From a virus, in the IMG/VR virus record IMGVR_UViG_3300032291_004435, positions 1-45,547 of that record: DNA of 45,547 nt, one strand, 5' to 3'. Below, piece by piece: positions 1 to 45,547 of this stretch; position 1 is the first letter of the stretch, and every line of letters begins with the position of its first letter. The notes beneath the pieces were generated by a model, which was not told the origin of the DNA, did not search any database, and saw only the letters and a list, made by a program, of their open reading frames with translations. A program made the translations under genes and the position numbers.

Positions 1-1506
1 AGCAGCGGTGATACTACCATAATCGGTGACAGGGAATCGCTTTTCTGCAGGCAATGCAAAATCTCCGCCAGCGCCTTGATTGCGCTGACGACCCTTCGCA
101 AGAATATCAGCACGAGAAGCTTTGAGCGATGTTGGCTTCTCTCGCTTTAATCTCATTTTATCAACCTGCTCCGACGACCAATTAAGACCGTCATCCCCAC
201 CGTGCATCATCCAATTAATATATGCAGCTGAAGGGTCAGCGCGATTGCCCCAATCATCGGTTCTGTCACCTGTATGGCGTTGCAGATATGCATGCATGGT
301 TCTGATATCATCATCGCCAAGCTCACTGCGGTTTGCTATCTTACGTGCAAGTGATATCATTGCTGACGAGCCACCGCGCTTGAAATAGAATTGCAAATCC
401 AATCCGCGTATTGCATTGGTTGAAGCGCTTTGCGATGGTTTGCGGTCAATTTCTGGTTTGTCTGATTTATAATTACGCATACTTTTCTCATATGCAGAAA
501 CGACAGAATCAACCCAATACGGAGTGTGCATCCCATTGAGCTGATACGCAAGCCATTCCTGCGTCATTGGTTCTTCATTTTTGTGAGATTTTACTGTGCT
601 TTTTGGGCTACCCGCAATAACTTTGCCACTTCCATATGTACGATTACTTTCGCGTGCTGGCTTGCTTGCTCGGCTTCTCGATGCATTATTACGGCGCTCA
701 AGTTTAGCCTGCTGCTCGGCAAGTGCTTGTTCTTCTGGGCTGCCATACATTTGCTCATACATAGCTCGCTCGTATTCAGCTTGTGCTTCTTCTTGCTGAG
801 CTTGTGCTTCTTGTTCTCGCTTCATGATAGCGTCGTCACGAGCACGCTCAAATGCTTCACGAGCGGCAAACATATCTCCGCTACGAGCTGCATTGATATA
901 TGAACGGCCAGCTCCTGAAATGAACCACTCTCCTGTACGAGAAGATTGTTCGACAAGGCCCAATTCTTGCAATCGCATTGCAGTGAGATTTGGTAATCGA
1001 CCTGGATTATCAGGGTCGGCAAAATTACTCAGTGCAGCACCTAATGCTCCGCCAGGACCAACAGAAGCATGTGTGTTTGATTCATTCTTTTTTTGCTCAA
1101 CTCGAGCTTGGCGTTTTCTTTCGGCAGCACTTACTCCACCGCCCTTACCTCCGCCAGAATCCAATCCCATGGATGCTAATAATTGTTGTTTTTTAATCTT
1201 TTTTTCTTGGTTCTCAACAAGTTTTGCCAATTCCATGGATTGCTCATACGCGGCCATTGACGAGCCTGGTTTGATGATATTTCCCATCTCATCGCAGTTT
1301 GCAAAATGGCCATTCTCATCACGGCATGCATTACCGCCAATTTTATTTCCAGCTGTTGCGCTGAAGTTACCTCTGGTAGCGGCTTTACGGCGCGCTCGTT
1401 TTGGCAATGTACTTAGTTTTTGCGGAGTCTCTTTTGCCCATCGGTCAGCCCATGGTTTGTTGTTTGCAAAAGCCCATCGCCATTGTGCTTGACTACGAAA
1501 TGGCAT
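1..1506 (-). CDS. Partial head-associated phage protein, DUF6582-like end
   Basis: The reading frame starts at an ATG at 1506 behind an AGGG ribosome binding site and runs off the left edge, so the C-terminus is missing (502 residues visible). The N-terminal ~30 residues are rich in W, R and K. Around residue 60 there is a GNxCRDExGHFxNC stretch resembling the GNxxRxxxGRF motif of phage head-associated proteins. The middle (residues ~190-260) is a charged E/Q/A-rich helical region. Near the end are WMMHGGDDGLNW, like the WxxWGGDxGxxW motif common in phage structural proteins, and FALPAEKRFPV, resembling the start of DUF6582 domains. It follows the portal, gp10-like and zinc-ribbon genes with 2 bases between stop and start. 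The exact role is not known; a minor head or maturation protein is inferred from motifs and position. Confidence 0.6.
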   Translation of the reverse strand, partial: MPFRSQAQWRWAFANNKPWADRWAKETPQKLSTLPKRARRKAATRGNFSATAGNKIGGNACRDENGHFANCDEMGNIIKPGSSMAAYEQSMELAKLVENQEKKIKKQQLLASMGLDSGGGKGGGVSAAERKRQARVEQKKNESNTHASVGPGGALGAALSNFADPDNPGRLPNLTAMRLQELGLVEQSSRTGEWFISGAGRSYINAARSGDMFAAREAFERARDDAIMKREQEAQAQQEEAQAEYERAMYEQMYGSPEEQALAEQQAKLERRNNASRSRASKPARESNRTYGSGKVIAGSPKSTVKSHKNEEPMTQEWLAYQLNGMHTPYWVDSVVSAYEKSMRNYKSDKPEIDRKPSQSASTNAIRGLDLQFYFKRGGSSAMISLARKIANRSELGDDDIRTMHAYLQRHTGDRTDDWGNRADPSAAYINWMMHGGDDGLNWSSEQVDKMRLKREKPTSLKASRADILAKGRQRNQGAGGDFALPAEKRFPVTDYGSITAA

Positions 1507-1508
1507 AG

Positions 1509-1742
1509 TTACCCTCCAGCAGTAGGTGGATTATAAACAACATCTTCAGTTTGAGGTTTTTCAATAGCAGGAGCTTCAATGATTGGTCGCCAGAATGTTC
1601 GCATGTTACAAACATTGCATGTTATTGGCGTTGGCTCAGTAGTATGCACGGTAGCACTCAAAGTGAGTTTTGTTGGCGTTTTCACTCCCAATGTAGCACC
1701 ACAACGACGGCATGTAAACAATCGTGGTTTAATATCTGTCAT
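1509..1742 (-). CDS. Small zinc-ribbon protein
   Basis: This 77-residue protein has two CxxC knuckles, CRRC at residues 11-14 and CNVC at about residues 42-45, about 30 residues apart, which is a classic four-cysteine zinc ribbon. The second knuckle is followed by an aromatic/basic RTFWRP patch. The tail of the protein is proline-rich and probably disordered. Its start codon overlaps the stop codon of the upstream gp10-like gene (TAATG), so translation is probably coupled. Small zinc-ribbon proteins of this kind occur in phage structural operons and some bind nucleic acid (the Com family of phage Mu is one example), but nothing here assigns a specific role. Confidence 0.65.
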   Translation of the reverse strand: MTDIKPRLFTCRRCGATLGVKTPTKLTLSATVHTTEPTPITCNVCNMRTFWRPIIEAPAIEKPQTEDVVYNPPTAGG

Positions 1743-2200
1743 TATCCAATCGCTTTCTCTACGGCGTCTTCAATCGCCTTTACAATATCCTTTTCCCTTC
1801 TCAACATGACACGTTCTGTTATGTTTCGAGGACGAATACCTGGGTGCTGGACGGCTTTAGCATACACAGCAACGTCACTAGCAGCCGCCATAGATTGTCT
1901 TCGCGCAATTTCATTACGCACACCATCGCCAGGACGGAATCGCAAAAACCGTGATTTTTTGGGAAGAATGGCGTGAGGTTTTGTGCCTTCATCTACCCAT
2001 GTATATCGTTGGTCTTCAGTCATTATTGTAGCACCGTCATCGGTTTCTACTGTCTCAAATTCAGCAGGTTTTTTCCATTGAGCCGTGGCCTGTTTCAAAG
2101 CACGAATGGTTTTTTCGTTCTCTTTCTTAACAGCTTGTTGAGTTGATTTTTGTATTTCTTTTGCAATATCATCAAATGAAAATTCAATATTAAAGCTCAT
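1742..2200 (-). CDS. HK97 gp10-like head-tail/tail completion protein
   Basis: This 152-residue protein matches the HK97 gp10 family pattern: an N-terminal helix, then YTWVDEGTKPHAI and, further on, VQHPGIRPRN followed by a C-terminal helix. In this family the protein sits at the head-tail junction or tail terminus of siphoviruses. A TTG at 2218 would add six residues, but the ATG at 2200 is chosen because a GGAG site lies nine bases upstream of it. It overlaps the end of the portal gene by 11 bases. It is unusual that it lies beside the portal and far from the major tail protein gene (27125-28753), since it normally precedes that gene. Confidence 0.8.
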   Translation of the reverse strand: MSFNIEFSFDDIAKEIQKSTQQAVKKENEKTIRALKQATAQWKKPAEFETVETDDGATIMTEDQRYTWVDEGTKPHAILPKKSRFLRFRPGDGVRNEIARRQSMAAASDVAVYAKAVQHPGIRPRNITERVMLRREKDIVKAIEDAVEKAIG

Positions 2201-3863
2201 CAGCAGAATCTCCGTCAATGTTTTCTTTCAACATATTGATGACACCGTCCATGCCATAATCAGCTACTAACGCATCCAATACACTTTTGGGGTTTGAGCT
2301 TTTATACCCATAAAGTTTCTTGACTGAATCGGGCATAGGAATAACTTTGCCTGGTATATCATTTCCATCGGCATCTTTTGTTTCGGTACCTGGTATGGTG
2401 ACGTTGAAATCAGGCTTCGGCAATGCTGCTGCAGCCACTTCGGGTGGTGGTGCTGCTTGAGGCGCAATACCCATTCCCTGAAACTTTGGCCCTATCTTGT
2501 ACAGTTTCTTGATAGCTGATGGTATCTTGATTGGTTCTTCAGGTCCACGCACGTCCATAAGATATGATTCGTTGTCGTTTGAAGTAGCATCCTCTGTCGA
2601 ATCAAATTGAATGAATTCTTTTGGAAATACACCTTCGTCGACCAGAAAGTTTCGCACTTGGTCTTGCGTAAGCACCTGTGTATCAAGAAAGTTACGGATA
2701 GCTCCAGACGCAGCTTGAAATGCGTCCATTTTCATCTTACGGTCTCGCACATCACTACTTGCAAATGTGAATGTTGTTGTGGTTGGTAATACATGATGGT
2801 TCAATGCAAGAGTAAAAGCACGCCGCCACGCCGCCATACCGCGGCCTTCGGCGGCTTCTTCCAGTACTACTGTCTGCGTACCTGTTCCCAGCCCTTGTCC
2901 ACTCAGCGGTTGAATCTCTTGAACAGCAACCCCCAAAGCATTTGCGTATCGCAAGTATGCGTCCTTGCGCTCTGAATCAGCGCTAAAACCGTCAGGCACT
3001 TCTGCCAACGGAATTGTGACAATAGAGGGATTTTCCGACTTAAGCATCGGGATAATTGTGCTTCCCTTGTACACCACATATCCACGTTGATTGTTTGCTT
3101 CATTGCTTGAAGAGAGTGCATCACGAAGTTGGAGGTCCGAGATACCATTCACAATGTGAATGGCCAGATTACGGCTTCCGCTAACCTTCTCTCGGATGAA
3201 TGTTTCAATAGCAGTCAATTTAAGGATTGTCTCGAATGCACGTCGTGCTGCACACATTCCCAGGCCGCGATGCTCAATACGTGGAGAAGGCATATCGCTT
3301 AAACAAATGACCTCTTCATGACGAAGTCGATGAAACTCTCCACGGTAGTCTTGATAAATGACTGGATAGTCTCGGTCATTCGTGCGGTATGTGCGTAAGC
3401 TATCAAGGTGCATAAGTCCAACAACACGAGAACCGCGTGCATTCGATGCGCGGACAATCTCGATGAATGCACCATTATCGGTAGTCAGATAATCTCGTAC
3501 ATGACGGGCCAATCCATAGGAATAGCTCCCGTCAAAATTAAGCATAAGGTCTTTTGCACGGTCAATACGACGAGCATTTTTGGTTGCATCGGATATCATA
3601 AACCCGATAGCAGTTTGTTTGCTCAACGTTGTGTTGACCGCACTTGCCCACATATTCTCTATCAAAGGTGTTTCGGAAAGAATTGCATCGGCTGCTTTTG
3701 TGCCATATGCAGGAAGCCCTGTCGCACCCTTAATGCCTTCAAGAAGGCCAGAGCTCAATACTCCTCCCCACGATGTAGGGCCAAGCATGATGGTGACAGG
3801 ACCGCCGTGACGTTCGTATGTATCCTGTCGTGTAACACTATGCATGCGTACAGAATCAGTCAT
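2190..3863 (-). CDS. Phage portal protein
   Basis: This 557-residue protein has the layout of the HK97/SPP1-type portal family. Visible features are a variable N-terminus, a wing with HVRDYLTTDNGAFIEIV and RTYRTNDRDYPVIYQDYRGEF, the EVICLSDMPSPR stretch, the core helix near GRGMAAWRRAF, and a C-terminal charged region after ~residue 430. Twelve portal subunits normally form the ring at the capsid vertex through which DNA is packaged and the tail attaches. The gene follows the terminase large subunit by 9 bases and overlaps the gp10-like gene, a normal packaging order. The C-terminal ~130 residues are P/D/K-rich and probably flexible. Confidence 0.88.
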   Translation of the reverse strand: MTDSVRMHSVTRQDTYERHGGPVTIMLGPTSWGGVLSSGLLEGIKGATGLPAYGTKAADAILSETPLIENMWASAVNTTLSKQTAIGFMISDATKNARRIDRAKDLMLNFDGSYSYGLARHVRDYLTTDNGAFIEIVRASNARGSRVVGLMHLDSLRTYRTNDRDYPVIYQDYRGEFHRLRHEEVICLSDMPSPRIEHRGLGMCAARRAFETILKLTAIETFIREKVSGSRNLAIHIVNGISDLQLRDALSSSNEANNQRGYVVYKGSTIIPMLKSENPSIVTIPLAEVPDGFSADSERKDAYLRYANALGVAVQEIQPLSGQGLGTGTQTVVLEEAAEGRGMAAWRRAFTLALNHHVLPTTTTFTFASSDVRDRKMKMDAFQAASGAIRNFLDTQVLTQDQVRNFLVDEGVFPKEFIQFDSTEDATSNDNESYLMDVRGPEEPIKIPSAIKKLYKIGPKFQGMGIAPQAAPPPEVAAAALPKPDFNVTIPGTETKDADGNDIPGKVIPMPDSVKKLYGYKSSNPKSVLDALVADYGMDGVINMLKENIDGDSADEL

Positions 3864-3872
3864 ATATATACC

Positions 3873-5099
3873 TCAGTATAAATTCAAATCTATGCATCGC
3901 ATAGCGGCCATGCTTAGCGCAACACACGCGTCAACTTTGTCTTTCGGGTTACCCTTCACGATGCGAAGTTTGTCTCCGCCAGCATCAAAATGTGCTTTCG
4001 CATTTGCAACATGCAATCTCAACGTTGTATCACCGTCATGCACAAGTCTTCGCCCCATGATAAGGTCACGTAAGTTCTTGTCAGCTATGGCGCGGGCTGA
4101 AGATTGTTTAAATTCATTCGTCCACACCCTTCGCCCTAGTCGTTGTGACATTTGATGCAATTGATACGGGTCGTATGCTATTTCAATTACATTATACGTA
4201 TCAATAATGGTGTTAATTTGTTTTTCAATCTCATCGTAATCAAGCACACGGCCATTTGGAATCCAGGTATTGACTATGCGTACCGCAACATCGTCTTTGC
4301 GGTCTTTCTGATGATGACGACTAACTGCAACAAGAGCAAACGTGTCGTTCGAGACGCCTGCGTCCAAAGCCATGACAATAGGGGTACGGTTGTCCAAAGG
4401 AGGTAAGTCCTCTCGCAAGACATCCCACAGCATCATGCTCGGAATAAACGCTTCGTCCGATTCTAGGTCAACGAATTTGCCATCAATCTCTTGTGAGGCA
4501 AATCCTCCATCGTATTGTTTTTGCAGAGTGTCAACAAATGTGGTCGGCAAGAATTTATTTTGACGAGACGACGAATATACAACATGAAAGTTCTCGTCTC
4601 CATTTTCGACAAATGCATTGTATAACCAGTTTTTACCGCGAGGAGTAGAAGAAACCCAGGCACGAGACGGCATACGACGTAAACGGCCAATCATGATTTG
4701 CCATACACGAGGAGACATCATGGCTGCTTCGTCTAGATAAAACCAGCCCAAATTAGGTCCGCGCAAACGGTCGGGGTCGTCAGCAGAACGAAAAACCACA
4801 GTAGTGTCATTCACTAACGTGGCGGTCATGTCGCCAGCTTTCCATTCTTTCAATGCGCCTGTCTTTTCACAAACCTCATTAAAGGTTCGCAAAGTCGCAT
4901 CCTTAAGCATGGTAAATGTTGGCGCGCAAACCATGCCAATGCTTCCAGCAGGCTGGCGTAATATTTCTATTACGCCAGCATGTGTCTTGCCGCTACCAAC
5001 TCCGCCTACAAAAGCCCTGAATTGTCGGTCTGATGTCCAAAATTCCTTTTGTGGCTCGGTATGTTGTGTGTGTTTAACCCTAACGGATTGGGTCGTCAT
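3873..5099 (-). CDS. Terminase large subunit (ATPase and nuclease)
   Basis: This 408-residue protein contains a Walker A GGVGSGKT (residues 32-39), a Walker B GWFYLDEA (D123, E124), a coupling motif STPRG (151-155), and a RNase H-like nuclease with acidic residues in MALDAG (D246), AYDPYQ (D310) and KDKVDA (D390). It is the DNA-packaging motor that translocates and cuts concatemeric DNA at the portal. A TTG at 5150 would add 17 lysine-rich residues. The ATG at 5099 is preferred because a purine-rich AAAGAAGAAG sequence precedes it and it gives the usual short overlap (20 bases) with the small subunit gene. All catalytic residues are intact. Confidence 0.95.
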   Translation of the reverse strand: MTTQSVRVKHTQHTEPQKEFWTSDRQFRAFVGGVGSGKTHAGVIEILRQPAGSIGMVCAPTFTMLKDATLRTFNEVCEKTGALKEWKAGDMTATLVNDTTVVFRSADDPDRLRGPNLGWFYLDEAAMMSPRVWQIMIGRLRRMPSRAWVSSTPRGKNWLYNAFVENGDENFHVVYSSSRQNKFLPTTFVDTLQKQYDGGFASQEIDGKFVDLESDEAFIPSMMLWDVLREDLPPLDNRTPIVMALDAGVSNDTFALVAVSRHHQKDRKDDVAVRIVNTWIPNGRVLDYDEIEKQINTIIDTYNVIEIAYDPYQLHQMSQRLGRRVWTNEFKQSSARAIADKNLRDLIMGRRLVHDGDTTLRLHVANAKAHFDAGGDKLRIVKGNPKDKVDACVALSMAAMRCIDLNLY

Positions 5100-5517
5100 C
5101 TTCTTCTTCTTTAGATGCTTCTTCTTCGACACTGGTGCCATCAAGGTCAATGACTAATTCCATCTTGACTGGTGGTGCACCATTTTTGCCAGAAAGACTA
5201 ACATCATTTTTGCGACCCCAACGGTCGTTAAATCTTCGTTCCAATCGCCATGCAGCTGCTTGCCAATACTCACCTGCAGCTTTGCCAATGACGGCTAAAT
5301 CGCGCGCTTCGGCAGAAGCAATAGCCTGCGTAATTGCATCGGCAAATGATTCATACCGAGGGTCGCCACGGCGGCCTTTTTTCACCCATTCACGAATAGT
5401 GTCATGATGAATGCCCGCCAAAGCTGCGGCCGTTTCGATGTAATTGCCAGCTTTAAGGGCACCAACAATTAAATCTTGAAGCTCTGCGGTAAGTTCTATC
5501 GGCGGTCTTCCAGCCAT
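5080..5517 (-). CDS. Terminase small subunit
   Basis: This 145-residue protein starts MAGRPP and has an N-terminal helix-turn-helix (about residues 25-50, with NYIETAAALAGI then TIREWVKKG), a central helical region with ARDLAVIGKAA, and the family-typical AAAWRLERRFNDRWGRK block. The C-terminus is strongly acidic (E/D-rich). Small terminases of this type recognise the packaging site and load the large subunit, whose gene overlaps by 20 bases. The start is supported by a GGAG site about ten bases upstream. Confidence 0.9.
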   Translation of the reverse strand: MAGRPPIELTAELQDLIVGALKAGNYIETAAALAGIHHDTIREWVKKGRRGDPRYESFADAITQAIASAEARDLAVIGKAAGEYWQAAAWRLERRFNDRWGRKNDVSLSGKNGAPPVKMELVIDLDGTSVEEEASKEEEDDDPIR

Positions 5518-5530
5518 ATGCGGTTATCTC

Positions 5531-5749
5531 CTATGCGGTGTCGCGACGAGCAAGACGGCCTGAGCCGCGCACTCGACGACGACGTTGGAACAACGACGCG
5601 CTTGCACCGCGGTCGGTTCTGCTTGCAGCGTTACGTGCTGAAGCTGAAACACCAGGCGTTTTTGTCGGCTGGATGTCGGATGTTGGTTTTGCTCCAACGG
5701 CTCGTTTGATACGATTACGTTTCTGCTGCTGTTCAAGTGGGCTTGCCAT
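5531..5749 (-). CDS. Small arginine-rich protein
   Basis: This 72-residue protein was not recognised. Its start is well supported: GGAGG lies five bases before the ATG at 5749. The sequence is highly basic, with an EQQQKRNRIKR N-terminus and an arginine-rich C-terminus (QRRRRVRGSGRLARR), and has no membrane segment. It lies 10 bases after one gene and 13 bases before the terminase small subunit gene. The charge suggests nucleic-acid binding, perhaps linked to packaging, but that is only inference. An overlapping frame ending at 5524 has no comparable ribosome binding site and was discarded. Confidence 0.6.
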   Translation of the reverse strand: MASPLEQQQKRNRIKRAVGAKPTSDIQPTKTPGVSASARNAASRTDRGASASLFQRRRRVRGSGRLARRDTA

Positions 5750-5759
5750 AAACTACCTC

Positions 5760-6233
5760 CTAGTGTGTATAGTCTCGATATGCTGGGTCAATCGATGGCG
5801 GACGAAATGTCACATCACACGATGGTATGGAAACTTTCCAGCGTTTGGCCAATTCGATACCATCGACAAATTGGTTGTCATCGTCAATATTAGCACCGCC
5901 AATACCGTCAACAAATGCATCTCGCTGGTCTTTGCTCTGAAATACAACGACACAAAAGAATTCCGCATCGTCAGTATAATCCTTTCGGGCCTGTTCTCGA
6001 TTCATTCTCTTGCGGAATTCACCGAGAATGTATTCCGTCTCGATTTTGCCATCCTGTTCGGCGTCGCCCGTAAATTCGACAGGCATTTCCTTAACTTCCT
6101 TCACGCGCGACTCTTTGACAGTCCCGCGCTTGGAAGAAAGCACCTTGTCCGATGCCTTTAACGTTTCTTGTTCGTCAACTTTATCATCAGCAAACAGGAA
6201 AGCGTCAAAATTAAAATCGGTGTCGTCTTGCAT
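5760..6233 (-). CDS. Unknown acidic phage protein next to PP-loop enzyme
   Basis: This 157-residue protein starts at the ATG at 6233, preceded by GGAGAGAGAAAT; upstream in-frame start codons lie inside the preceding gene and were discarded. The N-terminus is acidic (MQDDTDFNFDAFLFADD), the middle is lysine/glutamate-rich, and the C-terminal half contains FFCVVVFQSKDQRDAFVDG followed by FVDGIELAKRWKVSIPS, which looks like a compact alpha/beta domain. It overlaps the PP-loop enzyme gene by 23 bases, so the two are probably coupled in translation and perhaps in function. No enzymatic motif was recognised. Confidence 0.7.
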   Translation of the reverse strand: MQDDTDFNFDAFLFADDKVDEQETLKASDKVLSSKRGTVKESRVKEVKEMPVEFTGDAEQDGKIETEYILGEFRKRMNREQARKDYTDDAEFFCVVVFQSKDQRDAFVDGIGGANIDDDNQFVDGIELAKRWKVSIPSCDVTFRPPSIDPAYRDYTH

Positions 6234-6969
6234 ATTTCTCTCTCCATAAGACAGTATCGATGAGCGGAAAAAACTCTCGTATACGTTTGTAATCATCAGG
6301 CCACAATGCTTTGATAGGTCCGATGTATCGACGGTCAATGCCATCGAATGAACGGCCAAAAGCAAGATAATCGGGTGGCAAATTTATTTCCGCACGATGA
6401 ATCTTCGTCATAAGCATGTTTTTATTCCAATCCCAAATAGGATGGAATTTCAACAGATTCCATGTAATCGGGCCTGTTTTTTTCATTGCAGCCAAACGAG
6501 ACATGTTGTCAATCGCGCGCACGCCCGTGGCTACGAATGTATCTTCATCAAGGCCGTGGTCTTCGCAGATTATTTCAGCCAGGTCGTTATAATCCCAGTT
6601 TGCATCAAGCTCAATCTCTTGCATGAATCGATTGTGCCATAACGGCATGAAAGAACCGCTTTTCATCATTCGGTAGTATGTAGGGGACGGATATCGATGT
6701 ATTTCCGTCTTGAAATAGTCTTCGTAGTATGCCAGAGATTCATCAACAAACTTCAACCCAGGCACAAGATACCCATAGAATGGGATGATTTTCTTGAATA
6801 ATCCACTGTCTCTGAGCGCAAGCCATGCGCCAATGCTGTCTTTACCTGCGGAGAAAGACAAAAGAATGGTTGGATTTACTTCTGCAATTTGTTCCAAAAG
6901 ACCCATTCCACGTGGCCATGTTTGAACAAATTTGAGCTTATCGTTATTCGTTATCAGCTCGTCGCTCAT
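6211..6969 (-). CDS. PP-loop enzyme, PAPS reductase family
   Basis: This 252-residue protein has the PP-loop signature SFSAGKDS at residues 38-45, which binds the phosphates of an adenine nucleotide in PAPS reductases, ATP sulfurylases and related hydrolases. The remaining sequence has the mixed alpha/beta look of the family, with VATGVRAIDNMSR and HPIWDW further on. Phages commonly carry such genes; proposed roles include sulfur metabolism or nucleotide/DNA modification, and none can be assigned here. The ATG at 6969 follows AAGGAG at seven bases. It sits in the same operon as terminase and overlaps both neighbours. Confidence 0.8.
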   Translation of the reverse strand: MSDELITNNDKLKFVQTWPRGMGLLEQIAEVNPTILLSFSAGKDSIGAWLALRDSGLFKKIIPFYGYLVPGLKFVDESLAYYEDYFKTEIHRYPSPTYYRMMKSGSFMPLWHNRFMQEIELDANWDYNDLAEIICEDHGLDEDTFVATGVRAIDNMSRLAAMKKTGPITWNLLKFHPIWDWNKNMLMTKIHRAEINLPPDYLAFGRSFDGIDRRYIGPIKALWPDDYKRIREFFPLIDTVLWREKYARRHRF

Positions 6970-7165
6970 CTTGCGACTCCTTCACGCCATACGTACTTCT
7001 CAATACACTTTCATCGATGGCCAACCAAATAGCCACTCTCTGCAATGCATCGGACAAATAATCAATAGGTCGAATGATGCCTAAACAAAGAAACAAAATA
7101 CATCGAAAAAAATATGCAACCGATTGAAATAGAAGCGCAATAGCCATCCGAAACATTGCTGTCAT
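6944..7165 (-). CDS. Small membrane protein
   Basis: This 73-residue protein has a long hydrophobic N-terminal segment (about residues 6-31) and a second, weaker one around residues 40-50, followed by a charged C-terminus ending KESQDERRADNE. The start is strong, with AGGAGG six to seven bases before the ATG. It is the first gene after a 48-base gap holding a possible promoter, and it overlaps the PP-loop gene by 26 bases. The size and topology would allow a holin, but no endolysin lies nearby, so the function is left open. Confidence 0.6.
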   Translation of the reverse strand: MTAMFRMAIALLFQSVAYFFRCILFLCLGIIRPIDYLSDALQRVAIWLAIDESVLRSTYGVKESQDERRADNE

Positions 7166-7183
7166 ATAAATCCTCCTAACCTA

Positions 7184-7189
7184 ATTATA
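7184..7189 (-). promoter_or_regulatory. Possible -10 box for the terminase block
   Basis: A perfect TATAAT reads on the minus strand in the short gap between the Gp37-like gene and the small membrane protein gene. The best -35 candidate 18 bases upstream is TAGGCA, which matches consensus at only four positions. This is one of the few gaps in the late operon that could hold an internal promoter, so a separate transcript for the terminase/portal block is possible. Confidence 0.3.
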
Positions 7190-7213
7190 CTCCCTATTGT
7201 AAAGACTTGCCTA

Positions 7214-8623
7214 TTATAACTTTGTAATTTCTTCAGTCATGTCGGTGCCAAATCCTGCAATGTTTACGGCTTCCCATTGCACATCTTCGGTGACAACTCC
7301 GTTAGAAATATTTATAGACACAGCATTTATACGATAATTGTCTCTGTATGCGCGATAATCAAGCGTCACAATATCTCCCAAATCCCAATCTATCCCACGA
7401 ATGGATGTTGGTGTAGGTACTGCTTTGCCTTCTATTTTTACACGCGGCACACGCTTAGCCAATTGCAATGCGGCATCATTGGCAAGAAGCATTGGAACAG
7501 TATACGTTCGAGGATTACCTTTAATAACTTTCATTTTTGAGTCGCGTTTGTATCTTTCTTCTTTAATTTGCGGGTTACTCAATGCTTCGCGCAAATTAAA
7601 AGGACTATCAGATAATCGACGACGATTTACCGCAGCTTTTATATCTTCGTCTTTATCAATACTGTACATGACCGTTGTTTCTTCAGAACGGTCAATCGTC
7701 ATCTTTGCATTAGCAAGATTTCCACGATAAGAAGAAAAGATAAAAGAGCCGTCTCCGCGATTTTTTCCGTACAAATTTGGAAATGTTTTAAACATGAATT
7801 GCCGTTCATTTATAGCAATCAAGTCAAAAGAAAGCCAAATAGGAGCAAATCCATTTTCCTCAGAGCCTTCAACACTTTGTGATTGCAATGATTTCAACAA
7901 TTCATAAACAACATCTCCGTTGCAATCTGTCGAAACACCATATATTCCATCTTGCTTGTTTGGTTCAACAATAATAAAATTTTGCAAATCTAGATTTGGC
8001 AACTTTAAGTCTTCGGTCCAATTCGCTTTCCCCTTTGAGCCTTTAGCGCTTGTCATGTAATTCCAACGACGTTTGTTATTAAAAATTCCAAAAATGCCGT
8101 TGTGCGGTTCTGTTTGGTATGCTGCAGCAGCACTAATATAAGCAAACGAAAAATTCTGACGGACAATGCCTTTCATAATATCGCCGCAGAATCCTTTTTT
8201 TATTTTTGTTTCGTCTTCAACATCTGGGCCATTCCAGCTTGATTGTTGTGGACCCCAATTGTTCCCAGTAAAACCACGATAGGCATTTAGACGTCTTGTA
8301 AGCAATTCCAATGCATGATATGCAGTAACTTTTGTGTATGAATCGGTATATTCAAATGCTCGAACAAAAAACATAGCATTGTTATCAAGAACATATGGAG
8401 CTCCATTTATAGAGCGCCATACTCCAATCTTATAATCAACATTTGTCCATTGAAAATACTGGTCTAGCTCTCCTCGTGGCACCGTCAAAGATAAAGCTCC
8501 AATTTGCCCGTCAGCTCTAATTACATATTCCAATCCTGAACCACCAGCGTCGACAATATCGGTAATACTGGTAAGAAAATCACCATATGAATTGTAGAGT
8601 CGAACTTCAAAATTTACAGTCAT
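7214..8623 (-). CDS. Gp37-like siphovirus tail/baseplate protein
   Basis: This 469-residue protein resembles the siphovirus ReqiPepy6 Gp37-like family of baseplate hub proteins. The N-terminus reads as a beta-rich hub domain with FEVRLYNSYGDFL, then VDAGGSGLEYVIRADG and LSLTVPRG. The C-terminal part has the typical WDLGDIVTLDYRAYRDNYRINAVSI stretch in pieces, a beta-barrel feature of this family. It would form the ring at the tail tip to which the adhesins attach. It follows the Dit-like giant protein by two bases, consistent with the tail-tip order. A GAGGT site precedes the ATG at 8623. Confidence 0.7.
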   Translation of the reverse strand: MTVNFEVRLYNSYGDFLTSITDIVDAGGSGLEYVIRADGQIGALSLTVPRGELDQYFQWTNVDYKIGVWRSINGAPYVLDNNAMFFVRAFEYTDSYTKVTAYHALELLTRRLNAYRGFTGNNWGPQQSSWNGPDVEDETKIKKGFCGDIMKGIVRQNFSFAYISAAAAYQTEPHNGIFGIFNNKRRWNYMTSAKGSKGKANWTEDLKLPNLDLQNFIIVEPNKQDGIYGVSTDCNGDVVYELLKSLQSQSVEGSEENGFAPIWLSFDLIAINERQFMFKTFPNLYGKNRGDGSFIFSSYRGNLANAKMTIDRSEETTVMYSIDKDEDIKAAVNRRRLSDSPFNLREALSNPQIKEERYKRDSKMKVIKGNPRTYTVPMLLANDAALQLAKRVPRVKIEGKAVPTPTSIRGIDWDLGDIVTLDYRAYRDNYRINAVSINISNGVVTEDVQWEAVNIAGFGTDMTEEITKL

Positions 8624-8625
8624 AT

Positions 8626-11600
8626 TTACCTCAAAAGAAGCGGATTAGTTTGTGTATATAAGGCATCATGCACAGAATTGAATCCCATGTTCCACGACAA
8701 TGTGACTATAACAGGAGGAACAATAACATTCTGATTGAAATTATATGCAATATCAGATAATGCAGTAAGTGTTTTTGTGTATCTTTGTATCGGCATTATA
8801 GGACCGTATCGAATAACATTTTTCCCAGGTATCAAACGAAATATTTGCGCATTCTCAAACTTGAGTTTTCTGATATTTCTTGATGATAAATAAGAATCGG
8901 TAATATCCCCAGACAAATTTGAAATAATACTGATACGTTCTTTTTCTGTTCGTATGCGTATTATTTCTCCTGTACTAATTGACATATTCAAATACATGGC
9001 CTGACCCGTTGTTACATTAATTATGGAATTGATGTATCCAGTTACATTCACATTGCCTTTGAATGGAGAATACAACGAAATTGTAGGGTACACAGAAATA
9101 GTTCCACGGTTGTAACAATTAAATGTCTGCATTACCGCAGCATCATACAGAGTATTAGTGTAATTTTGTTTTGGAATAGAGATTATTGGATATGTATCGG
9201 TGCCAGATTCGTCATATTGGCTCGGTATAGCAAGAGGAGCACCGACACTTATAGTCGGTGCTTGCATAAGTTTACGGTCAACACCTTCTATAGTTAATCC
9301 CCCCATGCTCGTGACTGTTTGCGGTATGTTGACATTTGCATATGCATAATTTAAAGCGGTATAAACGTTAGAAAACATTCCCACCGATGCATCAGAAAAT
9401 AGTTTTATAGGAGTAGTTTCTGCTCCTGTTATGTACACAGCTTGGCTCATTTTAGACTTATATATATGAGAAGGAACATGTGCTAATCCTAATGACGATT
9501 GATAAATGGAGCCCCAATTTGTGTTAGCAACAAGACTGTTTGAGACGGATACGGGAGAAGTTAAATTAGCAACCGAATGAAGTACAACATTTTGTTGCGT
9601 TGTGTTAGTTGTGAAATTCCCTGTCGCCCATAAGTTCTGTTGATAATCTACATCGCAGCTATTGATGTATTGATTTGCTCCTGTATAAGCTGTAGTGAAA
9701 TTAGAAACACTAGATGCATTGCTTATTGTTATGCGAGCTATAGGAGAACCCGATGTTATGCTTGACGAACCGCATTGGAATGGAGTTCCTGCACTTATGG
9801 ACCAAGAACCCACTGGTATCATTTGTGTTGGACGATTATTTCCGCCAGTATCAATTCCCACCCATGGCACATAAGCAATGTCTTTCACAAATGTGTTCGT
9901 AGTATATGGTGTATTTATTGCAACCCCTTGCGCAGTCCCTGCAGTTTGATTAAAGTCGATTTTGTAATATTGATATTGATTTGTCACTAAGGGATAAACA
10001 GAACCAGATGTGGAATATACGGCAAGTCTACGAGCATCAATGGTTGAATTTCCATTTGATACCTCAGTAAAGTCGCCTCCAATATAAACAATTTCAGGGT
10101 CGGCTTTTGAAACTGGACTTATAAACGGATGTGAGGCTTTTACTGCATAAACAGTATCATTTCTGTTATTAGTGCCACACAATCCAGGAGTCCGATAAAG
10201 TCCATAGTTCATGTACGGGATGCTAATATCTGCTTCATAATTTTCAGGAATGTTGAATTGAATATCTGTATTGAGAGAATTTCTCTGAAGCTGAATGTCT
10301 ATGAAATTTTTAAACCTGACATTGCCTATATTAAAATCAAATCTTCCGCCTACATATAGATTTGTAGGAACGGTATAAGCACCATATACTCTGGTTTTCA
10401 CGTCAATAGAGTAAACTGCTCCATTGGAAACATTCCTGCGGTCATCACAATTAATGCCAAAATGGGGAGTATCTTCGCCAGAAACACCATAATCATAATA
10501 TGGACTTTTTCCTGATGAGAAAGTTAATACTCTATACGGAAATGGAGACGTGTTAATGTCATAGCGCAAAGCAACAAGATTGTTTACACGAAAATAAGAA
10601 TCAGCTATTTTTATGTAGTCAAAACGACCGCCAATAAAAATCGTATCATACGTTGCATAAACTGGAAAGTTACTAGAAACACGCGAACTCATTCGGACTG
10701 AACAATTAACTGTTCCACTACTCCATGTATCTGAGGGATTTCGGATTAAAAATTCGATTGGCAAGTCTTCTAAATCAAATATAGAGCGTAATATTGAATA
10801 TGAAGATTTAACCCACGCAACTTCCACTCCAGCTGGGCGAGCATAAGATTGAATTTTGTCATAAACAGAATGCAGAACTGTAGTTTTTTGCGAGTTTGGT
10901 CCCGCATAAAGAAATATATTATCTGCAGAATCAACAAAGACACGTTGCATGATTTTTTGTATATTTGGCATGAAATAAATGCCAACTCCTTGAAAAGATA
11001 AACCATCCCATTTAGCAATACTATCAACAGATGCTTTATTTTTAATATTGCGAAAATCTCCACAAAAATATATGTCATCATCTGAGTTTACAGACATAGA
11101 ATATACAGCGGGGATATCATTATAAAAATCATTTGCGTAATTAGCTTCTAATCCTCTTGTGATATCGATAAAATAACCATTCCTAAATTCAGCAATTCCT
11201 GTGATTTTAGTTGGCGGTAACATGCTTTTATTTATTCGGTTAAAATCACCTGAAACATATATTCTTCCATCAGATGTCTGCACAACATCATAGAAATTTG
11301 CTGACACCAGTGGAGTGCCTTCTTTATATCCTCCACCCCCAGAAAGCTGTACATCAGCATCATTTGGGGATGTGTCGCGCAATGTAAATAATCCAACACC
11401 AAATGCAGGTATTGTAGAAGCAGTAGTCCCAAGCAATGTAAACTTTCCAACAAAAAATATATTCACTCCATCAGCTAAATACTGAATAAGCATTTTACGG
11501 ACAATGGTGTCATTACTTACTGCAGAAGTTACTGGGTTCACACCAAACGTGTTAGCGGAGTCCAAGTTTAAAAATCTATTATCGTTGATATCGTATTTGA

Positions 11601-13899
11601 CAATACGTGCTGCATTGAAAGAATTGTATGGGCTAGCAGCATTAGACACAACAAAGAATGTGCCACATATATATAGACATCCAAAATAGTTATCATATTT
11701 GATATCGTAAACAGCAGAATTAGCATCTGGCGTTGTTGGCCCGATAATGCCAACTTCCGTAAATGTACCGTACTTACAATATGGAATAAGAGAATTAACC
11801 CAATCGGTTCGCAAATAACCACGACCTCTGCTGGTTGCGCGCAATTGCGGTTGAGAATAATCAACAGAAACAAATGAATATAAATGTTCAGGAACGTATA
11901 AATTTACATTTTGTTTATCAGACCCCCATGGGGTAAACGCAGCAAAATTTATAAAACGTCTACCGCCCATGGTGAAATCAAATTTTCCGCCAATATACAT
12001 TGTTCCATCAATGCCAAATTCGATAGCACGAACCGTTCCTTTTCCTGGTATGCCAACAAATGCAGGGTTCAATTCAGTACTGTTTGAGAACCTCGTTGGT
12101 GCATCTAATAACGGTATGATTTGCCAATCGCAATGATATGCATATTCGGTCAATTCTGGTCCATTTTCCACGGTGGTAACTTCAACAGCTCCTGGAAGAA
12201 TATATGACATGTTTGACATTGCACGATTTCGTATTCCAACTATATTTGAAACTCGCACACGGAATTTTGTGGTAGTCGATTCGATAGAAGCTGGCTTTAA
12301 CCAATATCCTTCAATTTCAACAACATCAAAGCGTCCACCAAACCAAATAATTCCATCACTGTCTTCTGTTATTACGTAAACATCACCCACTTCATAATAC
12401 GTTTTAGCATCATAAGTTTGAGCTGGCCCTGTGCCGCTATACGGCAAAGTTGAAGTGTATTGAGAATCAGTAGCCTTAAAAAAAGCAATGTTATTTGGTA
12501 TTTCCCATTTTTCTTCAGACTTGTTATATAACAACAATCCGCCAATATTTCGCAATACATCAATATTCATTGTGTTGAATTGGTCATACATCGGATTATC
12601 GTTAAACATACTTGAAGCACTGTCATTTTGATACTGAATATAATTTGACACGACTTGAAAATTTAAATCAATGTCGGATTGAAAGATATTTGCAGTGTCT
12701 AATTCCAGACCCGAAGAATATACAACGTCTACAAAAAATGGAACAAAATTTAGCCCGTTTGTAAAAGACAATTCAAAGTATAATCGAACGGGTTGGGCTT
12801 CTGAAAAAGGTCTTTTGCCAATCAATTCTTGGAATCGTGCAAACGATTCCATGAATTGTGCTTCGCTATCGGTAATAATACGTCCGCTTATGCTTATATT
12901 GCGACTGTTTGTTATTTGGTCAACAAATAATTGACCGTCTTTCAAAGTTTTAGTGAATACTTCTGTTTTTTCATTTGGAGATTCAAGTCCTTGGACATTT
13001 TTTGCATAAAAACTGCAGTAATCGTTCAGTCCAACCAATTCTCCATTCACTCTGGTTGCGTGCGAGCGAATCGACATTGACTTATGAGCTTCGCCAGTCC
13101 ATTGAAAGTCTTTCGGGTATGAATACGAATTAAATCCTTCAAACCCTCCATCGAAATACATTGTGGCCATAGTTTGATACGGTTGTTTTTCTAACTGGAC
13201 CGCATCTATTACAAAATAAATCTCATGTGAAGCGGAAATTTCATCAGTTGTACGAGTAATAGAAAAATAAAAATACGGATAACTTTTTACTGATGAAGGC
13301 AAATCAAAAACAAAACGTTCCCACGGATAAAAATACGGATTCATTGCGCCGCTTATACCTTTTTCCAAATCTCCTGGGGTATCTTTCGGCAGTGTTTTTA
13401 CTGTGAATTTTTTTGATGCAGCTAAAACGGGATTTGTTCCCAAAGAATCGGAACACCCAAATATTTTTACAATATATTCAATTGATTTTTCTGGAATTAT
13501 AACCGCATAAAGGGCTGGGCTGTCTCCATATCCTTTAGCATCAACAACAGAATAATGATAAAAACTAAGAATATCGCGTTCTGTTGGGGTTGTTGTTGTT
13601 TGAATAGCTCTTTGCAATCCATATGTAATTACATCATTGCTGCTGCTCATACGTGCTTTCCATGCATACGAACCAGAATACGCATGGTGAAATGTTATAG
13701 GATACGCAAAAAAATTAGCAGTTGTCCACGACCAGTTATAGTGACGCAGAGTCCCGTCAACACTATATGTAGGCATTTCAAATGATGGATTTTCGATGCG
13801 GTTTGTTGTAGCATTAGAGGCAACAACACGGATTTGATTCTGAGATGCATTAAGAAATCCATCGACATTAACTTGCTGATTAACTTGATAATTTGTCAT
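8626..13899 (-). CDS. Giant Dit-like tail protein with inserted beta-propeller repeats
   Basis: This 1757-residue protein has four parts. Residues ~30-250 resemble a carbohydrate-binding jelly roll (NRIENPSFEM start). Residues ~280-425 match the N-terminal half of Dit-like tail proteins (NVQGLESP, then DGQLFVDQI, then ISISGRI). Residues ~500-1440 hold about ten repeats with a [IVLY]xxGG[RKD]F[DT] strand, for example IIWFGGRFDV (518), TMYIGGKFDF (633), IYVSGDFNR (880), IFIGGRFDY (1087) and LYVGGRFDF (1181). Residues ~1596-1700 match the C-terminal half of Dit (NRGTISVYPTI, INVTTGQAMYLNM, FRLIPGKNVI). The propeller therefore appears inserted inside the Dit fold. A paralogue lies at 15849-19268. 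Likely location is the tail tip, with a role in host surface binding (inferred). Confidence 0.72.
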   Translation of the reverse strand: MTNYQVNQQVNVDGFLNASQNQIRVVASNATTNRIENPSFEMPTYSVDGTLRHYNWSWTTANFFAYPITFHHAYSGSYAWKARMSSSNDVITYGLQRAIQTTTTPTERDILSFYHYSVVDAKGYGDSPALYAVIIPEKSIEYIVKIFGCSDSLGTNPVLAASKKFTVKTLPKDTPGDLEKGISGAMNPYFYPWERFVFDLPSSVKSYPYFYFSITRTTDEISASHEIYFVIDAVQLEKQPYQTMATMYFDGGFEGFNSYSYPKDFQWTGEAHKSMSIRSHATRVNGELVGLNDYCSFYAKNVQGLESPNEKTEVFTKTLKDGQLFVDQITNSRNISISGRIITDSEAQFMESFARFQELIGKRPFSEAQPVRLYFELSFTNGLNFVPFFVDVVYSSGLELDTANIFQSDIDLNFQVVSNYIQYQNDSASSMFNDNPMYDQFNTMNIDVLRNIGGLLLYNKSEEKWEIPNNIAFFKATDSQYTSTLPYSGTGPAQTYDAKTYYEVGDVYVITEDSDGIIWFGGRFDVVEIEGYWLKPASIESTTTKFRVRVSNIVGIRNRAMSNMSYILPGAVEVTTVENGPELTEYAYHCDWQIIPLLDAPTRFSNSTELNPAFVGIPGKGTVRAIEFGIDGTMYIGGKFDFTMGGRRFINFAAFTPWGSDKQNVNLYVPEHLYSFVSVDYSQPQLRATSRGRGYLRTDWVNSLIPYCKYGTFTEVGIIGPTTPDANSAVYDIKYDNYFGCLYICGTFFVVSNAASPYNSFNAARIVKYDINDNRFLNLDSANTFGVNPVTSAVSNDTIVRKMLIQYLADGVNIFFVGKFTLLGTTASTIPAFGVGLFTLRDTSPNDADVQLSGGGGYKEGTPLVSANFYDVVQTSDGRIYVSGDFNRINKSMLPPTKITGIAEFRNGYFIDITRGLEANYANDFYNDIPAVYSMSVNSDDDIYFCGDFRNIKNKASVDSIAKWDGLSFQGVGIYFMPNIQKIMQRVFVDSADNIFLYAGPNSQKTTVLHSVYDKIQSYARPAGVEVAWVKSSYSILRSIFDLEDLPIEFLIRNPSDTWSSGTVNCSVRMSSRVSSNFPVYATYDTIFIGGRFDYIKIADSYFRVNNLVALRYDINTSPFPYRVLTFSSGKSPYYDYGVSGEDTPHFGINCDDRRNVSNGAVYSIDVKTRVYGAYTVPTNLYVGGRFDFNIGNVRFKNFIDIQLQRNSLNTDIQFNIPENYEADISIPYMNYGLYRTPGLCGTNNRNDTVYAVKASHPFISPVSKADPEIVYIGGDFTEVSNGNSTIDARRLAVYSTSGSVYPLVTNQYQYYKIDFNQTAGTAQGVAINTPYTTNTFVKDIAYVPWVGIDTGGNNRPTQMIPVGSWSISAGTPFQCGSSSITSGSPIARITISNASSVSNFTTAYTGANQYINSCDVDYQQNLWATGNFTTNTTQQNVVLHSVANLTSPVSVSNSLVANTNWGSIYQSSLGLAHVPSHIYKSKMSQAVYITGAETTPIKLFSDASVGMFSNVYTALNYAYANVNIPQTVTSMGGLTIEGVDRKLMQAPTISVGAPLAIPSQYDESGTDTYPIISIPKQNYTNTLYDAAVMQTFNCYNRGTISVYPTISLYSPFKGNVNVTGYINSIINVTTGQAMYLNMSISTGEIIRIRTEKERISIISNLSGDITDSYLSSRNIRKLKFENAQIFRLIPGKNVIRYGPIMPIQRYTKTLTALSDIAYNFNQNVIVPPVIVTLSWNMGFNSVHDALYTQTNPLLLR

Positions 13900-14567
13900 T
13901 CCACTACCTCTAACCGCTCTAATACATTCACAAGGCCAGAAACATCGCCTAATGGTAATATAGAAAACTCAATGCATTTGAATGCTTCCGCAGATATCAT
14001 TGCCGCATCCGTACGATATATTCCCACTTGAAATTTTGTAAATCCATCAGAAACTAAATAAATGGTGCTGATAGTAGCAGTTTGAACAATTGGCCACAAT
14101 CCCCACGAAGTAATTGTTGAACCTTGTGCATTGTTTGTTGAAAAACCTTGCTTGATTGCAAATGTACTTGAAGGCGTAACGCCTGCTAAAGAATCTGATA
14201 CAGGTATTATCATTAAATAAAACGTTGGTTGGTTGGAATCAGCAGCACTTGTTTCTGAATGTTGAATCGTTGCTGAAATCCAAACATATCCTCTATAAAC
14301 GGGGGAAGACAATGTACCATATGTTTTATCAGCATAGTCTTCATCGCCACGCGTACCTGTAAAAGAAACAAAACGGTGCACTTCATTTAAATTTGCAATT
14401 GCAACGGCGGAATTTGTCATGGTTACCGCATTGCCAGATGATATATTTATATATTCATCATATGCGTATTGAATATTCCCGCTTGAACCAAAATAATTAT
14501 TCCAATTCGAAGATGTTATTGTGTCTCCAGAAGAAAAGCTAATGTCAACATCTGTATATTTGGGCAT
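13896..14567 (-). CDS. Short adhesin-like tail protein, copy C
   Basis: This 223-residue protein is beta-rich and has an N-terminal anchor-like motif TITSSNWNNYFGSSG with W22. The rest has features of a compact beta-sandwich (alternating hydrophobic/polar strands, YRGYVWISATI, FYLMIIPVSD). The gene overlaps the giant propeller protein gene by four bases (ATGA). It shares the x-W-N-x motif near the N-terminus with the two genes upstream, which suggests three related proteins that attach to the tail tip through the same short element but carry different heads. A receptor-binding role is inferred from position only. Confidence 0.5.
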   Translation of the reverse strand: MPKYTDVDISFSSGDTITSSNWNNYFGSSGNIQYAYDEYINISSGNAVTMTNSAVAIANLNEVHRFVSFTGTRGDEDYADKTYGTLSSPVYRGYVWISATIQHSETSAADSNQPTFYLMIIPVSDSLAGVTPSSTFAIKQGFSTNNAQGSTITSWGLWPIVQTATISTIYLVSDGFTKFQVGIYRTDAAMISAEAFKCIEFSILPLGDVSGLVNVLERLEVVE

Positions 14568-14568
14568 A

Positions 14569-15159
14569 TTACACCATCCCAGGATTAATGATTAAGTGTA
14601 AATGTCCTATACATCGCAGGTCAGTATGATATCCGTGCGCAACCGTTATTCTATGTCTATCAGTACTTTTATTTGACACACCTGCATACGCAGCATCAAG
14701 ATATGTTTGTGAAGCATCATATTTACGCAAAAAATGTGAAGCTATTACGGTGGTAACAGTAGTTTTAGCTACTACAGCTGTTCTATTTAATGTTGTTCTG
14801 AAATTATATCCAGTAAAAGATGGTTCAACAAAGCGGACACGCCACAATGCTAAAAATGGAGTTTGGTCTGGAACACTGAATATTCCCGCTGTTCTGTTAA
14901 AATACGCACCAGAAGATATGCTTGTAAAAGTAACAACAGTACTGCCAGTTGCTGTTGAAGATTTTATTGGCACGATAAAATCCCATTCAGCAACGTACAC
15001 ATTGCAGTCTGCTCTTTTATTTGAAGCTTGTTGAACATAGGCAGCACTTCCGCTATTAGACAACATATTGTTCCAATTATTAACCGAAACAATTGTATTA
15101 TCTTTTAAATTTTGCGGTTGTGTCCATATTGGTTTTGTGTATTTTGTTACAAGAGTCAT
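14569..15159 (-). CDS. Short adhesin-like tail protein, copy B
   Basis: This 196-residue protein has the motif IVSVNNWNNMLSNSG around W29, alike in spacing and residues to the copy at 13896-14567. The rest is predicted beta-rich with many threonines (RTAVVAKTTVTTV) and a C-terminus containing several histidines (HRITVAHGYHTDLRCIGHLHL). The start codon overlaps the stop of the previous gene (ATGA). Nothing identifies a specific ligand or enzyme. Confidence 0.5.
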   Translation of the reverse strand: MTLVTKYTKPIWTQPQNLKDNTIVSVNNWNNMLSNSGSAAYVQQASNKRADCNVYVAEWDFIVPIKSSTATGSTVVTFTSISSGAYFNRTAGIFSVPDQTPFLALWRVRFVEPSFTGYNFRTTLNRTAVVAKTTVTTVIASHFLRKYDASQTYLDAAYAGVSNKSTDRHRITVAHGYHTDLRCIGHLHLIINPGMV

Positions 15160-15842
15160 AGATTAATATTTCTCCCACAATTTGTTTTTCCGCCAACAAG
15201 CTCCGTATATCCTAGTGTAATTCGCATTGTATCTGGAGCAGTTCCTGTGAAAAGTAATTTATATCGCACACTATATGGAATGCTGGCCCCATTTCTATAA
15301 GCAACAATTTGTTGTGTACGTAAATTCACGGATTGCCCATTTACAAGGTTTACATTTTGCGCAACACCACTACGAGGGCTTGCGTTAACAAGAATTTGAG
15401 ACATTGCAGCAGTCATGTTAAGTGGGACATTTGGGATATATAAATTTGTCCATAATAAATATGTGGAATTTACATTTGGTCTGAAATATCCATTTACAAC
15501 ATCTAATGTTGAGCGACCTTCTTGATTGGCGGAATTATATAAATTAGATATGCCATTATACGAAATTACCGTAAACCAACTCCCACTAGTGAAACTAGTA
15601 ATGTCTTTCCACATATACGTCGAGCGGACATCTCTATATTGAGTGTACCGTGAACCATATGATTCAATACTTCCCAGTGTATATCCTGCCCAAGTTTTTC
15701 TATATGCATCTAAATATCCACCATACGTATACGCCGTGGCATCGTAAAAGTATTGCGGGAATCTAGTCTTTTGTATTGAATCCGTCCATTTACTGACGGT
15801 AATTGTCATATCTGGCGTTGCGGGCCTAAAATCGTCTGTCAT
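15156..15842 (-). CDS. Short adhesin-like tail protein, copy A
   Basis: This 228-residue protein carries a related but less conserved N-terminal motif TITVSKWTDSIQK around W19. It is unusually rich in tyrosine in its first half (YFYDATAYTYGGYLDAY and beyond) and ends with beta-strand-rich sequence. Aromatic-rich surfaces are common in carbohydrate-binding tail proteins, so host-surface binding is plausible but unproven. It follows the first giant Dit-like gene by six bases. Confidence 0.5.
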   Translation of the reverse strand: MTDDFRPATPDMTITVSKWTDSIQKTRFPQYFYDATAYTYGGYLDAYRKTWAGYTLGSIESYGSRYTQYRDVRSTYMWKDITSFTSGSWFTVISYNGISNLYNSANQEGRSTLDVVNGYFRPNVNSTYLLWTNLYIPNVPLNMTAAMSQILVNASPRSGVAQNVNLVNGQSVNLRTQQIVAYRNGASIPYSVRYKLLFTGTAPDTMRITLGYTELVGGKTNCGRNINL

Positions 15843-15848
15843 AATGTC

Positions 15849-18800
15849 CTATGTGAGCGGCGACGAATCATATCCGATTCGTCCAATATCTAAACGCAAT
15901 CCTCTTGTTGACCAAGGATAAAAAGGATTTTGAGTTTGCACATCATCAACAAGAATTGTATCTAATCCTAATTTTGATTTGTCTAATTCCCATGCAACCA
16001 TTGATTCTTCTATTGTTATTGTATCCGATTCGTGTAGCACATATGGAGATATTTGTTTTGTTTGATACCTCAATTTAACTTTTAGAGGACGGACAAATCT
16101 TCCTGAATAAGATTCGTTTGCAGAAGTAGCTCGTTGGCCACCCAAGATTTTCAACAAATTTTTTCCTTCGGCTAAGAAAAAATTAGCAAATGTTCCGCCG
16201 CCTACAATACTTCTTATCACACGTGAACGCAAGTTGCTCGTTGCACGAACATTTGCTTTTGTAAAGTCAATTGTTATTGTTTCATTGCGGAGAATGCGCA
16301 TATTAAATGTAATAGATTTGTCGGTTGTTACGTTATATATAGAAAGAAGATGTGCATTTCCATAATTAGATGCTGGATTGGTAATCTCTAAACTAAATTG
16401 CGTTTCCATTCCAACGTTATCAATAATTATAGGTTTCGGAGTGACAAGTTTATTTTTATTACCAGCTTTTGTGTTTGCAATTTTTGCAGAAACAAAACCG
16501 TATCCACGTTTAGAAACAAATACAGATGCTGCGTTTGCTATTTCCATTTCAAAATCCATAGCTTCCCACCGATTATTTGTCCATCGCGCAATACACAAAG
16601 CATAATCGACACTGCCAATTTTATTGAATTGTCCAACAGCATATACATCATCCGTGTACGGAGAAGAGCAGACACTATTGATAGATAATTCAGATGTTTT
16701 AAAAGTAATTCCAAATAAACTTGTAACGCCAACTCCGTTATCCATTGGAGAAAATCTGCTGAACCCATCCCATAGCGCAATTTTGGAATAATTCATTGTG
16801 TTAATAAGAGGCGTTGGCAGGGTAACATCATTATAATCAATTTTTGTGAAATTTCCGCCTATCACAATTGCTCCCGATTTAGTTTTTGTCATTGTAAAAA
16901 CAGGAGCATTAAAAGTTGATTGCGTTGCAGGGAGAAAAGACTTATTTGCAGCCGTAGCTTTTTGATTGACCATAGCTAAAGAGCGCATGCGGTCCAATGT
17001 TAAATCGCTTGCAGTAATTCGATACAATAATGCATTTCTTGTCTGTGTCACTACATTAACACCTGCAGAAGCATATGCTGCGTCGAAATCTCCGCCAACA
17101 ACAACTCCGCTATTATTATCATTGAATGCCATTGCATATACAGGACCATTTATTCCGTATTGCATTTGAGACCATTTTTGCGTAACTGAAATTGAATATA
17201 TAGCTGCATTACGAAGTTGATTTCCGCTTCCTGTTGCGTTTTTAGAACGAGCAAAATAGCCACCAACATAAATACAATCTCGTTTACCATCATATAAAAG
17301 CGTTCGTACAGAAGTGGGTTGCTTTTTGTCTGCAGCTGCGTTTACCGCCATTAATCCACCGTCAACATCTCTGTTTTCACCTTTGACTTGGCCATTAGTA
17401 AGCAGACTTGGAATAAACCAGATGTTTTTGCAATCATAAGTCAAATTTAATACTTTATCGAATCGTCCACCAACCATTATACTTTCATCGTTTGTCTGAA
17501 CAATAGAATATACGGTTGCGCCAGGCCCACTTACTCCGTTATAGTCATTGTATGTTTTTCTAGGAGCATTTCTTAAATCAAAAGAACGGACAGGAAATAT
17601 GGTCCCGTCGGGATTCAAAAGAGCAAGATGGTTGCAGTTAAACGAATTTACAATTCCATTGATTATCCATACTACTTTTGTGAAATCCCCGCCAAACAAT
17701 ATTTGTCCGCTTTTTAATTCACACCAGCAATGAACATATCCATTAGTGTAGAGATTATACGTTTGATAATTAAAGAAAGAATCACGATTTATAACAACAT
17801 TTTTTTCATTTACTGAAGTGCTGTAATCTGTGTTCGGATTGCCTCCCTGCGCTTTAAATAAAATCACAGGAAAAGTTGGCAGTTTTTGTTCGGGATTTAA
17901 TACATTAGGCACGTCATACGCATATGTATCTCCCCAAAAATAAACATCTAAATTATTCAAATCAAAAGAAATAATTGTGCTTGGGCTTTCATGAAGACGG
18001 TCTACGGTGATTTGCTCAACAACTGCATCAAAATATGTATAATCGCTAAAATCGGTACAACCAAGCGGGACACGGTAATAGAACCTGCGTTTTGTTCCTA
18101 TTCCCGAACGGGCTTTTGACAGAAAAAATTGTAGCTGGCCAGTCTTACGCATTGTATCAAGCAGAGTATCGCCAACAATATATCCTTTTATGCTTATTTT
18201 TCTTGAATCTATTCCAGAACCTTGAAATTGCTGGCCATCACCCATGGTAAATGGAGTGACATCATTGATTTGAGGAGGAAGTCCTAACCCCTGCATATTC
18301 ATGACACTCATATCAAAATCTGTTTGAAAATTGTATAAAACTCCTCCGCTATGTGCTTCGGTAGTTCTGTAACTTGTGCTTTTTTGGGGAGCTCCGTCCC
18401 AAAAATATCCAATACTTGGAACAGCATCGTTTTTGCCAAAATCACCATCAAGATAGGTGGTTTCTATTTGAAATTCATCATCATAAAATTCAACTTGAAC
18501 GGCATCCAAATAAAAAATAAAACTATAATTCATTGACGGGTCATTATTCTGAATAGAAAATCGTACATATGCAGGAATATCTTCAGAATACTTTATAGAA
18601 AATGGAACTTTATATCGAACCCATTCGGGGTTTTTCCTTCGGCCAATCACATTTGGTTCTATATCTTCAGAAAAATAGGAAGGCGGAGGTGTATTCAAAT
18701 CTATTGCACGTGATGCAATAATTGTCTGGTCAAGGAATGAACCGTTAGGAAGTCCCGTTGTTGCGTCAACCGTTGCATATATATTGACAGTAATCGGGTG

Positions 18801-19268
18801 CGTACTATTGCCTTCTTGATAGAATTTCGAAAAAGGAGTATATCTATCAATTGCAGGAACAAATGCATAAAAAGACAACATCCCGCGAGTGTAATAATAC
18901 ACTTTGTCCCCAGTTACAAATTGATTTGTTATCATTGTTTTTGGCGCAACAATAGGTTGCGCCAAACCATATACAAGAGCATCGGTGTTGTTGGTAAATA
19001 CTACACGCATTGACCGATAACCGTTGTATACATTTTCAGATGTAACCGCTCCAACAGAATTTGATGTCAACATCTTGTTTGCTGCGTAATCATATTCTCC
19101 AGATGTATATCCATATGGAAAAGATTCGCCAATTTCGTCTATTTCAAACGATGGATTTATCACATGATTACGACGGGCTACGGGAACAACAAATGATATT
19201 TCACTTTCAGTAGTGTTTGGCCGTAAACTTCCAGGAAGCTGCGGTACAGCGTAAATATCATATGTCAT
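15849..19268 (-). CDS. Dit-like tail protein with inserted six-repeat beta-propeller
   Basis: This 1139-residue protein has the same order of parts as the protein at 8626-13899. An N-terminal jelly-roll-like region opens with NHVINPSFEI and spans to ~265. A Dit N-terminal half follows at ~310-440 (MNMQGLGLPP, DGQQFQGSGI, SIKGYIVGD). Six GGxF-type repeats lie at about 524, 597, 666, 722, 801 and 875 (ILFGGDFTK, IMVGGRFDK, IYVGGYFAR, VVVGGDFDA, IVIGGNFTK, VYAVGQFNK), enough for one six-bladed propeller. The Dit C-terminal half is at ~960-1045 (SIYNVTTDKSITFNM, FFLAEGKNLLKI). It directly follows the tape measure gene, the normal Dit position. An AAGGTGA site precedes the start. Confidence 0.72.
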   Translation of the reverse strand: MTYDIYAVPQLPGSLRPNTTESEISFVVPVARRNHVINPSFEIDEIGESFPYGYTSGEYDYAANKMLTSNSVGAVTSENVYNGYRSMRVVFTNNTDALVYGLAQPIVAPKTMITNQFVTGDKVYYYTRGMLSFYAFVPAIDRYTPFSKFYQEGNSTHPITVNIYATVDATTGLPNGSFLDQTIIASRAIDLNTPPPSYFSEDIEPNVIGRRKNPEWVRYKVPFSIKYSEDIPAYVRFSIQNNDPSMNYSFIFYLDAVQVEFYDDEFQIETTYLDGDFGKNDAVPSIGYFWDGAPQKSTSYRTTEAHSGGVLYNFQTDFDMSVMNMQGLGLPPQINDVTPFTMGDGQQFQGSGIDSRKISIKGYIVGDTLLDTMRKTGQLQFFLSKARSGIGTKRRFYYRVPLGCTDFSDYTYFDAVVEQITVDRLHESPSTIISFDLNNLDVYFWGDTYAYDVPNVLNPEQKLPTFPVILFKAQGGNPNTDYSTSVNEKNVVINRDSFFNYQTYNLYTNGYVHCWCELKSGQILFGGDFTKVVWIINGIVNSFNCNHLALLNPDGTIFPVRSFDLRNAPRKTYNDYNGVSGPGATVYSIVQTNDESIMVGGRFDKVLNLTYDCKNIWFIPSLLTNGQVKGENRDVDGGLMAVNAAADKKQPTSVRTLLYDGKRDCIYVGGYFARSKNATGSGNQLRNAAIYSISVTQKWSQMQYGINGPVYAMAFNDNNSGVVVGGDFDAAYASAGVNVVTQTRNALLYRITASDLTLDRMRSLAMVNQKATAANKSFLPATQSTFNAPVFTMTKTKSGAIVIGGNFTKIDYNDVTLPTPLINTMNYSKIALWDGFSRFSPMDNGVGVTSLFGITFKTSELSINSVCSSPYTDDVYAVGQFNKIGSVDYALCIARWTNNRWEAMDFEMEIANAASVFVSKRGYGFVSAKIANTKAGNKNKLVTPKPIIIDNVGMETQFSLEITNPASNYGNAHLLSIYNVTTDKSITFNMRILRNETITIDFTKANVRATSNLRSRVIRSIVGGGTFANFFLAEGKNLLKILGGQRATSANESYSGRFVRPLKVKLRYQTKQISPYVLHESDTITIEESMVAWELDKSKLGLDTILVDDVQTQNPFYPWSTRGLRLDIGRIGYDSSPLT

Positions 19269-19270
19269 AA

Positions 19271-22200
19271 TTATTCACCTTGAAATGCAGACATGACAGC
19301 AAATGAGCGCTGAACAAGTTGCGGGCTTTGATTTGTTTGTACACCAAGGTTGTAATTGTATTCATTTGAAACTTGGCTTATAGCTGCTTGTCGTTTTCCT
19401 GCAAGCGCAACGGCCGATATGTCAGGTTGATAATTCCTCTGGACAGGTGAGGTGATTACTCCACCAATTGCTTTATCAACTGCATTAGAATTATCACCAA
19501 TGCCCATTGCAACACCTGCGCTAATATTAGCGCCAATTTTATCGGCAAACAATACAGAAGGCGAGTGCATATCACCGCAAGTCTCTGCAGCTAAAACTGC
19601 TGCGTCAATCAATGCACATGCTGCGTCATGAATAGCTTTTCTTGCTTTTTCATTATTCATACCTTTAGCAACGCCCGCTGCAATATTTTCGCCCACTTTT
19701 TCTGCAGCGACTCCCCATCCGTCGGCACCGCTTCCGTCCGATGTATGTCCCAATGCAGTGGCCAATACGGTATTAAATGTCCAGTCTGATTTGCCTTCTT
19801 TATTATCAATATATTCAGCAAAACCTACATCAACAACTTTACGAGCAAGCAATCGTCCCAAATCAGAGGCTGCGGTAAATAAAGATATAACCTGTTGGCT
19901 TTTTGCGTCAGGAGTAAAACCAAGTTGTAATTTGTAAAATAATTTAGTAAACAATGATTCGGCAGGTGTTTGCTCATTGAAAAACCCAGCAATGAATTGT
20001 GTTGCGGATTGTCGTCCCATAGCAAAGAATGGTCCAGAGTTCAACGAAGCAGCGCCAGCAGCTGCTCGGGATGCTCCTTCGGAACCCACGTCTCCCATTC
20101 CTTCCGCACCGCCCGCAGGAATAGCTGAGCTGCTTGCACCAACGGCTGCTGCCATTGCGTCCGCAACCAAATATGCATTCTCAGAAATACCTTTGGCAAC
20201 ACCTTGAATTAGCGGCAACCCAAGTTTGTCTCTATATAATTTTGATGGAGATTCAGTTTTAGTAGCTTCATACATAGCACTTAAAACGACCCCGCCGTCC
20301 CCTAATTGTTCAGTAAGTACTCCAACAACTTCAGTAGCACCTGCAGTAATTCCTTCTGCAACACCTGCTGGTAACGACTCGCCGACTAACATCCCATGTT
20401 TTTTGATATTTTCTGGGTCAAGAGATAATATTTGTTGTGTTGACAAGTTCGCAACATCTATTTTATTTCCGTCTTTGTCGGTTCCAACGCCTTTTATAAA
20501 ATTTGTCGTCCAAAGCTGTCCATTTGCAAGAGCTGCTCCTGCCACAATATTGTCATATCCACTCAAGAAAGTTTCAGCCATTGTGCCTGTAATGTTTTTG
20601 CGGTCAGCAAATTTAGCAGTACCATCAACATATGGTTGGAACCCTGCATCAATATCAGCTTGCGTTGGCATAACACCAGCGGCAAGTATAGCTCCAAGTC
20701 TTTGCGCATCTTGTTGTGAATACATTTCCATAAGAATGCGTTCATCATTTGTCATCACACCATCCATCATGGCTTGACCTAAATATGCTGAAGCTGCTAA
20801 TGGAAGGTCTCCCACTGCTTTCTTAAGTTTTTCTTGTTCTTCAGGTGTCAGAGCTTTAAATGCTGCAGATTGATTTTTCGGGTCAACAGCAGTAGATATA
20901 CCTTCTCTTACTCTTTGAAATGCAGTATCAGCATACGTTTTTGCATCACCTGTAATTTCTCCGTCTGCCACTTTTTTGTCATAATCTCCAAGATTGCCGA
21001 CATTAACACCAAGAATGTCTCTATACGAGCCAGTAAGAGCTGTATTATCCCATTGCATTCCTTGAACCGCTTTTGCTTTTTTCTGTGCTTTTTGTTGAGC
21101 GGTCAACGCTGGGTCTTTATCAATGGCGTTTAATTCTGTTTGCAATTTTCCTGCGGCAGTTAAATATCGTTCTTTGTCCGCACGGTCAAGAGCCATTAAA
21201 CGTTGAAATTCAGCATAGTCTTCTGCCGTCATTTTTTGTCCTTTTTTTAGTGACAAAAATGTTGCAGCTCTATTTCCTACTTGACCATATTGTTCCATTA
21301 ATCCTGGTGTGTTTGCAAACGTGTCTGTTAATCCATGAAATTTTATCCCAGTATCACCGTATTGCATTTTGAAACCTGCAACAGCTGTGCTAACATCACC
21401 AAATTCACTATCGTATTGTTCGGGAACTAATTGGTCAGAAAAGAAAGAAGCTGCTTGCGGTAATTGACTGACAGGAATGTATCCTTGTTTTGCATTTTGA
21501 CCTTTTATCTTCGCGGCACTTTTTTGTCCTGTTTTGTAAGTTTTTCGTATTTTCCGTACGGTGAATAAATTTGGATTTCTGAATTCATTGCTTCCGAATG
21601 CAAGTCCGTCTGCCATACCTCTATTTATATTTATACCACCAATAGGAGTAAACGGACCTGTAGGAACATCTGATTTATTGTACGGATTGACACTTGTATA
21701 TCTTTCAATATCATTTTTCGGAGCTGCTGGAGCGTTAGGTTTATCTGACTGTGCGTCTATTTCTTGTCTTTTCGCATTTTCAATTACGGCAAGCGCGGCT
21801 CCATTAAATCCTGTTATCATCATATTTGTCGTATCTGCCATAGATTTAACATACAAACCTAATTGTTTGTCATAGTATTGGTCTTTGTTTCTTCCTCTAT
21901 GACCCATATTAATACCTGCAAATGGCTTTTCACTTGTATAATACATACCATTGAAGGTTTCTGATGCGGGCCCTCCGTACTTATCATTAAAAAAACGATT
22001 GCCTAACGGGTTTGCGCCTGGCATATACGTACCTTTATCATAATATCCTAATGTTCTCATAGCATCAGCTGCAAGCTTTGAAGATTTAGCTGTGCTTTTT
22101 GAATATTCAAGCTGTTTCAAAGCAAATCTAGAAGGTTTGTTACCTTGTTTATTAACAGTCATGTTTTCATGAGTTTGAATATATGATGATGGCGCTTGCG

Positions 22201-25200
22201 TTGGAGCAGCTTGAGTAAAGCTTGGTATGATTTTGTCTACAAGTTGGTCTCTGGTCATACTTGTTCCATTTATTCCACTTTGATTTTTTAAAAAATCAGC
22301 AGAAGCAAAGTCAGATGTTTGCACATATTCAGCTAACCCACCTGCATATCCCATAGTATTAAGTACTTCATCTAATTTAGTTTTTGCAGTTATACCATAC
22401 AACGCATCTCTTGCTCCAAAACCTTCTCCTGTTTCACTTGTTTTCAATAAACCTTTGATAAATTCTGGGTCTTGAGCTTGAGCTCCATAGACACGATTAA
22501 AGTCGGCACTCATCATTAACGTACGCACAGCATCATTTTTAAAATCAAACTGAGCTTTATAATCAGCTTCCGCTTTTGCTTTTGCAATGCTTAAATATGC
22601 ATATCCAGCAGCTTGAGCAGGAATAGTGAATGATGGCTTTGTAACTGTTCCGTATTCAGTTAAGTTTGAAGCGCTATGTACAGGATTTGGTTTATTTCCA
22701 TAAATAGTTTCGTAAGAACTCATTGTAGAGTTTCTACTAGCAACTACTTGCGCAGGCGATAATCCTTGGTAATTTGCATAAGGCGTAGAACCTGTAATTG
22801 GAGTTGGTTGTTCTTTATTTATGTATGAAATTTCTAAAGTAGACATTCTCTGCATATCTGCAATAGAGTTTTTAATAGGAGTTTGCATTGCTTCGGCCAT
22901 TTTGGTCGAAGCACTCCAAATCAAATCTTCAGAGCCGTAAATTCCTTGAGCAATACCATTAACAAAATTTTCACCAATTTTAACCCCTTTATACGAAGGA
23001 GATTTAATTAATAACTCTTTCTCTGCTGCATCCACTAAGCTATTGCCAACTATTCCACGAGTTGCATTAGCAAGTTTATTTTTATTGGCTTCCATACCTG
23101 ATTTCATTCCGTCGGTGAAAGCCATTGCAGATTTTGCTCCGCCTTCATTAAGAAATTTATCAGTTTCCTTATTCATGTCTTTTGTTAACGATTTTTCGTC
23201 TATTTCACCAAGATTAAAAAATCGTAGAAATCTATTTATCTGCTGCACAGTGCCCATTATAATTGTCTGCATTGAACCCATTATCATGCCAACAATACCC
23301 TGCAACATATTGCCAATACCATACATCGCATCAGATGCACCACTTTTCAACAAATCCCAATTGCCTGTGATAATGCCTTGAAATAAACCAAAAAATATTT
23401 TTAAAACACCACCAATGGTCAGCAACGCACCTTGAATAATCACTACCATTGATTTGAATATGTTTGCTATACCATCCATAAATGCTGATTGGCCTATTGC
23501 AGTAAATTGCGCACTTATCCACGTCCAAACAGGAATAATAGCTTCGCCAATCATACTCATTGTTTGTTGAATATACGTCCACATAAAACCAAATTTTTCA
23601 ACAATAAATGTTTGCATACCTGCAATATTATTTTGAAATGCGTATACAAAAGCAACAACAACAGCAGTTGCTATAACAATTGGTGAAGTTAACAAAGCAA
23701 ATGCGCCAGTGAGCATATTGGTCCAACCAACGGCTGTTGTCAACGGAGCAACAAATCCGCCAACCGCTGCTGACAATCCAGTCCAAAGTCCCATAAGCTT
23801 AGTCATAATACCAAGCTGTCCAGCTGCGGCTGCTGTTGCAGGGGCAAATAAGTCTAATTGAACGGCAGCAGGCGCTGCTTTTGCAGCACCGCCAGAAAGT
23901 TTTTGTATCAATCCCCCAATGCCTGTAGCAGCTGCTCCTTCAGGCTGAGTAATAGCCAATATGTTAGCAAAAAATCCACCTGCTCTAGATGATGCTTGAG
24001 CGACGCTTCCCAACGCAACGCCTAAATCAAGAATATTATTGGTCATAGATGCGACTTTATCAACCGCCATAAGTCCCAACATCAATTTGAAACCATTTAA
24101 AAGTGAATCCCAATTATCTATAATCCAAGACATTGCGCTTGCCATGTTTTCAAAGGCAAAAACGGTCCAGCTTCCTACTTGTTCCAACAGAGACGGTAGG
24201 TTTTTTACAAAAGACTCTACAGCATTGTATATTTTTGTCAACAATACACGAAATCGTTCGCCTTGTTCGTCAAGTTCTTTGCCAGAAGCGCCGAACAAAC
24301 TAGCCAAAGCGGTAGAAATAGAGCTAATAGTAAATCCATCTTTGCCAATGATTTTTATAACTTCACGAAGATTGACAGCATATTTAGCAGCGGCATCAAA
24401 CAATACTCCAGCGCCTGGCAATAAACTCGTTTCTATAAGTTCTTTACGAGTGTCAGCCATTTGCTTGTCAATATCAGCTGCATCGGACATAACAAGTCCA
24501 ATAGCATTACCAATTCCAGAAAATGTCTGAACGATATTCGACATTGGCTTCATCAATGGCATGGTCAGCGTTTTTTGCAAAGAGTCTAATGTGCCTTTGA
24601 GGAATTCCATATCATATTCAAGACCTTCATTTTTAATATCCGCAATGCTTTCAGCCGAACGAACACCATCGCGGGCGTTCTGCGTCATGTCCGCAGCCAT
24701 TTTATACATTTCTTCAGCCTGCTCATCGGTCATTTCTACCATACGAGCAACAGCTTTTAATGCATCTTGGCCGAATATATCGGTAATAATTCTGTTTTTC
24801 ACATCAACGGCCATACCTGAATTTTCACCAAAAACTTCACGAAGTTTTTTGGTCATAAATTCTATGCCTTTGAATCCTTTTTCATCAAAGAATACAGATT
24901 GGCCAACGGAGTCCATCAAACCAAGTTGTTTCATGGCTCCTTTTGCTTTGATACTACGACCGCCTGAAATACCAGAGAACACGTATTTCAAAGATGTACC
25001 AGCCGATGCCGCACTTTCGAATGCAGGAACCATTTGAGAAACAAGCGACATGGTTTCGAAAAAACTTACATTCAAATTTGACGCAGAACCACCAACGTTA
25101 AACAGAGCTTCGGTCAATTGTTGCGCGCTTGCAGCAGAAGAAGAGTCTGCCGCAGCTAAACCGTCAACAATTATTTGATATTGTTCACCAGCATCCGCAA

Positions 25201-26323
25201 GTTTACCAAATGATTCTTGGGTTCTATTTAAATTGCCTTCAAATAATGCTTGAAGTTTTGAAACTTGTGTTGCAGAGCTTTCAAGAGATTCTCCTGTGTT
25301 TTGCGACAACAAGTTAATAGCATTCAATGCTGTACCAGTTTTTCCTGCCAATTCTTCTATGGTTACACCAGCCTTTGCAGCTGCTGTTGCAGCTTTTGCA
25401 ATATCAAGAGCGGTGAACGAAGATTTTTGACCAATTTCAAGAATTTTATTCTGCAGTGCAGTTATGCCAGCAGTTTTCATTTGTTCTTCCGAACCAACAG
25501 CGCCAAGGTTTTTACCAAATTCCACTAACATTTGGCCGTTTGGTCCGCCAAGATATGCTTCAAGGTCAAACAATTCGCCTTCAAGTTGTTGTGTACTATG
25601 AACCGCACCTGAAACTGCATTTTTTACAGCGCCTGCAATCTTACCTGGCGCATTTGCAATAGAATACGCAACATTCCACCCTGCAGCTTCGCCAATACGT
25701 GCTGGATTGAATGTATCCAACACATTGCCAACTATACTTTTGCCTTTTTTTAATCCACTGAATACATTTCCTGCTTTATCCGCTAAATTTTGATATGCAT
25801 TTTGAGCGTCTTGTAAATCTGAATTGGCTGCGGTTGCGACGCCATGAAACGATTGAGCAACTTGATTGTTTGCTTGTACAAGAGCGTTACCTGATTGTGC
25901 CAATTGATTTGTAGTCTGGTTTGCTTGCGCAGCTGCAGTTTGCCAACCCTGCAAATCAGTACGGACTTTGCTAACAGATTCGCCGACTCGTCTGATTCCT
26001 GTTTCCGTACGTCCTGCTGTTTTTCCTAATTCATCAAGATGCGTGTTTGTAGAGCCAACGGCCGACTTAAGGTCGGCCATATGACCACGAATTTCTTTGA
26101 GGACATTAAGCATTTTGGTCATAGTAGTATTACTAGTACCAATAGCTCCTTTAGTTTGGTCTATTTTGGTAGCAAGCTGAGAGAAATCTCCGCCTGTTGC
26201 ACGTGTCATTTTTGCAACAGCTTCGCCGACCTTCTTCACTTCCGTTGTAATTGAAGAAAGTCCTTTTAGAAATTCTTTGTCTTTGAGCTCTAACCCAACA
26301 ACAACTTTTTTCTCTCTTGGCAT
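19271..26323 (-). CDS. Tail tape measure protein
   Basis: This 2350-residue protein is the longest in the window and has the TP901-type tape measure layout. There is an N-terminal helical/coiled region, the core domain around residues 220-560 (SSFTALDIAKAATAAAKAG and neighbours), then alanine-rich transmembrane-like segments near residues 870-890 and 960-990 (VIIQGALLTIGGVLKIFFG). The family-typical SPSxxxxxxGxxxxxGxxxGI motif occurs three times, near residues 1110, 2025 and 2250. Tape measure proteins set tail length; at the usual ~0.15 nm per residue this would suggest a tail of roughly 350 nm. It sits between the tail chaperones and the Dit-like gene, as in siphoviruses. No lytic transglycosylase or peptidase motif was seen. 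Confidence 0.93.
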   Translation of the reverse strand: MPREKKVVVGLELKDKEFLKGLSSITTEVKKVGEAVAKMTRATGGDFSQLATKIDQTKGAIGTSNTTMTKMLNVLKEIRGHMADLKSAVGSTNTHLDELGKTAGRTETGIRRVGESVSKVRTDLQGWQTAAAQANQTTNQLAQSGNALVQANNQVAQSFHGVATAANSDLQDAQNAYQNLADKAGNVFSGLKKGKSIVGNVLDTFNPARIGEAAGWNVAYSIANAPGKIAGAVKNAVSGAVHSTQQLEGELFDLEAYLGGPNGQMLVEFGKNLGAVGSEEQMKTAGITALQNKILEIGQKSSFTALDIAKAATAAAKAGVTIEELAGKTGTALNAINLLSQNTGESLESSATQVSKLQALFEGNLNRTQESFGKLADAGEQYQIIVDGLAAADSSSAASAQQLTEALFNVGGSASNLNVSFFETMSLVSQMVPAFESAASAGTSLKYVFSGISGGRSIKAKGAMKQLGLMDSVGQSVFFDEKGFKGIEFMTKKLREVFGENSGMAVDVKNRIITDIFGQDALKAVARMVEMTDEQAEEMYKMAADMTQNARDGVRSAESIADIKNEGLEYDMEFLKGTLDSLQKTLTMPLMKPMSNIVQTFSGIGNAIGLVMSDAADIDKQMADTRKELIETSLLPGAGVLFDAAAKYAVNLREVIKIIGKDGFTISSISTALASLFGASGKELDEQGERFRVLLTKIYNAVESFVKNLPSLLEQVGSWTVFAFENMASAMSWIIDNWDSLLNGFKLMLGLMAVDKVASMTNNILDLGVALGSVAQASSRAGGFFANILAITQPEGAAATGIGGLIQKLSGGAAKAAPAAVQLDLFAPATAAAAGQLGIMTKLMGLWTGLSAAVGGFVAPLTTAVGWTNMLTGAFALLTSPIVIATAVVVAFVYAFQNNIAGMQTFIVEKFGFMWTYIQQTMSMIGEAIIPVWTWISAQFTAIGQSAFMDGIANIFKSMVVIIQGALLTIGGVLKIFFGLFQGIITGNWDLLKSGASDAMYGIGNMLQGIVGMIMGSMQTIIMGTVQQINRFLRFFNLGEIDEKSLTKDMNKETDKFLNEGGAKSAMAFTDGMKSGMEANKNKLANATRGIVGNSLVDAAEKELLIKSPSYKGVKIGENFVNGIAQGIYGSEDLIWSASTKMAEAMQTPIKNSIADMQRMSTLEISYINKEQPTPITGSTPYANYQGLSPAQVVASRNSTMSSYETIYGNKPNPVHSASNLTEYGTVTKPSFTIPAQAAGYAYLSIAKAKAEADYKAQFDFKNDAVRTLMMSADFNRVYGAQAQDPEFIKGLLKTSETGEGFGARDALYGITAKTKLDEVLNTMGYAGGLAEYVQTSDFASADFLKNQSGINGTSMTRDQLVDKIIPSFTQAAPTQAPSSYIQTHENMTVNKQGNKPSRFALKQLEYSKSTAKSSKLAADAMRTLGYYDKGTYMPGANPLGNRFFNDKYGGPASETFNGMYYTSEKPFAGINMGHRGRNKDQYYDKQLGLYVKSMADTTNMMITGFNGAALAVIENAKRQEIDAQSDKPNAPAAPKNDIERYTSVNPYNKSDVPTGPFTPIGGININRGMADGLAFGSNEFRNPNLFTVRKIRKTYKTGQKSAAKIKGQNAKQGYIPVSQLPQAASFFSDQLVPEQYDSEFGDVSTAVAGFKMQYGDTGIKFHGLTDTFANTPGLMEQYGQVGNRAATFLSLKKGQKMTAEDYAEFQRLMALDRADKERYLTAAGKLQTELNAIDKDPALTAQQKAQKKAKAVQGMQWDNTALTGSYRDILGVNVGNLGDYDKKVADGEITGDAKTYADTAFQRVREGISTAVDPKNQSAAFKALTPEEQEKLKKAVGDLPLAASAYLGQAMMDGVMTNDERILMEMYSQQDAQRLGAILAAGVMPTQADIDAGFQPYVDGTAKFADRKNITGTMAETFLSGYDNIVAGAALANGQLWTTNFIKGVGTDKDGNKIDVANLSTQQILSLDPENIKKHGMLVGESLPAGVAEGITAGATEVVGVLTEQLGDGGVVLSAMYEATKTESPSKLYRDKLGLPLIQGVAKGISENAYLVADAMAAAVGASSSAIPAGGAEGMGDVGSEGASRAAAGAASLNSGPFFAMGRQSATQFIAGFFNEQTPAESLFTKLFYKLQLGFTPDAKSQQVISLFTAASDLGRLLARKVVDVGFAEYIDNKEGKSDWTFNTVLATALGHTSDGSGADGWGVAAEKVGENIAAGVAKGMNNEKARKAIHDAACALIDAAVLAAETCGDMHSPSVLFADKIGANISAGVAMGIGDNSNAVDKAIGGVITSPVQRNYQPDISAVALAGKRQAAISQVSNEYNYNLGVQTNQSPQLVQRSFAVMSAFQGE

Positions 26324-26330
26324 TTGCTAC

Positions 26331-26567
26331 CTACTTTTTACGTTTGGATTTTCGAATTTGTTCTAAATTTTCTAAAGTTTCTATCCTAGTTATTATCTCA
26401 TAATGAGCAACGACAGCGGCCATTTCATCGGATGTTAATTGGCAAAACTCCACCCACGTGTGGTTTGCCCAACGAGCAGCCTCACGCAGGTGAAGTTCAT
26501 AAGAAAATGTAACGTTCCCTTTTGGAACGGGCCATTTATCAACTGGACGGCGTTTCCACTTTGCTTG
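26331..26567 (-). CDS. Tail assembly chaperone T domain, made by frameshift
   Basis: This 78-residue segment has no plausible start codon of its own and lies in the +1 frame relative to the gene that overlaps it. From the shift point it reads QAKWKRRPVDKWPVPKG, then ELHLREAARWANHTW, then a helical lysine-rich end (IRKSKRKK). This is the size and position of the T part of the G/GT tail chaperone pair, located between the major tail and tape measure genes. Expected product is a 243-residue fusion with the first 165 residues of the gene at 26539-27063. The same frame upstream of the overlap reads as an implausible leucine-rich string, so only the part after the shift is taken as real. Confidence 0.6.
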   Translation of the reverse strand, partial: QAKWKRRPVDKWPVPKGNVTFSYELHLREAARWANHTWVEFCQLTSDEMAAVVAHYEIITRIETLENLEQIRKSKRKK

Positions 26568-27063
26568 GAAACAATTGGCGATGGAACGCCACCTGAACTT
26601 CCGTTGGCAAACTCTTGCCAAATACTTCGTAAGTAAGATGAGCAAAATCTTCAGCTGAAGGAGCAACGATGAATTGTACCCACATGGTGCGGTCGTTTTC
26701 AGGAAGCTCAATTCCTAAGTCGGTATATAGCGTACGGAGATGTGAAATCTCTTTTTCGTCAGGTTCATCAATGATGCCAGCTTTAACAATGACATCAAGC
26801 ATTTTTTCTGCAAAACGGCTTTGGACTTTTACTTCAAAAGCCTCTAATTCTTCCTGATATGCAACATTGTTTTCGTCTTCAATATCCTTGAATTCACCAG
26901 GACCAACTTCGATACGTTGCGTGGGTGGAACAGGTTTCTGAGAATCAAATTCTCTACGACACGATGCTTCAATCAAGCGAAGCATGTCACCAGGTTGGCG
27001 ACGGATTTTTACAGTAAAACCACTGCCTGGCAGCGTAACTTCGGGAACATTGTGATTAGCCAT
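26539..27063 (-). CDS. Tail assembly chaperone G
   Basis: This 174-residue protein has the position and general character of tail assembly chaperone G. It is acidic and helical after an N-terminal stretch MANHNVPEVTLPGSGFTVKI, and contains FAEKMLDVIVKAGI and FAHLTYEVFGKSLP. It follows the major tail protein and precedes the tape measure gene. In siphoviruses G and the frameshifted GT fusion coat the tape measure during tail assembly. The last 172 bases overlap the T frame, and the frame ends with tandem stop codons TGA TAA. Confidence 0.75.
   Translation of the reverse strand: MANHNVPEVTLPGSGFTVKIRRQPGDMLRLIEASCRREFDSQKPVPPTQRIEVGPGEFKDIEDENNVAYQEELEAFEVKVQSRFAEKMLDVIVKAGIIDEPDEKEISHLRTLYTDLGIELPENDRTMWVQFIVAPSAEDFAHLTYEVFGKSLPTEVQVAFHRQLFPSKVETPSS
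26566..26574 (-). promoter_or_regulatory. Candidate +1 programmed frameshift site
   Basis: On the minus strand the chaperone gene reads TTG TTT CCA here. A tRNA-Phe in the P site on UUU could re-pair with the overlapping UUC one base forward, moving translation into the T frame. The coordinates of the two frames require a +1 (or -2) shift rather than the usual -1. No convincing -2 slippery run was found in the overlap. No obvious downstream pseudoknot was worked out. Confidence 0.4.
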
Positions 27064-27085
27064 GTTTTCAACCTCATTAGCTCAT

Positions 27086-27113
27086 AGCGGCGAGGAGCAC
27101 ACTCCTCGCCGCT
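27086..27113 (-). terminator. Strong hairpin after major tail protein gene
   Basis: A perfect 12-bp stem (AGCGGCGAGGAG) with a four-base loop lies between the major tail protein stop and the chaperone start. There is no U-run after it on the minus strand, so it is unlikely to be a full intrinsic terminator. It may attenuate transcription or protect the 3' end of the abundant tail protein mRNA. A hairpin of the same geometry follows the capsid gene at 32472-32500. Confidence 0.6.
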
Positions 27114-27124
27114 TGAAATTATAC

Positions 27125-28753
27125 CTAGACGATAGTAGGAGCGGCCGAGATAATGATTCCCGAGTCGGCAGCGCCAACCGTGGATTCACCTACGACTGAC
27201 ACATAATTAGCTGCAACTGCAGGTTCTGCTGTAAACGGAACTCCAATTGCTTTAATTGTGTCAACTGAGCTTGCGGGATACCCGCTGATACGAGATGTGA
27301 CATCATATCTTGCGAATGTATTGCCACCATCAATTGATGTGTGCAATCTACCAGAAGTTCCTGTGTTAACCGCTACCCAACAAACTTCGCGTGTCGGGAA
27401 AACGATAGCATCAACAGAATTTCCTGTATTTTCCGAAAAAGCTACAAGAGACCAAGATGCTCCGCCAGTCAACGTCTTAATCAAATTCTTCTTGGTTGAT
27501 ACTGTAGCAGTAAGACCAACAAACCAGTTATTGTTATCGATAACAAAAACCGACATAGCTGGACCGTCAACATCAACACCAGCACTTGAAAACGTATTCA
27601 ATGTTGTGTCTGAAATTGTTGACCACGTAGCGCCGCCATTCTTCGTATAACGAATCACGGTGGTTCCCGAAGTTCCGCCAACAGCAACAATAGTGTCGTT
27701 TGCGCCATGAATCTTATACAAGCTCACTGCGCCCGAGCCAGTGTCAACAACGGTTGGTGTTGCAAGAATGTCTGTAGTCTTCCAAATGGTCCCGACAGGC
27801 CCTGTGGTAAAACCTGCAAACCAAATGGAACGGGGACTCTTAACCCAAACAGACTGAATGCTACTAGAAGAAATTTGATAAGTGCTCCAAGTACCAGAAA
27901 TACCACCTGTGAGCGGGTCAATATTGATGTAATAGATATTAGTATTAGCGGATGAAGAAACACAACCTACAAACAAAATGGAACCAGCAATTTCAATAAA
28001 TTTTGGAGTGTCAGTTGCAATGGTGCCAGTAATTGTTGATGTGCTCCAATTCACGCCGCCATCCGTGCTATATACGACTCGGCTTGTGGCGAAGGAGGGC
28101 GAAGCTCCTGAATTTCCACCCGCAACAGCGTAAATAAACTGAGAACCGTCATTGGCAACACCACATTCGCTACAAGTAATGGATGTCCCATAAACAACAT
28201 CGGCAACAACAGAATATGTTGATGTCGTTGCTTCTTCCCCGAAGCTTAGTGAGCCAACTGGATAAATAGCGGCGCCCTTTGCGTCAACATTTGCCGTCAA
28301 ACCTTCGTCTGAGTCGGCCGCTGTACGTGTGCCAAGGTCGATGCTTGATTCTAAACGAAACCCAGAATAAATTAACACATATGAATCCCAGCCACGATAG
28401 AAATCCGATAAATCGGCACATCGGCTATGTACTTCATACAAATTAAATTCACACTTGGGAGCCATCAACATACGAGGAATACCACCCCACTGCTCGTGGA
28501 ATACCAACGAAACAGTCGGCAAGTCGGGAGCGCCAATTTGCCGAGCTACCAACTTGTAGCGATTCGGTCTGCGAGGGTCTGGAACAAACACGGGGTCAAT
28601 CGAGCCATTTGCGGGCATGTTTGCCGAATCAACAAAGTGATACGACGTATCAAGCCCGAAGAAGTACATTGGTGTACCTGGGCCGCCTGGCTGATAAAAC
28701 GTTCGTGTTTGTCCCTGCTTAATCAATTCATTTGCATCAAGGGGATTAGCCAT
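27125..28753 (-). CDS. Major tail protein with Asp-box (BNR) repeats
   Basis: This 542-residue protein occupies the major tail protein slot before the chaperones and tape measure. The N-terminal ~190 residues read as a tail-tube domain (LPTVSLVFHEQWGGIPRML, WDSYVLIYSGF). From about residue 200 to 500 there are Asp-box repeats, SxDxGxxW-like, at 228-237 (YSTDGGVNWS), 369-378 (YTKNGGATWS), 426-435 (KTLTGGASWS) and a variant at 471-480 (HTSIDGGNTF), spread over a region rich in short beta strands as in sialidase/Ycf48-like propellers. A tail tube subunit is usually about 150-250 residues, so the repeats probably form a decoration on the tail surface. GGAGG lies five bases before the ATG. A non-tube, fibre-like role cannot be excluded. 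Confidence 0.72.
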   Translation of the reverse strand: MANPLDANELIKQGQTRTFYQPGGPGTPMYFFGLDTSYHFVDSANMPANGSIDPVFVPDPRRPNRYKLVARQIGAPDLPTVSLVFHEQWGGIPRMLMAPKCEFNLYEVHSRCADLSDFYRGWDSYVLIYSGFRLESSIDLGTRTAADSDEGLTANVDAKGAAIYPVGSLSFGEEATTSTYSVVADVVYGTSITCSECGVANDGSQFIYAVAGGNSGASPSFATSRVVYSTDGGVNWSTSTITGTIATDTPKFIEIAGSILFVGCVSSSANTNIYYINIDPLTGGISGTWSTYQISSSSIQSVWVKSPRSIWFAGFTTGPVGTIWKTTDILATPTVVDTGSGAVSLYKIHGANDTIVAVGGTSGTTVIRYTKNGGATWSTISDTTLNTFSSAGVDVDGPAMSVFVIDNNNWFVGLTATVSTKKNLIKTLTGGASWSLVAFSENTGNSVDAIVFPTREVCWVAVNTGTSGRLHTSIDGGNTFARYDVTSRISGYPASSVDTIKAIGVPFTAEPAVAANYVSVVGESTVGAADSGIIISAAPTIV

Positions 28754-28765
28754 GTGTTCCTCCTA

Positions 28766-30034
28766 CTAACCAGCTAGAATGCCGATTGTTCGCTGTAATT
28801 GTTGTATCGCTCTCCATGCATACACCTGGCCTCTTCTGCTTCCTATTGGATTGGTCATGTCCTGCGGCGAAGAATAAACTTCGTCGGTACCGCCATTTCG
28901 ACTTAGGTCCCATTGCCATTCTGCAAGTTCTTTGTTTGCCGTTGTACACGCACAAATTGGGCGAGTAACCTCAGCGGCGGCCAGCCGTGCTATTGTAGTT
29001 TTCCAGATATTATCAACGCTTCCCGCCTCGTACCTAACAATAACTCGGTCTGGCGTTCTGCATGTATGCCAATCTACTCTTCCAGACCACGTTTGTGTAT
29101 CTTCGTCGTAAACCGCATCTCCAAGATATATTATACCAGCTCTCGAATCTCGCACCCCTCCACGAGCAATAGCATAACGCACTGCAGAAGGGTCTCGAGT
29201 TTCAAGTTGAGGAAAAGAATAACAACATCGAGAAAAATGTGGATATGGTTCTGATTCCCAAATAAATACTGCTTGTGCTGTATTGAGTGTTGTTCCCGTT
29301 GGGTCCGTACGTCTTCGAAATACATGTATGGAACGAGCCATGACATGTGTGTTGCCAGCGCCTACGGGATAGTCGTTGGGGTCCAATGTTCCCGAATTAA
29401 AACCTTGATACTTTAGCGGTCTAACAAGATTCCAAGAATCAAATGTCAGTGTCGCCGTCGTCCCGTTAATTGCAATTTTCCGAATTGGAATATCTGGAGA
29501 TTTGTCTAATGTGCCTAAGTCTGCTGGTTGAAATTGCGCAGTAACTTCGGTCGATAAAGTTCCGCTAGGAACAGACGCAGTGCAAGTAGCAGTTTCAAAA
29601 ATTCCGTCACCGTCAAGGTCTTGATACAGCAACACCCTATCAACAACAGTGCTTTCTGCTAAATAACCAAGAGAATGCACGTGTCCTTCAGGAAGTTGCA
29701 AACTCACCCATTTCCCCATAGGGTCAACATTATAATTTCTTGATAATGTATGATTGCCTAAAATAGGATATGCGATGGTCTCTTCAACGTGCCTACGAGA
29801 TGGCCAGTATTTCAGATAAGTAAATGCGACTTCTTCAGCTCTTTCGATAGCTCTTCGTAACTCTCGTCGGCCAACACGGTCTGCATTTCCCCATGCTCTC
29901 TCATAAGTAAGCGTATTACATTTGCTGTCTAGTGGTATTGATGCATTAGAAAGTTGAAACCCGTGCCATGGATTAATGCCCATGATGTCGTACCATTCAG
30001 ATAGCGTTAATCCCGATAATGGAGTGTTTGTCAT
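28766..30034 (-). CDS. Unrecognised structural protein, possible connector
   Basis: This 422-residue protein was not recognised. Residues 1-85 are helical with a run ELRRAIERAEEVAFTYLKYWPSRR that resembles the N-terminus of gp6-like head-tail adaptor proteins. The middle contains beta-rich sequence with DLDGDGIFETAT, an EF-hand-like or calcium-loop-like DxDxDG pattern at about residue 140. The last ~80 residues hold a cysteine-containing RPICACTT segment and a C-terminal helix. It sits between the capsid-side genes and the major tail protein, where connector and neck proteins usually lie, so that role is inferred. Confidence 0.5.
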   Translation of the reverse strand: MTNTPLSGLTLSEWYDIMGINPWHGFQLSNASIPLDSKCNTLTYERAWGNADRVGRRELRRAIERAEEVAFTYLKYWPSRRHVEETIAYPILGNHTLSRNYNVDPMGKWVSLQLPEGHVHSLGYLAESTVVDRVLLYQDLDGDGIFETATCTASVPSGTLSTEVTAQFQPADLGTLDKSPDIPIRKIAINGTTATLTFDSWNLVRPLKYQGFNSGTLDPNDYPVGAGNTHVMARSIHVFRRRTDPTGTTLNTAQAVFIWESEPYPHFSRCCYSFPQLETRDPSAVRYAIARGGVRDSRAGIIYLGDAVYDEDTQTWSGRVDWHTCRTPDRVIVRYEAGSVDNIWKTTIARLAAAEVTRPICACTTANKELAEWQWDLSRNGGTDEVYSSPQDMTNPIGSRRGQVYAWRAIQQLQRTIGILAG

Positions 30035-30041
30035 ATCATAT

Positions 30042-30320
30042 TCAATCCTTTGGCATAGCTAAACGAACAAGGAACGAACTTGTTCCTGCGATTGCAAGCC
30101 ACCACACAAACCCATGAGTGTAGATGACGGGCATGGAAATCCAAAACGAAAGACAGATAGGGCAGTTAACACCTTCAGTCACCCAACTATACAAACCAAA
30201 TCGTTGAAGGATTAATCCTCGAAACACATCAAATATATGAAATGGGCCACTCATCCAAGCAAAATCCGTGGCCAATCGATAAACCGCAAATGTAATACCA
30301 ACAAAAATTAAAATGTCCAT
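30042..30320 (-). CDS. DUF1360-like membrane protein
   Basis: This 92-residue protein has two to three hydrophobic segments (about residues 1-22, 52-68 and 70-86) and the DUF1360-type motif VNCPICLSFWIS with two cysteines three apart. DUF1360 proteins are small membrane proteins found in phages and Bacillus; the function is not established. The ATG at 30320 is preceded by GGAGG at eight bases. It overlaps the end of the glycosyltransferase gene by 13 bases. Confidence 0.65.
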   Translation of the reverse strand: MDILIFVGITFAVYRLATDFAWMSGPFHIFDVFRGLILQRFGLYSWVTEGVNCPICLSFWISMPVIYTHGFVWWLAIAGTSSFLVRLAMPKD

Positions 30321-30961
30321 CCTTGTTTCCTCCGTTTTAGAAACAACAGCTCATCATCCCTAAATTTTGAGCGACCTTGTTCATATACTTCGTCATCTTT
30401 TTGTGCTGAAATCCAAGGATGATTGTGAAACAGTATTGAATACGGAGCTTTCACAAATCGCCCTTTCTCGCGAGCACGGACACAAATTTCTGTATCCCCA
30501 AAATTGTGGTGATACCAAACAGGCCATCCGCCAAATTCATTTAACATACTAAAGCTAATCAGAAAATGACATGCATGATTAGTTGTATGTCCGTCACCAT
30601 TGAATCCAACAACTCCGTGATTGTCAGGATAAGTTTCATGCATTTTATCTATTGCAGAGCTTAGCCATTGCACCGCTGGCAATAAATCATTTGCAAGACA
30701 GACATAATAAGCCGCTTCATATCTATTGGTAGCTTCCTGCAATGCTTGCCAATACGACAATCGAGGCTCCGCTGCAATCAACCCATATGTATTGGTATTT
30801 TTTGCAACAGATTCAACAATATCAGCATCTTCTTGTCCTGAAGACAGAACAAGTTGCCAATCAACCCCATGTTTCATTCGTTCGGTAGCGAGCAAACGTC
30901 GAACACAATCCTCCGTTTGCTCTTTTCTACCACGACATGGCAAAATTGCCACCACATCCAT
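30308..30961 (-). CDS. GT-A fold glycosyltransferase
   Basis: This 217-residue protein starts MDVVAILPCRGR, the nucleotide-binding strand and loop typical of GT2-like enzymes, and continues with LVLSSGQED. A YYVCLANDLLP segment at about residues 85-95 takes the place of the usual DxD, and FGDTEICVRAREKG later resembles the acidic GxxEDxxxxxR region of the fold. The DxD is reduced to ND, so catalysis should be treated with caution. Lying in the late operon among capsid and tail genes, it may glycosylate virion proteins (inferred). Confidence 0.65.
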   Translation of the reverse strand: MDVVAILPCRGRKEQTEDCVRRLLATERMKHGVDWQLVLSSGQEDADIVESVAKNTNTYGLIAAEPRLSYWQALQEATNRYEAAYYVCLANDLLPAVQWLSSAIDKMHETYPDNHGVVGFNGDGHTTNHACHFLISFSMLNEFGGWPVWYHHNFGDTEICVRAREKGRFVKAPYSILFHNHPWISAQKDDEVYEQGRSKFRDDELLFLKRRKQGWTF

Positions 30962-30968
30962 TGTTCAC

Positions 30969-31451
30969 CTAATTCTTTGGGCGACCACGTTGCACTTTTT
31001 TATCAATTATTTGCGTTGTTTCAGGAGAAATTTCAATAGCTGCATCAACATCAGCATCTGCAACTTTGTCAGCATCTAAAACTTCTTCCGCCTTCGGTTC
31101 ATCCGTCATCCAACTGATAGAAGAGTCAATTTCTGTATCATCAAATGAAACAAGTGTTTCTGTTAGATTACTTACAGCAATGGCGGGTTTTAACTCTTCC
31201 TCGGGCTGTTGGAAGATAGGCTCAATTCTCCGTGGTTCATCACGTCGTGCAACAGAAGTTGGACCTGAATGGGTTCCATGAGCAACTTTAAACAATCCTA
31301 AGCTCAAAAGATACGGAGCCTCATCATTGGTAACAGGAATGTATCGCACGGCTAGGTTTCTTCCTGCGCGAATACTACGTCCGCTTACTGGATGTCGAAA
31401 CACTTGTGCGCCTTCAGTTAACCCTGTAAACTCTAAAATCAAATCACTCAT
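30969..31451 (-). CDS. Unknown protein sharing a domain with GT fusion
   Basis: This 160-residue protein has an N-terminal ~65-residue domain with GRSIRAGRNLAVRYIPVTND and YLLSLGLFKV, and a long acidic, low-complexity tail (E/D/A-rich, ending QRGRPKN). The first part closely parallels YRGGRNPAVRFIAANPQD and WLLSLEVWQKI at the C-terminus of the neighbouring glycosyltransferase fusion. GTG at 31454 and ATG at 31451 are both possible; the ATG has GGAGG at seven bases and is preferred. A small decoration or neck-type structural protein is possible. Confidence 0.6.
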   Translation of the reverse strand: MSDLILEFTGLTEGAQVFRHPVSGRSIRAGRNLAVRYIPVTNDEAPYLLSLGLFKVAHGTHSGPTSVARRDEPRRIEPIFQQPEEELKPAIAVSNLTETLVSFDDTEIDSSISWMTDEPKAEEVLDADKVADADVDAAIEISPETTQIIDKKVQRGRPKN

Positions 31452-31453
31452 CA

Positions 31454-32455
31454 CTATGCCTCCTGTGCAAGCGGGCTTGGAGCTGGATTATATGCAATAA
31501 CTGGCAAAATTTTCTGCCACACTTCCAGCGACAACAACCAATTAACATCCTGCGGATTTGCTGCAATAAACCTTACAGCGGGATTTCGACCACCACGATA
31601 TGTGATTTGAGTAATCGGGCTGCGGAATGATACAGCACCAAAATTATTCCCAACATATTCCATGCCAACAGTGCCATCATGAGCGGTTAAATCTGTAATG
31701 TTTTGAGCGTACACGTTTAATGCTGTTTTCGCAGCAGAAGCAGCTCCGCCACATCCACAACCAGCCATATCTATTTCTCCTTTTCCATTACGAAATAGGT
31801 CGCGTACTTTTTCCATCAACTCTTGTCCGCGATTAATGTCATCAAAATGATTGACTCCACTAACTTGATTATACACAAATACAGGTCCGCGAACATAATG
31901 TCCGCAGTATCCATGCATCGCTAACCGAAGCCAAAATGTCCAATCTTCCCAGCCTGGAGTTTCTTCGTGAAATCCGCCAACTTCACGTGCAATTTCAGTT
32001 GGAACAAATCCTGTAACAGGATGAATGTTGAATTCTCGGTAATATTTCTGGTCATAATCCATAGGGCGACTCATCTGAACCTCACCCGTTGGCACGTTTA
32101 CCATGTAATGACCACTATATGAATATGCTTGGCCGTGACGAACATGACCAAAAATATATGCTTCCATTGCACGATATGTAAGATAATCATCAGCATCTAA
32201 TGGGATGATAAATTTACCAAGCGCATGTGCAATACCAAAATTTCGTGCAATTGCAGCGCGATTACCTTCTTTTTTTGGAGATTTTAAAATTCGTATTCTT
32301 TTGTCAACAAACGGCTTTATTTCTTCATCAGAATCATTGATGACTATAGCTTCCCAGTCCTGAAATGTTTGATAAGCAACCGAGGCCATTGCGACAGGCA
32401 ACAAATGCAAATGGGCTTTGTGCACTGGGGTAATAACCGAAATTAAAGGTGGCAT
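31454..32455 (-). CDS. GT2 glycosyltransferase fused to small structural-like domain
   Basis: This 333-residue protein begins MPPLISVITPVHK, the GT2 nucleotide-binding strand. It has PLDADDYL (residues 85-92) as the DxD metal site and GWEDWTFWLRL (168-178) as the ED acceptor/base motif, so the enzyme part looks complete. It ends near residue 225. The last 104 residues start with a glycine/cysteine stretch MAGCGCGGAAS and contain a copy of the domain seen in the next gene. The start at 32455 has AGAGGA upstream; longer in-frame starts lie inside the capsid gene and were discarded. A role in glycosylating virion proteins is inferred. Confidence 0.75.
   Translation of the reverse strand: MPPLISVITPVHKAHLHLLPVAMASVAYQTFQDWEAIVINDSDEEIKPFVDKRIRILKSPKKEGNRAAIARNFGIAHALGKFIIPLDADDYLTYRAMEAYIFGHVRHGQAYSYSGHYMVNVPTGEVQMSRPMDYDQKYYREFNIHPVTGFVPTEIAREVGGFHEETPGWEDWTFWLRLAMHGYCGHYVRGPVFVYNQVSGVNHFDDINRGQELMEKVRDLFRNGKGEIDMAGCGCGGAASAAKTALNVYAQNITDLTAHDGTVGMEYVGNNFGAVSFRSPITQITYRGGRNPAVRFIAANPQDVNWLLSLEVWQKILPVIAYNPAPSPLAQEA
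31777..31784 (-). promoter_or_regulatory. Internal ribosome binding site within GT2 fusion gene
   Basis: AAAAGGAG lies eight bases before an in-frame ATG at 31768, inside the glycosyltransferase fusion gene. Initiation there would make a separate 104-residue protein (31454-31768) beginning MAGCGCGGAAS. The site falls exactly at the boundary between the enzyme and the C-terminal domain, which supports two products from one frame, or a recent fusion of two genes. Confidence 0.5.
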
Positions 32456-32471
32456 AAATTCCTCTAATAGT

Positions 32472-32500
32472 ACACAGGGAGGCTTGACGCCTCCCTGTGT
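32472..32500 (-). terminator. Strong hairpin after major capsid gene
   Basis: A perfect 12-bp stem (ACACAGGGAGGC) with a five-base loop lies 14 bases past the capsid stop codon on the minus strand. It is followed by ACTATTAG and not by a U-run, so it is more likely an attenuator or 3'-end stabiliser than a full intrinsic terminator. It sits 16 bases upstream of the next gene. Confidence 0.6.
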
Positions 32501-32514
32501 AAGAAAACCAAAGG

Positions 32515-33981
32515 TTAAACAGGCGACTGATAAGCGGTTGTGTTGAAGCTGCTTGCGCCGCCCTGCTCGTAGAAGCTGGTGCCAGGCTGCCACTCGCGCT
32601 CGTGTTGGTACACTGCGTAACGAACGTCTTCAATGCGTGCGGCCAAGAATGGTGCACGACAGATAAGCCGCTTGCGTGTGCGCATCATAATCTGCTTACA
32701 AAATGCTGTGCCGCCCAAGAAGAAGATTGCGTATCGGCCATCGCTCGACACACGATATTCGTCCTGAGGACCGAGCTCGCCTAAGATTGACTGCATGCCA
32801 AAAGGGCCGCTGTAGTCAAAGTATTCGAGGTACGTAATCTGACCATCGGTGTCGCTGAAGGTTGAGCTTTTCAGTGGCAACAGATACGTGTCAGACTGGA
32901 AGTTACCACTGCCAACATTCAACTCTTCCATGGTGTTGTCGATGATGACTGGAACCTTTTCGGCATCAATCAACAAGAACAAACCTGCGCGCATGTCATC
33001 ACGCATCTTAGCTTGTGTTGTGGCATCGATGAATGCGGTTGAATTGCCGCCCGAAGGAGCAACGTTGTAACAGCGATAGGTGTAATATGCACATGGCCAG
33101 ATTTCTGTCAACGACAAGAACAACTGTCTGCGCATGACCCATGCATACTGCACATCGCGAACACCAACCATATCAGCCAACAAGCGACGGTCGCGATATG
33201 TTTCAACAAATGCGCGAACAACGGTTGCAGGGCTATTTTGGGCAATAGTATTGACAATGTTGCTGTTTACCAACGAATCAGCAGCGGAACATGCAATGCC
33301 CGTTAAGACATCTTTGTATCCAGTGTTGATGATTCTCTGGAGGCCGTTGAATTCAAGATAACCACCGCTTGAGCCAGCTGTATTGGTTGGGTTGCCCGTC
33401 CAAATTAACCGAGCATAACGACGTTTGAAATCAAATGCCAATTCAACCATTGCTTTCACCAATGCGCTGCGGAAAACCTGCTGAGCATTAACATTAATGG
33501 TTGTAACAGCTTCCGTCTGAGCTGGTGTAGCAAACGGATTGTTCAACAGCTTGAGGTCAATCGGTGAACTTCTGTTCACCAATTCACCAAGGTTGTCAAG
33601 GCGAACTGGCTTCGACTTCATGGTCATTTCACCAAAAGTCCATGTCTGATTACAGAGAGCAAGGTCACCTGCCACAGGAACATTTTCGTCACAAGGAGCG
33701 GTGGGCTCGCTGCCAGACGAAGCAGTCTGACCTGTCATAATAGCGAAGACAGGGTTCAGATACATGCTTTTGCGGATATGACCAGCGCTTTCGAGGAAAT
33801 CTTCAATACCGTCAGGACGAATAATCGTCGAAACAATGCCTGGCTCGGTACCAGGAGTATTAAACAATGCGTGCGTACCTGTTGGCGCTACGCCAATGCC
33901 TGTGCCAGATGCCTTAAGTCTTTCGCCAAGAATTTGGCCCAATCTCTGGTCAACAAGATTTTGAATCAACTCTTCGTTCAT
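32515..33981 (-). CDS. Major capsid protein
   Basis: This 488-residue protein is called as the major capsid protein because it follows the protease/scaffold gene, has no membrane or enzymatic motif, and shows a long protein of mixed alpha/beta character with an N-terminal helical stretch (IQNLVDQRLGQILGERL). Stretches such as FGEMTMKSKPVRLDNLGEL, YLEFNGLQRIINTGY and VPVIIDNTMEE have the look of the HK97-fold E-loop, spine and P-domain, but this was not established by alignment. Length is larger than the ~300 to 400 residues of many HK97-type proteins. An AAGGAAAAAAGG sequence precedes the ATG. Confidence 0.78.
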   Translation of the reverse strand: MNEELIQNLVDQRLGQILGERLKASGTGIGVAPTGTHALFNTPGTEPGIVSTIIRPDGIEDFLESAGHIRKSMYLNPVFAIMTGQTASSGSEPTAPCDENVPVAGDLALCNQTWTFGEMTMKSKPVRLDNLGELVNRSSPIDLKLLNNPFATPAQTEAVTTINVNAQQVFRSALVKAMVELAFDFKRRYARLIWTGNPTNTAGSSGGYLEFNGLQRIINTGYKDVLTGIACSAADSLVNSNIVNTIAQNSPATVVRAFVETYRDRRLLADMVGVRDVQYAWVMRRQLFLSLTEIWPCAYYTYRCYNVAPSGGNSTAFIDATTQAKMRDDMRAGLFLLIDAEKVPVIIDNTMEELNVGSGNFQSDTYLLPLKSSTFSDTDGQITYLEYFDYSGPFGMQSILGELGPQDEYRVSSDGRYAIFFLGGTAFCKQIMMRTRKRLICRAPFLAARIEDVRYAVYQHEREWQPGTSFYEQGGASSFNTTAYQSPV

Positions 33982-33999
33982 AACCTTTTTTCCTTTTAC

Positions 34000-35697
34000 T
34001 TATTTGAACAACCAGCCATAGGCTGATTCTTCTACGTGGTTTAAGCCCTGTGGAATATCGTCACGGCGCAACTCTTTAACAGTTGTACCTTGAACTACAT
34101 TTTGCGTCGAATCAGTAGGTCGAAAACCTCTTGCAGCTTTAGGCTGGTCGCCTTCAAGTTCTTTGAGGCGTGCTTCTAACTGCTCAGCTCGTGCCGCTAA
34201 TTCAGACATTTCACCGCTCTTTGTTCGAGAGCCGCCTGTCGACATCTCTTTCAATGAAATCAACTCTTGTTCAGCCTGTTCTGTGCGAGCAAGCAATTCT
34301 TCATTCATTGAACGAAGTGCATCAATTTCATCCTGAGTAGCTTCCGCATGTTCAACAAGCTTTTCAAGTGCTTCGGTAGTTTCAGAAATTTCTTTCTGTC
34401 TCTGGTAACCGCGGCCCTTAAGCTCTTCATCAACCCGTGACATCTTTTGATTGATTTCATCAAGCTTTTCAATAAGCCGTTCGGCAACTGCATCAGCAAG
34501 AGCTGTCATTTCTTCAGCTGTCAACAACATGTCCGTCGCAGCTGCACCAGCATCTGCACCGCCCATGTCCATGCCCATGTCCATCCCCATTCCCATGTCA
34601 TCTGCTTTCATCTCGTACGGATTCATGCCAGGCATCATCCCAGCACCCTTCATCTCGTATGGATTCATGCCAGGCATCATCCCAGCGCCCTTCATCTCAT
34701 ACGGATTCATGCCAGGCATCATCCCAGCAGCCTTCATCTCGTACGGATTCATGCCAGGCATCATGCCAGCACCCTTCATCTCGTATGGGTTCATGCCAGC
34801 ACCTTTCATCTCGTACGGGTTGTACTGAGAATAGCCCATAGCCTTCATCTGGTATGGGTTCATCATCGGAGCTCCCATGGCTGCTTTTTGAGCCTGTTCA
34901 GCTTCTTGACGTTGACGAATTTCAATCATGTCAGGACTTGTATCATGACCATAATCAAGATAATCGCCAGTCTTGTGTGAATGACCAAAACCATCAGGGC
35001 CAGAACCCTTCATGTAATGCTTCAGCGTTGAGCCTTCGCCTTGCTGCATGTCGAACAGCTGCTGCTGCATATCAAGCAACCGTTGTTCAAGAGCAGCAAT
35101 CTGTCTGTCTTGTTCTGACACTTTTTCCTCCTTGAATGCGATACCTGCATCTTGTGCAGCCTTGTCTGTTTTTGCAACCTTTGTGAGCATGCTAGTCAAC
35201 TCGGGGGAGTCTCCTAACAGCTCTTTCAGTGCTGCAAGTTTCTCTTTAGTCAGCATTTTCTGCCCCCCTTGGACATTGAAAGAAGTAAACGGATTAGCAG
35301 CCTTATTTGGCGGCGTAATACTTCGTTCAAAAATTGATATATCTTTAAAAACACCTTCGCTATCTGGTTGATTAGCTGGGTGATTAAAGCCAATAGACAT
35401 CTGCCAATTTCCGCCTTTTTCTTGTAAAGCTTGGGCCATAGACGGATTAGTAATTAGCCCACTTTCCACAAGAAAACGACCGTTATCTGTAACAGACTGG
35501 AAATCAGTCGTACCTATATCTAATCCAGGGACATGCCAAAATCGAAGCGGGCCACGCTCTTGCGTTGCGTCACCATAGGCAACTGCTTTTTTCAAAGCTT
35601 CAGCGCTAACAATTTCACCGTCCCTATCACGATATGCGGTAGAGGTAACAGCAACCCAACGTGGTGCACCCGATTTGTCTTTATATACTTGTATCAT
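34000..35697 (-). CDS. Prohead protease fused to repeat-containing scaffold
   Basis: This 565-residue protein has an N-terminal protease domain (residues 1-140) like S78/XkdF-type prohead proteases. FWHVPG supplies a likely catalytic His (H55) and QMSIGF a likely Ser (S101), and the end IFERSITPPNKAANPF is typical. A helical linker follows, then a repeat region (about residues 275-395) with MNPYEMKGAGMMPG units, and a long coiled-coil (about 400-520, ELxxLE-type heptads), ending ESAYGWLFK. Such fusions provide a scaffold that shapes the prohead and is then cleaved. It lies directly before the capsid gene and overlaps the upstream gene by four bases. Confidence 0.82.
   Translation of the reverse strand: MIQVYKDKSGAPRWVAVTSTAYRDRDGEIVSAEALKKAVAYGDATQERGPLRFWHVPGLDIGTTDFQSVTDNGRFLVESGLITNPSMAQALQEKGGNWQMSIGFNHPANQPDSEGVFKDISIFERSITPPNKAANPFTSFNVQGGQKMLTKEKLAALKELLGDSPELTSMLTKVAKTDKAAQDAGIAFKEEKVSEQDRQIAALEQRLLDMQQQLFDMQQGEGSTLKHYMKGSGPDGFGHSHKTGDYLDYGHDTSPDMIEIRQRQEAEQAQKAAMGAPMMNPYQMKAMGYSQYNPYEMKGAGMNPYEMKGAGMMPGMNPYEMKAAGMMPGMNPYEMKGAGMMPGMNPYEMKGAGMMPGMNPYEMKADDMGMGMDMGMDMGGADAGAAATDMLLTAEEMTALADAVAERLIEKLDEINQKMSRVDEELKGRGYQRQKEISETTEALEKLVEHAEATQDEIDALRSMNEELLARTEQAEQELISLKEMSTGGSRTKSGEMSELAARAEQLEARLKELEGDQPKAARGFRPTDSTQNVVQGTTVKELRRDDIPQGLNHVEESAYGWLFK
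34607..34866 (-). repeat. Tandem 42-bp repeats in scaffold gene
   Basis: Five consecutive starts (34607, 34649, 34691, 34733, 34775) are exactly 42 bases apart, giving four complete near-identical units; two shorter units of 30 and 39 bases follow. They encode the 14-residue unit MNPYEMKGAGMMPG and variants, with mostly synonymous differences (for example tac/tat in the tyrosine codon). The multiple of three keeps the frame, so the copy number can vary without breaking the protein. Confidence 0.9.
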
Positions 35698-36395
35698 TTT
35701 TCACTCACAGAATTTTTATCAATTGTAGTCCCAACTTTTGATGCAATTTTAGCATCTGGAGTGTCTGATTCGTACAACGGATAATCGGCGAATATTTTTC
35801 CTACTTCTGGATTTGTAATAGTCATATTGTCTTGAAAAGATTGAACAATTGCGCGAAATGCATTTTGCGCAACAATATCATTAGATAAAGAGTCGGAAAG
35901 TTTAGTTAATTCTTTACTCAATTTTTTAAAACCATCAACAACTTCTTGTTTCAACTTTTCGTCGCCCATCGACATAGCTGTTCTGAATTTGTCAGCCCAT
36001 TGGCGCAACATTGTCGTGCCTGTTGTAACAGATTTCATCAAACCAACAATGTTTTTCACACCAAGTGTTCGTCCTTGATTTGCAGCAGCTCTTGATGCTT
36101 CAAAAGGCGAAGTTATACCAACTCCACGTAAAAAACTACCTGAAGATGTTTTCGAGCTTCTGGAATTTTGTGAACTTGAACCGTATCGCGGTCTGGATTT
36201 AGAAGGTTTTCTTTTTTTCTTGCTTATATTGCCTTTATTCCAGGCATGGTCTTCTTGATTATGTTTTCCTGGAAAGTGTTTCAGCCGTTCGTATATTTCA
36301 GAAAGCTCTTTCAACACATTCAATTCTTCATCTATCTGTTCATTATTTTTTTGGGGCAAATCTTTTGAAAAACCGTTCAATTTTTCGTTAAACAT
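35694..36395 (-). CDS. Head-associated protein with LKHxxGxHxQxxH motif
   Basis: This 233-residue protein has an N-terminal helical part, LKHFPGKHNQEDH at residues 38-50, and a lysine/serine-rich basic linker (about 55-85). The C-terminal half is helical (LKQEVVDGFKKLSKELTKLSDSLS) and probably coiled-coil. The LKHxxGxHxQxxH motif also occurs at the N-terminus of the 881-residue head protein in this operon. GAGGT precedes the ATG at 36395. The role is unknown; a minor capsid or scaffold-related function is inferred from place and motif. Confidence 0.6.
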   Translation of the reverse strand: MFNEKLNGFSKDLPQKNNEQIDEELNVLKELSEIYERLKHFPGKHNQEDHAWNKGNISKKKRKPSKSRPRYGSSSQNSRSSKTSSGSFLRGVGITSPFEASRAAANQGRTLGVKNIVGLMKSVTTGTTMLRQWADKFRTAMSMGDEKLKQEVVDGFKKLSKELTKLSDSLSNDIVAQNAFRAIVQSFQDNMTITNPEVGKIFADYPLYESDTPDAKIASKVGTTIDKNSVSEK

Positions 36396-36774
36396 AATCT
36401 ACCTCAGTGATATTTTTTAAATTCAAAAGATGTTCTTTAGAATTTTGCAAAGTTTCATTTCTAGCAATTATTTTAACTGATTTTTCAGACTCCAATTGTG
36501 TTTTGATGCCATTCAACTGAGTTTTTATTTCTTCTATTCTTTGCAGTGTATTCTTTTTGATTACATCATTTTGTTCCATGGAAAATCTTTTTGCATTTTC
36601 TGCTTGGATAATAATATCTTGTACATTGCTAGGTAAATCAGACCAGCTTTCAACTGTTCCTGAAAAAATAGAATCCAGAATTTCGTTGTAATAATTATGT
36701 GGCACATATCCAATCACATCACCAATTCTGCGTGACAGATATGGATTGCATCTTTTTACTGGAATAAAGTTCAT
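36388..36774 (-). CDS. Unknown helical protein
   Basis: This 128-residue protein was not recognised. The N-terminal half has an IGDVIGYVPHNYYNEILDSI segment and the C-terminal half reads as one coiled-coil (LQRIEEIKTQLNGIKTQLES). The start codon overlaps the stop of the preceding gene (ATGA) and AGGAG lies about eleven bases upstream. It overlaps the next gene by eight bases. It belongs to the head part of the late operon. Confidence 0.6.
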   Translation of the reverse strand: MNFIPVKRCNPYLSRRIGDVIGYVPHNYYNEILDSIFSGTVESWSDLPSNVQDIIIQAENAKRFSMEQNDVIKKNTLQRIEEIKTQLNGIKTQLESEKSVKIIARNETLQNSKEHLLNLKNITEVDYV

Positions 36775-37937
36775 GAGGTCAACATCTCCTTCAACTGGTA
36801 GGACAATGTTTCTTTGATGTCAGGAGAAGCTGAATTATACAAACTGATAAATCCTAAAATTTCATTCTTCTCAGAAGTAGATAAATCGTCTCGTTGCACT
36901 AAGGTTTCAACTAAGTCTTGTCCAAAAGAGAATAAATTAAAAGATTTTTCAACTTTTGGTTGTTCATTATTTGGTTTTTGTTCTAACTGTTTCTGTAATT
37001 GAATCTTCTTTTCTTGCTCACGCAACTTTTTTTCTTGTTCTTTTTTCTTTTTTTCTGCAGCTTCTTTTTTCTCGCGTTCTTTTGCAAGCTCGGCTTCAAC
37101 TTCAATCATAACTTGTGCATACATGGAATTCTTCGTGGTGGCATTTGTCTTCTGCACACGCAAAGCACCGCGATTTAAAATGACAACGGTTCCATCTGGT
37201 ATGTTTGTGATTGCATCATATCCTTGAGCAATTGCTACCAGCGATGGTGTATTGAGAAACACATTCAAATATGGTTGAAATCCAATATTATTTTTCATAT
37301 CAGCAGTGATTTGCGTGTTATTCAGAATCAACTGTCTAAGGAATTCTTCGTAACTTATTGTTCTTGCATCTGCTTTCAATGTCATTCGAAGAACAACACC
37401 TTTTTTCTTGTCGGTTTTTGAATATTCAAGAGCCTGGTTATATGCATACATAATTGCGGCTTCATCGTTGTCCTTAGCCTTAGGGTCTCGCACTGCCTGC
37501 ACCGCATATATGGCTGGGCCAAGGATTCCATTAACTAAGTAATCCGAGCCTGTCTTGAAATTTTTAGCCCGAATAGAAGCATCTATTTCTGCATGATATT
37601 TTTTCTTTGGCAAATCTCGCAGACCAACAAACAGCAACAGCTCATTGCTGTCTAAAACTTTTCTGTCAATTTCTTCGCGAGAAACAAGTTGAGGTAATGT
37701 GTCAAATTTTTGAGACTCAATTATGCTTTGCGCTACTTTACGGACATCTGACTGAAGCCCTTTAATTAAGCTTGCAATCATTGAAATAGACATGGTCCGA
37801 TGTACCGATTGATTACTTGCACTAGAGCTGCGCAACGACATTTCTATTGGCATTGCAATCTGTGCCGTGGCTATAACAGCCACGGCTTTTTTACGTTGCA
37901 ACAAGTTATTTAATCGAGCATTGATGATATTATTCAT
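36771..37937 (-). CDS. Head-associated protein with ART-like domain
   Basis: This 388-residue protein has a region (about residues 98-265) with the look of the ADP-ribosyltransferase-like domains seen in phage minor head proteins: LLFVGLRDLP, then GSDYLVNGILGPAIYAV, VVLRMTLKADARTI, and IAQGYDAI followed by TVVILNRGALRV. A conventional R-S-ExE or H-Y-E triad is not clear, so activity is doubtful. Residues ~280-320 are a K/E-rich coiled-coil. The start codon overlaps the stop of the 881-residue gene (TAATG). It may be a virion protein delivered with DNA or only a structural relative. Confidence 0.5.
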   Translation of the reverse strand: MNNIINARLNNLLQRKKAVAVIATAQIAMPIEMSLRSSSASNQSVHRTMSISMIASLIKGLQSDVRKVAQSIIESQKFDTLPQLVSREEIDRKVLDSNELLLFVGLRDLPKKKYHAEIDASIRAKNFKTGSDYLVNGILGPAIYAVQAVRDPKAKDNDEAAIMYAYNQALEYSKTDKKKGVVLRMTLKADARTISYEEFLRQLILNNTQITADMKNNIGFQPYLNVFLNTPSLVAIAQGYDAITNIPDGTVVILNRGALRVQKTNATTKNSMYAQVMIEVEAELAKEREKKEAAEKKKKEQEKKLREQEKKIQLQKQLEQKPNNEQPKVEKSFNLFSFGQDLVETLVQRDDLSTSEKNEILGFISLYNSASPDIKETLSYQLKEMLTS

Positions 37938-40582
37938 TAAGCCCCTGGCTCTTCACCTTCTGTACTACCACGTGTATAGAATACTCCAGCTTCTTTCGCG
38001 TTCTTGATGATGTTTGCTCTGCGTTCTATCAAATCTCTGCGAGTCGAAGCAAACAGCCGTGACATTAAATATTTGTAATCAGTATACCAGTAAGCGCTAT
38101 GGGGACTATTAAGTCTACGCAACAATGCGCGGACAATGTCTTCTTGTGTCATTTTTGACACATCCAATCTGCTTAAAGGGTCTAATCCTACTCGAGAATG
38201 AGATGCAACAACTTTCACTTTGTCTGCTTTATTCCCTGTAATAACCACTTCTCCCTCGGTGTACTGTCCAAATCCAGTAGCAGGAGTGGAAACCATGCGA
38301 GAAGCATCTACATCAGAAGCAAGGACTATCTCAGCAACAATTTCATCTAAACCGCTTTTTCCTGAACCATCTGCATTTACACCAAAAGAATTAGCTACTC
38401 CAAAATCATAACTCCAACTTTCCAGAGCATTTCGCGGAAGGTCTATGTCAATACCTGTCAGAGCACTTGGATTAAATTTTCCATCGGGACCATATAGGGT
38501 AAATGATTTATCGCCAGTACTTTGCCTGACACTTTCTTGCAAAGCGTCTAATTGTGCTTTTGTAAAAGTTACATTTCTATATAGTGTTGCTCTTTTTACA
38601 CCAGCATCAGCGAGCAACTGTTGGGTTCTATCATAAATAGCTTTCAACACTGCTTTTCTTGCTTGTTGCGAACTGCTATACGGTGTTCCTGGTATGGCAT
38701 CCATTGAGCTCACACCCAACTGCCTATTAGCTTCTCTCCATTTCGCAACTTCTTCCATTGCGTATGCGCGCTCTTCAGGCGTTACCTCTCCAGGTTTTTT
38801 GTTGAATATTTTTTGCACACCAGCAGGAAGAGTAGTTGCTTCTGCTCCTCTAAAAGGAAACATAGTATCTTCTAAGGAAAGTGCTGTGTAATCTCTTTCA
38901 AATGGGTCAATAAACCAATGCTCATTTTGTGGCATTGTTCTTTGATACATGTCATTTGAAGAAGACCCCCATTGCCGCTGTCCACGTGCTAAAGCATCTG
39001 CTTCGTCCAACAGATACTGTTGATAATCATTCAAAGGTTTTCCATCATCACCCAACTGCAATCCAAACAGCTCGGCGGCCGCAGCTTGCAAGCGAACAAG
39101 CATAGGCGCAGGAAAGTTTCCGATTGTTTGTGCGCCATTCTGCCAATATGCCATAACTGCTGCTACAACGTCTGTCGGCACTCCCGTACTTTGCGCAATG
39201 TCTCGAATCTTCGCCATGTGGTCTTCAAAATTAAGCGGATTCACTTCTGCTCGAGCTTCTGAATCGGCAGCATCAACATGCAATCCATTTGGGTCAATAG
39301 CATCTGCTAATTTTGCATTGTCTGCAGGGATAACCAAATCTGTTCGCGTATCTTCTACAAAAGCATCAGAATCATCTATCTGCCGAGGAGATGTGCCAGC
39401 TGGTTGAGCGGGTCTTGAACTGAATTCATAGGAAGATTTTGGAGCAAACTGTGGAGGACCAAGAGGGTCGCCTGATGTAATCCCAACTAAAAGATTAGAC
39501 GGGACATTGTTTGTTTCAAGACCTTTGCGTGCGGCCTGATAAATGTCGCGCAGATGTGTATTCATCTCAGGAAACAGTGTCCCTATTGAGCCTAAAATAG
39601 AAGTCTTGCCACGAGCCATCCCATCTGCCATGAGTTCTCCATTGCGCACTAAATTTGTTTGTAGACCATCTCTTGTCTGCAAAAACAAATCATTGTAGTA
39701 TGGCGTGTCATCTATAGATGTTCCAGGTTTGTATTTTTGCCACAACTGCATGGGAACTGATAATAATCTGCGCATACGAAACATAACTGGTGCATACAAA
39801 TCCGAACTGCTCATAATCTCACGTTGTGTATCCATGGGTCCCAACAGAGATTGTAAGTTTCCCATACCAACTAAATTTCGAGCAATGTCCCAAGGAGAGC
39901 CTGTGCGTGTTGCGTGGTGAACATAATCTGCATACATAATTGCTTTTTTGTATGCAGCTCTCATATCTTCTGGAGATTTTGTTGCATCTGCATACTTTTG
40001 CAGAGCTGCAATGTAAGCTCTTTGCCACTGTACTGATTTATTTGAGAGCTCGTTGTATGTTAATTTTCGCTCCATTGGAGTGAAATACATATTGGTAAAA
40101 AAGCCACTGCCATTTGGTCCAACACCTTGAGCCCAATATCCCGTTCGCTCGTTCAACGAAGTGTTAGGTTTGCGGCCTTCTGCTTCATCAATATCGGTCT
40201 GTTCTATAAGTCGGCCGCGTTCCATCAAGTGTTTGGCAATCATTAAATCTGTAGGACGGGCTTTTTTCTTCTGCATTGTTGCAGTCAATTCAGCGCCAGA
40301 CAATCCTATAGACAAAGGAACTGTCGACGTATCCATTGTGTTGCCAAGAACAGCTGTTTCTGCACTGAATCTTCTGTTTCTAGTAGCAAAACGACTGCTT
40401 CTTCTGTCCGAAGTTACAGGAGGAGCTGTATTTCCTACTCTTCTTGCAACAGGGACATACGATTGTGCCACATAACCAGGTGGGTATCTGTTATGCGTGC
40501 GTTGGTCGTGTCTGCCACGCATGTGTTTGAGAGCTGTTTTCCAATCATGAAGATTCTGTAATCTTTTTAGAATATCTGACAT
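37937..40582 (-). CDS. Head-associated protein with C-terminal ADP-ribosyltransferase domain
   Basis: This 881-residue protein has an N-terminal LKHMRGRHDQRTH motif (residues 18-30), a long helical middle part with no recognised domain, and a C-terminal region (~645-800) with the R-S-E signature of arginine-type ADP-ribosyltransferases: LYRN (R669), ESWSYDFG (S722 in SWS), and FGQYTEGEVVI (E776-G-E778, the ExE pair). All three elements are in the right order and spacing for the fold. ART proteins carried in phage heads, such as T4 Alt, are injected and modify host proteins. Position before the protease and capsid genes supports a head location. Target and activity are unknown. Confidence 0.68.
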   Translation of the reverse strand: MSDILKRLQNLHDWKTALKHMRGRHDQRTHNRYPPGYVAQSYVPVARRVGNTAPPVTSDRRSSRFATRNRRFSAETAVLGNTMDTSTVPLSIGLSGAELTATMQKKKARPTDLMIAKHLMERGRLIEQTDIDEAEGRKPNTSLNERTGYWAQGVGPNGSGFFTNMYFTPMERKLTYNELSNKSVQWQRAYIAALQKYADATKSPEDMRAAYKKAIMYADYVHHATRTGSPWDIARNLVGMGNLQSLLGPMDTQREIMSSSDLYAPVMFRMRRLLSVPMQLWQKYKPGTSIDDTPYYNDLFLQTRDGLQTNLVRNGELMADGMARGKTSILGSIGTLFPEMNTHLRDIYQAARKGLETNNVPSNLLVGITSGDPLGPPQFAPKSSYEFSSRPAQPAGTSPRQIDDSDAFVEDTRTDLVIPADNAKLADAIDPNGLHVDAADSEARAEVNPLNFEDHMAKIRDIAQSTGVPTDVVAAVMAYWQNGAQTIGNFPAPMLVRLQAAAAELFGLQLGDDGKPLNDYQQYLLDEADALARGQRQWGSSSNDMYQRTMPQNEHWFIDPFERDYTALSLEDTMFPFRGAEATTLPAGVQKIFNKKPGEVTPEERAYAMEEVAKWREANRQLGVSSMDAIPGTPYSSSQQARKAVLKAIYDRTQQLLADAGVKRATLYRNVTFTKAQLDALQESVRQSTGDKSFTLYGPDGKFNPSALTGIDIDLPRNALESWSYDFGVANSFGVNADGSGKSGLDEIVAEIVLASDVDASRMVSTPATGFGQYTEGEVVITGNKADKVKVVASHSRVGLDPLSRLDVSKMTQEDIVRALLRRLNSPHSAYWYTDYKYLMSRLFASTRRDLIERRANIIKNAKEAGVFYTRGSTEGEEPGA

Positions 40583-40590
40583 ATTTTTCT

Positions 40591-40809
40591 CTATTTTTTC
40601 TTTGAAGTGTTATCGACTGTTACTTCTTGTGATTTGTACAATTCTGGATAATGTAATTTTACTCTTTTCATCCAGTCAGCATAATTTTGAGACACATCCA
40701 GCAAATCATTAGTTTTAGGTATTATTTTTACAGTTTGGTCCACGCCATCTATTGTTTCTCCAGCAGGCCAAAAAGGATTTTCAACTATCTGTTCTGTGAT
40801 TTTATTCAT
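40591..40809 (-). CDS. Unknown small protein
   Basis: This 72-residue protein was not recognised. It contains NPFWPAGETIDGVDQTV in the N-terminal half and a lysine-rich end (TSKKK). AGGGG lies seven bases before the ATG at 40809. It overlaps the previous gene by eight bases and lies eight bases before the 881-residue head gene. It is probably a minor structural or accessory late protein. Confidence 0.5.
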   Translation of the reverse strand: MNKITEQIVENPFWPAGETIDGVDQTVKIIPKTNDLLDVSQNYADWMKRVKLHYPELYKSQEVTVDNTSKKK

Positions 40810-41053
40810 TAATCAACCCCTTTAACTGATTATATAGGCCCATCAACTCTTTACGTTCGCTGTCTTGTAAACGAATAGTTTTTTGAGCATCAGCAGTGAG
40901 TAATTCAACAGTAAACTTCAATGCGCTCATCTGTGCTTCAGCTAACTGATACATCTCGTCGTATGCATCTGTGTCTACCATCAACTGAGAAGTATCAAAT
41001 TTTGGCGTAGTAACTTCTTGCAATAACTGTTCTTGTTTTTTATTCACAATCAT
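40802..41053 (-). CDS. Unknown small helical protein, first late gene
   Basis: This 83-residue protein was not recognised. It is mostly helical with a YDEMYQLAEAQMSALKFTV stretch. It is the first gene of the long minus-strand operon and its start lies only 66 bases from the start of the divergent plus-strand regulator, so the region between them must hold the control of both directions. AGAAAGAG lies directly before the ATG. Confidence 0.55.
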   Translation of the reverse strand: MIVNKKQEQLLQEVTTPKFDTSQLMVDTDAYDEMYQLAEAQMSALKFTVELLTADAQKTIRLQDSERKELMGLYNQLKGLINE

Positions 41054-41063
41054 CTCTTTCTGC

Positions 41064-41079
41064 TGTCAACTAGTTGACA
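41064..41079. promoter_or_regulatory. Palindromic operator
   Basis: TGTCAACTAGTTGACA is a perfect 16-bp palindrome. It covers the whole -35 box of the plus-strand promoter and sits between the divergent early and late genes. The adjacent helix-turn-helix protein is the obvious candidate to bind it and so repress its own promoter; it could also affect late gene expression. Confidence 0.65.
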
Positions 41080-41102
41080 AAACATTCGGAATGAACTATA
41101 TT
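41074..41102 (+). promoter_or_regulatory. Early promoter for regulator and DUF3987-like gene
   Basis: TTGACA (41074-41079) and TATATT (41097-41102) are spaced by 17 bases, a near-consensus sigma-70-type promoter. Transcription would start near 41109, leaving only about ten bases before the ATG at 41119, just enough for the GAGGTG ribosome binding site. Confidence 0.75.
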
Positions 41103-41118
41103 TTTGTATGAGGTGCAT

Positions 41119-41337
41119 ATGAAGAAGATACAAATCAATACTGATGTGTTCAATTCGCATTCCATTCCTATCGCGGAACTAGCGAAACAGTCAGGCTTAT
41201 CCATCAACACTGTCAAAAGTATAGCACAAGGCAAACAGCGGAGAATTGATTTTCCCGTACTGGAAAAGATTGCCAAAATCATGAATGTGAACCCATTAGC
41301 GCTACTGAAGGAATCCGATAATGAATCTGACAAATGA
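41119..41337 (+). CDS. Cro/Xre-family helix-turn-helix regulator
   Basis: This 72-residue protein is a compact helix-turn-helix (about residues 16-40: SIPIAELAKQSGLSINTVKSIAQGK) followed by two short helices (FPVLEKIAKIMNVNPLALLK), the layout of minimal Xre/Cro repressors. It starts at the ATG at 41119, preceded by GAGGTG; the upstream TTG is not needed. It overlaps the DUF3987-like gene by 17 bases. It is likely a DNA-binding repressor of the promoter and palindrome just upstream (inferred). Confidence 0.85.
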   Translation: MKKIQINTDVFNSHSIPIAELAKQSGLSINTVKSIAQGKQRRIDFPVLEKIAKIMNVNPLALLKESDNESDK

Positions 41338-42910
41338 GGATGTACTGGCAAGGAAACTGATACGTTCTCTACTGTCTGGAGAATCTGCGTCAGGGTATAT
41401 TCAGGAAACGGATTTAGGCAAATGGTTCGAGTCGGTGAACAGCCTCAATGATGCGTATGCCATTGGTGGAACTGAACTGGTGCAAAAAACCTTTGGTGCT
41501 CTATCTCGGCAAAATAAATCCCTGATGGTGTTAATTTCGCAAGATGAAAACACATCTTCTGCAAGAAGCGATTACCTCGAACTGTCTGAAACTCTTCAAT
41601 CAATCATTAGCCAAGAGACAAACTGCTCTCAATGGCTCGATGAATTTATTGCATTTGCATCAGAAGCTGCCCCCATGACACCTGCTTCATTTCATCAAGC
41701 AGCGGGACTGTTTGCGGTAAGTTTGGCTATAGCTCGGCGTTTAACAGCCAGCTTCGGCGTAGGGCAAACATTTCCTAATCTGTTGATGCTTGAAATAGCC
41801 GAGCCTGCAATCTATAAAAAGTCAACGGGTTTATCTGTACTGCAGAGACTGATTGATGCTGCGTCCCTTTCTCATCTGATGTTGCCTCACGGCACAACAC
41901 CTCAGGCATTGAGTATTGAAATGGGTAACAAGATTCAACAGGATACAGAAATACCAACTGGAGATGAGCGTGAAGCTTGGTTGATAGAGCGTGCATTTGC
42001 TGCTCAGCGTGGATGGATTATTGACGAAGCATCAAGTTTGTTTGCATCTTTCAATCAGAAATTCAATTCAGGGCTTGATATGCTTGTCATTAAGCTGTCG
42101 AACTGTGAAACTCCTATTACTGGGGCAACTGTGGGAAGAGGAAGAACGACTATCGAGCGAGCGTATTTAACTTTCTTCGGAGCAACTACTCCAGAGACAA
42201 TACGAGAACACATCAATTCCATGTATCTGTGGGGAACTGGTCTGTGGTCAAGATTTGCATTCATCACTCCAAATACACCTCCAGTGTATCGTGAGCGTCC
42301 TGCCAAAATGCAAATCCCGTCGAGTCTTGTTATTGGTCTGCGCGAAATCTACGAACTGTTTACGATGCCACGAGCAAACCTTGTTGAAGACAACAAGAAA
42401 TTCATTGTTCAGATAACTGCGATACCAGCTATATCAGAAGCTCGGTTCGAGGACGGAGCGTTATCGATTTTGAAAGCGTACAGCAAAGAAGTTGGATTCG
42501 ATATGCTTCAAACGGGAGCAATTGACCCAACACTGTTCGCGGCCTATGACAGACTTGGCGAACAGGCTATAAAAGTTTCGATGATATTAGCAACTATGGA
42601 CTGTTTGCAACTGCCTGTAATAATTCAAGAATGCCACGCAATCAGGGCTTGCACTATTGTCGAGTCATGGCGACTTGCACTACATCAAATCTGGACCAAC
42701 GAAGCAACTACTCATGAGATACGGTTAACTGACCGCATCGTACAGTATCTAAAGCGAAAACCATACGGGGCAACAACACGTGAACTGTGCCAGATGCTCC
42801 ATGTTAAGAGCGACGAAGTAAAGCAGTCAATCGAACTGCTCATCTCTTCAGACAAAATTGAGGAAGTACCTGCAGGAAGAACCAAGGTTTGGAGAATAAC
42901 TGGCAAATAA
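41321..42910 (+). CDS. DUF3987-like replication protein
   Basis: This 529-residue protein resembles the DUF3987 (phage helicase/primase-associated) family. Signs are FHQAAGLFAVSLAIARRLTA, the P-loop position NLLMLEIAEPAIYKKST (~153-169), a Walker B-like RGWIIDEAS (230-238), then GRGRTTIERAYLTFFGATTP and LWGTGLWSRFAFITP. The P-loop is degenerate: AEPAIYKKST has no GxxxxGK. The last ~70 residues form a winged-helix-like domain (RIVQYLKRKPYGATTRELCQML). It is co-transcribed with the regulator and probably acts in phage DNA replication. A terminator hairpin follows the stop. Confidence 0.65.
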   Translation: MNLTNEDVLARKLIRSLLSGESASGYIQETDLGKWFESVNSLNDAYAIGGTELVQKTFGALSRQNKSLMVLISQDENTSSARSDYLELSETLQSIISQETNCSQWLDEFIAFASEAAPMTPASFHQAAGLFAVSLAIARRLTASFGVGQTFPNLLMLEIAEPAIYKKSTGLSVLQRLIDAASLSHLMLPHGTTPQALSIEMGNKIQQDTEIPTGDEREAWLIERAFAAQRGWIIDEASSLFASFNQKFNSGLDMLVIKLSNCETPITGATVGRGRTTIERAYLTFFGATTPETIREHINSMYLWGTGLWSRFAFITPNTPPVYRERPAKMQIPSSLVIGLREIYELFTMPRANLVEDNKKFIVQITAIPAISEARFEDGALSILKAYSKEVGFDMLQTGAIDPTLFAAYDRLGEQAIKVSMILATMDCLQLPVIIQECHAIRACTIVESWRLALHQIWTNEATTHEIRLTDRIVQYLKRKPYGATTRELCQMLHVKSDEVKQSIELLISSDKIEEVPAGRTKVWRITGK

Positions 42911-43276
42911 GTGTAGCAACTGCAGCAAGTGTAGCAAAAGTGTAGCATGCAAATGCTACACTTTTTTGTTGATTAGAAAGCCTCAAACTGTCATTTTTTC
43001 AAAGTGTAGCAAGTGTAGCACCGTATACACAATAAAATATGAAAATACTGTGTCTTGCGACTTGACAATAGTCTGGTTGCCTTTTCCTATATATAATAAT
43101 TAACAAGTGTTTTATTATATATTATATGTACACATATATTAAATATCATACTGCTAGAAATTATAGTCAAACTATGCTACACTTGCTACACTTGCTACAC
43201 TTATTGGTTTAACTGATTGGGATGCGACAGAAAGTGTAGCAAATTCATTCAACAGTTTTCGCTACACTTGCTACAC
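42911..43276. repeat. GTGTAGCA repeat cluster, candidate replication origin
   Basis: This stretch has no gene and contains 12 copies of GTGTAGCA or its reverse complement TGCTACAC (one with a single change). Forward copies start at 42911, 42929, 42940, 43004, 43013 and 43234; reverse copies at 42954, 43175, 43184, 43193, 43269 and, with one change, 43260. Several are spaced exactly nine bases apart. Between the two halves, about 43085-43170, the sequence is extremely A/T-rich. Iterons flanking an unwinding element are typical of replication origins; a multi-site operator is the alternative. A possible weak promoter for the nuclease gene lies in the A/T-rich part. Confidence 0.6.
42936..42967 (+). 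terminator. Rho-independent terminator after DUF3987-like gene
   Basis: AAAAGTGTAGCAT and its reverse complement form a 13-bp stem with a GCAA loop, followed by T-rich sequence (six Ts at 42962-42967). It lies 26 bases past the stop codon. The stem itself is built from two of the region's GTGTAGCA repeats facing each other, so the same sequence may also serve as a protein-binding site. Confidence 0.65.
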
Positions 43277-43302
43277 TTCCTGAATAGAATGGACGGACTG
43301 TC

Positions 43303-43722
43303 ATGAAAATTAGCGAAGATAGAATTCAACAGCATCTAATGAATGCGTTTGCAGCATTGTCTTATCAAGTCAAAGAACTGCAATGGTTTTTCCACGTACC
43401 TAACGGGGGCAACAGGAACCTCAGAGAGGCAGTCAAATTTAAATCTATGGGTGTGAAGCCAGGTGTTCCTGATTTGATTCTTCCAGTGGCAAGGAGGGGC
43501 TATCATGGGCTTGCTCTTGAATTGAAAGCAGGAAAGAATAAAGCAACAGAACTGCAATTGGAATGGCATGAATTTATGCGCAGCGAAGGATGGTATGTTG
43601 CTATCTGTTATTCATGGGAAGAAGCACTGTATGTTGCCCTTCTGTATCTGCAGCATCAACCAGAAAAATTCAACATCTCATACGATGACAAAGGAAAATA
43701 CACCGAACTGAAATTACTGTAG
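43303..43722 (+). CDS. VRR-NUC nuclease
   Basis: This 139-residue protein matches the VRR-NUC family of PD-(D/E)XK nucleases: HVPNGGNRN near residue 31, MGVKPGVPDLILP with D57, and ALELKAGKNKATELQ with E73, K75 and Q85. VRR-NUC proteins in phages are usually small Holliday-junction-type or replication-linked nucleases. The catalytic residues are intact. It follows the repeat cluster and a GGACGG sequence six bases before the ATG is a weak ribosome binding site. It is grouped with the DUF3987-like gene as a replication module. Confidence 0.9.
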   Translation: MKISEDRIQQHLMNAFAALSYQVKELQWFFHVPNGGNRNLREAVKFKSMGVKPGVPDLILPVARRGYHGLALELKAGKNKATELQLEWHEFMRSEGWYVAICYSWEEALYVALLYLQHQPEKFNISYDDKGKYTELKLL

Positions 43723-43782
43723 ACAAATTAGCAATCTGTGTTACAATTATGTAATGAGTCAACTGTTCTTGTGAGGTGTATT

Positions 43783-43932
43783 GTGGTGACTTTATTTTAC
43801 TGGAGCACTTCTGGATGGGTGAAGTATGGAAAATTTGAGAATGAATATGCTGCAAAACAATTCATGTATAGACATCCAAAGAAAGCATGGAAAATTCAAA
43901 ATCGGGAATACGAAGACAACATTATCCGCTAA
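43783..43932 (+). CDS. Small unknown protein
   Basis: A frame of about 49 residues starts at GTG (43783, or 43786) behind GAGGTG and reads aromatic and basic residues (FYWSTSGWVKYGKF, then YRHPKKAWKIQNREYED). Without a match it is treated as hypothetical. Its end overlaps by 11 bases the end of a gene on the opposite strand. Longer starts upstream have no ribosome binding site. Confidence 0.4.
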   Translation: MVTLFYWSTSGWVKYGKFENEYAAKQFMYRHPKKAWKIQNREYEDNIIR

Positions 43933-44143
43933 CTGTTCCTGCATTCCAGAATTCAACTGGTGCATTAGTTTTGCAATCAATAACAACTGCTGAACTGTAA
44001 AAATATCGAGATGATAACTGTTTTGCTATTTGACGAGCATCTGAAATATCATCTGCATATTTTTTTATCTGTTTGAATTTCTGATTACCTGCTCCGCCCT
44101 TATAGACAATTAGGACCAAGTAATTGGCTTCTCGTTTTTCCAA
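43922..44143 (-). CDS. Small unknown protein
   Basis: This 73-residue frame begins at a TTG (44143) with GGA about ten bases upstream. It reads as a small alpha/beta protein (ANYLVLIVYKGGAG, YADDISDARQIAKQL, SSAVVIDCKTNAPVEFW) with regular strand-helix-strand alternation, which argues that it is real. It overlaps the gene upstream in its operon by 34 bases. Function unknown. Confidence 0.5.
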   Translation of the reverse strand: MEKREANYLVLIVYKGGAGNQKFKQIKKYADDISDARQIAKQLSSRYFYSSAVVIDCKTNAPVEFWNAGTVSG

Positions 44144-44301
44144 TCGATGTCTATCCTTTTTTTATGATATAGATACAGTAATCTGATTGCCGTTCTGATG
44201 GTAAAGCTCTGGTCTTCAAAATACCAATGCACATCTCTCAGCATCTTCACTGTATCTGTATCTATGCGAAAATTCTTCTGCTTATTTTGTTTTAGGTTCA
44301 C
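44110..44301 (-). CDS. Small unknown protein, possibly DNA-binding
   Basis: This 63-residue frame starts at GTG (44301) with GGAG four bases before it. FRIDTDTVKMLRDVHWYFED followed by a helix (TIRTAIRLLYLYHKK) resembles a ribbon-helix-helix order, strand then two helices, but the match is weak. It overlaps both neighbours in a three-gene minus-strand operon. Function unknown. Confidence 0.5.
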   Translation of the reverse strand: MNLKQNKQKNFRIDTDTVKMLRDVHWYFEDQSFTIRTAIRLLYLYHKKRIDIDWKNEKPITWS

Positions 44302-44482
44302 TGTGCTCCATCCTTCGATGAAATGTCAACTGTTCTAGTTTCATTTGTGCTTTCAACAGTTCCTCCAGTCCATCCAACAGCATCTCTTTCTCTTCTTCTG
44401 TTTCTGCAATTTGAATTTTGAGTTCAACATCAATTACCTGTTTTGTAAATTCATCTAGAAAATTGTCTAGTGCAGTTTTCAT
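44282..44482 (-). CDS. Small coiled-coil protein
   Basis: This 66-residue protein starts at the ATG at 44482, with GGAG five bases upstream; a longer start at 44524 lacks a site. It is almost all helix, with a E/K-rich segment (IAETEEEKEMLLDGLEELL). It is the first gene of the minus-strand small-gene operon and lies across a 446-base gene-free stretch from the divergent gene at 44929. Function unknown. Confidence 0.55.
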   Translation of the reverse strand: MKTALDNFLDEFTKQVIDVELKIQIAETEEEKEMLLDGLEELLKAQMKLEQLTFHRRMEHSEPKTK

Positions 44483-44611
44483 GTTGGCTCCATCTGTCCT
44501 GCCAATAGTATATCTGAATATCAATATATTGATTAGTATATGTATCTGCTTTGCTGCGGAATAATGCTTAGCAAATTATGTTGTAAATAGCGGCGGCTTA
44601 ATAATGATAGT

Positions 44612-44697
44612 GCCACGCTCCGTGCAAAATGATTAGCGTATCAGCCCATGCATGGGGGGATTGGCTTAGCGGGGTGTGGTGCCACGCTCTGTGCAAA
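44612..44697. repeat. Repeat-palindrome-repeat module A
   Basis: Two near-identical 17-18 base repeats, GCCACGCTCCGTGCAAA at 44612-44628 and GCCACGCTCTGTGCAAA at 44681-44697, are 69 bases apart. Between them lies GATTAGCG and a perfect palindrome CCCATGCATGGG (44645-44656). The same arrangement recurs at 45461-45545. The repeats contain a CACG-CTC-CGTG dyad, so a dimeric protein may bind. The module lies in the 446-base gene-free region 44483-44928; the rest of that region holds an A/T-rich part on the left, an inverted repeat at 44732-44749, and the promoter at 44848. Confidence 0.6.
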
Positions 44698-44731
44698 TTG
44701 GTGCGGCATTATCCTGTTGTGCGTGCGAGAC

Positions 44732-44749
44732 CTGCAATGAGTCTTGCAG
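44732..44749. repeat. Short inverted repeat
   Basis: CTGCAA and TTGCAG are separated by TGAGTC, giving a six-bp stem. It lies between module A and the promoter at 44848. It is followed by a short direct repeat CTCGCGAAC (two copies within 44752-44776). A transcription factor site or weak RNA hairpin are both possible. Confidence 0.3.
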
Positions 44750-44847
44750 CACTCGCGAACTCATGAACTCGCGAACACACACAGCGAAAGGACGCACTAC
44801 ATGAGACTTCTGAACTCCGCATCCTAAAGCCAAATTCGTACTGCTAC

Positions 44848-44877
44848 TTGACAAACACTTTCGAATCGTGTTAGAAT
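44848..44877 (+). promoter_or_regulatory. Strong extended -10 promoter
   Basis: TTGACA (44848-44853) and TAGAAT (44872-44877) are separated by 18 bases, and TG lies one base before the -10 (TGTTAGAAT), giving an extended -10. It precedes the gene at 44929 by about 50 bases. Confidence 0.75.
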
Positions 44878-44928
44878 TTGAATGTCGCCAAAAACGACGA
44901 TTCGATTCGCTACGATACGGAGGACGAG

Positions 44929-45186
44929 ATGAGCAAGGAACACATGTACGTTGTCTACCAGGGTGAGAGCATCGCAGTCAGCATGGGTCGGCACATGTGG
45001 CGAACACATCTGTTCGACATGGGTTCCCCAATGAACTACTACGTAGTTCGCGAAACGGGAAAACCTTCGGTACGCTTCATGGGTGAAACTGCGTTGGAAG
45101 ACGTGTGTCGCTACGCTATCCAAGTTGAGTTCAAGTCGGTCTTGCACATCAAGGAATTCACAGCGCTCTTGAACTCAATCGCCTAA
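44929..45186 (+). CDS. Unknown small protein with strong expression signals
   Basis: This 85-residue protein starts at the ATG at 44929, five bases after GGAGG; a longer frame from 44878 overlaps the promoter's start region and was discarded. It reads MSKEHMYVVYQGESIAVSM and has several methionines and histidines but no recognised motif. The codon usage and base composition differ from the A/T-rich genes to the left. It has its own promoter and is followed by a 12-bp hairpin, so it is probably a strongly made early protein. Confidence 0.65.
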   Translation: MSKEHMYVVYQGESIAVSMGRHMWRTHLFDMGSPMNYYVVRETGKPSVRFMGETALEDVCRYAIQVEFKSVLHIKEFTALLNSIA

Positions 45187-45196
45187 ACAGTAGATA

Positions 45197-45224
45197 CGCT
45201 CACCCCTCTCACGAGGGGTGAGCG
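45197..45224. repeat. Strong hairpin between gene and small peptide
   Basis: A perfect 12-bp stem (CGCTCACCCCTC) with a TCAC loop starts ten bases after the stop of the 85-residue gene. No T-run follows. It ends three bases before the AAGGAA ribosome binding site of the 15-residue peptide frame, so it may affect translation of that frame or stabilise the upstream mRNA. Confidence 0.6.
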
Positions 45225-45238
45225 CATAAGGAACACAT

Positions 45239-45286
45239 ATGCTAGTTATACTTGTTGCAATTGTACTATTTATCCATTATCGCTAA
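45239..45286 (+). CDS. 15-residue hydrophobic peptide
   Basis: ATG at 45239 is preceded by AAGGAA at five bases and runs to a TAA at 45284-45286, encoding MLVILVAIVLFIHYR. The peptide is almost entirely hydrophobic with a short basic end, like a minimal membrane peptide. A good ribosome binding site and a terminator ten bases after the stop support it. Size makes it uncertain; known small hydrophobic phage peptides include holin-like, type I toxin-like and host-modulating ones. Confidence 0.5.
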   Translation: MLVILVAIVLFIHYR

Positions 45287-45295
45287 ATGCTTAAA

Positions 45296-45332
45296 CGCAC
45301 ACACCCTTCGGGGTGTGTGCGGTTTTGCTTTA
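45296..45332 (+). terminator. Rho-independent terminator
   Basis: CGCACACACCC and its reverse complement form an 11-bp stem with a TTCG tetraloop, followed by GTTTTGCTTTAT. This is a classic intrinsic terminator that ends the transcript carrying the 85-residue protein and the small peptide. Confidence 0.85.
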
Positions 45333-45460
45333 TCGCGCCGCGTCTTAAACGCGCGTACGCCTCGCGTGGTACCGTACCATACAATGACCAAATTCCAGGA
45401 CGCGCATCCATGCATTTGCACATCCCCGCTCAGTGCTCGCGCGCGTGCTCGACCACACTT

Positions 45461-45545
45461 GCCACGCTCGGTGCAAATCGATAAGCGGGTGGAGCCTCGC
45501 GCGCGCGAGGGTGTTGGGGTCCACGCATTCCACGCTCCGTGCAAA
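45461..45545. repeat. Repeat-palindrome-repeat module B
   Basis: GCCACGCTCGGTGCAAA (45461-45477) and CCACGCTCCGTGCAAA (45530-45545) are 68-69 bases apart, matching module A. GATAAGCG follows the first, a perfect 16-bp palindrome (CCTCGCGCGCGCGAGG, 45495-45510) lies at the centre, and GGGGT precedes the second. The window ends two bases after the last repeat, so what lies beyond is unknown. The stretch from 45333 to 45460 before it shows no gene; it is G/C-rich. Confidence 0.6.
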
Positions 45546-45547
45546 GC

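Follow-up and report, generated by a model that had tools for sequence, protein, structure and literature searches.

Two tail genes of an uncultivated virus recorded as IMGVR_UViG_3300032291_004435 (the window, 45,547 nucleotides, is the whole stretch analysed) encode paralogous proteins, P0002 and P0001, in which the two halves of a distal tail protein (Dit) are split by a long insert with a predicted β-propeller fold. We consider it likely that both are evolved Dits, with propellers seated in the linker between the halves and with CBM-like domains and propellers serving as outward-facing adhesion domains.

Dit halves and gene order

Both ORFs, first described in an earlier note on this DNA, were recovered at the same positions on the minus strand (Table 1). 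The propeller-Dit genes occupy the Dit position in the tape measure, Dit, Tal order: the tape measure gene lies directly before P0002, and the Tal-like P0004 directly after P0001. Among the relatives described below, the preceding gene encodes a tape measure protein in 6/6 family members tested, and 65 of 73 family ORFs are followed by a gene homologous to Tal. P0004 matches hub families weakly (phrog_538, 0.0052; Sipho_Gp37, 0.0035); phmmer connects it to genes that follow propeller-Dits of other viruses; genes at this place match phrog_538 in 3/3 cases tested, as does that of the virus L107. The three small genes between the two Dits are candidates for accessory tail-tip proteins.

Table 1. 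Genes and domains of the tail-tip locus (window positions; residues of the respective protein).
Feature	Position	Strand	Remarks
P0004, Tal-like hub protein	7214..8623	-	469 aa; weak phrog_538/Sipho_Gp37 matches; phmmer
P0001	8626..13899	-	1757 aa; second propeller-carrying Dit; immediately before Tal-like gene
P0001 Dit C-terminal half	8806..9117	-	residues ~1595-1698; family DitC 1e-13 for 1597-1697
P0001 probable propeller B	9118..10776	-	residues ~1042-1594; homologous to A
P0001 propeller A	10891..12582	-	residues ~440-1003; predicted seven-bladed, closed; AF2 pTM 0.72; Z 25.2
P0001 Dit N-terminal half	12619..13209	-	residues 231-427; family DitN 4e-24; Sipho_tail 0.004 at 285-361
P0001 CBM-like jelly roll	13210..13854	-	residues ~16-230; BLASTP to P0002; weak family-profile match
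Three small genes between P0002 and P0001	13896..15842	-	228, 196, 223 aa; without clear family match
P0002	15849..19268	-	1139 aa; first propeller-carrying Dit; 2-nt gap after tape measure gene
P0002 Dit C-terminal half	16095..16421	-	residues ~950-1058; family DitC 4.4e-17; SPP1_Dit 0.0059
P0002 inserted beta-propeller	16476..17828	-	residues ~481-931; predicted seven blades; Rax2 2.6e-10; Z 22.8
P0002 Dit N-terminal (belt) half	17880..18512	-	residues ~253-463; family DitN 1.6e-24; pLDDT 84-91 over 291-380
P0002 CBM-like jelly roll	18519..19211	-	residues ~20-250, NPSFE at 37; family profile; low pLDDT in model
Tape measure protein	19271..26323	-	2350 aa; PHROG tape measure families, best 4.6e-23

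The main family profile, built from 19 viral ORFs with the window excluded, matches P0001 and P0002 (1.9e-62 and 2.4e-60) colinearly through the Dit halves and the insert, and gave no match in 102 reversed or shuffled versions or in 70 other window ORFs. Window-free profiles of the separate halves likewise match both proteins: DitN recognises the N-terminal belt (Sipho_tail/RIFT-related; 8.6e-26 in P0001, 1.6e-24 in P0002), and DitC the C-terminal galectin-like half (SPP1_Dit; 1.3e-15 and 4.4e-17). A search for Dit matches split around the insert had been proposed in the earlier note; direct Pfam matches stayed below curated cut-offs (Sipho_tail 0.004 in P0001, SPP1_Dit 0.0059 in P0002), whereas the family profiles do flank the insert.

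Dit-type matches are clear elsewhere in the family. Among 21 members, SPP1_Dit was matched by 13, the Dit profile phrog_33 by eight, phrog_106 by 13 and Sipho_tail by only one, reaching at best 3.9e-17 for phrog_33 and 3.3e-8 for SPP1_Dit; the Rax2 propeller was found in 21/21 and CBM_4_9 in 7/21. The ordinary minor-tail profile phrog_106 bridges the insert, its positions 35-263 aligning to residues 187-758 of one member (L101) and the profile likewise spanning 210-760 and 174-750 of two others (L095 and L063). Foldseek searches with the P0002 model retrieved the SPP1 Dit (2x8k, 7.7e-5), the NF5 baseplate (1.2e-4) and the monocin tip (5.1e-4), the alignment to SPP1 Dit covering 252 columns, too few to span the insert. 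As in evolved Dits, an extra domain lies within the Dit core of both proteins, with 585 residues inserted in P0002 and 1169 in P0001, compared to 340-436 in 84/87 ORFs.

Predicted propeller fold and the doubled insert of P0001

The inserts carry GGxF-type motifs which, with degenerate forms such as CGTF, VGQF and TGNF counted, number six in P0002 (residues 525, 599, 666, 722, 801 and 876) and ten in P0001 (518, 635, 743, 815, 881, 943, 1087, 1182, 1271 and 1424), in agreement with the six and about ten of the earlier note. A stricter motif occurs 5 and 8 times in the respective inserts, whereas 2000 shuffles reached at most 2 and 4. Pfam propeller families are found in both (Rax2 2.6e-10 in P0002, Reg_prop 5.4e-5 in P0001). 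AlphaFold2 modelling with fold searches gave a propeller in P0002 and in the first half (A) of the P0001 insert, bearing out the fold suggested previously: residues 470-930 of the P0002 model superimpose on WD40 propellers with Z 22.8 over 279 residues (rmsd 4.0), and half A, modelled as residues 440-1080, reached Z 25.2 over 291 residues (rmsd 3.1). Foldseek also paired the P0002 model with a seven-bladed designer propeller (4.8e-6). These models are of moderate confidence (mean pLDDT 66 for P0002 and 64 for P0001 440-1080), and quality is poor for the CBM region and the final 90 residues of P0002. The VIA lists were full of propellers and uninformative on the Dit parts.

The family consensus contains six GGxF motifs and a seventh, degenerate blade. 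Both the P0002 insert and half A are predicted to form seven-bladed propellers, so that the number of motifs does not equal the number of blades. For P0002, a count of six blades was rejected, since both the family consensus and the similarity to WD40 propellers point to seven.

The insert of P0001 repeats internally, with residues 517-770 in half A matching 1086-1296 in half B (BLASTP 4.5e-7, hhalign 3.6e-6). Half B matches half A over blades 1-3 and has four GGxF-type motifs. The insert is an internal duplication that probably forms two tandem propellers, the second assigned by its homology to the first. A single ten-bladed ring is rejected: half A is predicted to close by itself with seven blades, and the second half repeats the first. 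The earlier proposal of a propeller in each protein is upheld. A mixed alignment of the entire P0001 insert distributed single propellers across the two halves and was left out of folding.

Paralogy, relatives and known Dit inserts

In each protein, NPSFE begins at residue 37. By BLASTP, P0001 17-377 aligns with P0002 18-400 (25% identity, E 4e-16), and the C-terminal halves align as a separate match (P0001 1621-1708 with P0002 972-1048, E 7e-4). In a tree computed from Dit columns only, the two are sisters (98/94), nested among insert-carrying relatives, with branches of 1.86 for P0001 and 1.44 for P0002. These results uphold what the earlier note had read from the sequence: two paralogous Dit-type proteins with a shared order of NPSFE jelly roll, DitN, GGxF insert and DitC, and duplication of a Dit that, as the tree supports, would already have carried the propeller. 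Another virus, L107, also has two propeller-Dits, and the tree joins its own copies (86/90). Since each virus's two copies pair, one ancient duplication common to the window and L107 is disfavoured and independent duplications are favoured by the phylogeny; this is short of proof, the AU test leaving a pairing of P0002 with the first L107 copy unrejected (p 0.265).

Relatives were reached via a DNA pattern for YVGGDFT and then via a pattern for a motif outside the propeller. In total, other contigs, viral or from MAGs, yielded 73 ORFs of the same architecture, of which 61 are distinct at <85% identity; this rules out a unique invention of this phage. The motif Y.DGDQ.GC.W occurs in 107 ORFs; 32 of these, with only a short DitN match and without a propeller, were left out of the family as other proteins. 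The insert is present in 54/54 3'-complete members found by the non-propeller motif, and one member (L111) is a second case of a double-length insert. MAG contigs with members are labelled Armatimonadetes/Armatimonadota, Anaerolineae, TM6, Lentisphaerae and a Lokiarchaeota bin, these labels being those of bins that may contain misbinned phage. Of ten genome-contig loci, six contain the full set of four parts in a 3'-complete ORF, two are cut and retain the Dit N-half (one with the propeller), and a short DitN match is all that the remaining two show. In 377/449 member pairs at 40-75% Dit identity, the propeller shows lower conservation than either Dit half, an excess that vanishes above 75% identity (8/24 pairs); the pairs are non-independent.

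Against 50,697 phage records, tblastn with P0001, P0002 and P0004 gave 0 matches, and five family queries retrieved no full member, only propeller-only, CBM-only and Dit-half matches. The N-terminal 466 residues of P0002 yielded just five chance-level rows at E up to 10, and a related-locus search with P0001, P0002 and an alignment of both found no relative. A sequence search of the PDB was empty for P0002 and, for P0001, gave three rows at chance level; TerL searches gave remote matches only. In a plasmid search, five other members, on plasmids of Hymenobacter and Spiroplasma, were matches to the propeller.

Dits with inserted domains are already known ('evolved Dit'), and the earlier statement that Dits usually lack inserts is too strong. 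Evolved Dits of lactic-acid-bacteria and other Gram-positive phages are described as carrying CBM inserts; those of lactic-acid-bacteria siphophages (J-1 and others) share with the present proteins a Dit core with an inserted extra domain and the tape measure, Dit, Tal order. They differ from the present proteins, whose insert is a seven-bladed GGxF propeller (a stretch of ~350 residues in most relatives, and in P0001 one of ~1170 residues that probably holds two) and which have an N-terminal CBM-like domain and occur as two paralogs. The distal tail protein gp58 (583 aa) of Corndog similarly has a foreign domain between two Dit domains, but this is a Rossmann-like α/β insert, and the passages cited make no mention of duplication (PMC13252515). 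Gp16 of the Streptomyces phages Attoomi (437 aa) and ToastyFinz (444 aa) directly follows the tape measure and has a homologous DitC (1.5e-10 and 1.5e-11), whereas a different stretch of ~180 residues without a propeller match separates its halves. In a viral structure library, the Attoomi minor tail protein aligned to the P0002 model over 780 columns, around the propeller; given its 437 aa, at least 340 of these must be gap columns. Propellers as putative receptor-binding domains are described for phi11 receptor-binding protein gp45, PhiKZ gp131C and PRD1 P2; there they belong to separate proteins rather than Dit inserts, and that of phi11 is five-bladed (PMC4901313). The nozzle protein of podovirus SU10, as described, has a seven-bladed propeller inserted in a tail-tip ring protein, but within a platform domain rather than a Dit, and lining the channel (PMC9509320). 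Structurally, the P0002 model is matched best by an uncharacterized entry, A0A6J5MW16 (uncultured Caudovirales phage, 596 aa; 1.9e-24, 795 columns), probably of P0002-like architecture without the CBM. Our literature search found no published example of a propeller as a Dit insert.

Possible arrangement at the tail tip

We propose that the linker joining the Dit halves took up one self-closing propeller in P0002 and probably a tandem pair in P0001. In the predicted fold, the last blade takes its outer strands from the propeller's own N-terminal segment; the propeller ends therefore lie side by side and can fit a loop without disturbing the Dit ring. The Dit halves would form the ring or rings connecting the tail tube to the Tal-like hub, with CBMs and propellers pointing outward as multivalent adhesion domains that, from precedent, probably bind host-surface glycans ahead of DNA delivery; by analogy, the inserted propeller itself may bind saccharide. 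With the duplication, the virus would gain a second adhesion component, larger than the first and placed between the first Dit and Tal. More tentatively, and at somewhat less than even chances, the paralogs may build two successive Dit layers, an adhesion collar made wholly of Dit paralogs that replaces separate receptor-binding proteins, with doubling of the Dit gene and of the propeller as recurrent routes of enlargement. L107, with a second gene pair, and L111, with the second double-length insert, would then be cases of such enlargement. If there are two layers and each is hexameric, the propellers on display would number six in the first and twelve in the second, alongside as many as twelve jelly rolls.

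It is possible, if rather unlikely, that P0001 became a separate adhesin or baseplate-upper protein after the duplication, its Dit-like halves merely docking onto the P0002 ring or the hub. The longer branch of P0001, its doubled insert and its distance from the tape measure gene would fit this, but both Dit halves are kept with strong profile scores, and P0001 immediately precedes the Tal-like gene, as Dits of the family usually do. We think it unlikely, and a little more so, that the propeller is structural rather than receptor-binding, widening the tail tip, closing the channel or docking accessory proteins such as the three small ones, whose genes lie between the two Dits. The podovirus nozzle, in which blades 4-6 are described as running along the channel (PMC9509320), offers a precedent, and the constant presence of the insert in 3'-complete members is unlike an optional adhesin; however, comparable Dit inserts (the J-1 CBMs) are reported to protrude outward and bind host sugars, a CBM-like domain occurs within the same protein, and the propeller outpaces the Dit halves in divergence at 40-75% identity, unlike a channel-lining part. 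A single mixed ring (three P0001 plus three P0002) in place of two stacked rings seems improbable: it would ease the six-to-three symmetry step described at the Dit/hub junction, RcGTA is described as having differing odd and even distal tail subunits, and both paralogs lie in one gene run, but a single propeller-Dit directly precedes Tal in 65/73 relatives. Chance likeness to Dit, with P0001 and P0002 as unrelated tail fibres with β-rich ends, would accord with the sub-threshold Dit matches of the window proteins themselves but is largely refuted, and now highly implausible, given the clear Dit matches in the family, the bridging of the insert by phrog_106 and the gene position between tape measure and Tal.

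Read as propeller-carrying evolved Dits, the two proteins belong to a large family in uncultivated viruses that bears a propeller where the evolved Dits described in the literature bear CBMs. Annotators could thereby recognise the tail tip of viruses whose proteins are otherwise seen as hypothetical or Rax2-like propeller proteins, and the uptake of a whole propeller by a tail-tip ring protein, followed by duplication, becomes testable.

Two paralogous Dit-like proteins and their inserts

The two large tail proteins of the window, P0001 (1757 aa) and P0002 (1139 aa), are paralogous, as the earlier note had proposed: their N-termini are 25% identical across 393 aligned columns (E 4e-16), their C-termini align separately (E 7e-4), and a tree on Dit columns alone makes them sisters (98/94). 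Pfam places propeller families mid-protein in both, flanked by sub-threshold Dit domains (Sipho_tail before the insert in P0001, SPP1_Dit after it in P0002), and in relatives a phrog_106 match crosses the insert (L101, L095, L063 and both proteins of locus L107), consistent with the anticipated splitting of Dit matches. The claimed insertion of a propeller between Dit halves was further borne out by a family profile excluding the window sequence, which matched P0002 (1.9e-62) and P0001 (2.4e-60) in the colinear order CBM-like jelly roll, Dit N-half (DitN), propeller, Dit C-half (DitC), and by structure prediction.

The AlphaFold2 model of P0002, computed with 64 relatives, has a mean pLDDT of 66.2 and a pTM of 0.64; the Dit halves and blade cores lie mostly at pLDDT 70–92. 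Prediction is poor for the CBM part and for the C-terminal tail. In Foldseek searches of the PDB this single model matched a designer propeller with seven blades (4.8e-6) as well as SPP1 Dit (7.7e-5) and other tail-tip proteins, and by VIA its residues 470–930 reached Z 22.8 to WD40 domains, which we take to be seven-bladed. Among predicted viral proteins, its best match (1.9e-24) is a 596-aa protein of an uncultured phage, itself uncharacterized; many minor tail proteins and distal tail proteins rank below it. Residues 440–1080 of P0001, modelled with 34 relatives (pLDDT 64.1, pTM 0.72; fold search Z 25.2 over 291 residues), form seven strand groups, with the N-terminal strands placed as the closing blade. 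The family consensus contains six GGxF motifs spaced 47–49 residues apart and a seventh, degenerate blade, and its N-terminal segment has the pattern of a blade's last two strands; from this pattern, we read the segment as a putative velcro closure of the propeller.

The GGxF-type motif counts of the earlier note (six in P0002, ten in P0001) stand and exceed shuffled expectation, and its blade and propeller number needs revising: the fold is predicted to have seven blades, as in P0001 440–1080, and the P0001 insert probably holds two propellers, with a self-repeat in which part of 517–770 recurs as 1086–1296 (4.5e-7; hhalign 3.6e-6). DitN–DitC spacing is 340–436 residues in 84 of the 87 ORFs with both halves, the oversized inserts being those of P0002 (585 residues), L111 (742) and P0001 (1169). 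L111 (positions 2–3169) comes from another virus, and its insert is likewise self-repeating (31% over 194 residues, 2e-18). A further virus has an enlarged insert at L131 (647–3418), where nine GGxF motifs fall within the 490 or more residues present before the ORF runs off the stretch end.

Gene order at the tail tip

Tail genes of the window, in order of transcription
Feature	Coordinates	Strand	Remark
Tape measure	19271-26323	-	9/10 matching PHROG families named tape measure, best 4.6e-23
P0002	15849-19268	-	directly after tape measure
Small gene	15156-15842	-	between P0002 and P0001
Small gene	14569-15159	-	between P0002 and P0001
Small gene	13896-14567	-	between P0002 and P0001
P0001	8626-13899	-	after the three small genes
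P0004	7214-8623	-	Tal-like hub protein (469 aa), last of the run

In the window, a single virus record of 45,547 bases, this run is tightly packed, neighbours overlapping or parting by a few bases; continuing downstream in the transcription direction, one reaches TerS and TerL. Between tail genes and terminase is a phosphoadenosine phosphosulfate reductase-like gene (6214–6969; phrog_2302, 3.4e-17). The three small genes have a short N-terminal motif in common (ITSSNWNN, VSVNNWNN, ITVSKWTD); BLASTP of their products against each other is suggestive only (best E about 0.04). They may serve as accessory proteins that dock through one shared segment. G+C is 0.36–0.39 across the tail-tip genes (7500–19500) versus 0.43–0.48 in 1–7500, and mostly 0.40–0.46 right of 25.5 kb, with a single value of 0.35 there.

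A wider family and the age of the insert

Searches with the window proteins as queries found no relatives. Entry to the family came from scanning viral contigs for DNA encoding YVGGDFT, which gave 89 stretches and 82 motif-bearing ORFs of at least 150 aa; from 35 hand-picked among these, 19 with a Y.DG...W.G....S.S-type motif formed the profile. A second scan, with a motif outside the propeller (Y.DGDQ.GC.W), yielded 97 viral stretches and 10 genome contigs. Outside the window, 73 ORFs have all four parts (61 representatives at <85% identity). Pfam searches of 21 members matched Rax2 (21/21), SPP1_Dit (13/21), CBM_4_9 (7/21) and Sipho_tail (1/21), and PHROGs matched phrog_106 (minor tail protein, 13/21) and phrog_33 (Dit, 8/21). 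The MAG contigs carrying members (L094–L097, L099–L102) bear the bin labels TM6, Armatimonadetes/Armatimonadota, Lokiarchaeota, Anaerolineae and Lentisphaerae, which are the bins' and may not be hosts. Five viral ORFs (L048, L049, L044, L037, L069) carry 12–17 GGxF-type motifs and no recognised Dit parts, and are probably tail or surface proteins with several propellers each.

In 65 of the 73 members, a homolog of P0004 or of the L107 or L095 counterpart comes next; five have no room for a next gene, and three (L168, L060, L107) have a Tal-like homolog further on. The preceding gene is a tape measure in 6/6 tested, and the following gene matches phrog_538 in 3/3 tested. Locus L107 echoes the window's order: tape measure, a propeller-Dit of 842 aa, a protein of 720 aa, a second propeller-Dit of 602 aa in which no CBM was matched, and a phrog_538 protein. 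Within the available stretches, many of them short, a second propeller-Dit gene was seen at no other locus.

In the Dit-column tree, which includes long branches, the P0001/P0002 pair adjoins L033 and L036 (96/91), where no second copy was seen within the available stretch, and the two L107 copies group together (86/90); an AU test did not reject grouping P0002 with the first L107 copy (p 0.265). Because both pairs nest in a set where every member has the insert, the propeller appears, from these sequences, to be older than the duplications.

Absence of the insert was sought among 96 viral loci drawn with the non-propeller motif, where 66 ORFs match DitN across 100 or more profile positions and 54 of the 66 are uncut at the 3′ end. 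No uninserted member of the clade was seen among these 54, since the propeller was recognised in 52, and GGxF motifs missed by the profile are present in the inserts of the remaining two, L173 (436 residues) and L182 (410 residues). DitC is missing from the same ORF in 3/54, two of these (L133, L134) being split genes; there and at L174, the propeller-Dit gene is broken into two overlapping or adjacent ORFs, for which sequencing error, pseudogenisation and frameshifting are alternative sources. Outside the clade, L032 (342–4165) encodes an ordinary 275-aa Dit with a homologous C-half, a weak N-half match and no propeller; it adjoins a separate 1027-aa ORF with GGxF motifs, propeller and Dit here being neighbouring separate genes. 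Streptomyces phages Attoomi and ToastyFinz each have, directly after the tape measure, a gp16 whose C-half is homologous to the family's and whose N-half the family profile does not recognise; unlike family members, both lack a propeller and carry about 180 other residues at the junction. Judged by eye, the clade and these outside proteins appear to share one insertion junction, from the end of the belt half to the N.G.a..P with which the C-half begins.

Conservation and precedents

In comparisons of member pairs, which are non-independent, propeller conservation falls below that of both Dit halves in 377/449 pairs at 40–75% Dit identity, and mean CBM conservation is even lower. Below 40% the same holds for the propeller in 1284/2141 pairs, and above 75% no such effect is seen (8/24; 5/14).

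Published accounts describe a propeller with a modelled GlcNAc pocket in the phi11 RBP (PMC4901313), a Rossmann-like insert in the Corndog distal tail protein (PMC13252515) and an inserted seven-bladed propeller in the SU10 nozzle (PMC9509320). No propeller was found in passages of PMC13033339, nor any published propeller within a Dit in the open-licence full-text literature, as judged partly by title and abstract start. The propeller-Dit family has apparently gone unrecognised so far, and the window proteins are a new form of evolved Dit, a Dit with an extra inserted domain, within a large family.

What the first reader, a model, noticed from the sequence alone, without database searches (positions are those of the whole stretch)
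37937..40582. Head-associated protein with intact R-S-ExE ADP-ribosyltransferase signature
R669, S722 and E776/E778 appear in order in the last quarter of an 881-residue protein encoded just before the protease and capsid genes. Virion-carried ARTs such as T4 Alt modify host proteins on injection, so this could be an infection effector, and the rest of the protein has no recognised domain.
Basis: partly seen in the sequence, partly recalled or inferred. Interest (0 to 1): 0.75.

Follow-up and report, generated by a model that had tools for sequence, protein, structure and literature searches.

The report
Tagged phage head-cluster ADP-ribosyltransferase
A virus of bacteria carries, in its head-building gene cluster, a probable enzyme that would attach ADP-ribose to host proteins; it starts with a short, apparently undescribed peptide tag that many phages put in front of widely differing effector enzymes, which suggests a common way of loading such enzymes into virus particles.

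Summary
They are catalytic-type residues of a real ADP-ribosyltransferase (ART) domain (about residues 640-798), not chance. Relatives in other phages match at E=2.8e-8 (shuffled controls no better than 0.08). R669, E776 and E778 are invariant in 20 aligned domains. The predicted fold aligns almost only with ARTs, though at low Z (5.4 or less).

It is one copy of a virus-specific tag, consensus KH-x-x-G-[KQ]-H-D-Q-x-[ST]-H-G, present up to 13 times in 14.5 kb of one phage. Tags sit directly after portal, MuF, minor-head or maturation-protease domains, or start tandem genes, and precede unrelated effector domains (ARTs, zeta toxin, SprT-like peptidases and others). Synonymous codons of tags within one contig are near random, so selection acts on the peptide. 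At the same locus a sister phage has the tag plus a confident ART of another family.

Best reading: head-borne effector cargo, a variant of the MuF-toxin/T4-Alt theme with a different N-terminal module. The enzyme class is well supported; packaging and injection are inferred. I found the tag in no paper of the library searched.

The parts
37937..40582 (-). Finding: 881-aa tagged ADP-ribosyltransferase protein
   Evidence: ART homology; fold
40490..40528 (-). N-terminal tag KHMRGRHDQRTHN (residues 19-31)
   Evidence: matches virus-specific tag consensus
38189..38665 (-). ART domain, residues about 640-798
   Evidence: phmmer E=2.8e-8 to phage relatives; alignment A5; AF2 core pLDDT about 85-95
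38576..38578 (-). R669, catalytic-type Arg on first core strand
   Evidence: invariant in A5; in model strand 135-145
38417..38419 (-). S722 of the S-W-S motif
   Evidence: nearly invariant in A5; in model strand 191-195
38249..38257 (-). E776-G-E778 (ExE) motif
   Evidence: both Glu invariant in A5; aligned with E-Y-E of the Pfam-confident ART of L002
38948..38971 (-). W538-GSSSND, conserved helix segment at the start of the family domain
   Evidence: W invariant in A3 and A5
36771..37937 (-). 388-aa protein of unknown function, same operon, start overlaps the ART stop
   Evidence: no family
36388..36774 (-). 128-aa protein of unknown function, same operon
35694..36395 (-). Second tagged protein, 233 aa
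   Evidence: tag KHFPGKHNQEDHAW
36240..36281 (-). Tag of the second tagged protein (residues 39-52)
34000..35697 (-). Probable prohead protease, with Met-rich decapeptide repeats
   Evidence: relative L003 weakly matches phrog_80 head maturation protease (E=0.027); position
32515..33981 (-). Probable major capsid protein
   Evidence: position; relatives 56-62% identical in five phage contigs; no HMM match
1..1506 (-). MPFRSQAQW protein cut by the contig start, with second-type tag CRDENGHF (RDENGHF at 1303-1323)
   Evidence: in relatives L003 and L077 the homologue is fused to protease and tag modules
2190..3863 (-). Probable portal protein
   Evidence: position after terminase, conserved order in L003-L006; no HMM match
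3873..5150 (-). Terminase large subunit
   Evidence: phrog_2 E=2.9e-41

Best explanation
The gene makes a phage ADP-ribosyltransferase of the R-S-E class, with an ExE motif typical of arginine-modifying enzymes. It is made with the head proteins and carried as cargo. The N-terminal HDQ tag directs or marks the protein for the procapsid, possibly also as a docking or processing site near the portal, minor-head protein and protease. The protein is enclosed with the DNA, enters the next host at infection, and attaches ADP-ribose from NAD to host proteins early on. Status of each step: ART domain and residues, shown by sequence homology and supported by the predicted fold; head-gene co-expression, shown as gene order and overlaps; tag as a conserved module of head-cluster effectors, shown; packaging through the tag, injection, and modification of host protein, inferred. 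Rough odds: an active ART 0.9, enclosed in or bound to the head 0.75, injected effector 0.65.
For: Homology to other phage proteins at E=2.8e-8 with clean shuffle controls. Invariant R669, E776 and E778 and near-invariant S722-W723 across 20 domains. Family members match Pfam DRAT, itself an ART family (8 of 20 at E<=0.1, best 5.2e-8). Fold comparison dominated by ARTs. Profile alignment puts R669 and E776/E778 on the YRG and E-Y-E of the confident ART PF03496 in L002 (one search gives E=0.0042 for the S and E part). That L002 protein sits just upstream of the protease of a phage whose capsid protein is 62% identical, and it carries a tag too. The same ART family follows a head-maturation/MuF-like domain plus tag in L088 and sits between tag and protease in one ORF of L077. 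Tag: 108 of 124 viral pattern hits carry H three residues before the searched core and 91 of these a K before it, neither residue being in the pattern, against 14 of 118 with H in bacterial genomes. Regions before internal tags match portal (12 of 32), head-morphogenesis and head-maturation-protease families (10 of 32 each, sets may overlap). Segments after tags match ARTs, zeta toxin, SprT-like and M90 peptidases, GNATs and others.
Against: No direct evidence of packaging, injection or NAD use. P0001 itself reaches no Pfam or PHROG ART model. Structural Z-scores are 5.4 or less and Foldseek finds no significant PDB match. P0001 has an Asn after the catalytic Arg where relatives have Gly, and a long insertion inside the domain. 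Residues 33-530 have no relatives found. The tag could be a linker or processing site rather than a packaging signal.
Confidence: 0.72

Rival explanations
1. It is an active ART that is not packaged: it is made late and acts inside the infected cell on host or phage proteins, as T4 ModA and ModB do.
For: No virion data exist. The gene is expressed with other late genes, and P0001 has no MuF or portal domain of its own.
Against: Relatives fuse the same ART family directly to head proteins or protease (L088, L077). The tag follows portal, minor-head and protease domains in many phages.
Confidence: 0.17
2. The HDQ tag is a processing site or linker: the prohead protease cuts polyproteins and fused proteins there, and the released domains may or may not stay in the head.
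For: One ORF can hold up to six tags spaced by domain-sized stretches (L012, L101, L065), and the protease is fused or adjacent in this phage group.
Against: Most tags lie near the N-terminus of separate ORFs (145 of 239 within 100 residues), where cutting would release only a short peptide. T4 targeting peptides are also cut, so the two ideas are not exclusive.
Confidence: 0.3
3. The ART fold is a pseudoenzyme used as a structural head part.
For: P0001 lacks the Gly after the catalytic Arg and has insertions.
Against: R, E and E are kept in all 20 aligned domains, including seven copies in one protein of L250. An inactive fold would be expected to lose them.
Confidence: 0.07
4. The R-S-ExE residues are a chance match in an unrelated fold.
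For: No Pfam or PHROG match for P0001 alone.
Against: E=2.8e-8 against shuffle controls of 0.08 or worse, conservation, fold comparison.
Confidence: 0.03

Closest known systems
MuF polymorphic toxins of temperate phages (Jamet et al. 2017, PMC5576092)
   Same: Head-cluster protein with a swappable C-terminal toxin or enzyme domain, ARTs included, proposed to ride in the head and be injected.
   Different: P0001 has no MuF domain; in its place stands the HDQ tag and a 500-residue region without relatives. Tagged genes occur in arrays, and the second-type tag of L250 is likewise not MuF.
T4 Alt (head-packaged ART, injected with DNA; reviewed in PMC9503650)
   Same: Predicted to work the same way: late-made ART carried in the head that modifies host proteins on entry.
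   Different: No sequence match to Alt-type models. The tag is unlike the cleaved N-terminal targeting peptide of T4 internal proteins as I know it (from memory).
Dinitrogenase reductase ADP-ribosyltransferase (DRAT, Pfam PF07357)
   Same: Nearest Pfam family of the ART subfamily: 8 of 20 members at E<=0.1, best 5.2e-8.
   Different: P0001 itself does not match it. Single members mostly score under the curated cut-off and cover only the C-terminal part of the profile. Genome setting is phage head genes, not nitrogenase.
Polyvalent proteins of phages (Iyer et al. 2017, PMC5512222)
   Same: Virion-linked carriers of effector domains in late-gene clusters, with ARTs common.
   Different: P0001 shows one enzymatic domain; the tagged modules occur mostly as separate or repeated units.

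Membership tests
R-S-E class ADP-ribosyltransferase superfamily | Catalytic-type Arg on the first core strand | tested here: met
   R669 invariant in 20 domains, in model strand 135-145
R-S-E class ADP-ribosyltransferase superfamily | S-x-S type motif | tested here: met
   S722-W-S, S nearly invariant, in model strand 191-195
R-S-E class ADP-ribosyltransferase superfamily | E-x-E motif before the last strands | tested here: met
   E776 and E778 invariant; in register with the E-Y-E of a PF03496 ART
R-S-E class ADP-ribosyltransferase superfamily | ART fold | tested here: inconclusive
   44 of the 50 best PDB rows are ARTs or close kin, but Z is 5.4 or less and Foldseek E is 0.014 at best
R-S-E class ADP-ribosyltransferase superfamily | NAD-dependent ADP-ribose transfer | not testable with these tools
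   needs a labelling assay
MuF polymorphic toxins | N-terminal MuF domain | tested here: not met
   no Pfam or PHROG MuF match in P0001; it works like one but is not one
MuF polymorphic toxins | Polymorphic C-terminal effector at a conserved head locus | tested here: met
   related phages carry PF03496 ART (L002), metallopeptidase-like (L004) or other domains there
DRAT (PF07357) | Score above the family cut-off | tested here: inconclusive
   P0001 does not match; some relatives do, best 5.2e-8
T4 Alt | Virion-packaged and injected | not testable with these tools
   needs virion mass spectrometry and an infection assay
Polyvalent proteins | Two or more effector or enzymatic domains in one polypeptide | tested here: not met
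   only one recognisable domain in P0001

The most novel reading that the evidence does not exclude
The HDQ peptide (and perhaps its sister form QPRD-x-x-GRW) is a general capsid-cargo address. Many phage lineages use it to load a whole set of unrelated effector enzymes, up to about a dozen per virion, next to the portal, minor-head protein and protease; this ART is one item of such cargo.
Probability: 0.45. Interest if true: 0.86.

Novelty: new variant of a known kind. Interest (0 to 1): 0.64.

Why it matters
Head-carried ARTs are known, but how phages sort effector enzymes into the head outside T4 and MuF fusions is largely open. A short tag that recurs before many unrelated enzymes, is conserved as peptide rather than as DNA, and follows head-protein domains would be a readable address label. 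It would let effector cargo be predicted from sequence in many phages, would make the function of many 'hypothetical' head-cluster genes testable, and might be used to load chosen proteins into capsids.

Tried and rejected
Direct family searches with P0001 (Pfam, PHROGs) and tblastn in 50,697 phage records gave nothing, as did the close-relative scan of viral contigs; the family was reached only through the tag loci. First AF2 model (residues 500-881, 13 rows) was weak (pLDDT 65) and its Foldseek list meaningless; the second, better alignment was needed. Foldseek against PDB gave no significant hit even then. Scans with single relatives added few new loci, but one held the seven-ART protein. 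Scanning bacterial genomes with the tag pattern gave chance-like hits only. A 20-aa tag query by tblastn found no named phage, but such short queries are weak. The idea that tags are DNA recombination sites or recent duplications was tested and disfavoured: synonymous codon identity between tags in one contig averages 0.59 against 0.52 expected from codon use. The residues 33-530 found no relative in the fetched loci. Considered and rejected: a nitrogenase-regulating role by analogy to DRAT, because the setting is phage head genes.

Full report
OBSERVATION. The window is one IMG/VR virus record of 45,547 bases. The finding is the 881-aa ORF at 37937-40582 on the minus strand. The ORF lies in a tight run of minus-strand genes: ART (40582-37937), 388 aa, 128 aa, 233 aa, probable protease (35697-34000), probable capsid protein (33981-32515), with overlaps or gaps of at most 18 bases up to the capsid gene. 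Terminase subunits are certain by HMM; protease, capsid and portal are assigned by position and relatives, not by HMM.

IS IT AN ART? P0001 alone matches no Pfam or PHROG family and no named phage. Capsid-protein relatives in viral contigs gave five related phage loci, and a scan for a motif seen at the protein's N-terminus gave some 120 more stretches. Against their ORFs, residues 641-810 match at E=2.8e-8; 40 shuffled copies and the reversed one reach 0.084 at best. The alignments place the Arg in 'LYR', the Ser in 'SSWS' and the two Glu in 'E-x-E'. In a 20-row alignment R669, E776 and E778 are invariant, S722-W723 nearly so, together with Y650, T653, Q654 and two Gly before the ExE. Some relatives match Pfam DRAT, an ART family (8 of 20 at E<=0.1, best 5.2e-8), most only weakly. 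Profile comparison with a Pfam-confident ART (PF03496, E=5.6e-21, L002) puts the same residues in register. A model of residues 530-800 has a core at pLDDT about 85-95; of the 50 best PDB rows, 44 are ARTs, ART toxins, a PARP or the related Tpt1/KptA enzymes (my count by entry title and known family), headed by Vis (Z 5.4, rmsd 4.0, 128 residues). These Z-values are low, and the case rests mainly on sequence. The best viral structural neighbour is annotated as a phage head morphogenesis protein (E=4.8e-10).

THE TAG. Residues 19-31, KHMRGRHDQRTHN, resemble a peptide in the tagged proteins of related phages. Thus the peptide is a virus feature, consensus [VLI]-x-K-H-[LQN]-[PQA]-G-[KQ]-H-D-Q-[KS]-[TS]-H-G-x-[WG]. 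In 1,155 ORFs of these loci it occurs 327 times against 0.1 in shuffled proteins (the loci were chosen by the tag, so this is not an unbiased rate). Contigs hold up to 13 tags in 14.5 kb. Of 239 tagged ORFs, 145 have the first tag within 100 residues of the start and 84 have several tags. Within one contig, codons of the invariant residues are nearly as varied as codon use allows (0.59 against 0.52), so the peptide is kept by selection on protein, not by recent copying.

WHAT SURROUNDS THE TAG. Regions before internal tags match portal families in 12 of 32 cases and head-maturation or head-morphogenesis families in 10 of 32 each, sets that may overlap (details). Of 150 non-redundant segments after tags, Pfam hits include ADPrib_exo_Tox (11), DUF3626 (15), SprT-like (5), zeta toxin (4), DRAT, M90 peptidase, NAD:arginine ART, GNATs, 2'-5' RNA ligase and MuF. 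The most frequent tagged protein has a C-terminal domain also found in 'minor head' or 'head morphogenesis' proteins of pneumococcal phages. The ART family of P0001 occurs after a head-maturation/MuF-like domain and a tag (L088), after a tag and before the protease in one ORF (L077, ART motif present but divergent), and seven times in a 2,892-aa protein (L250), each copy preceded by a second peptide of the type K-x-[FY]-D-P-x-Q-P-R-D-E-x-G-R-W. One contig carries both tag types (L252).

HOW IT PROBABLY WORKS. The protein is made with the head proteins, is brought into or onto the procapsid with the help of the tag, leaves with the DNA, and modifies host proteins, probably at arginines given the ExE motif. 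Shown: domain, residues, gene order, tag recurrence, fusions in relatives. Inferred: packaging, injection, target and benefit.

KNOWN OR NEW. Head-carried ARTs and MuF-fused toxins are known (PMC5576092, PMC9503650, PMC5512222). P0001 lacks MuF and is not a polyvalent protein by domain count. Text searches of 5.39 million open papers for the tag letters, its sister tag and related phrases found nothing; closed papers and preprints are not covered. I rate it a new variant of a known kind: the enzyme is a new, divergent member, the tag the part that may be new.

Noticed in passing
L250:1593-10271 (+): A 2,892-aa phage protein holds seven complete ART domains of this family, each with R, S and ExE kept and each preceded by a QPRD-x-x-GRW-type peptide, plus two stretches with a peptidase-like HExxH motif.
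   Followed up: partly
window:1303-1323 (-); L250, L252, L003-L006, L077: A second peptide, RD-x-x-G-[RKH]-[WF], takes the place of the HDQ tag before effector or head-protein regions; both types can occur in one phage.
   Followed up: partly
L012:3-6191 (-): One 2,063-aa ORF with six HDQ tags, a RadC/JAB-like match and a MuF domain towards its end: a polyprotein of tagged modules.
   Followed up: partly
L004:6422-7618 and L077:6892-8061: The tagged protein at this head locus in related phages has an HETLH zinc-peptidase-like motif and (L004) a weak Tox-MPTase4 match.
   Followed up: partly
window:31454-32593 and 30308-30961 (-): Two glycosyltransferase-like genes lie just after the capsid gene, and the order is kept in related phages.
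   Followed up: no
window:34000-35697 (-): The probable protease carries a Met-rich decapeptide repeat (GMNPYEMKGAGMMP) after its catalytic part, absent in its relative in L002.
   Followed up: no
window:6211-6969 (-): PAPS-reductase-like gene (phrog_2302, E=3.4e-17) between the tail genes and the terminase.
   Followed up: no
L018:4047-13682 (-): Array of eight tagged genes in a row, including a zeta toxin-like kinase, a SprT-like peptidase and two ARTs.
   Followed up: partly
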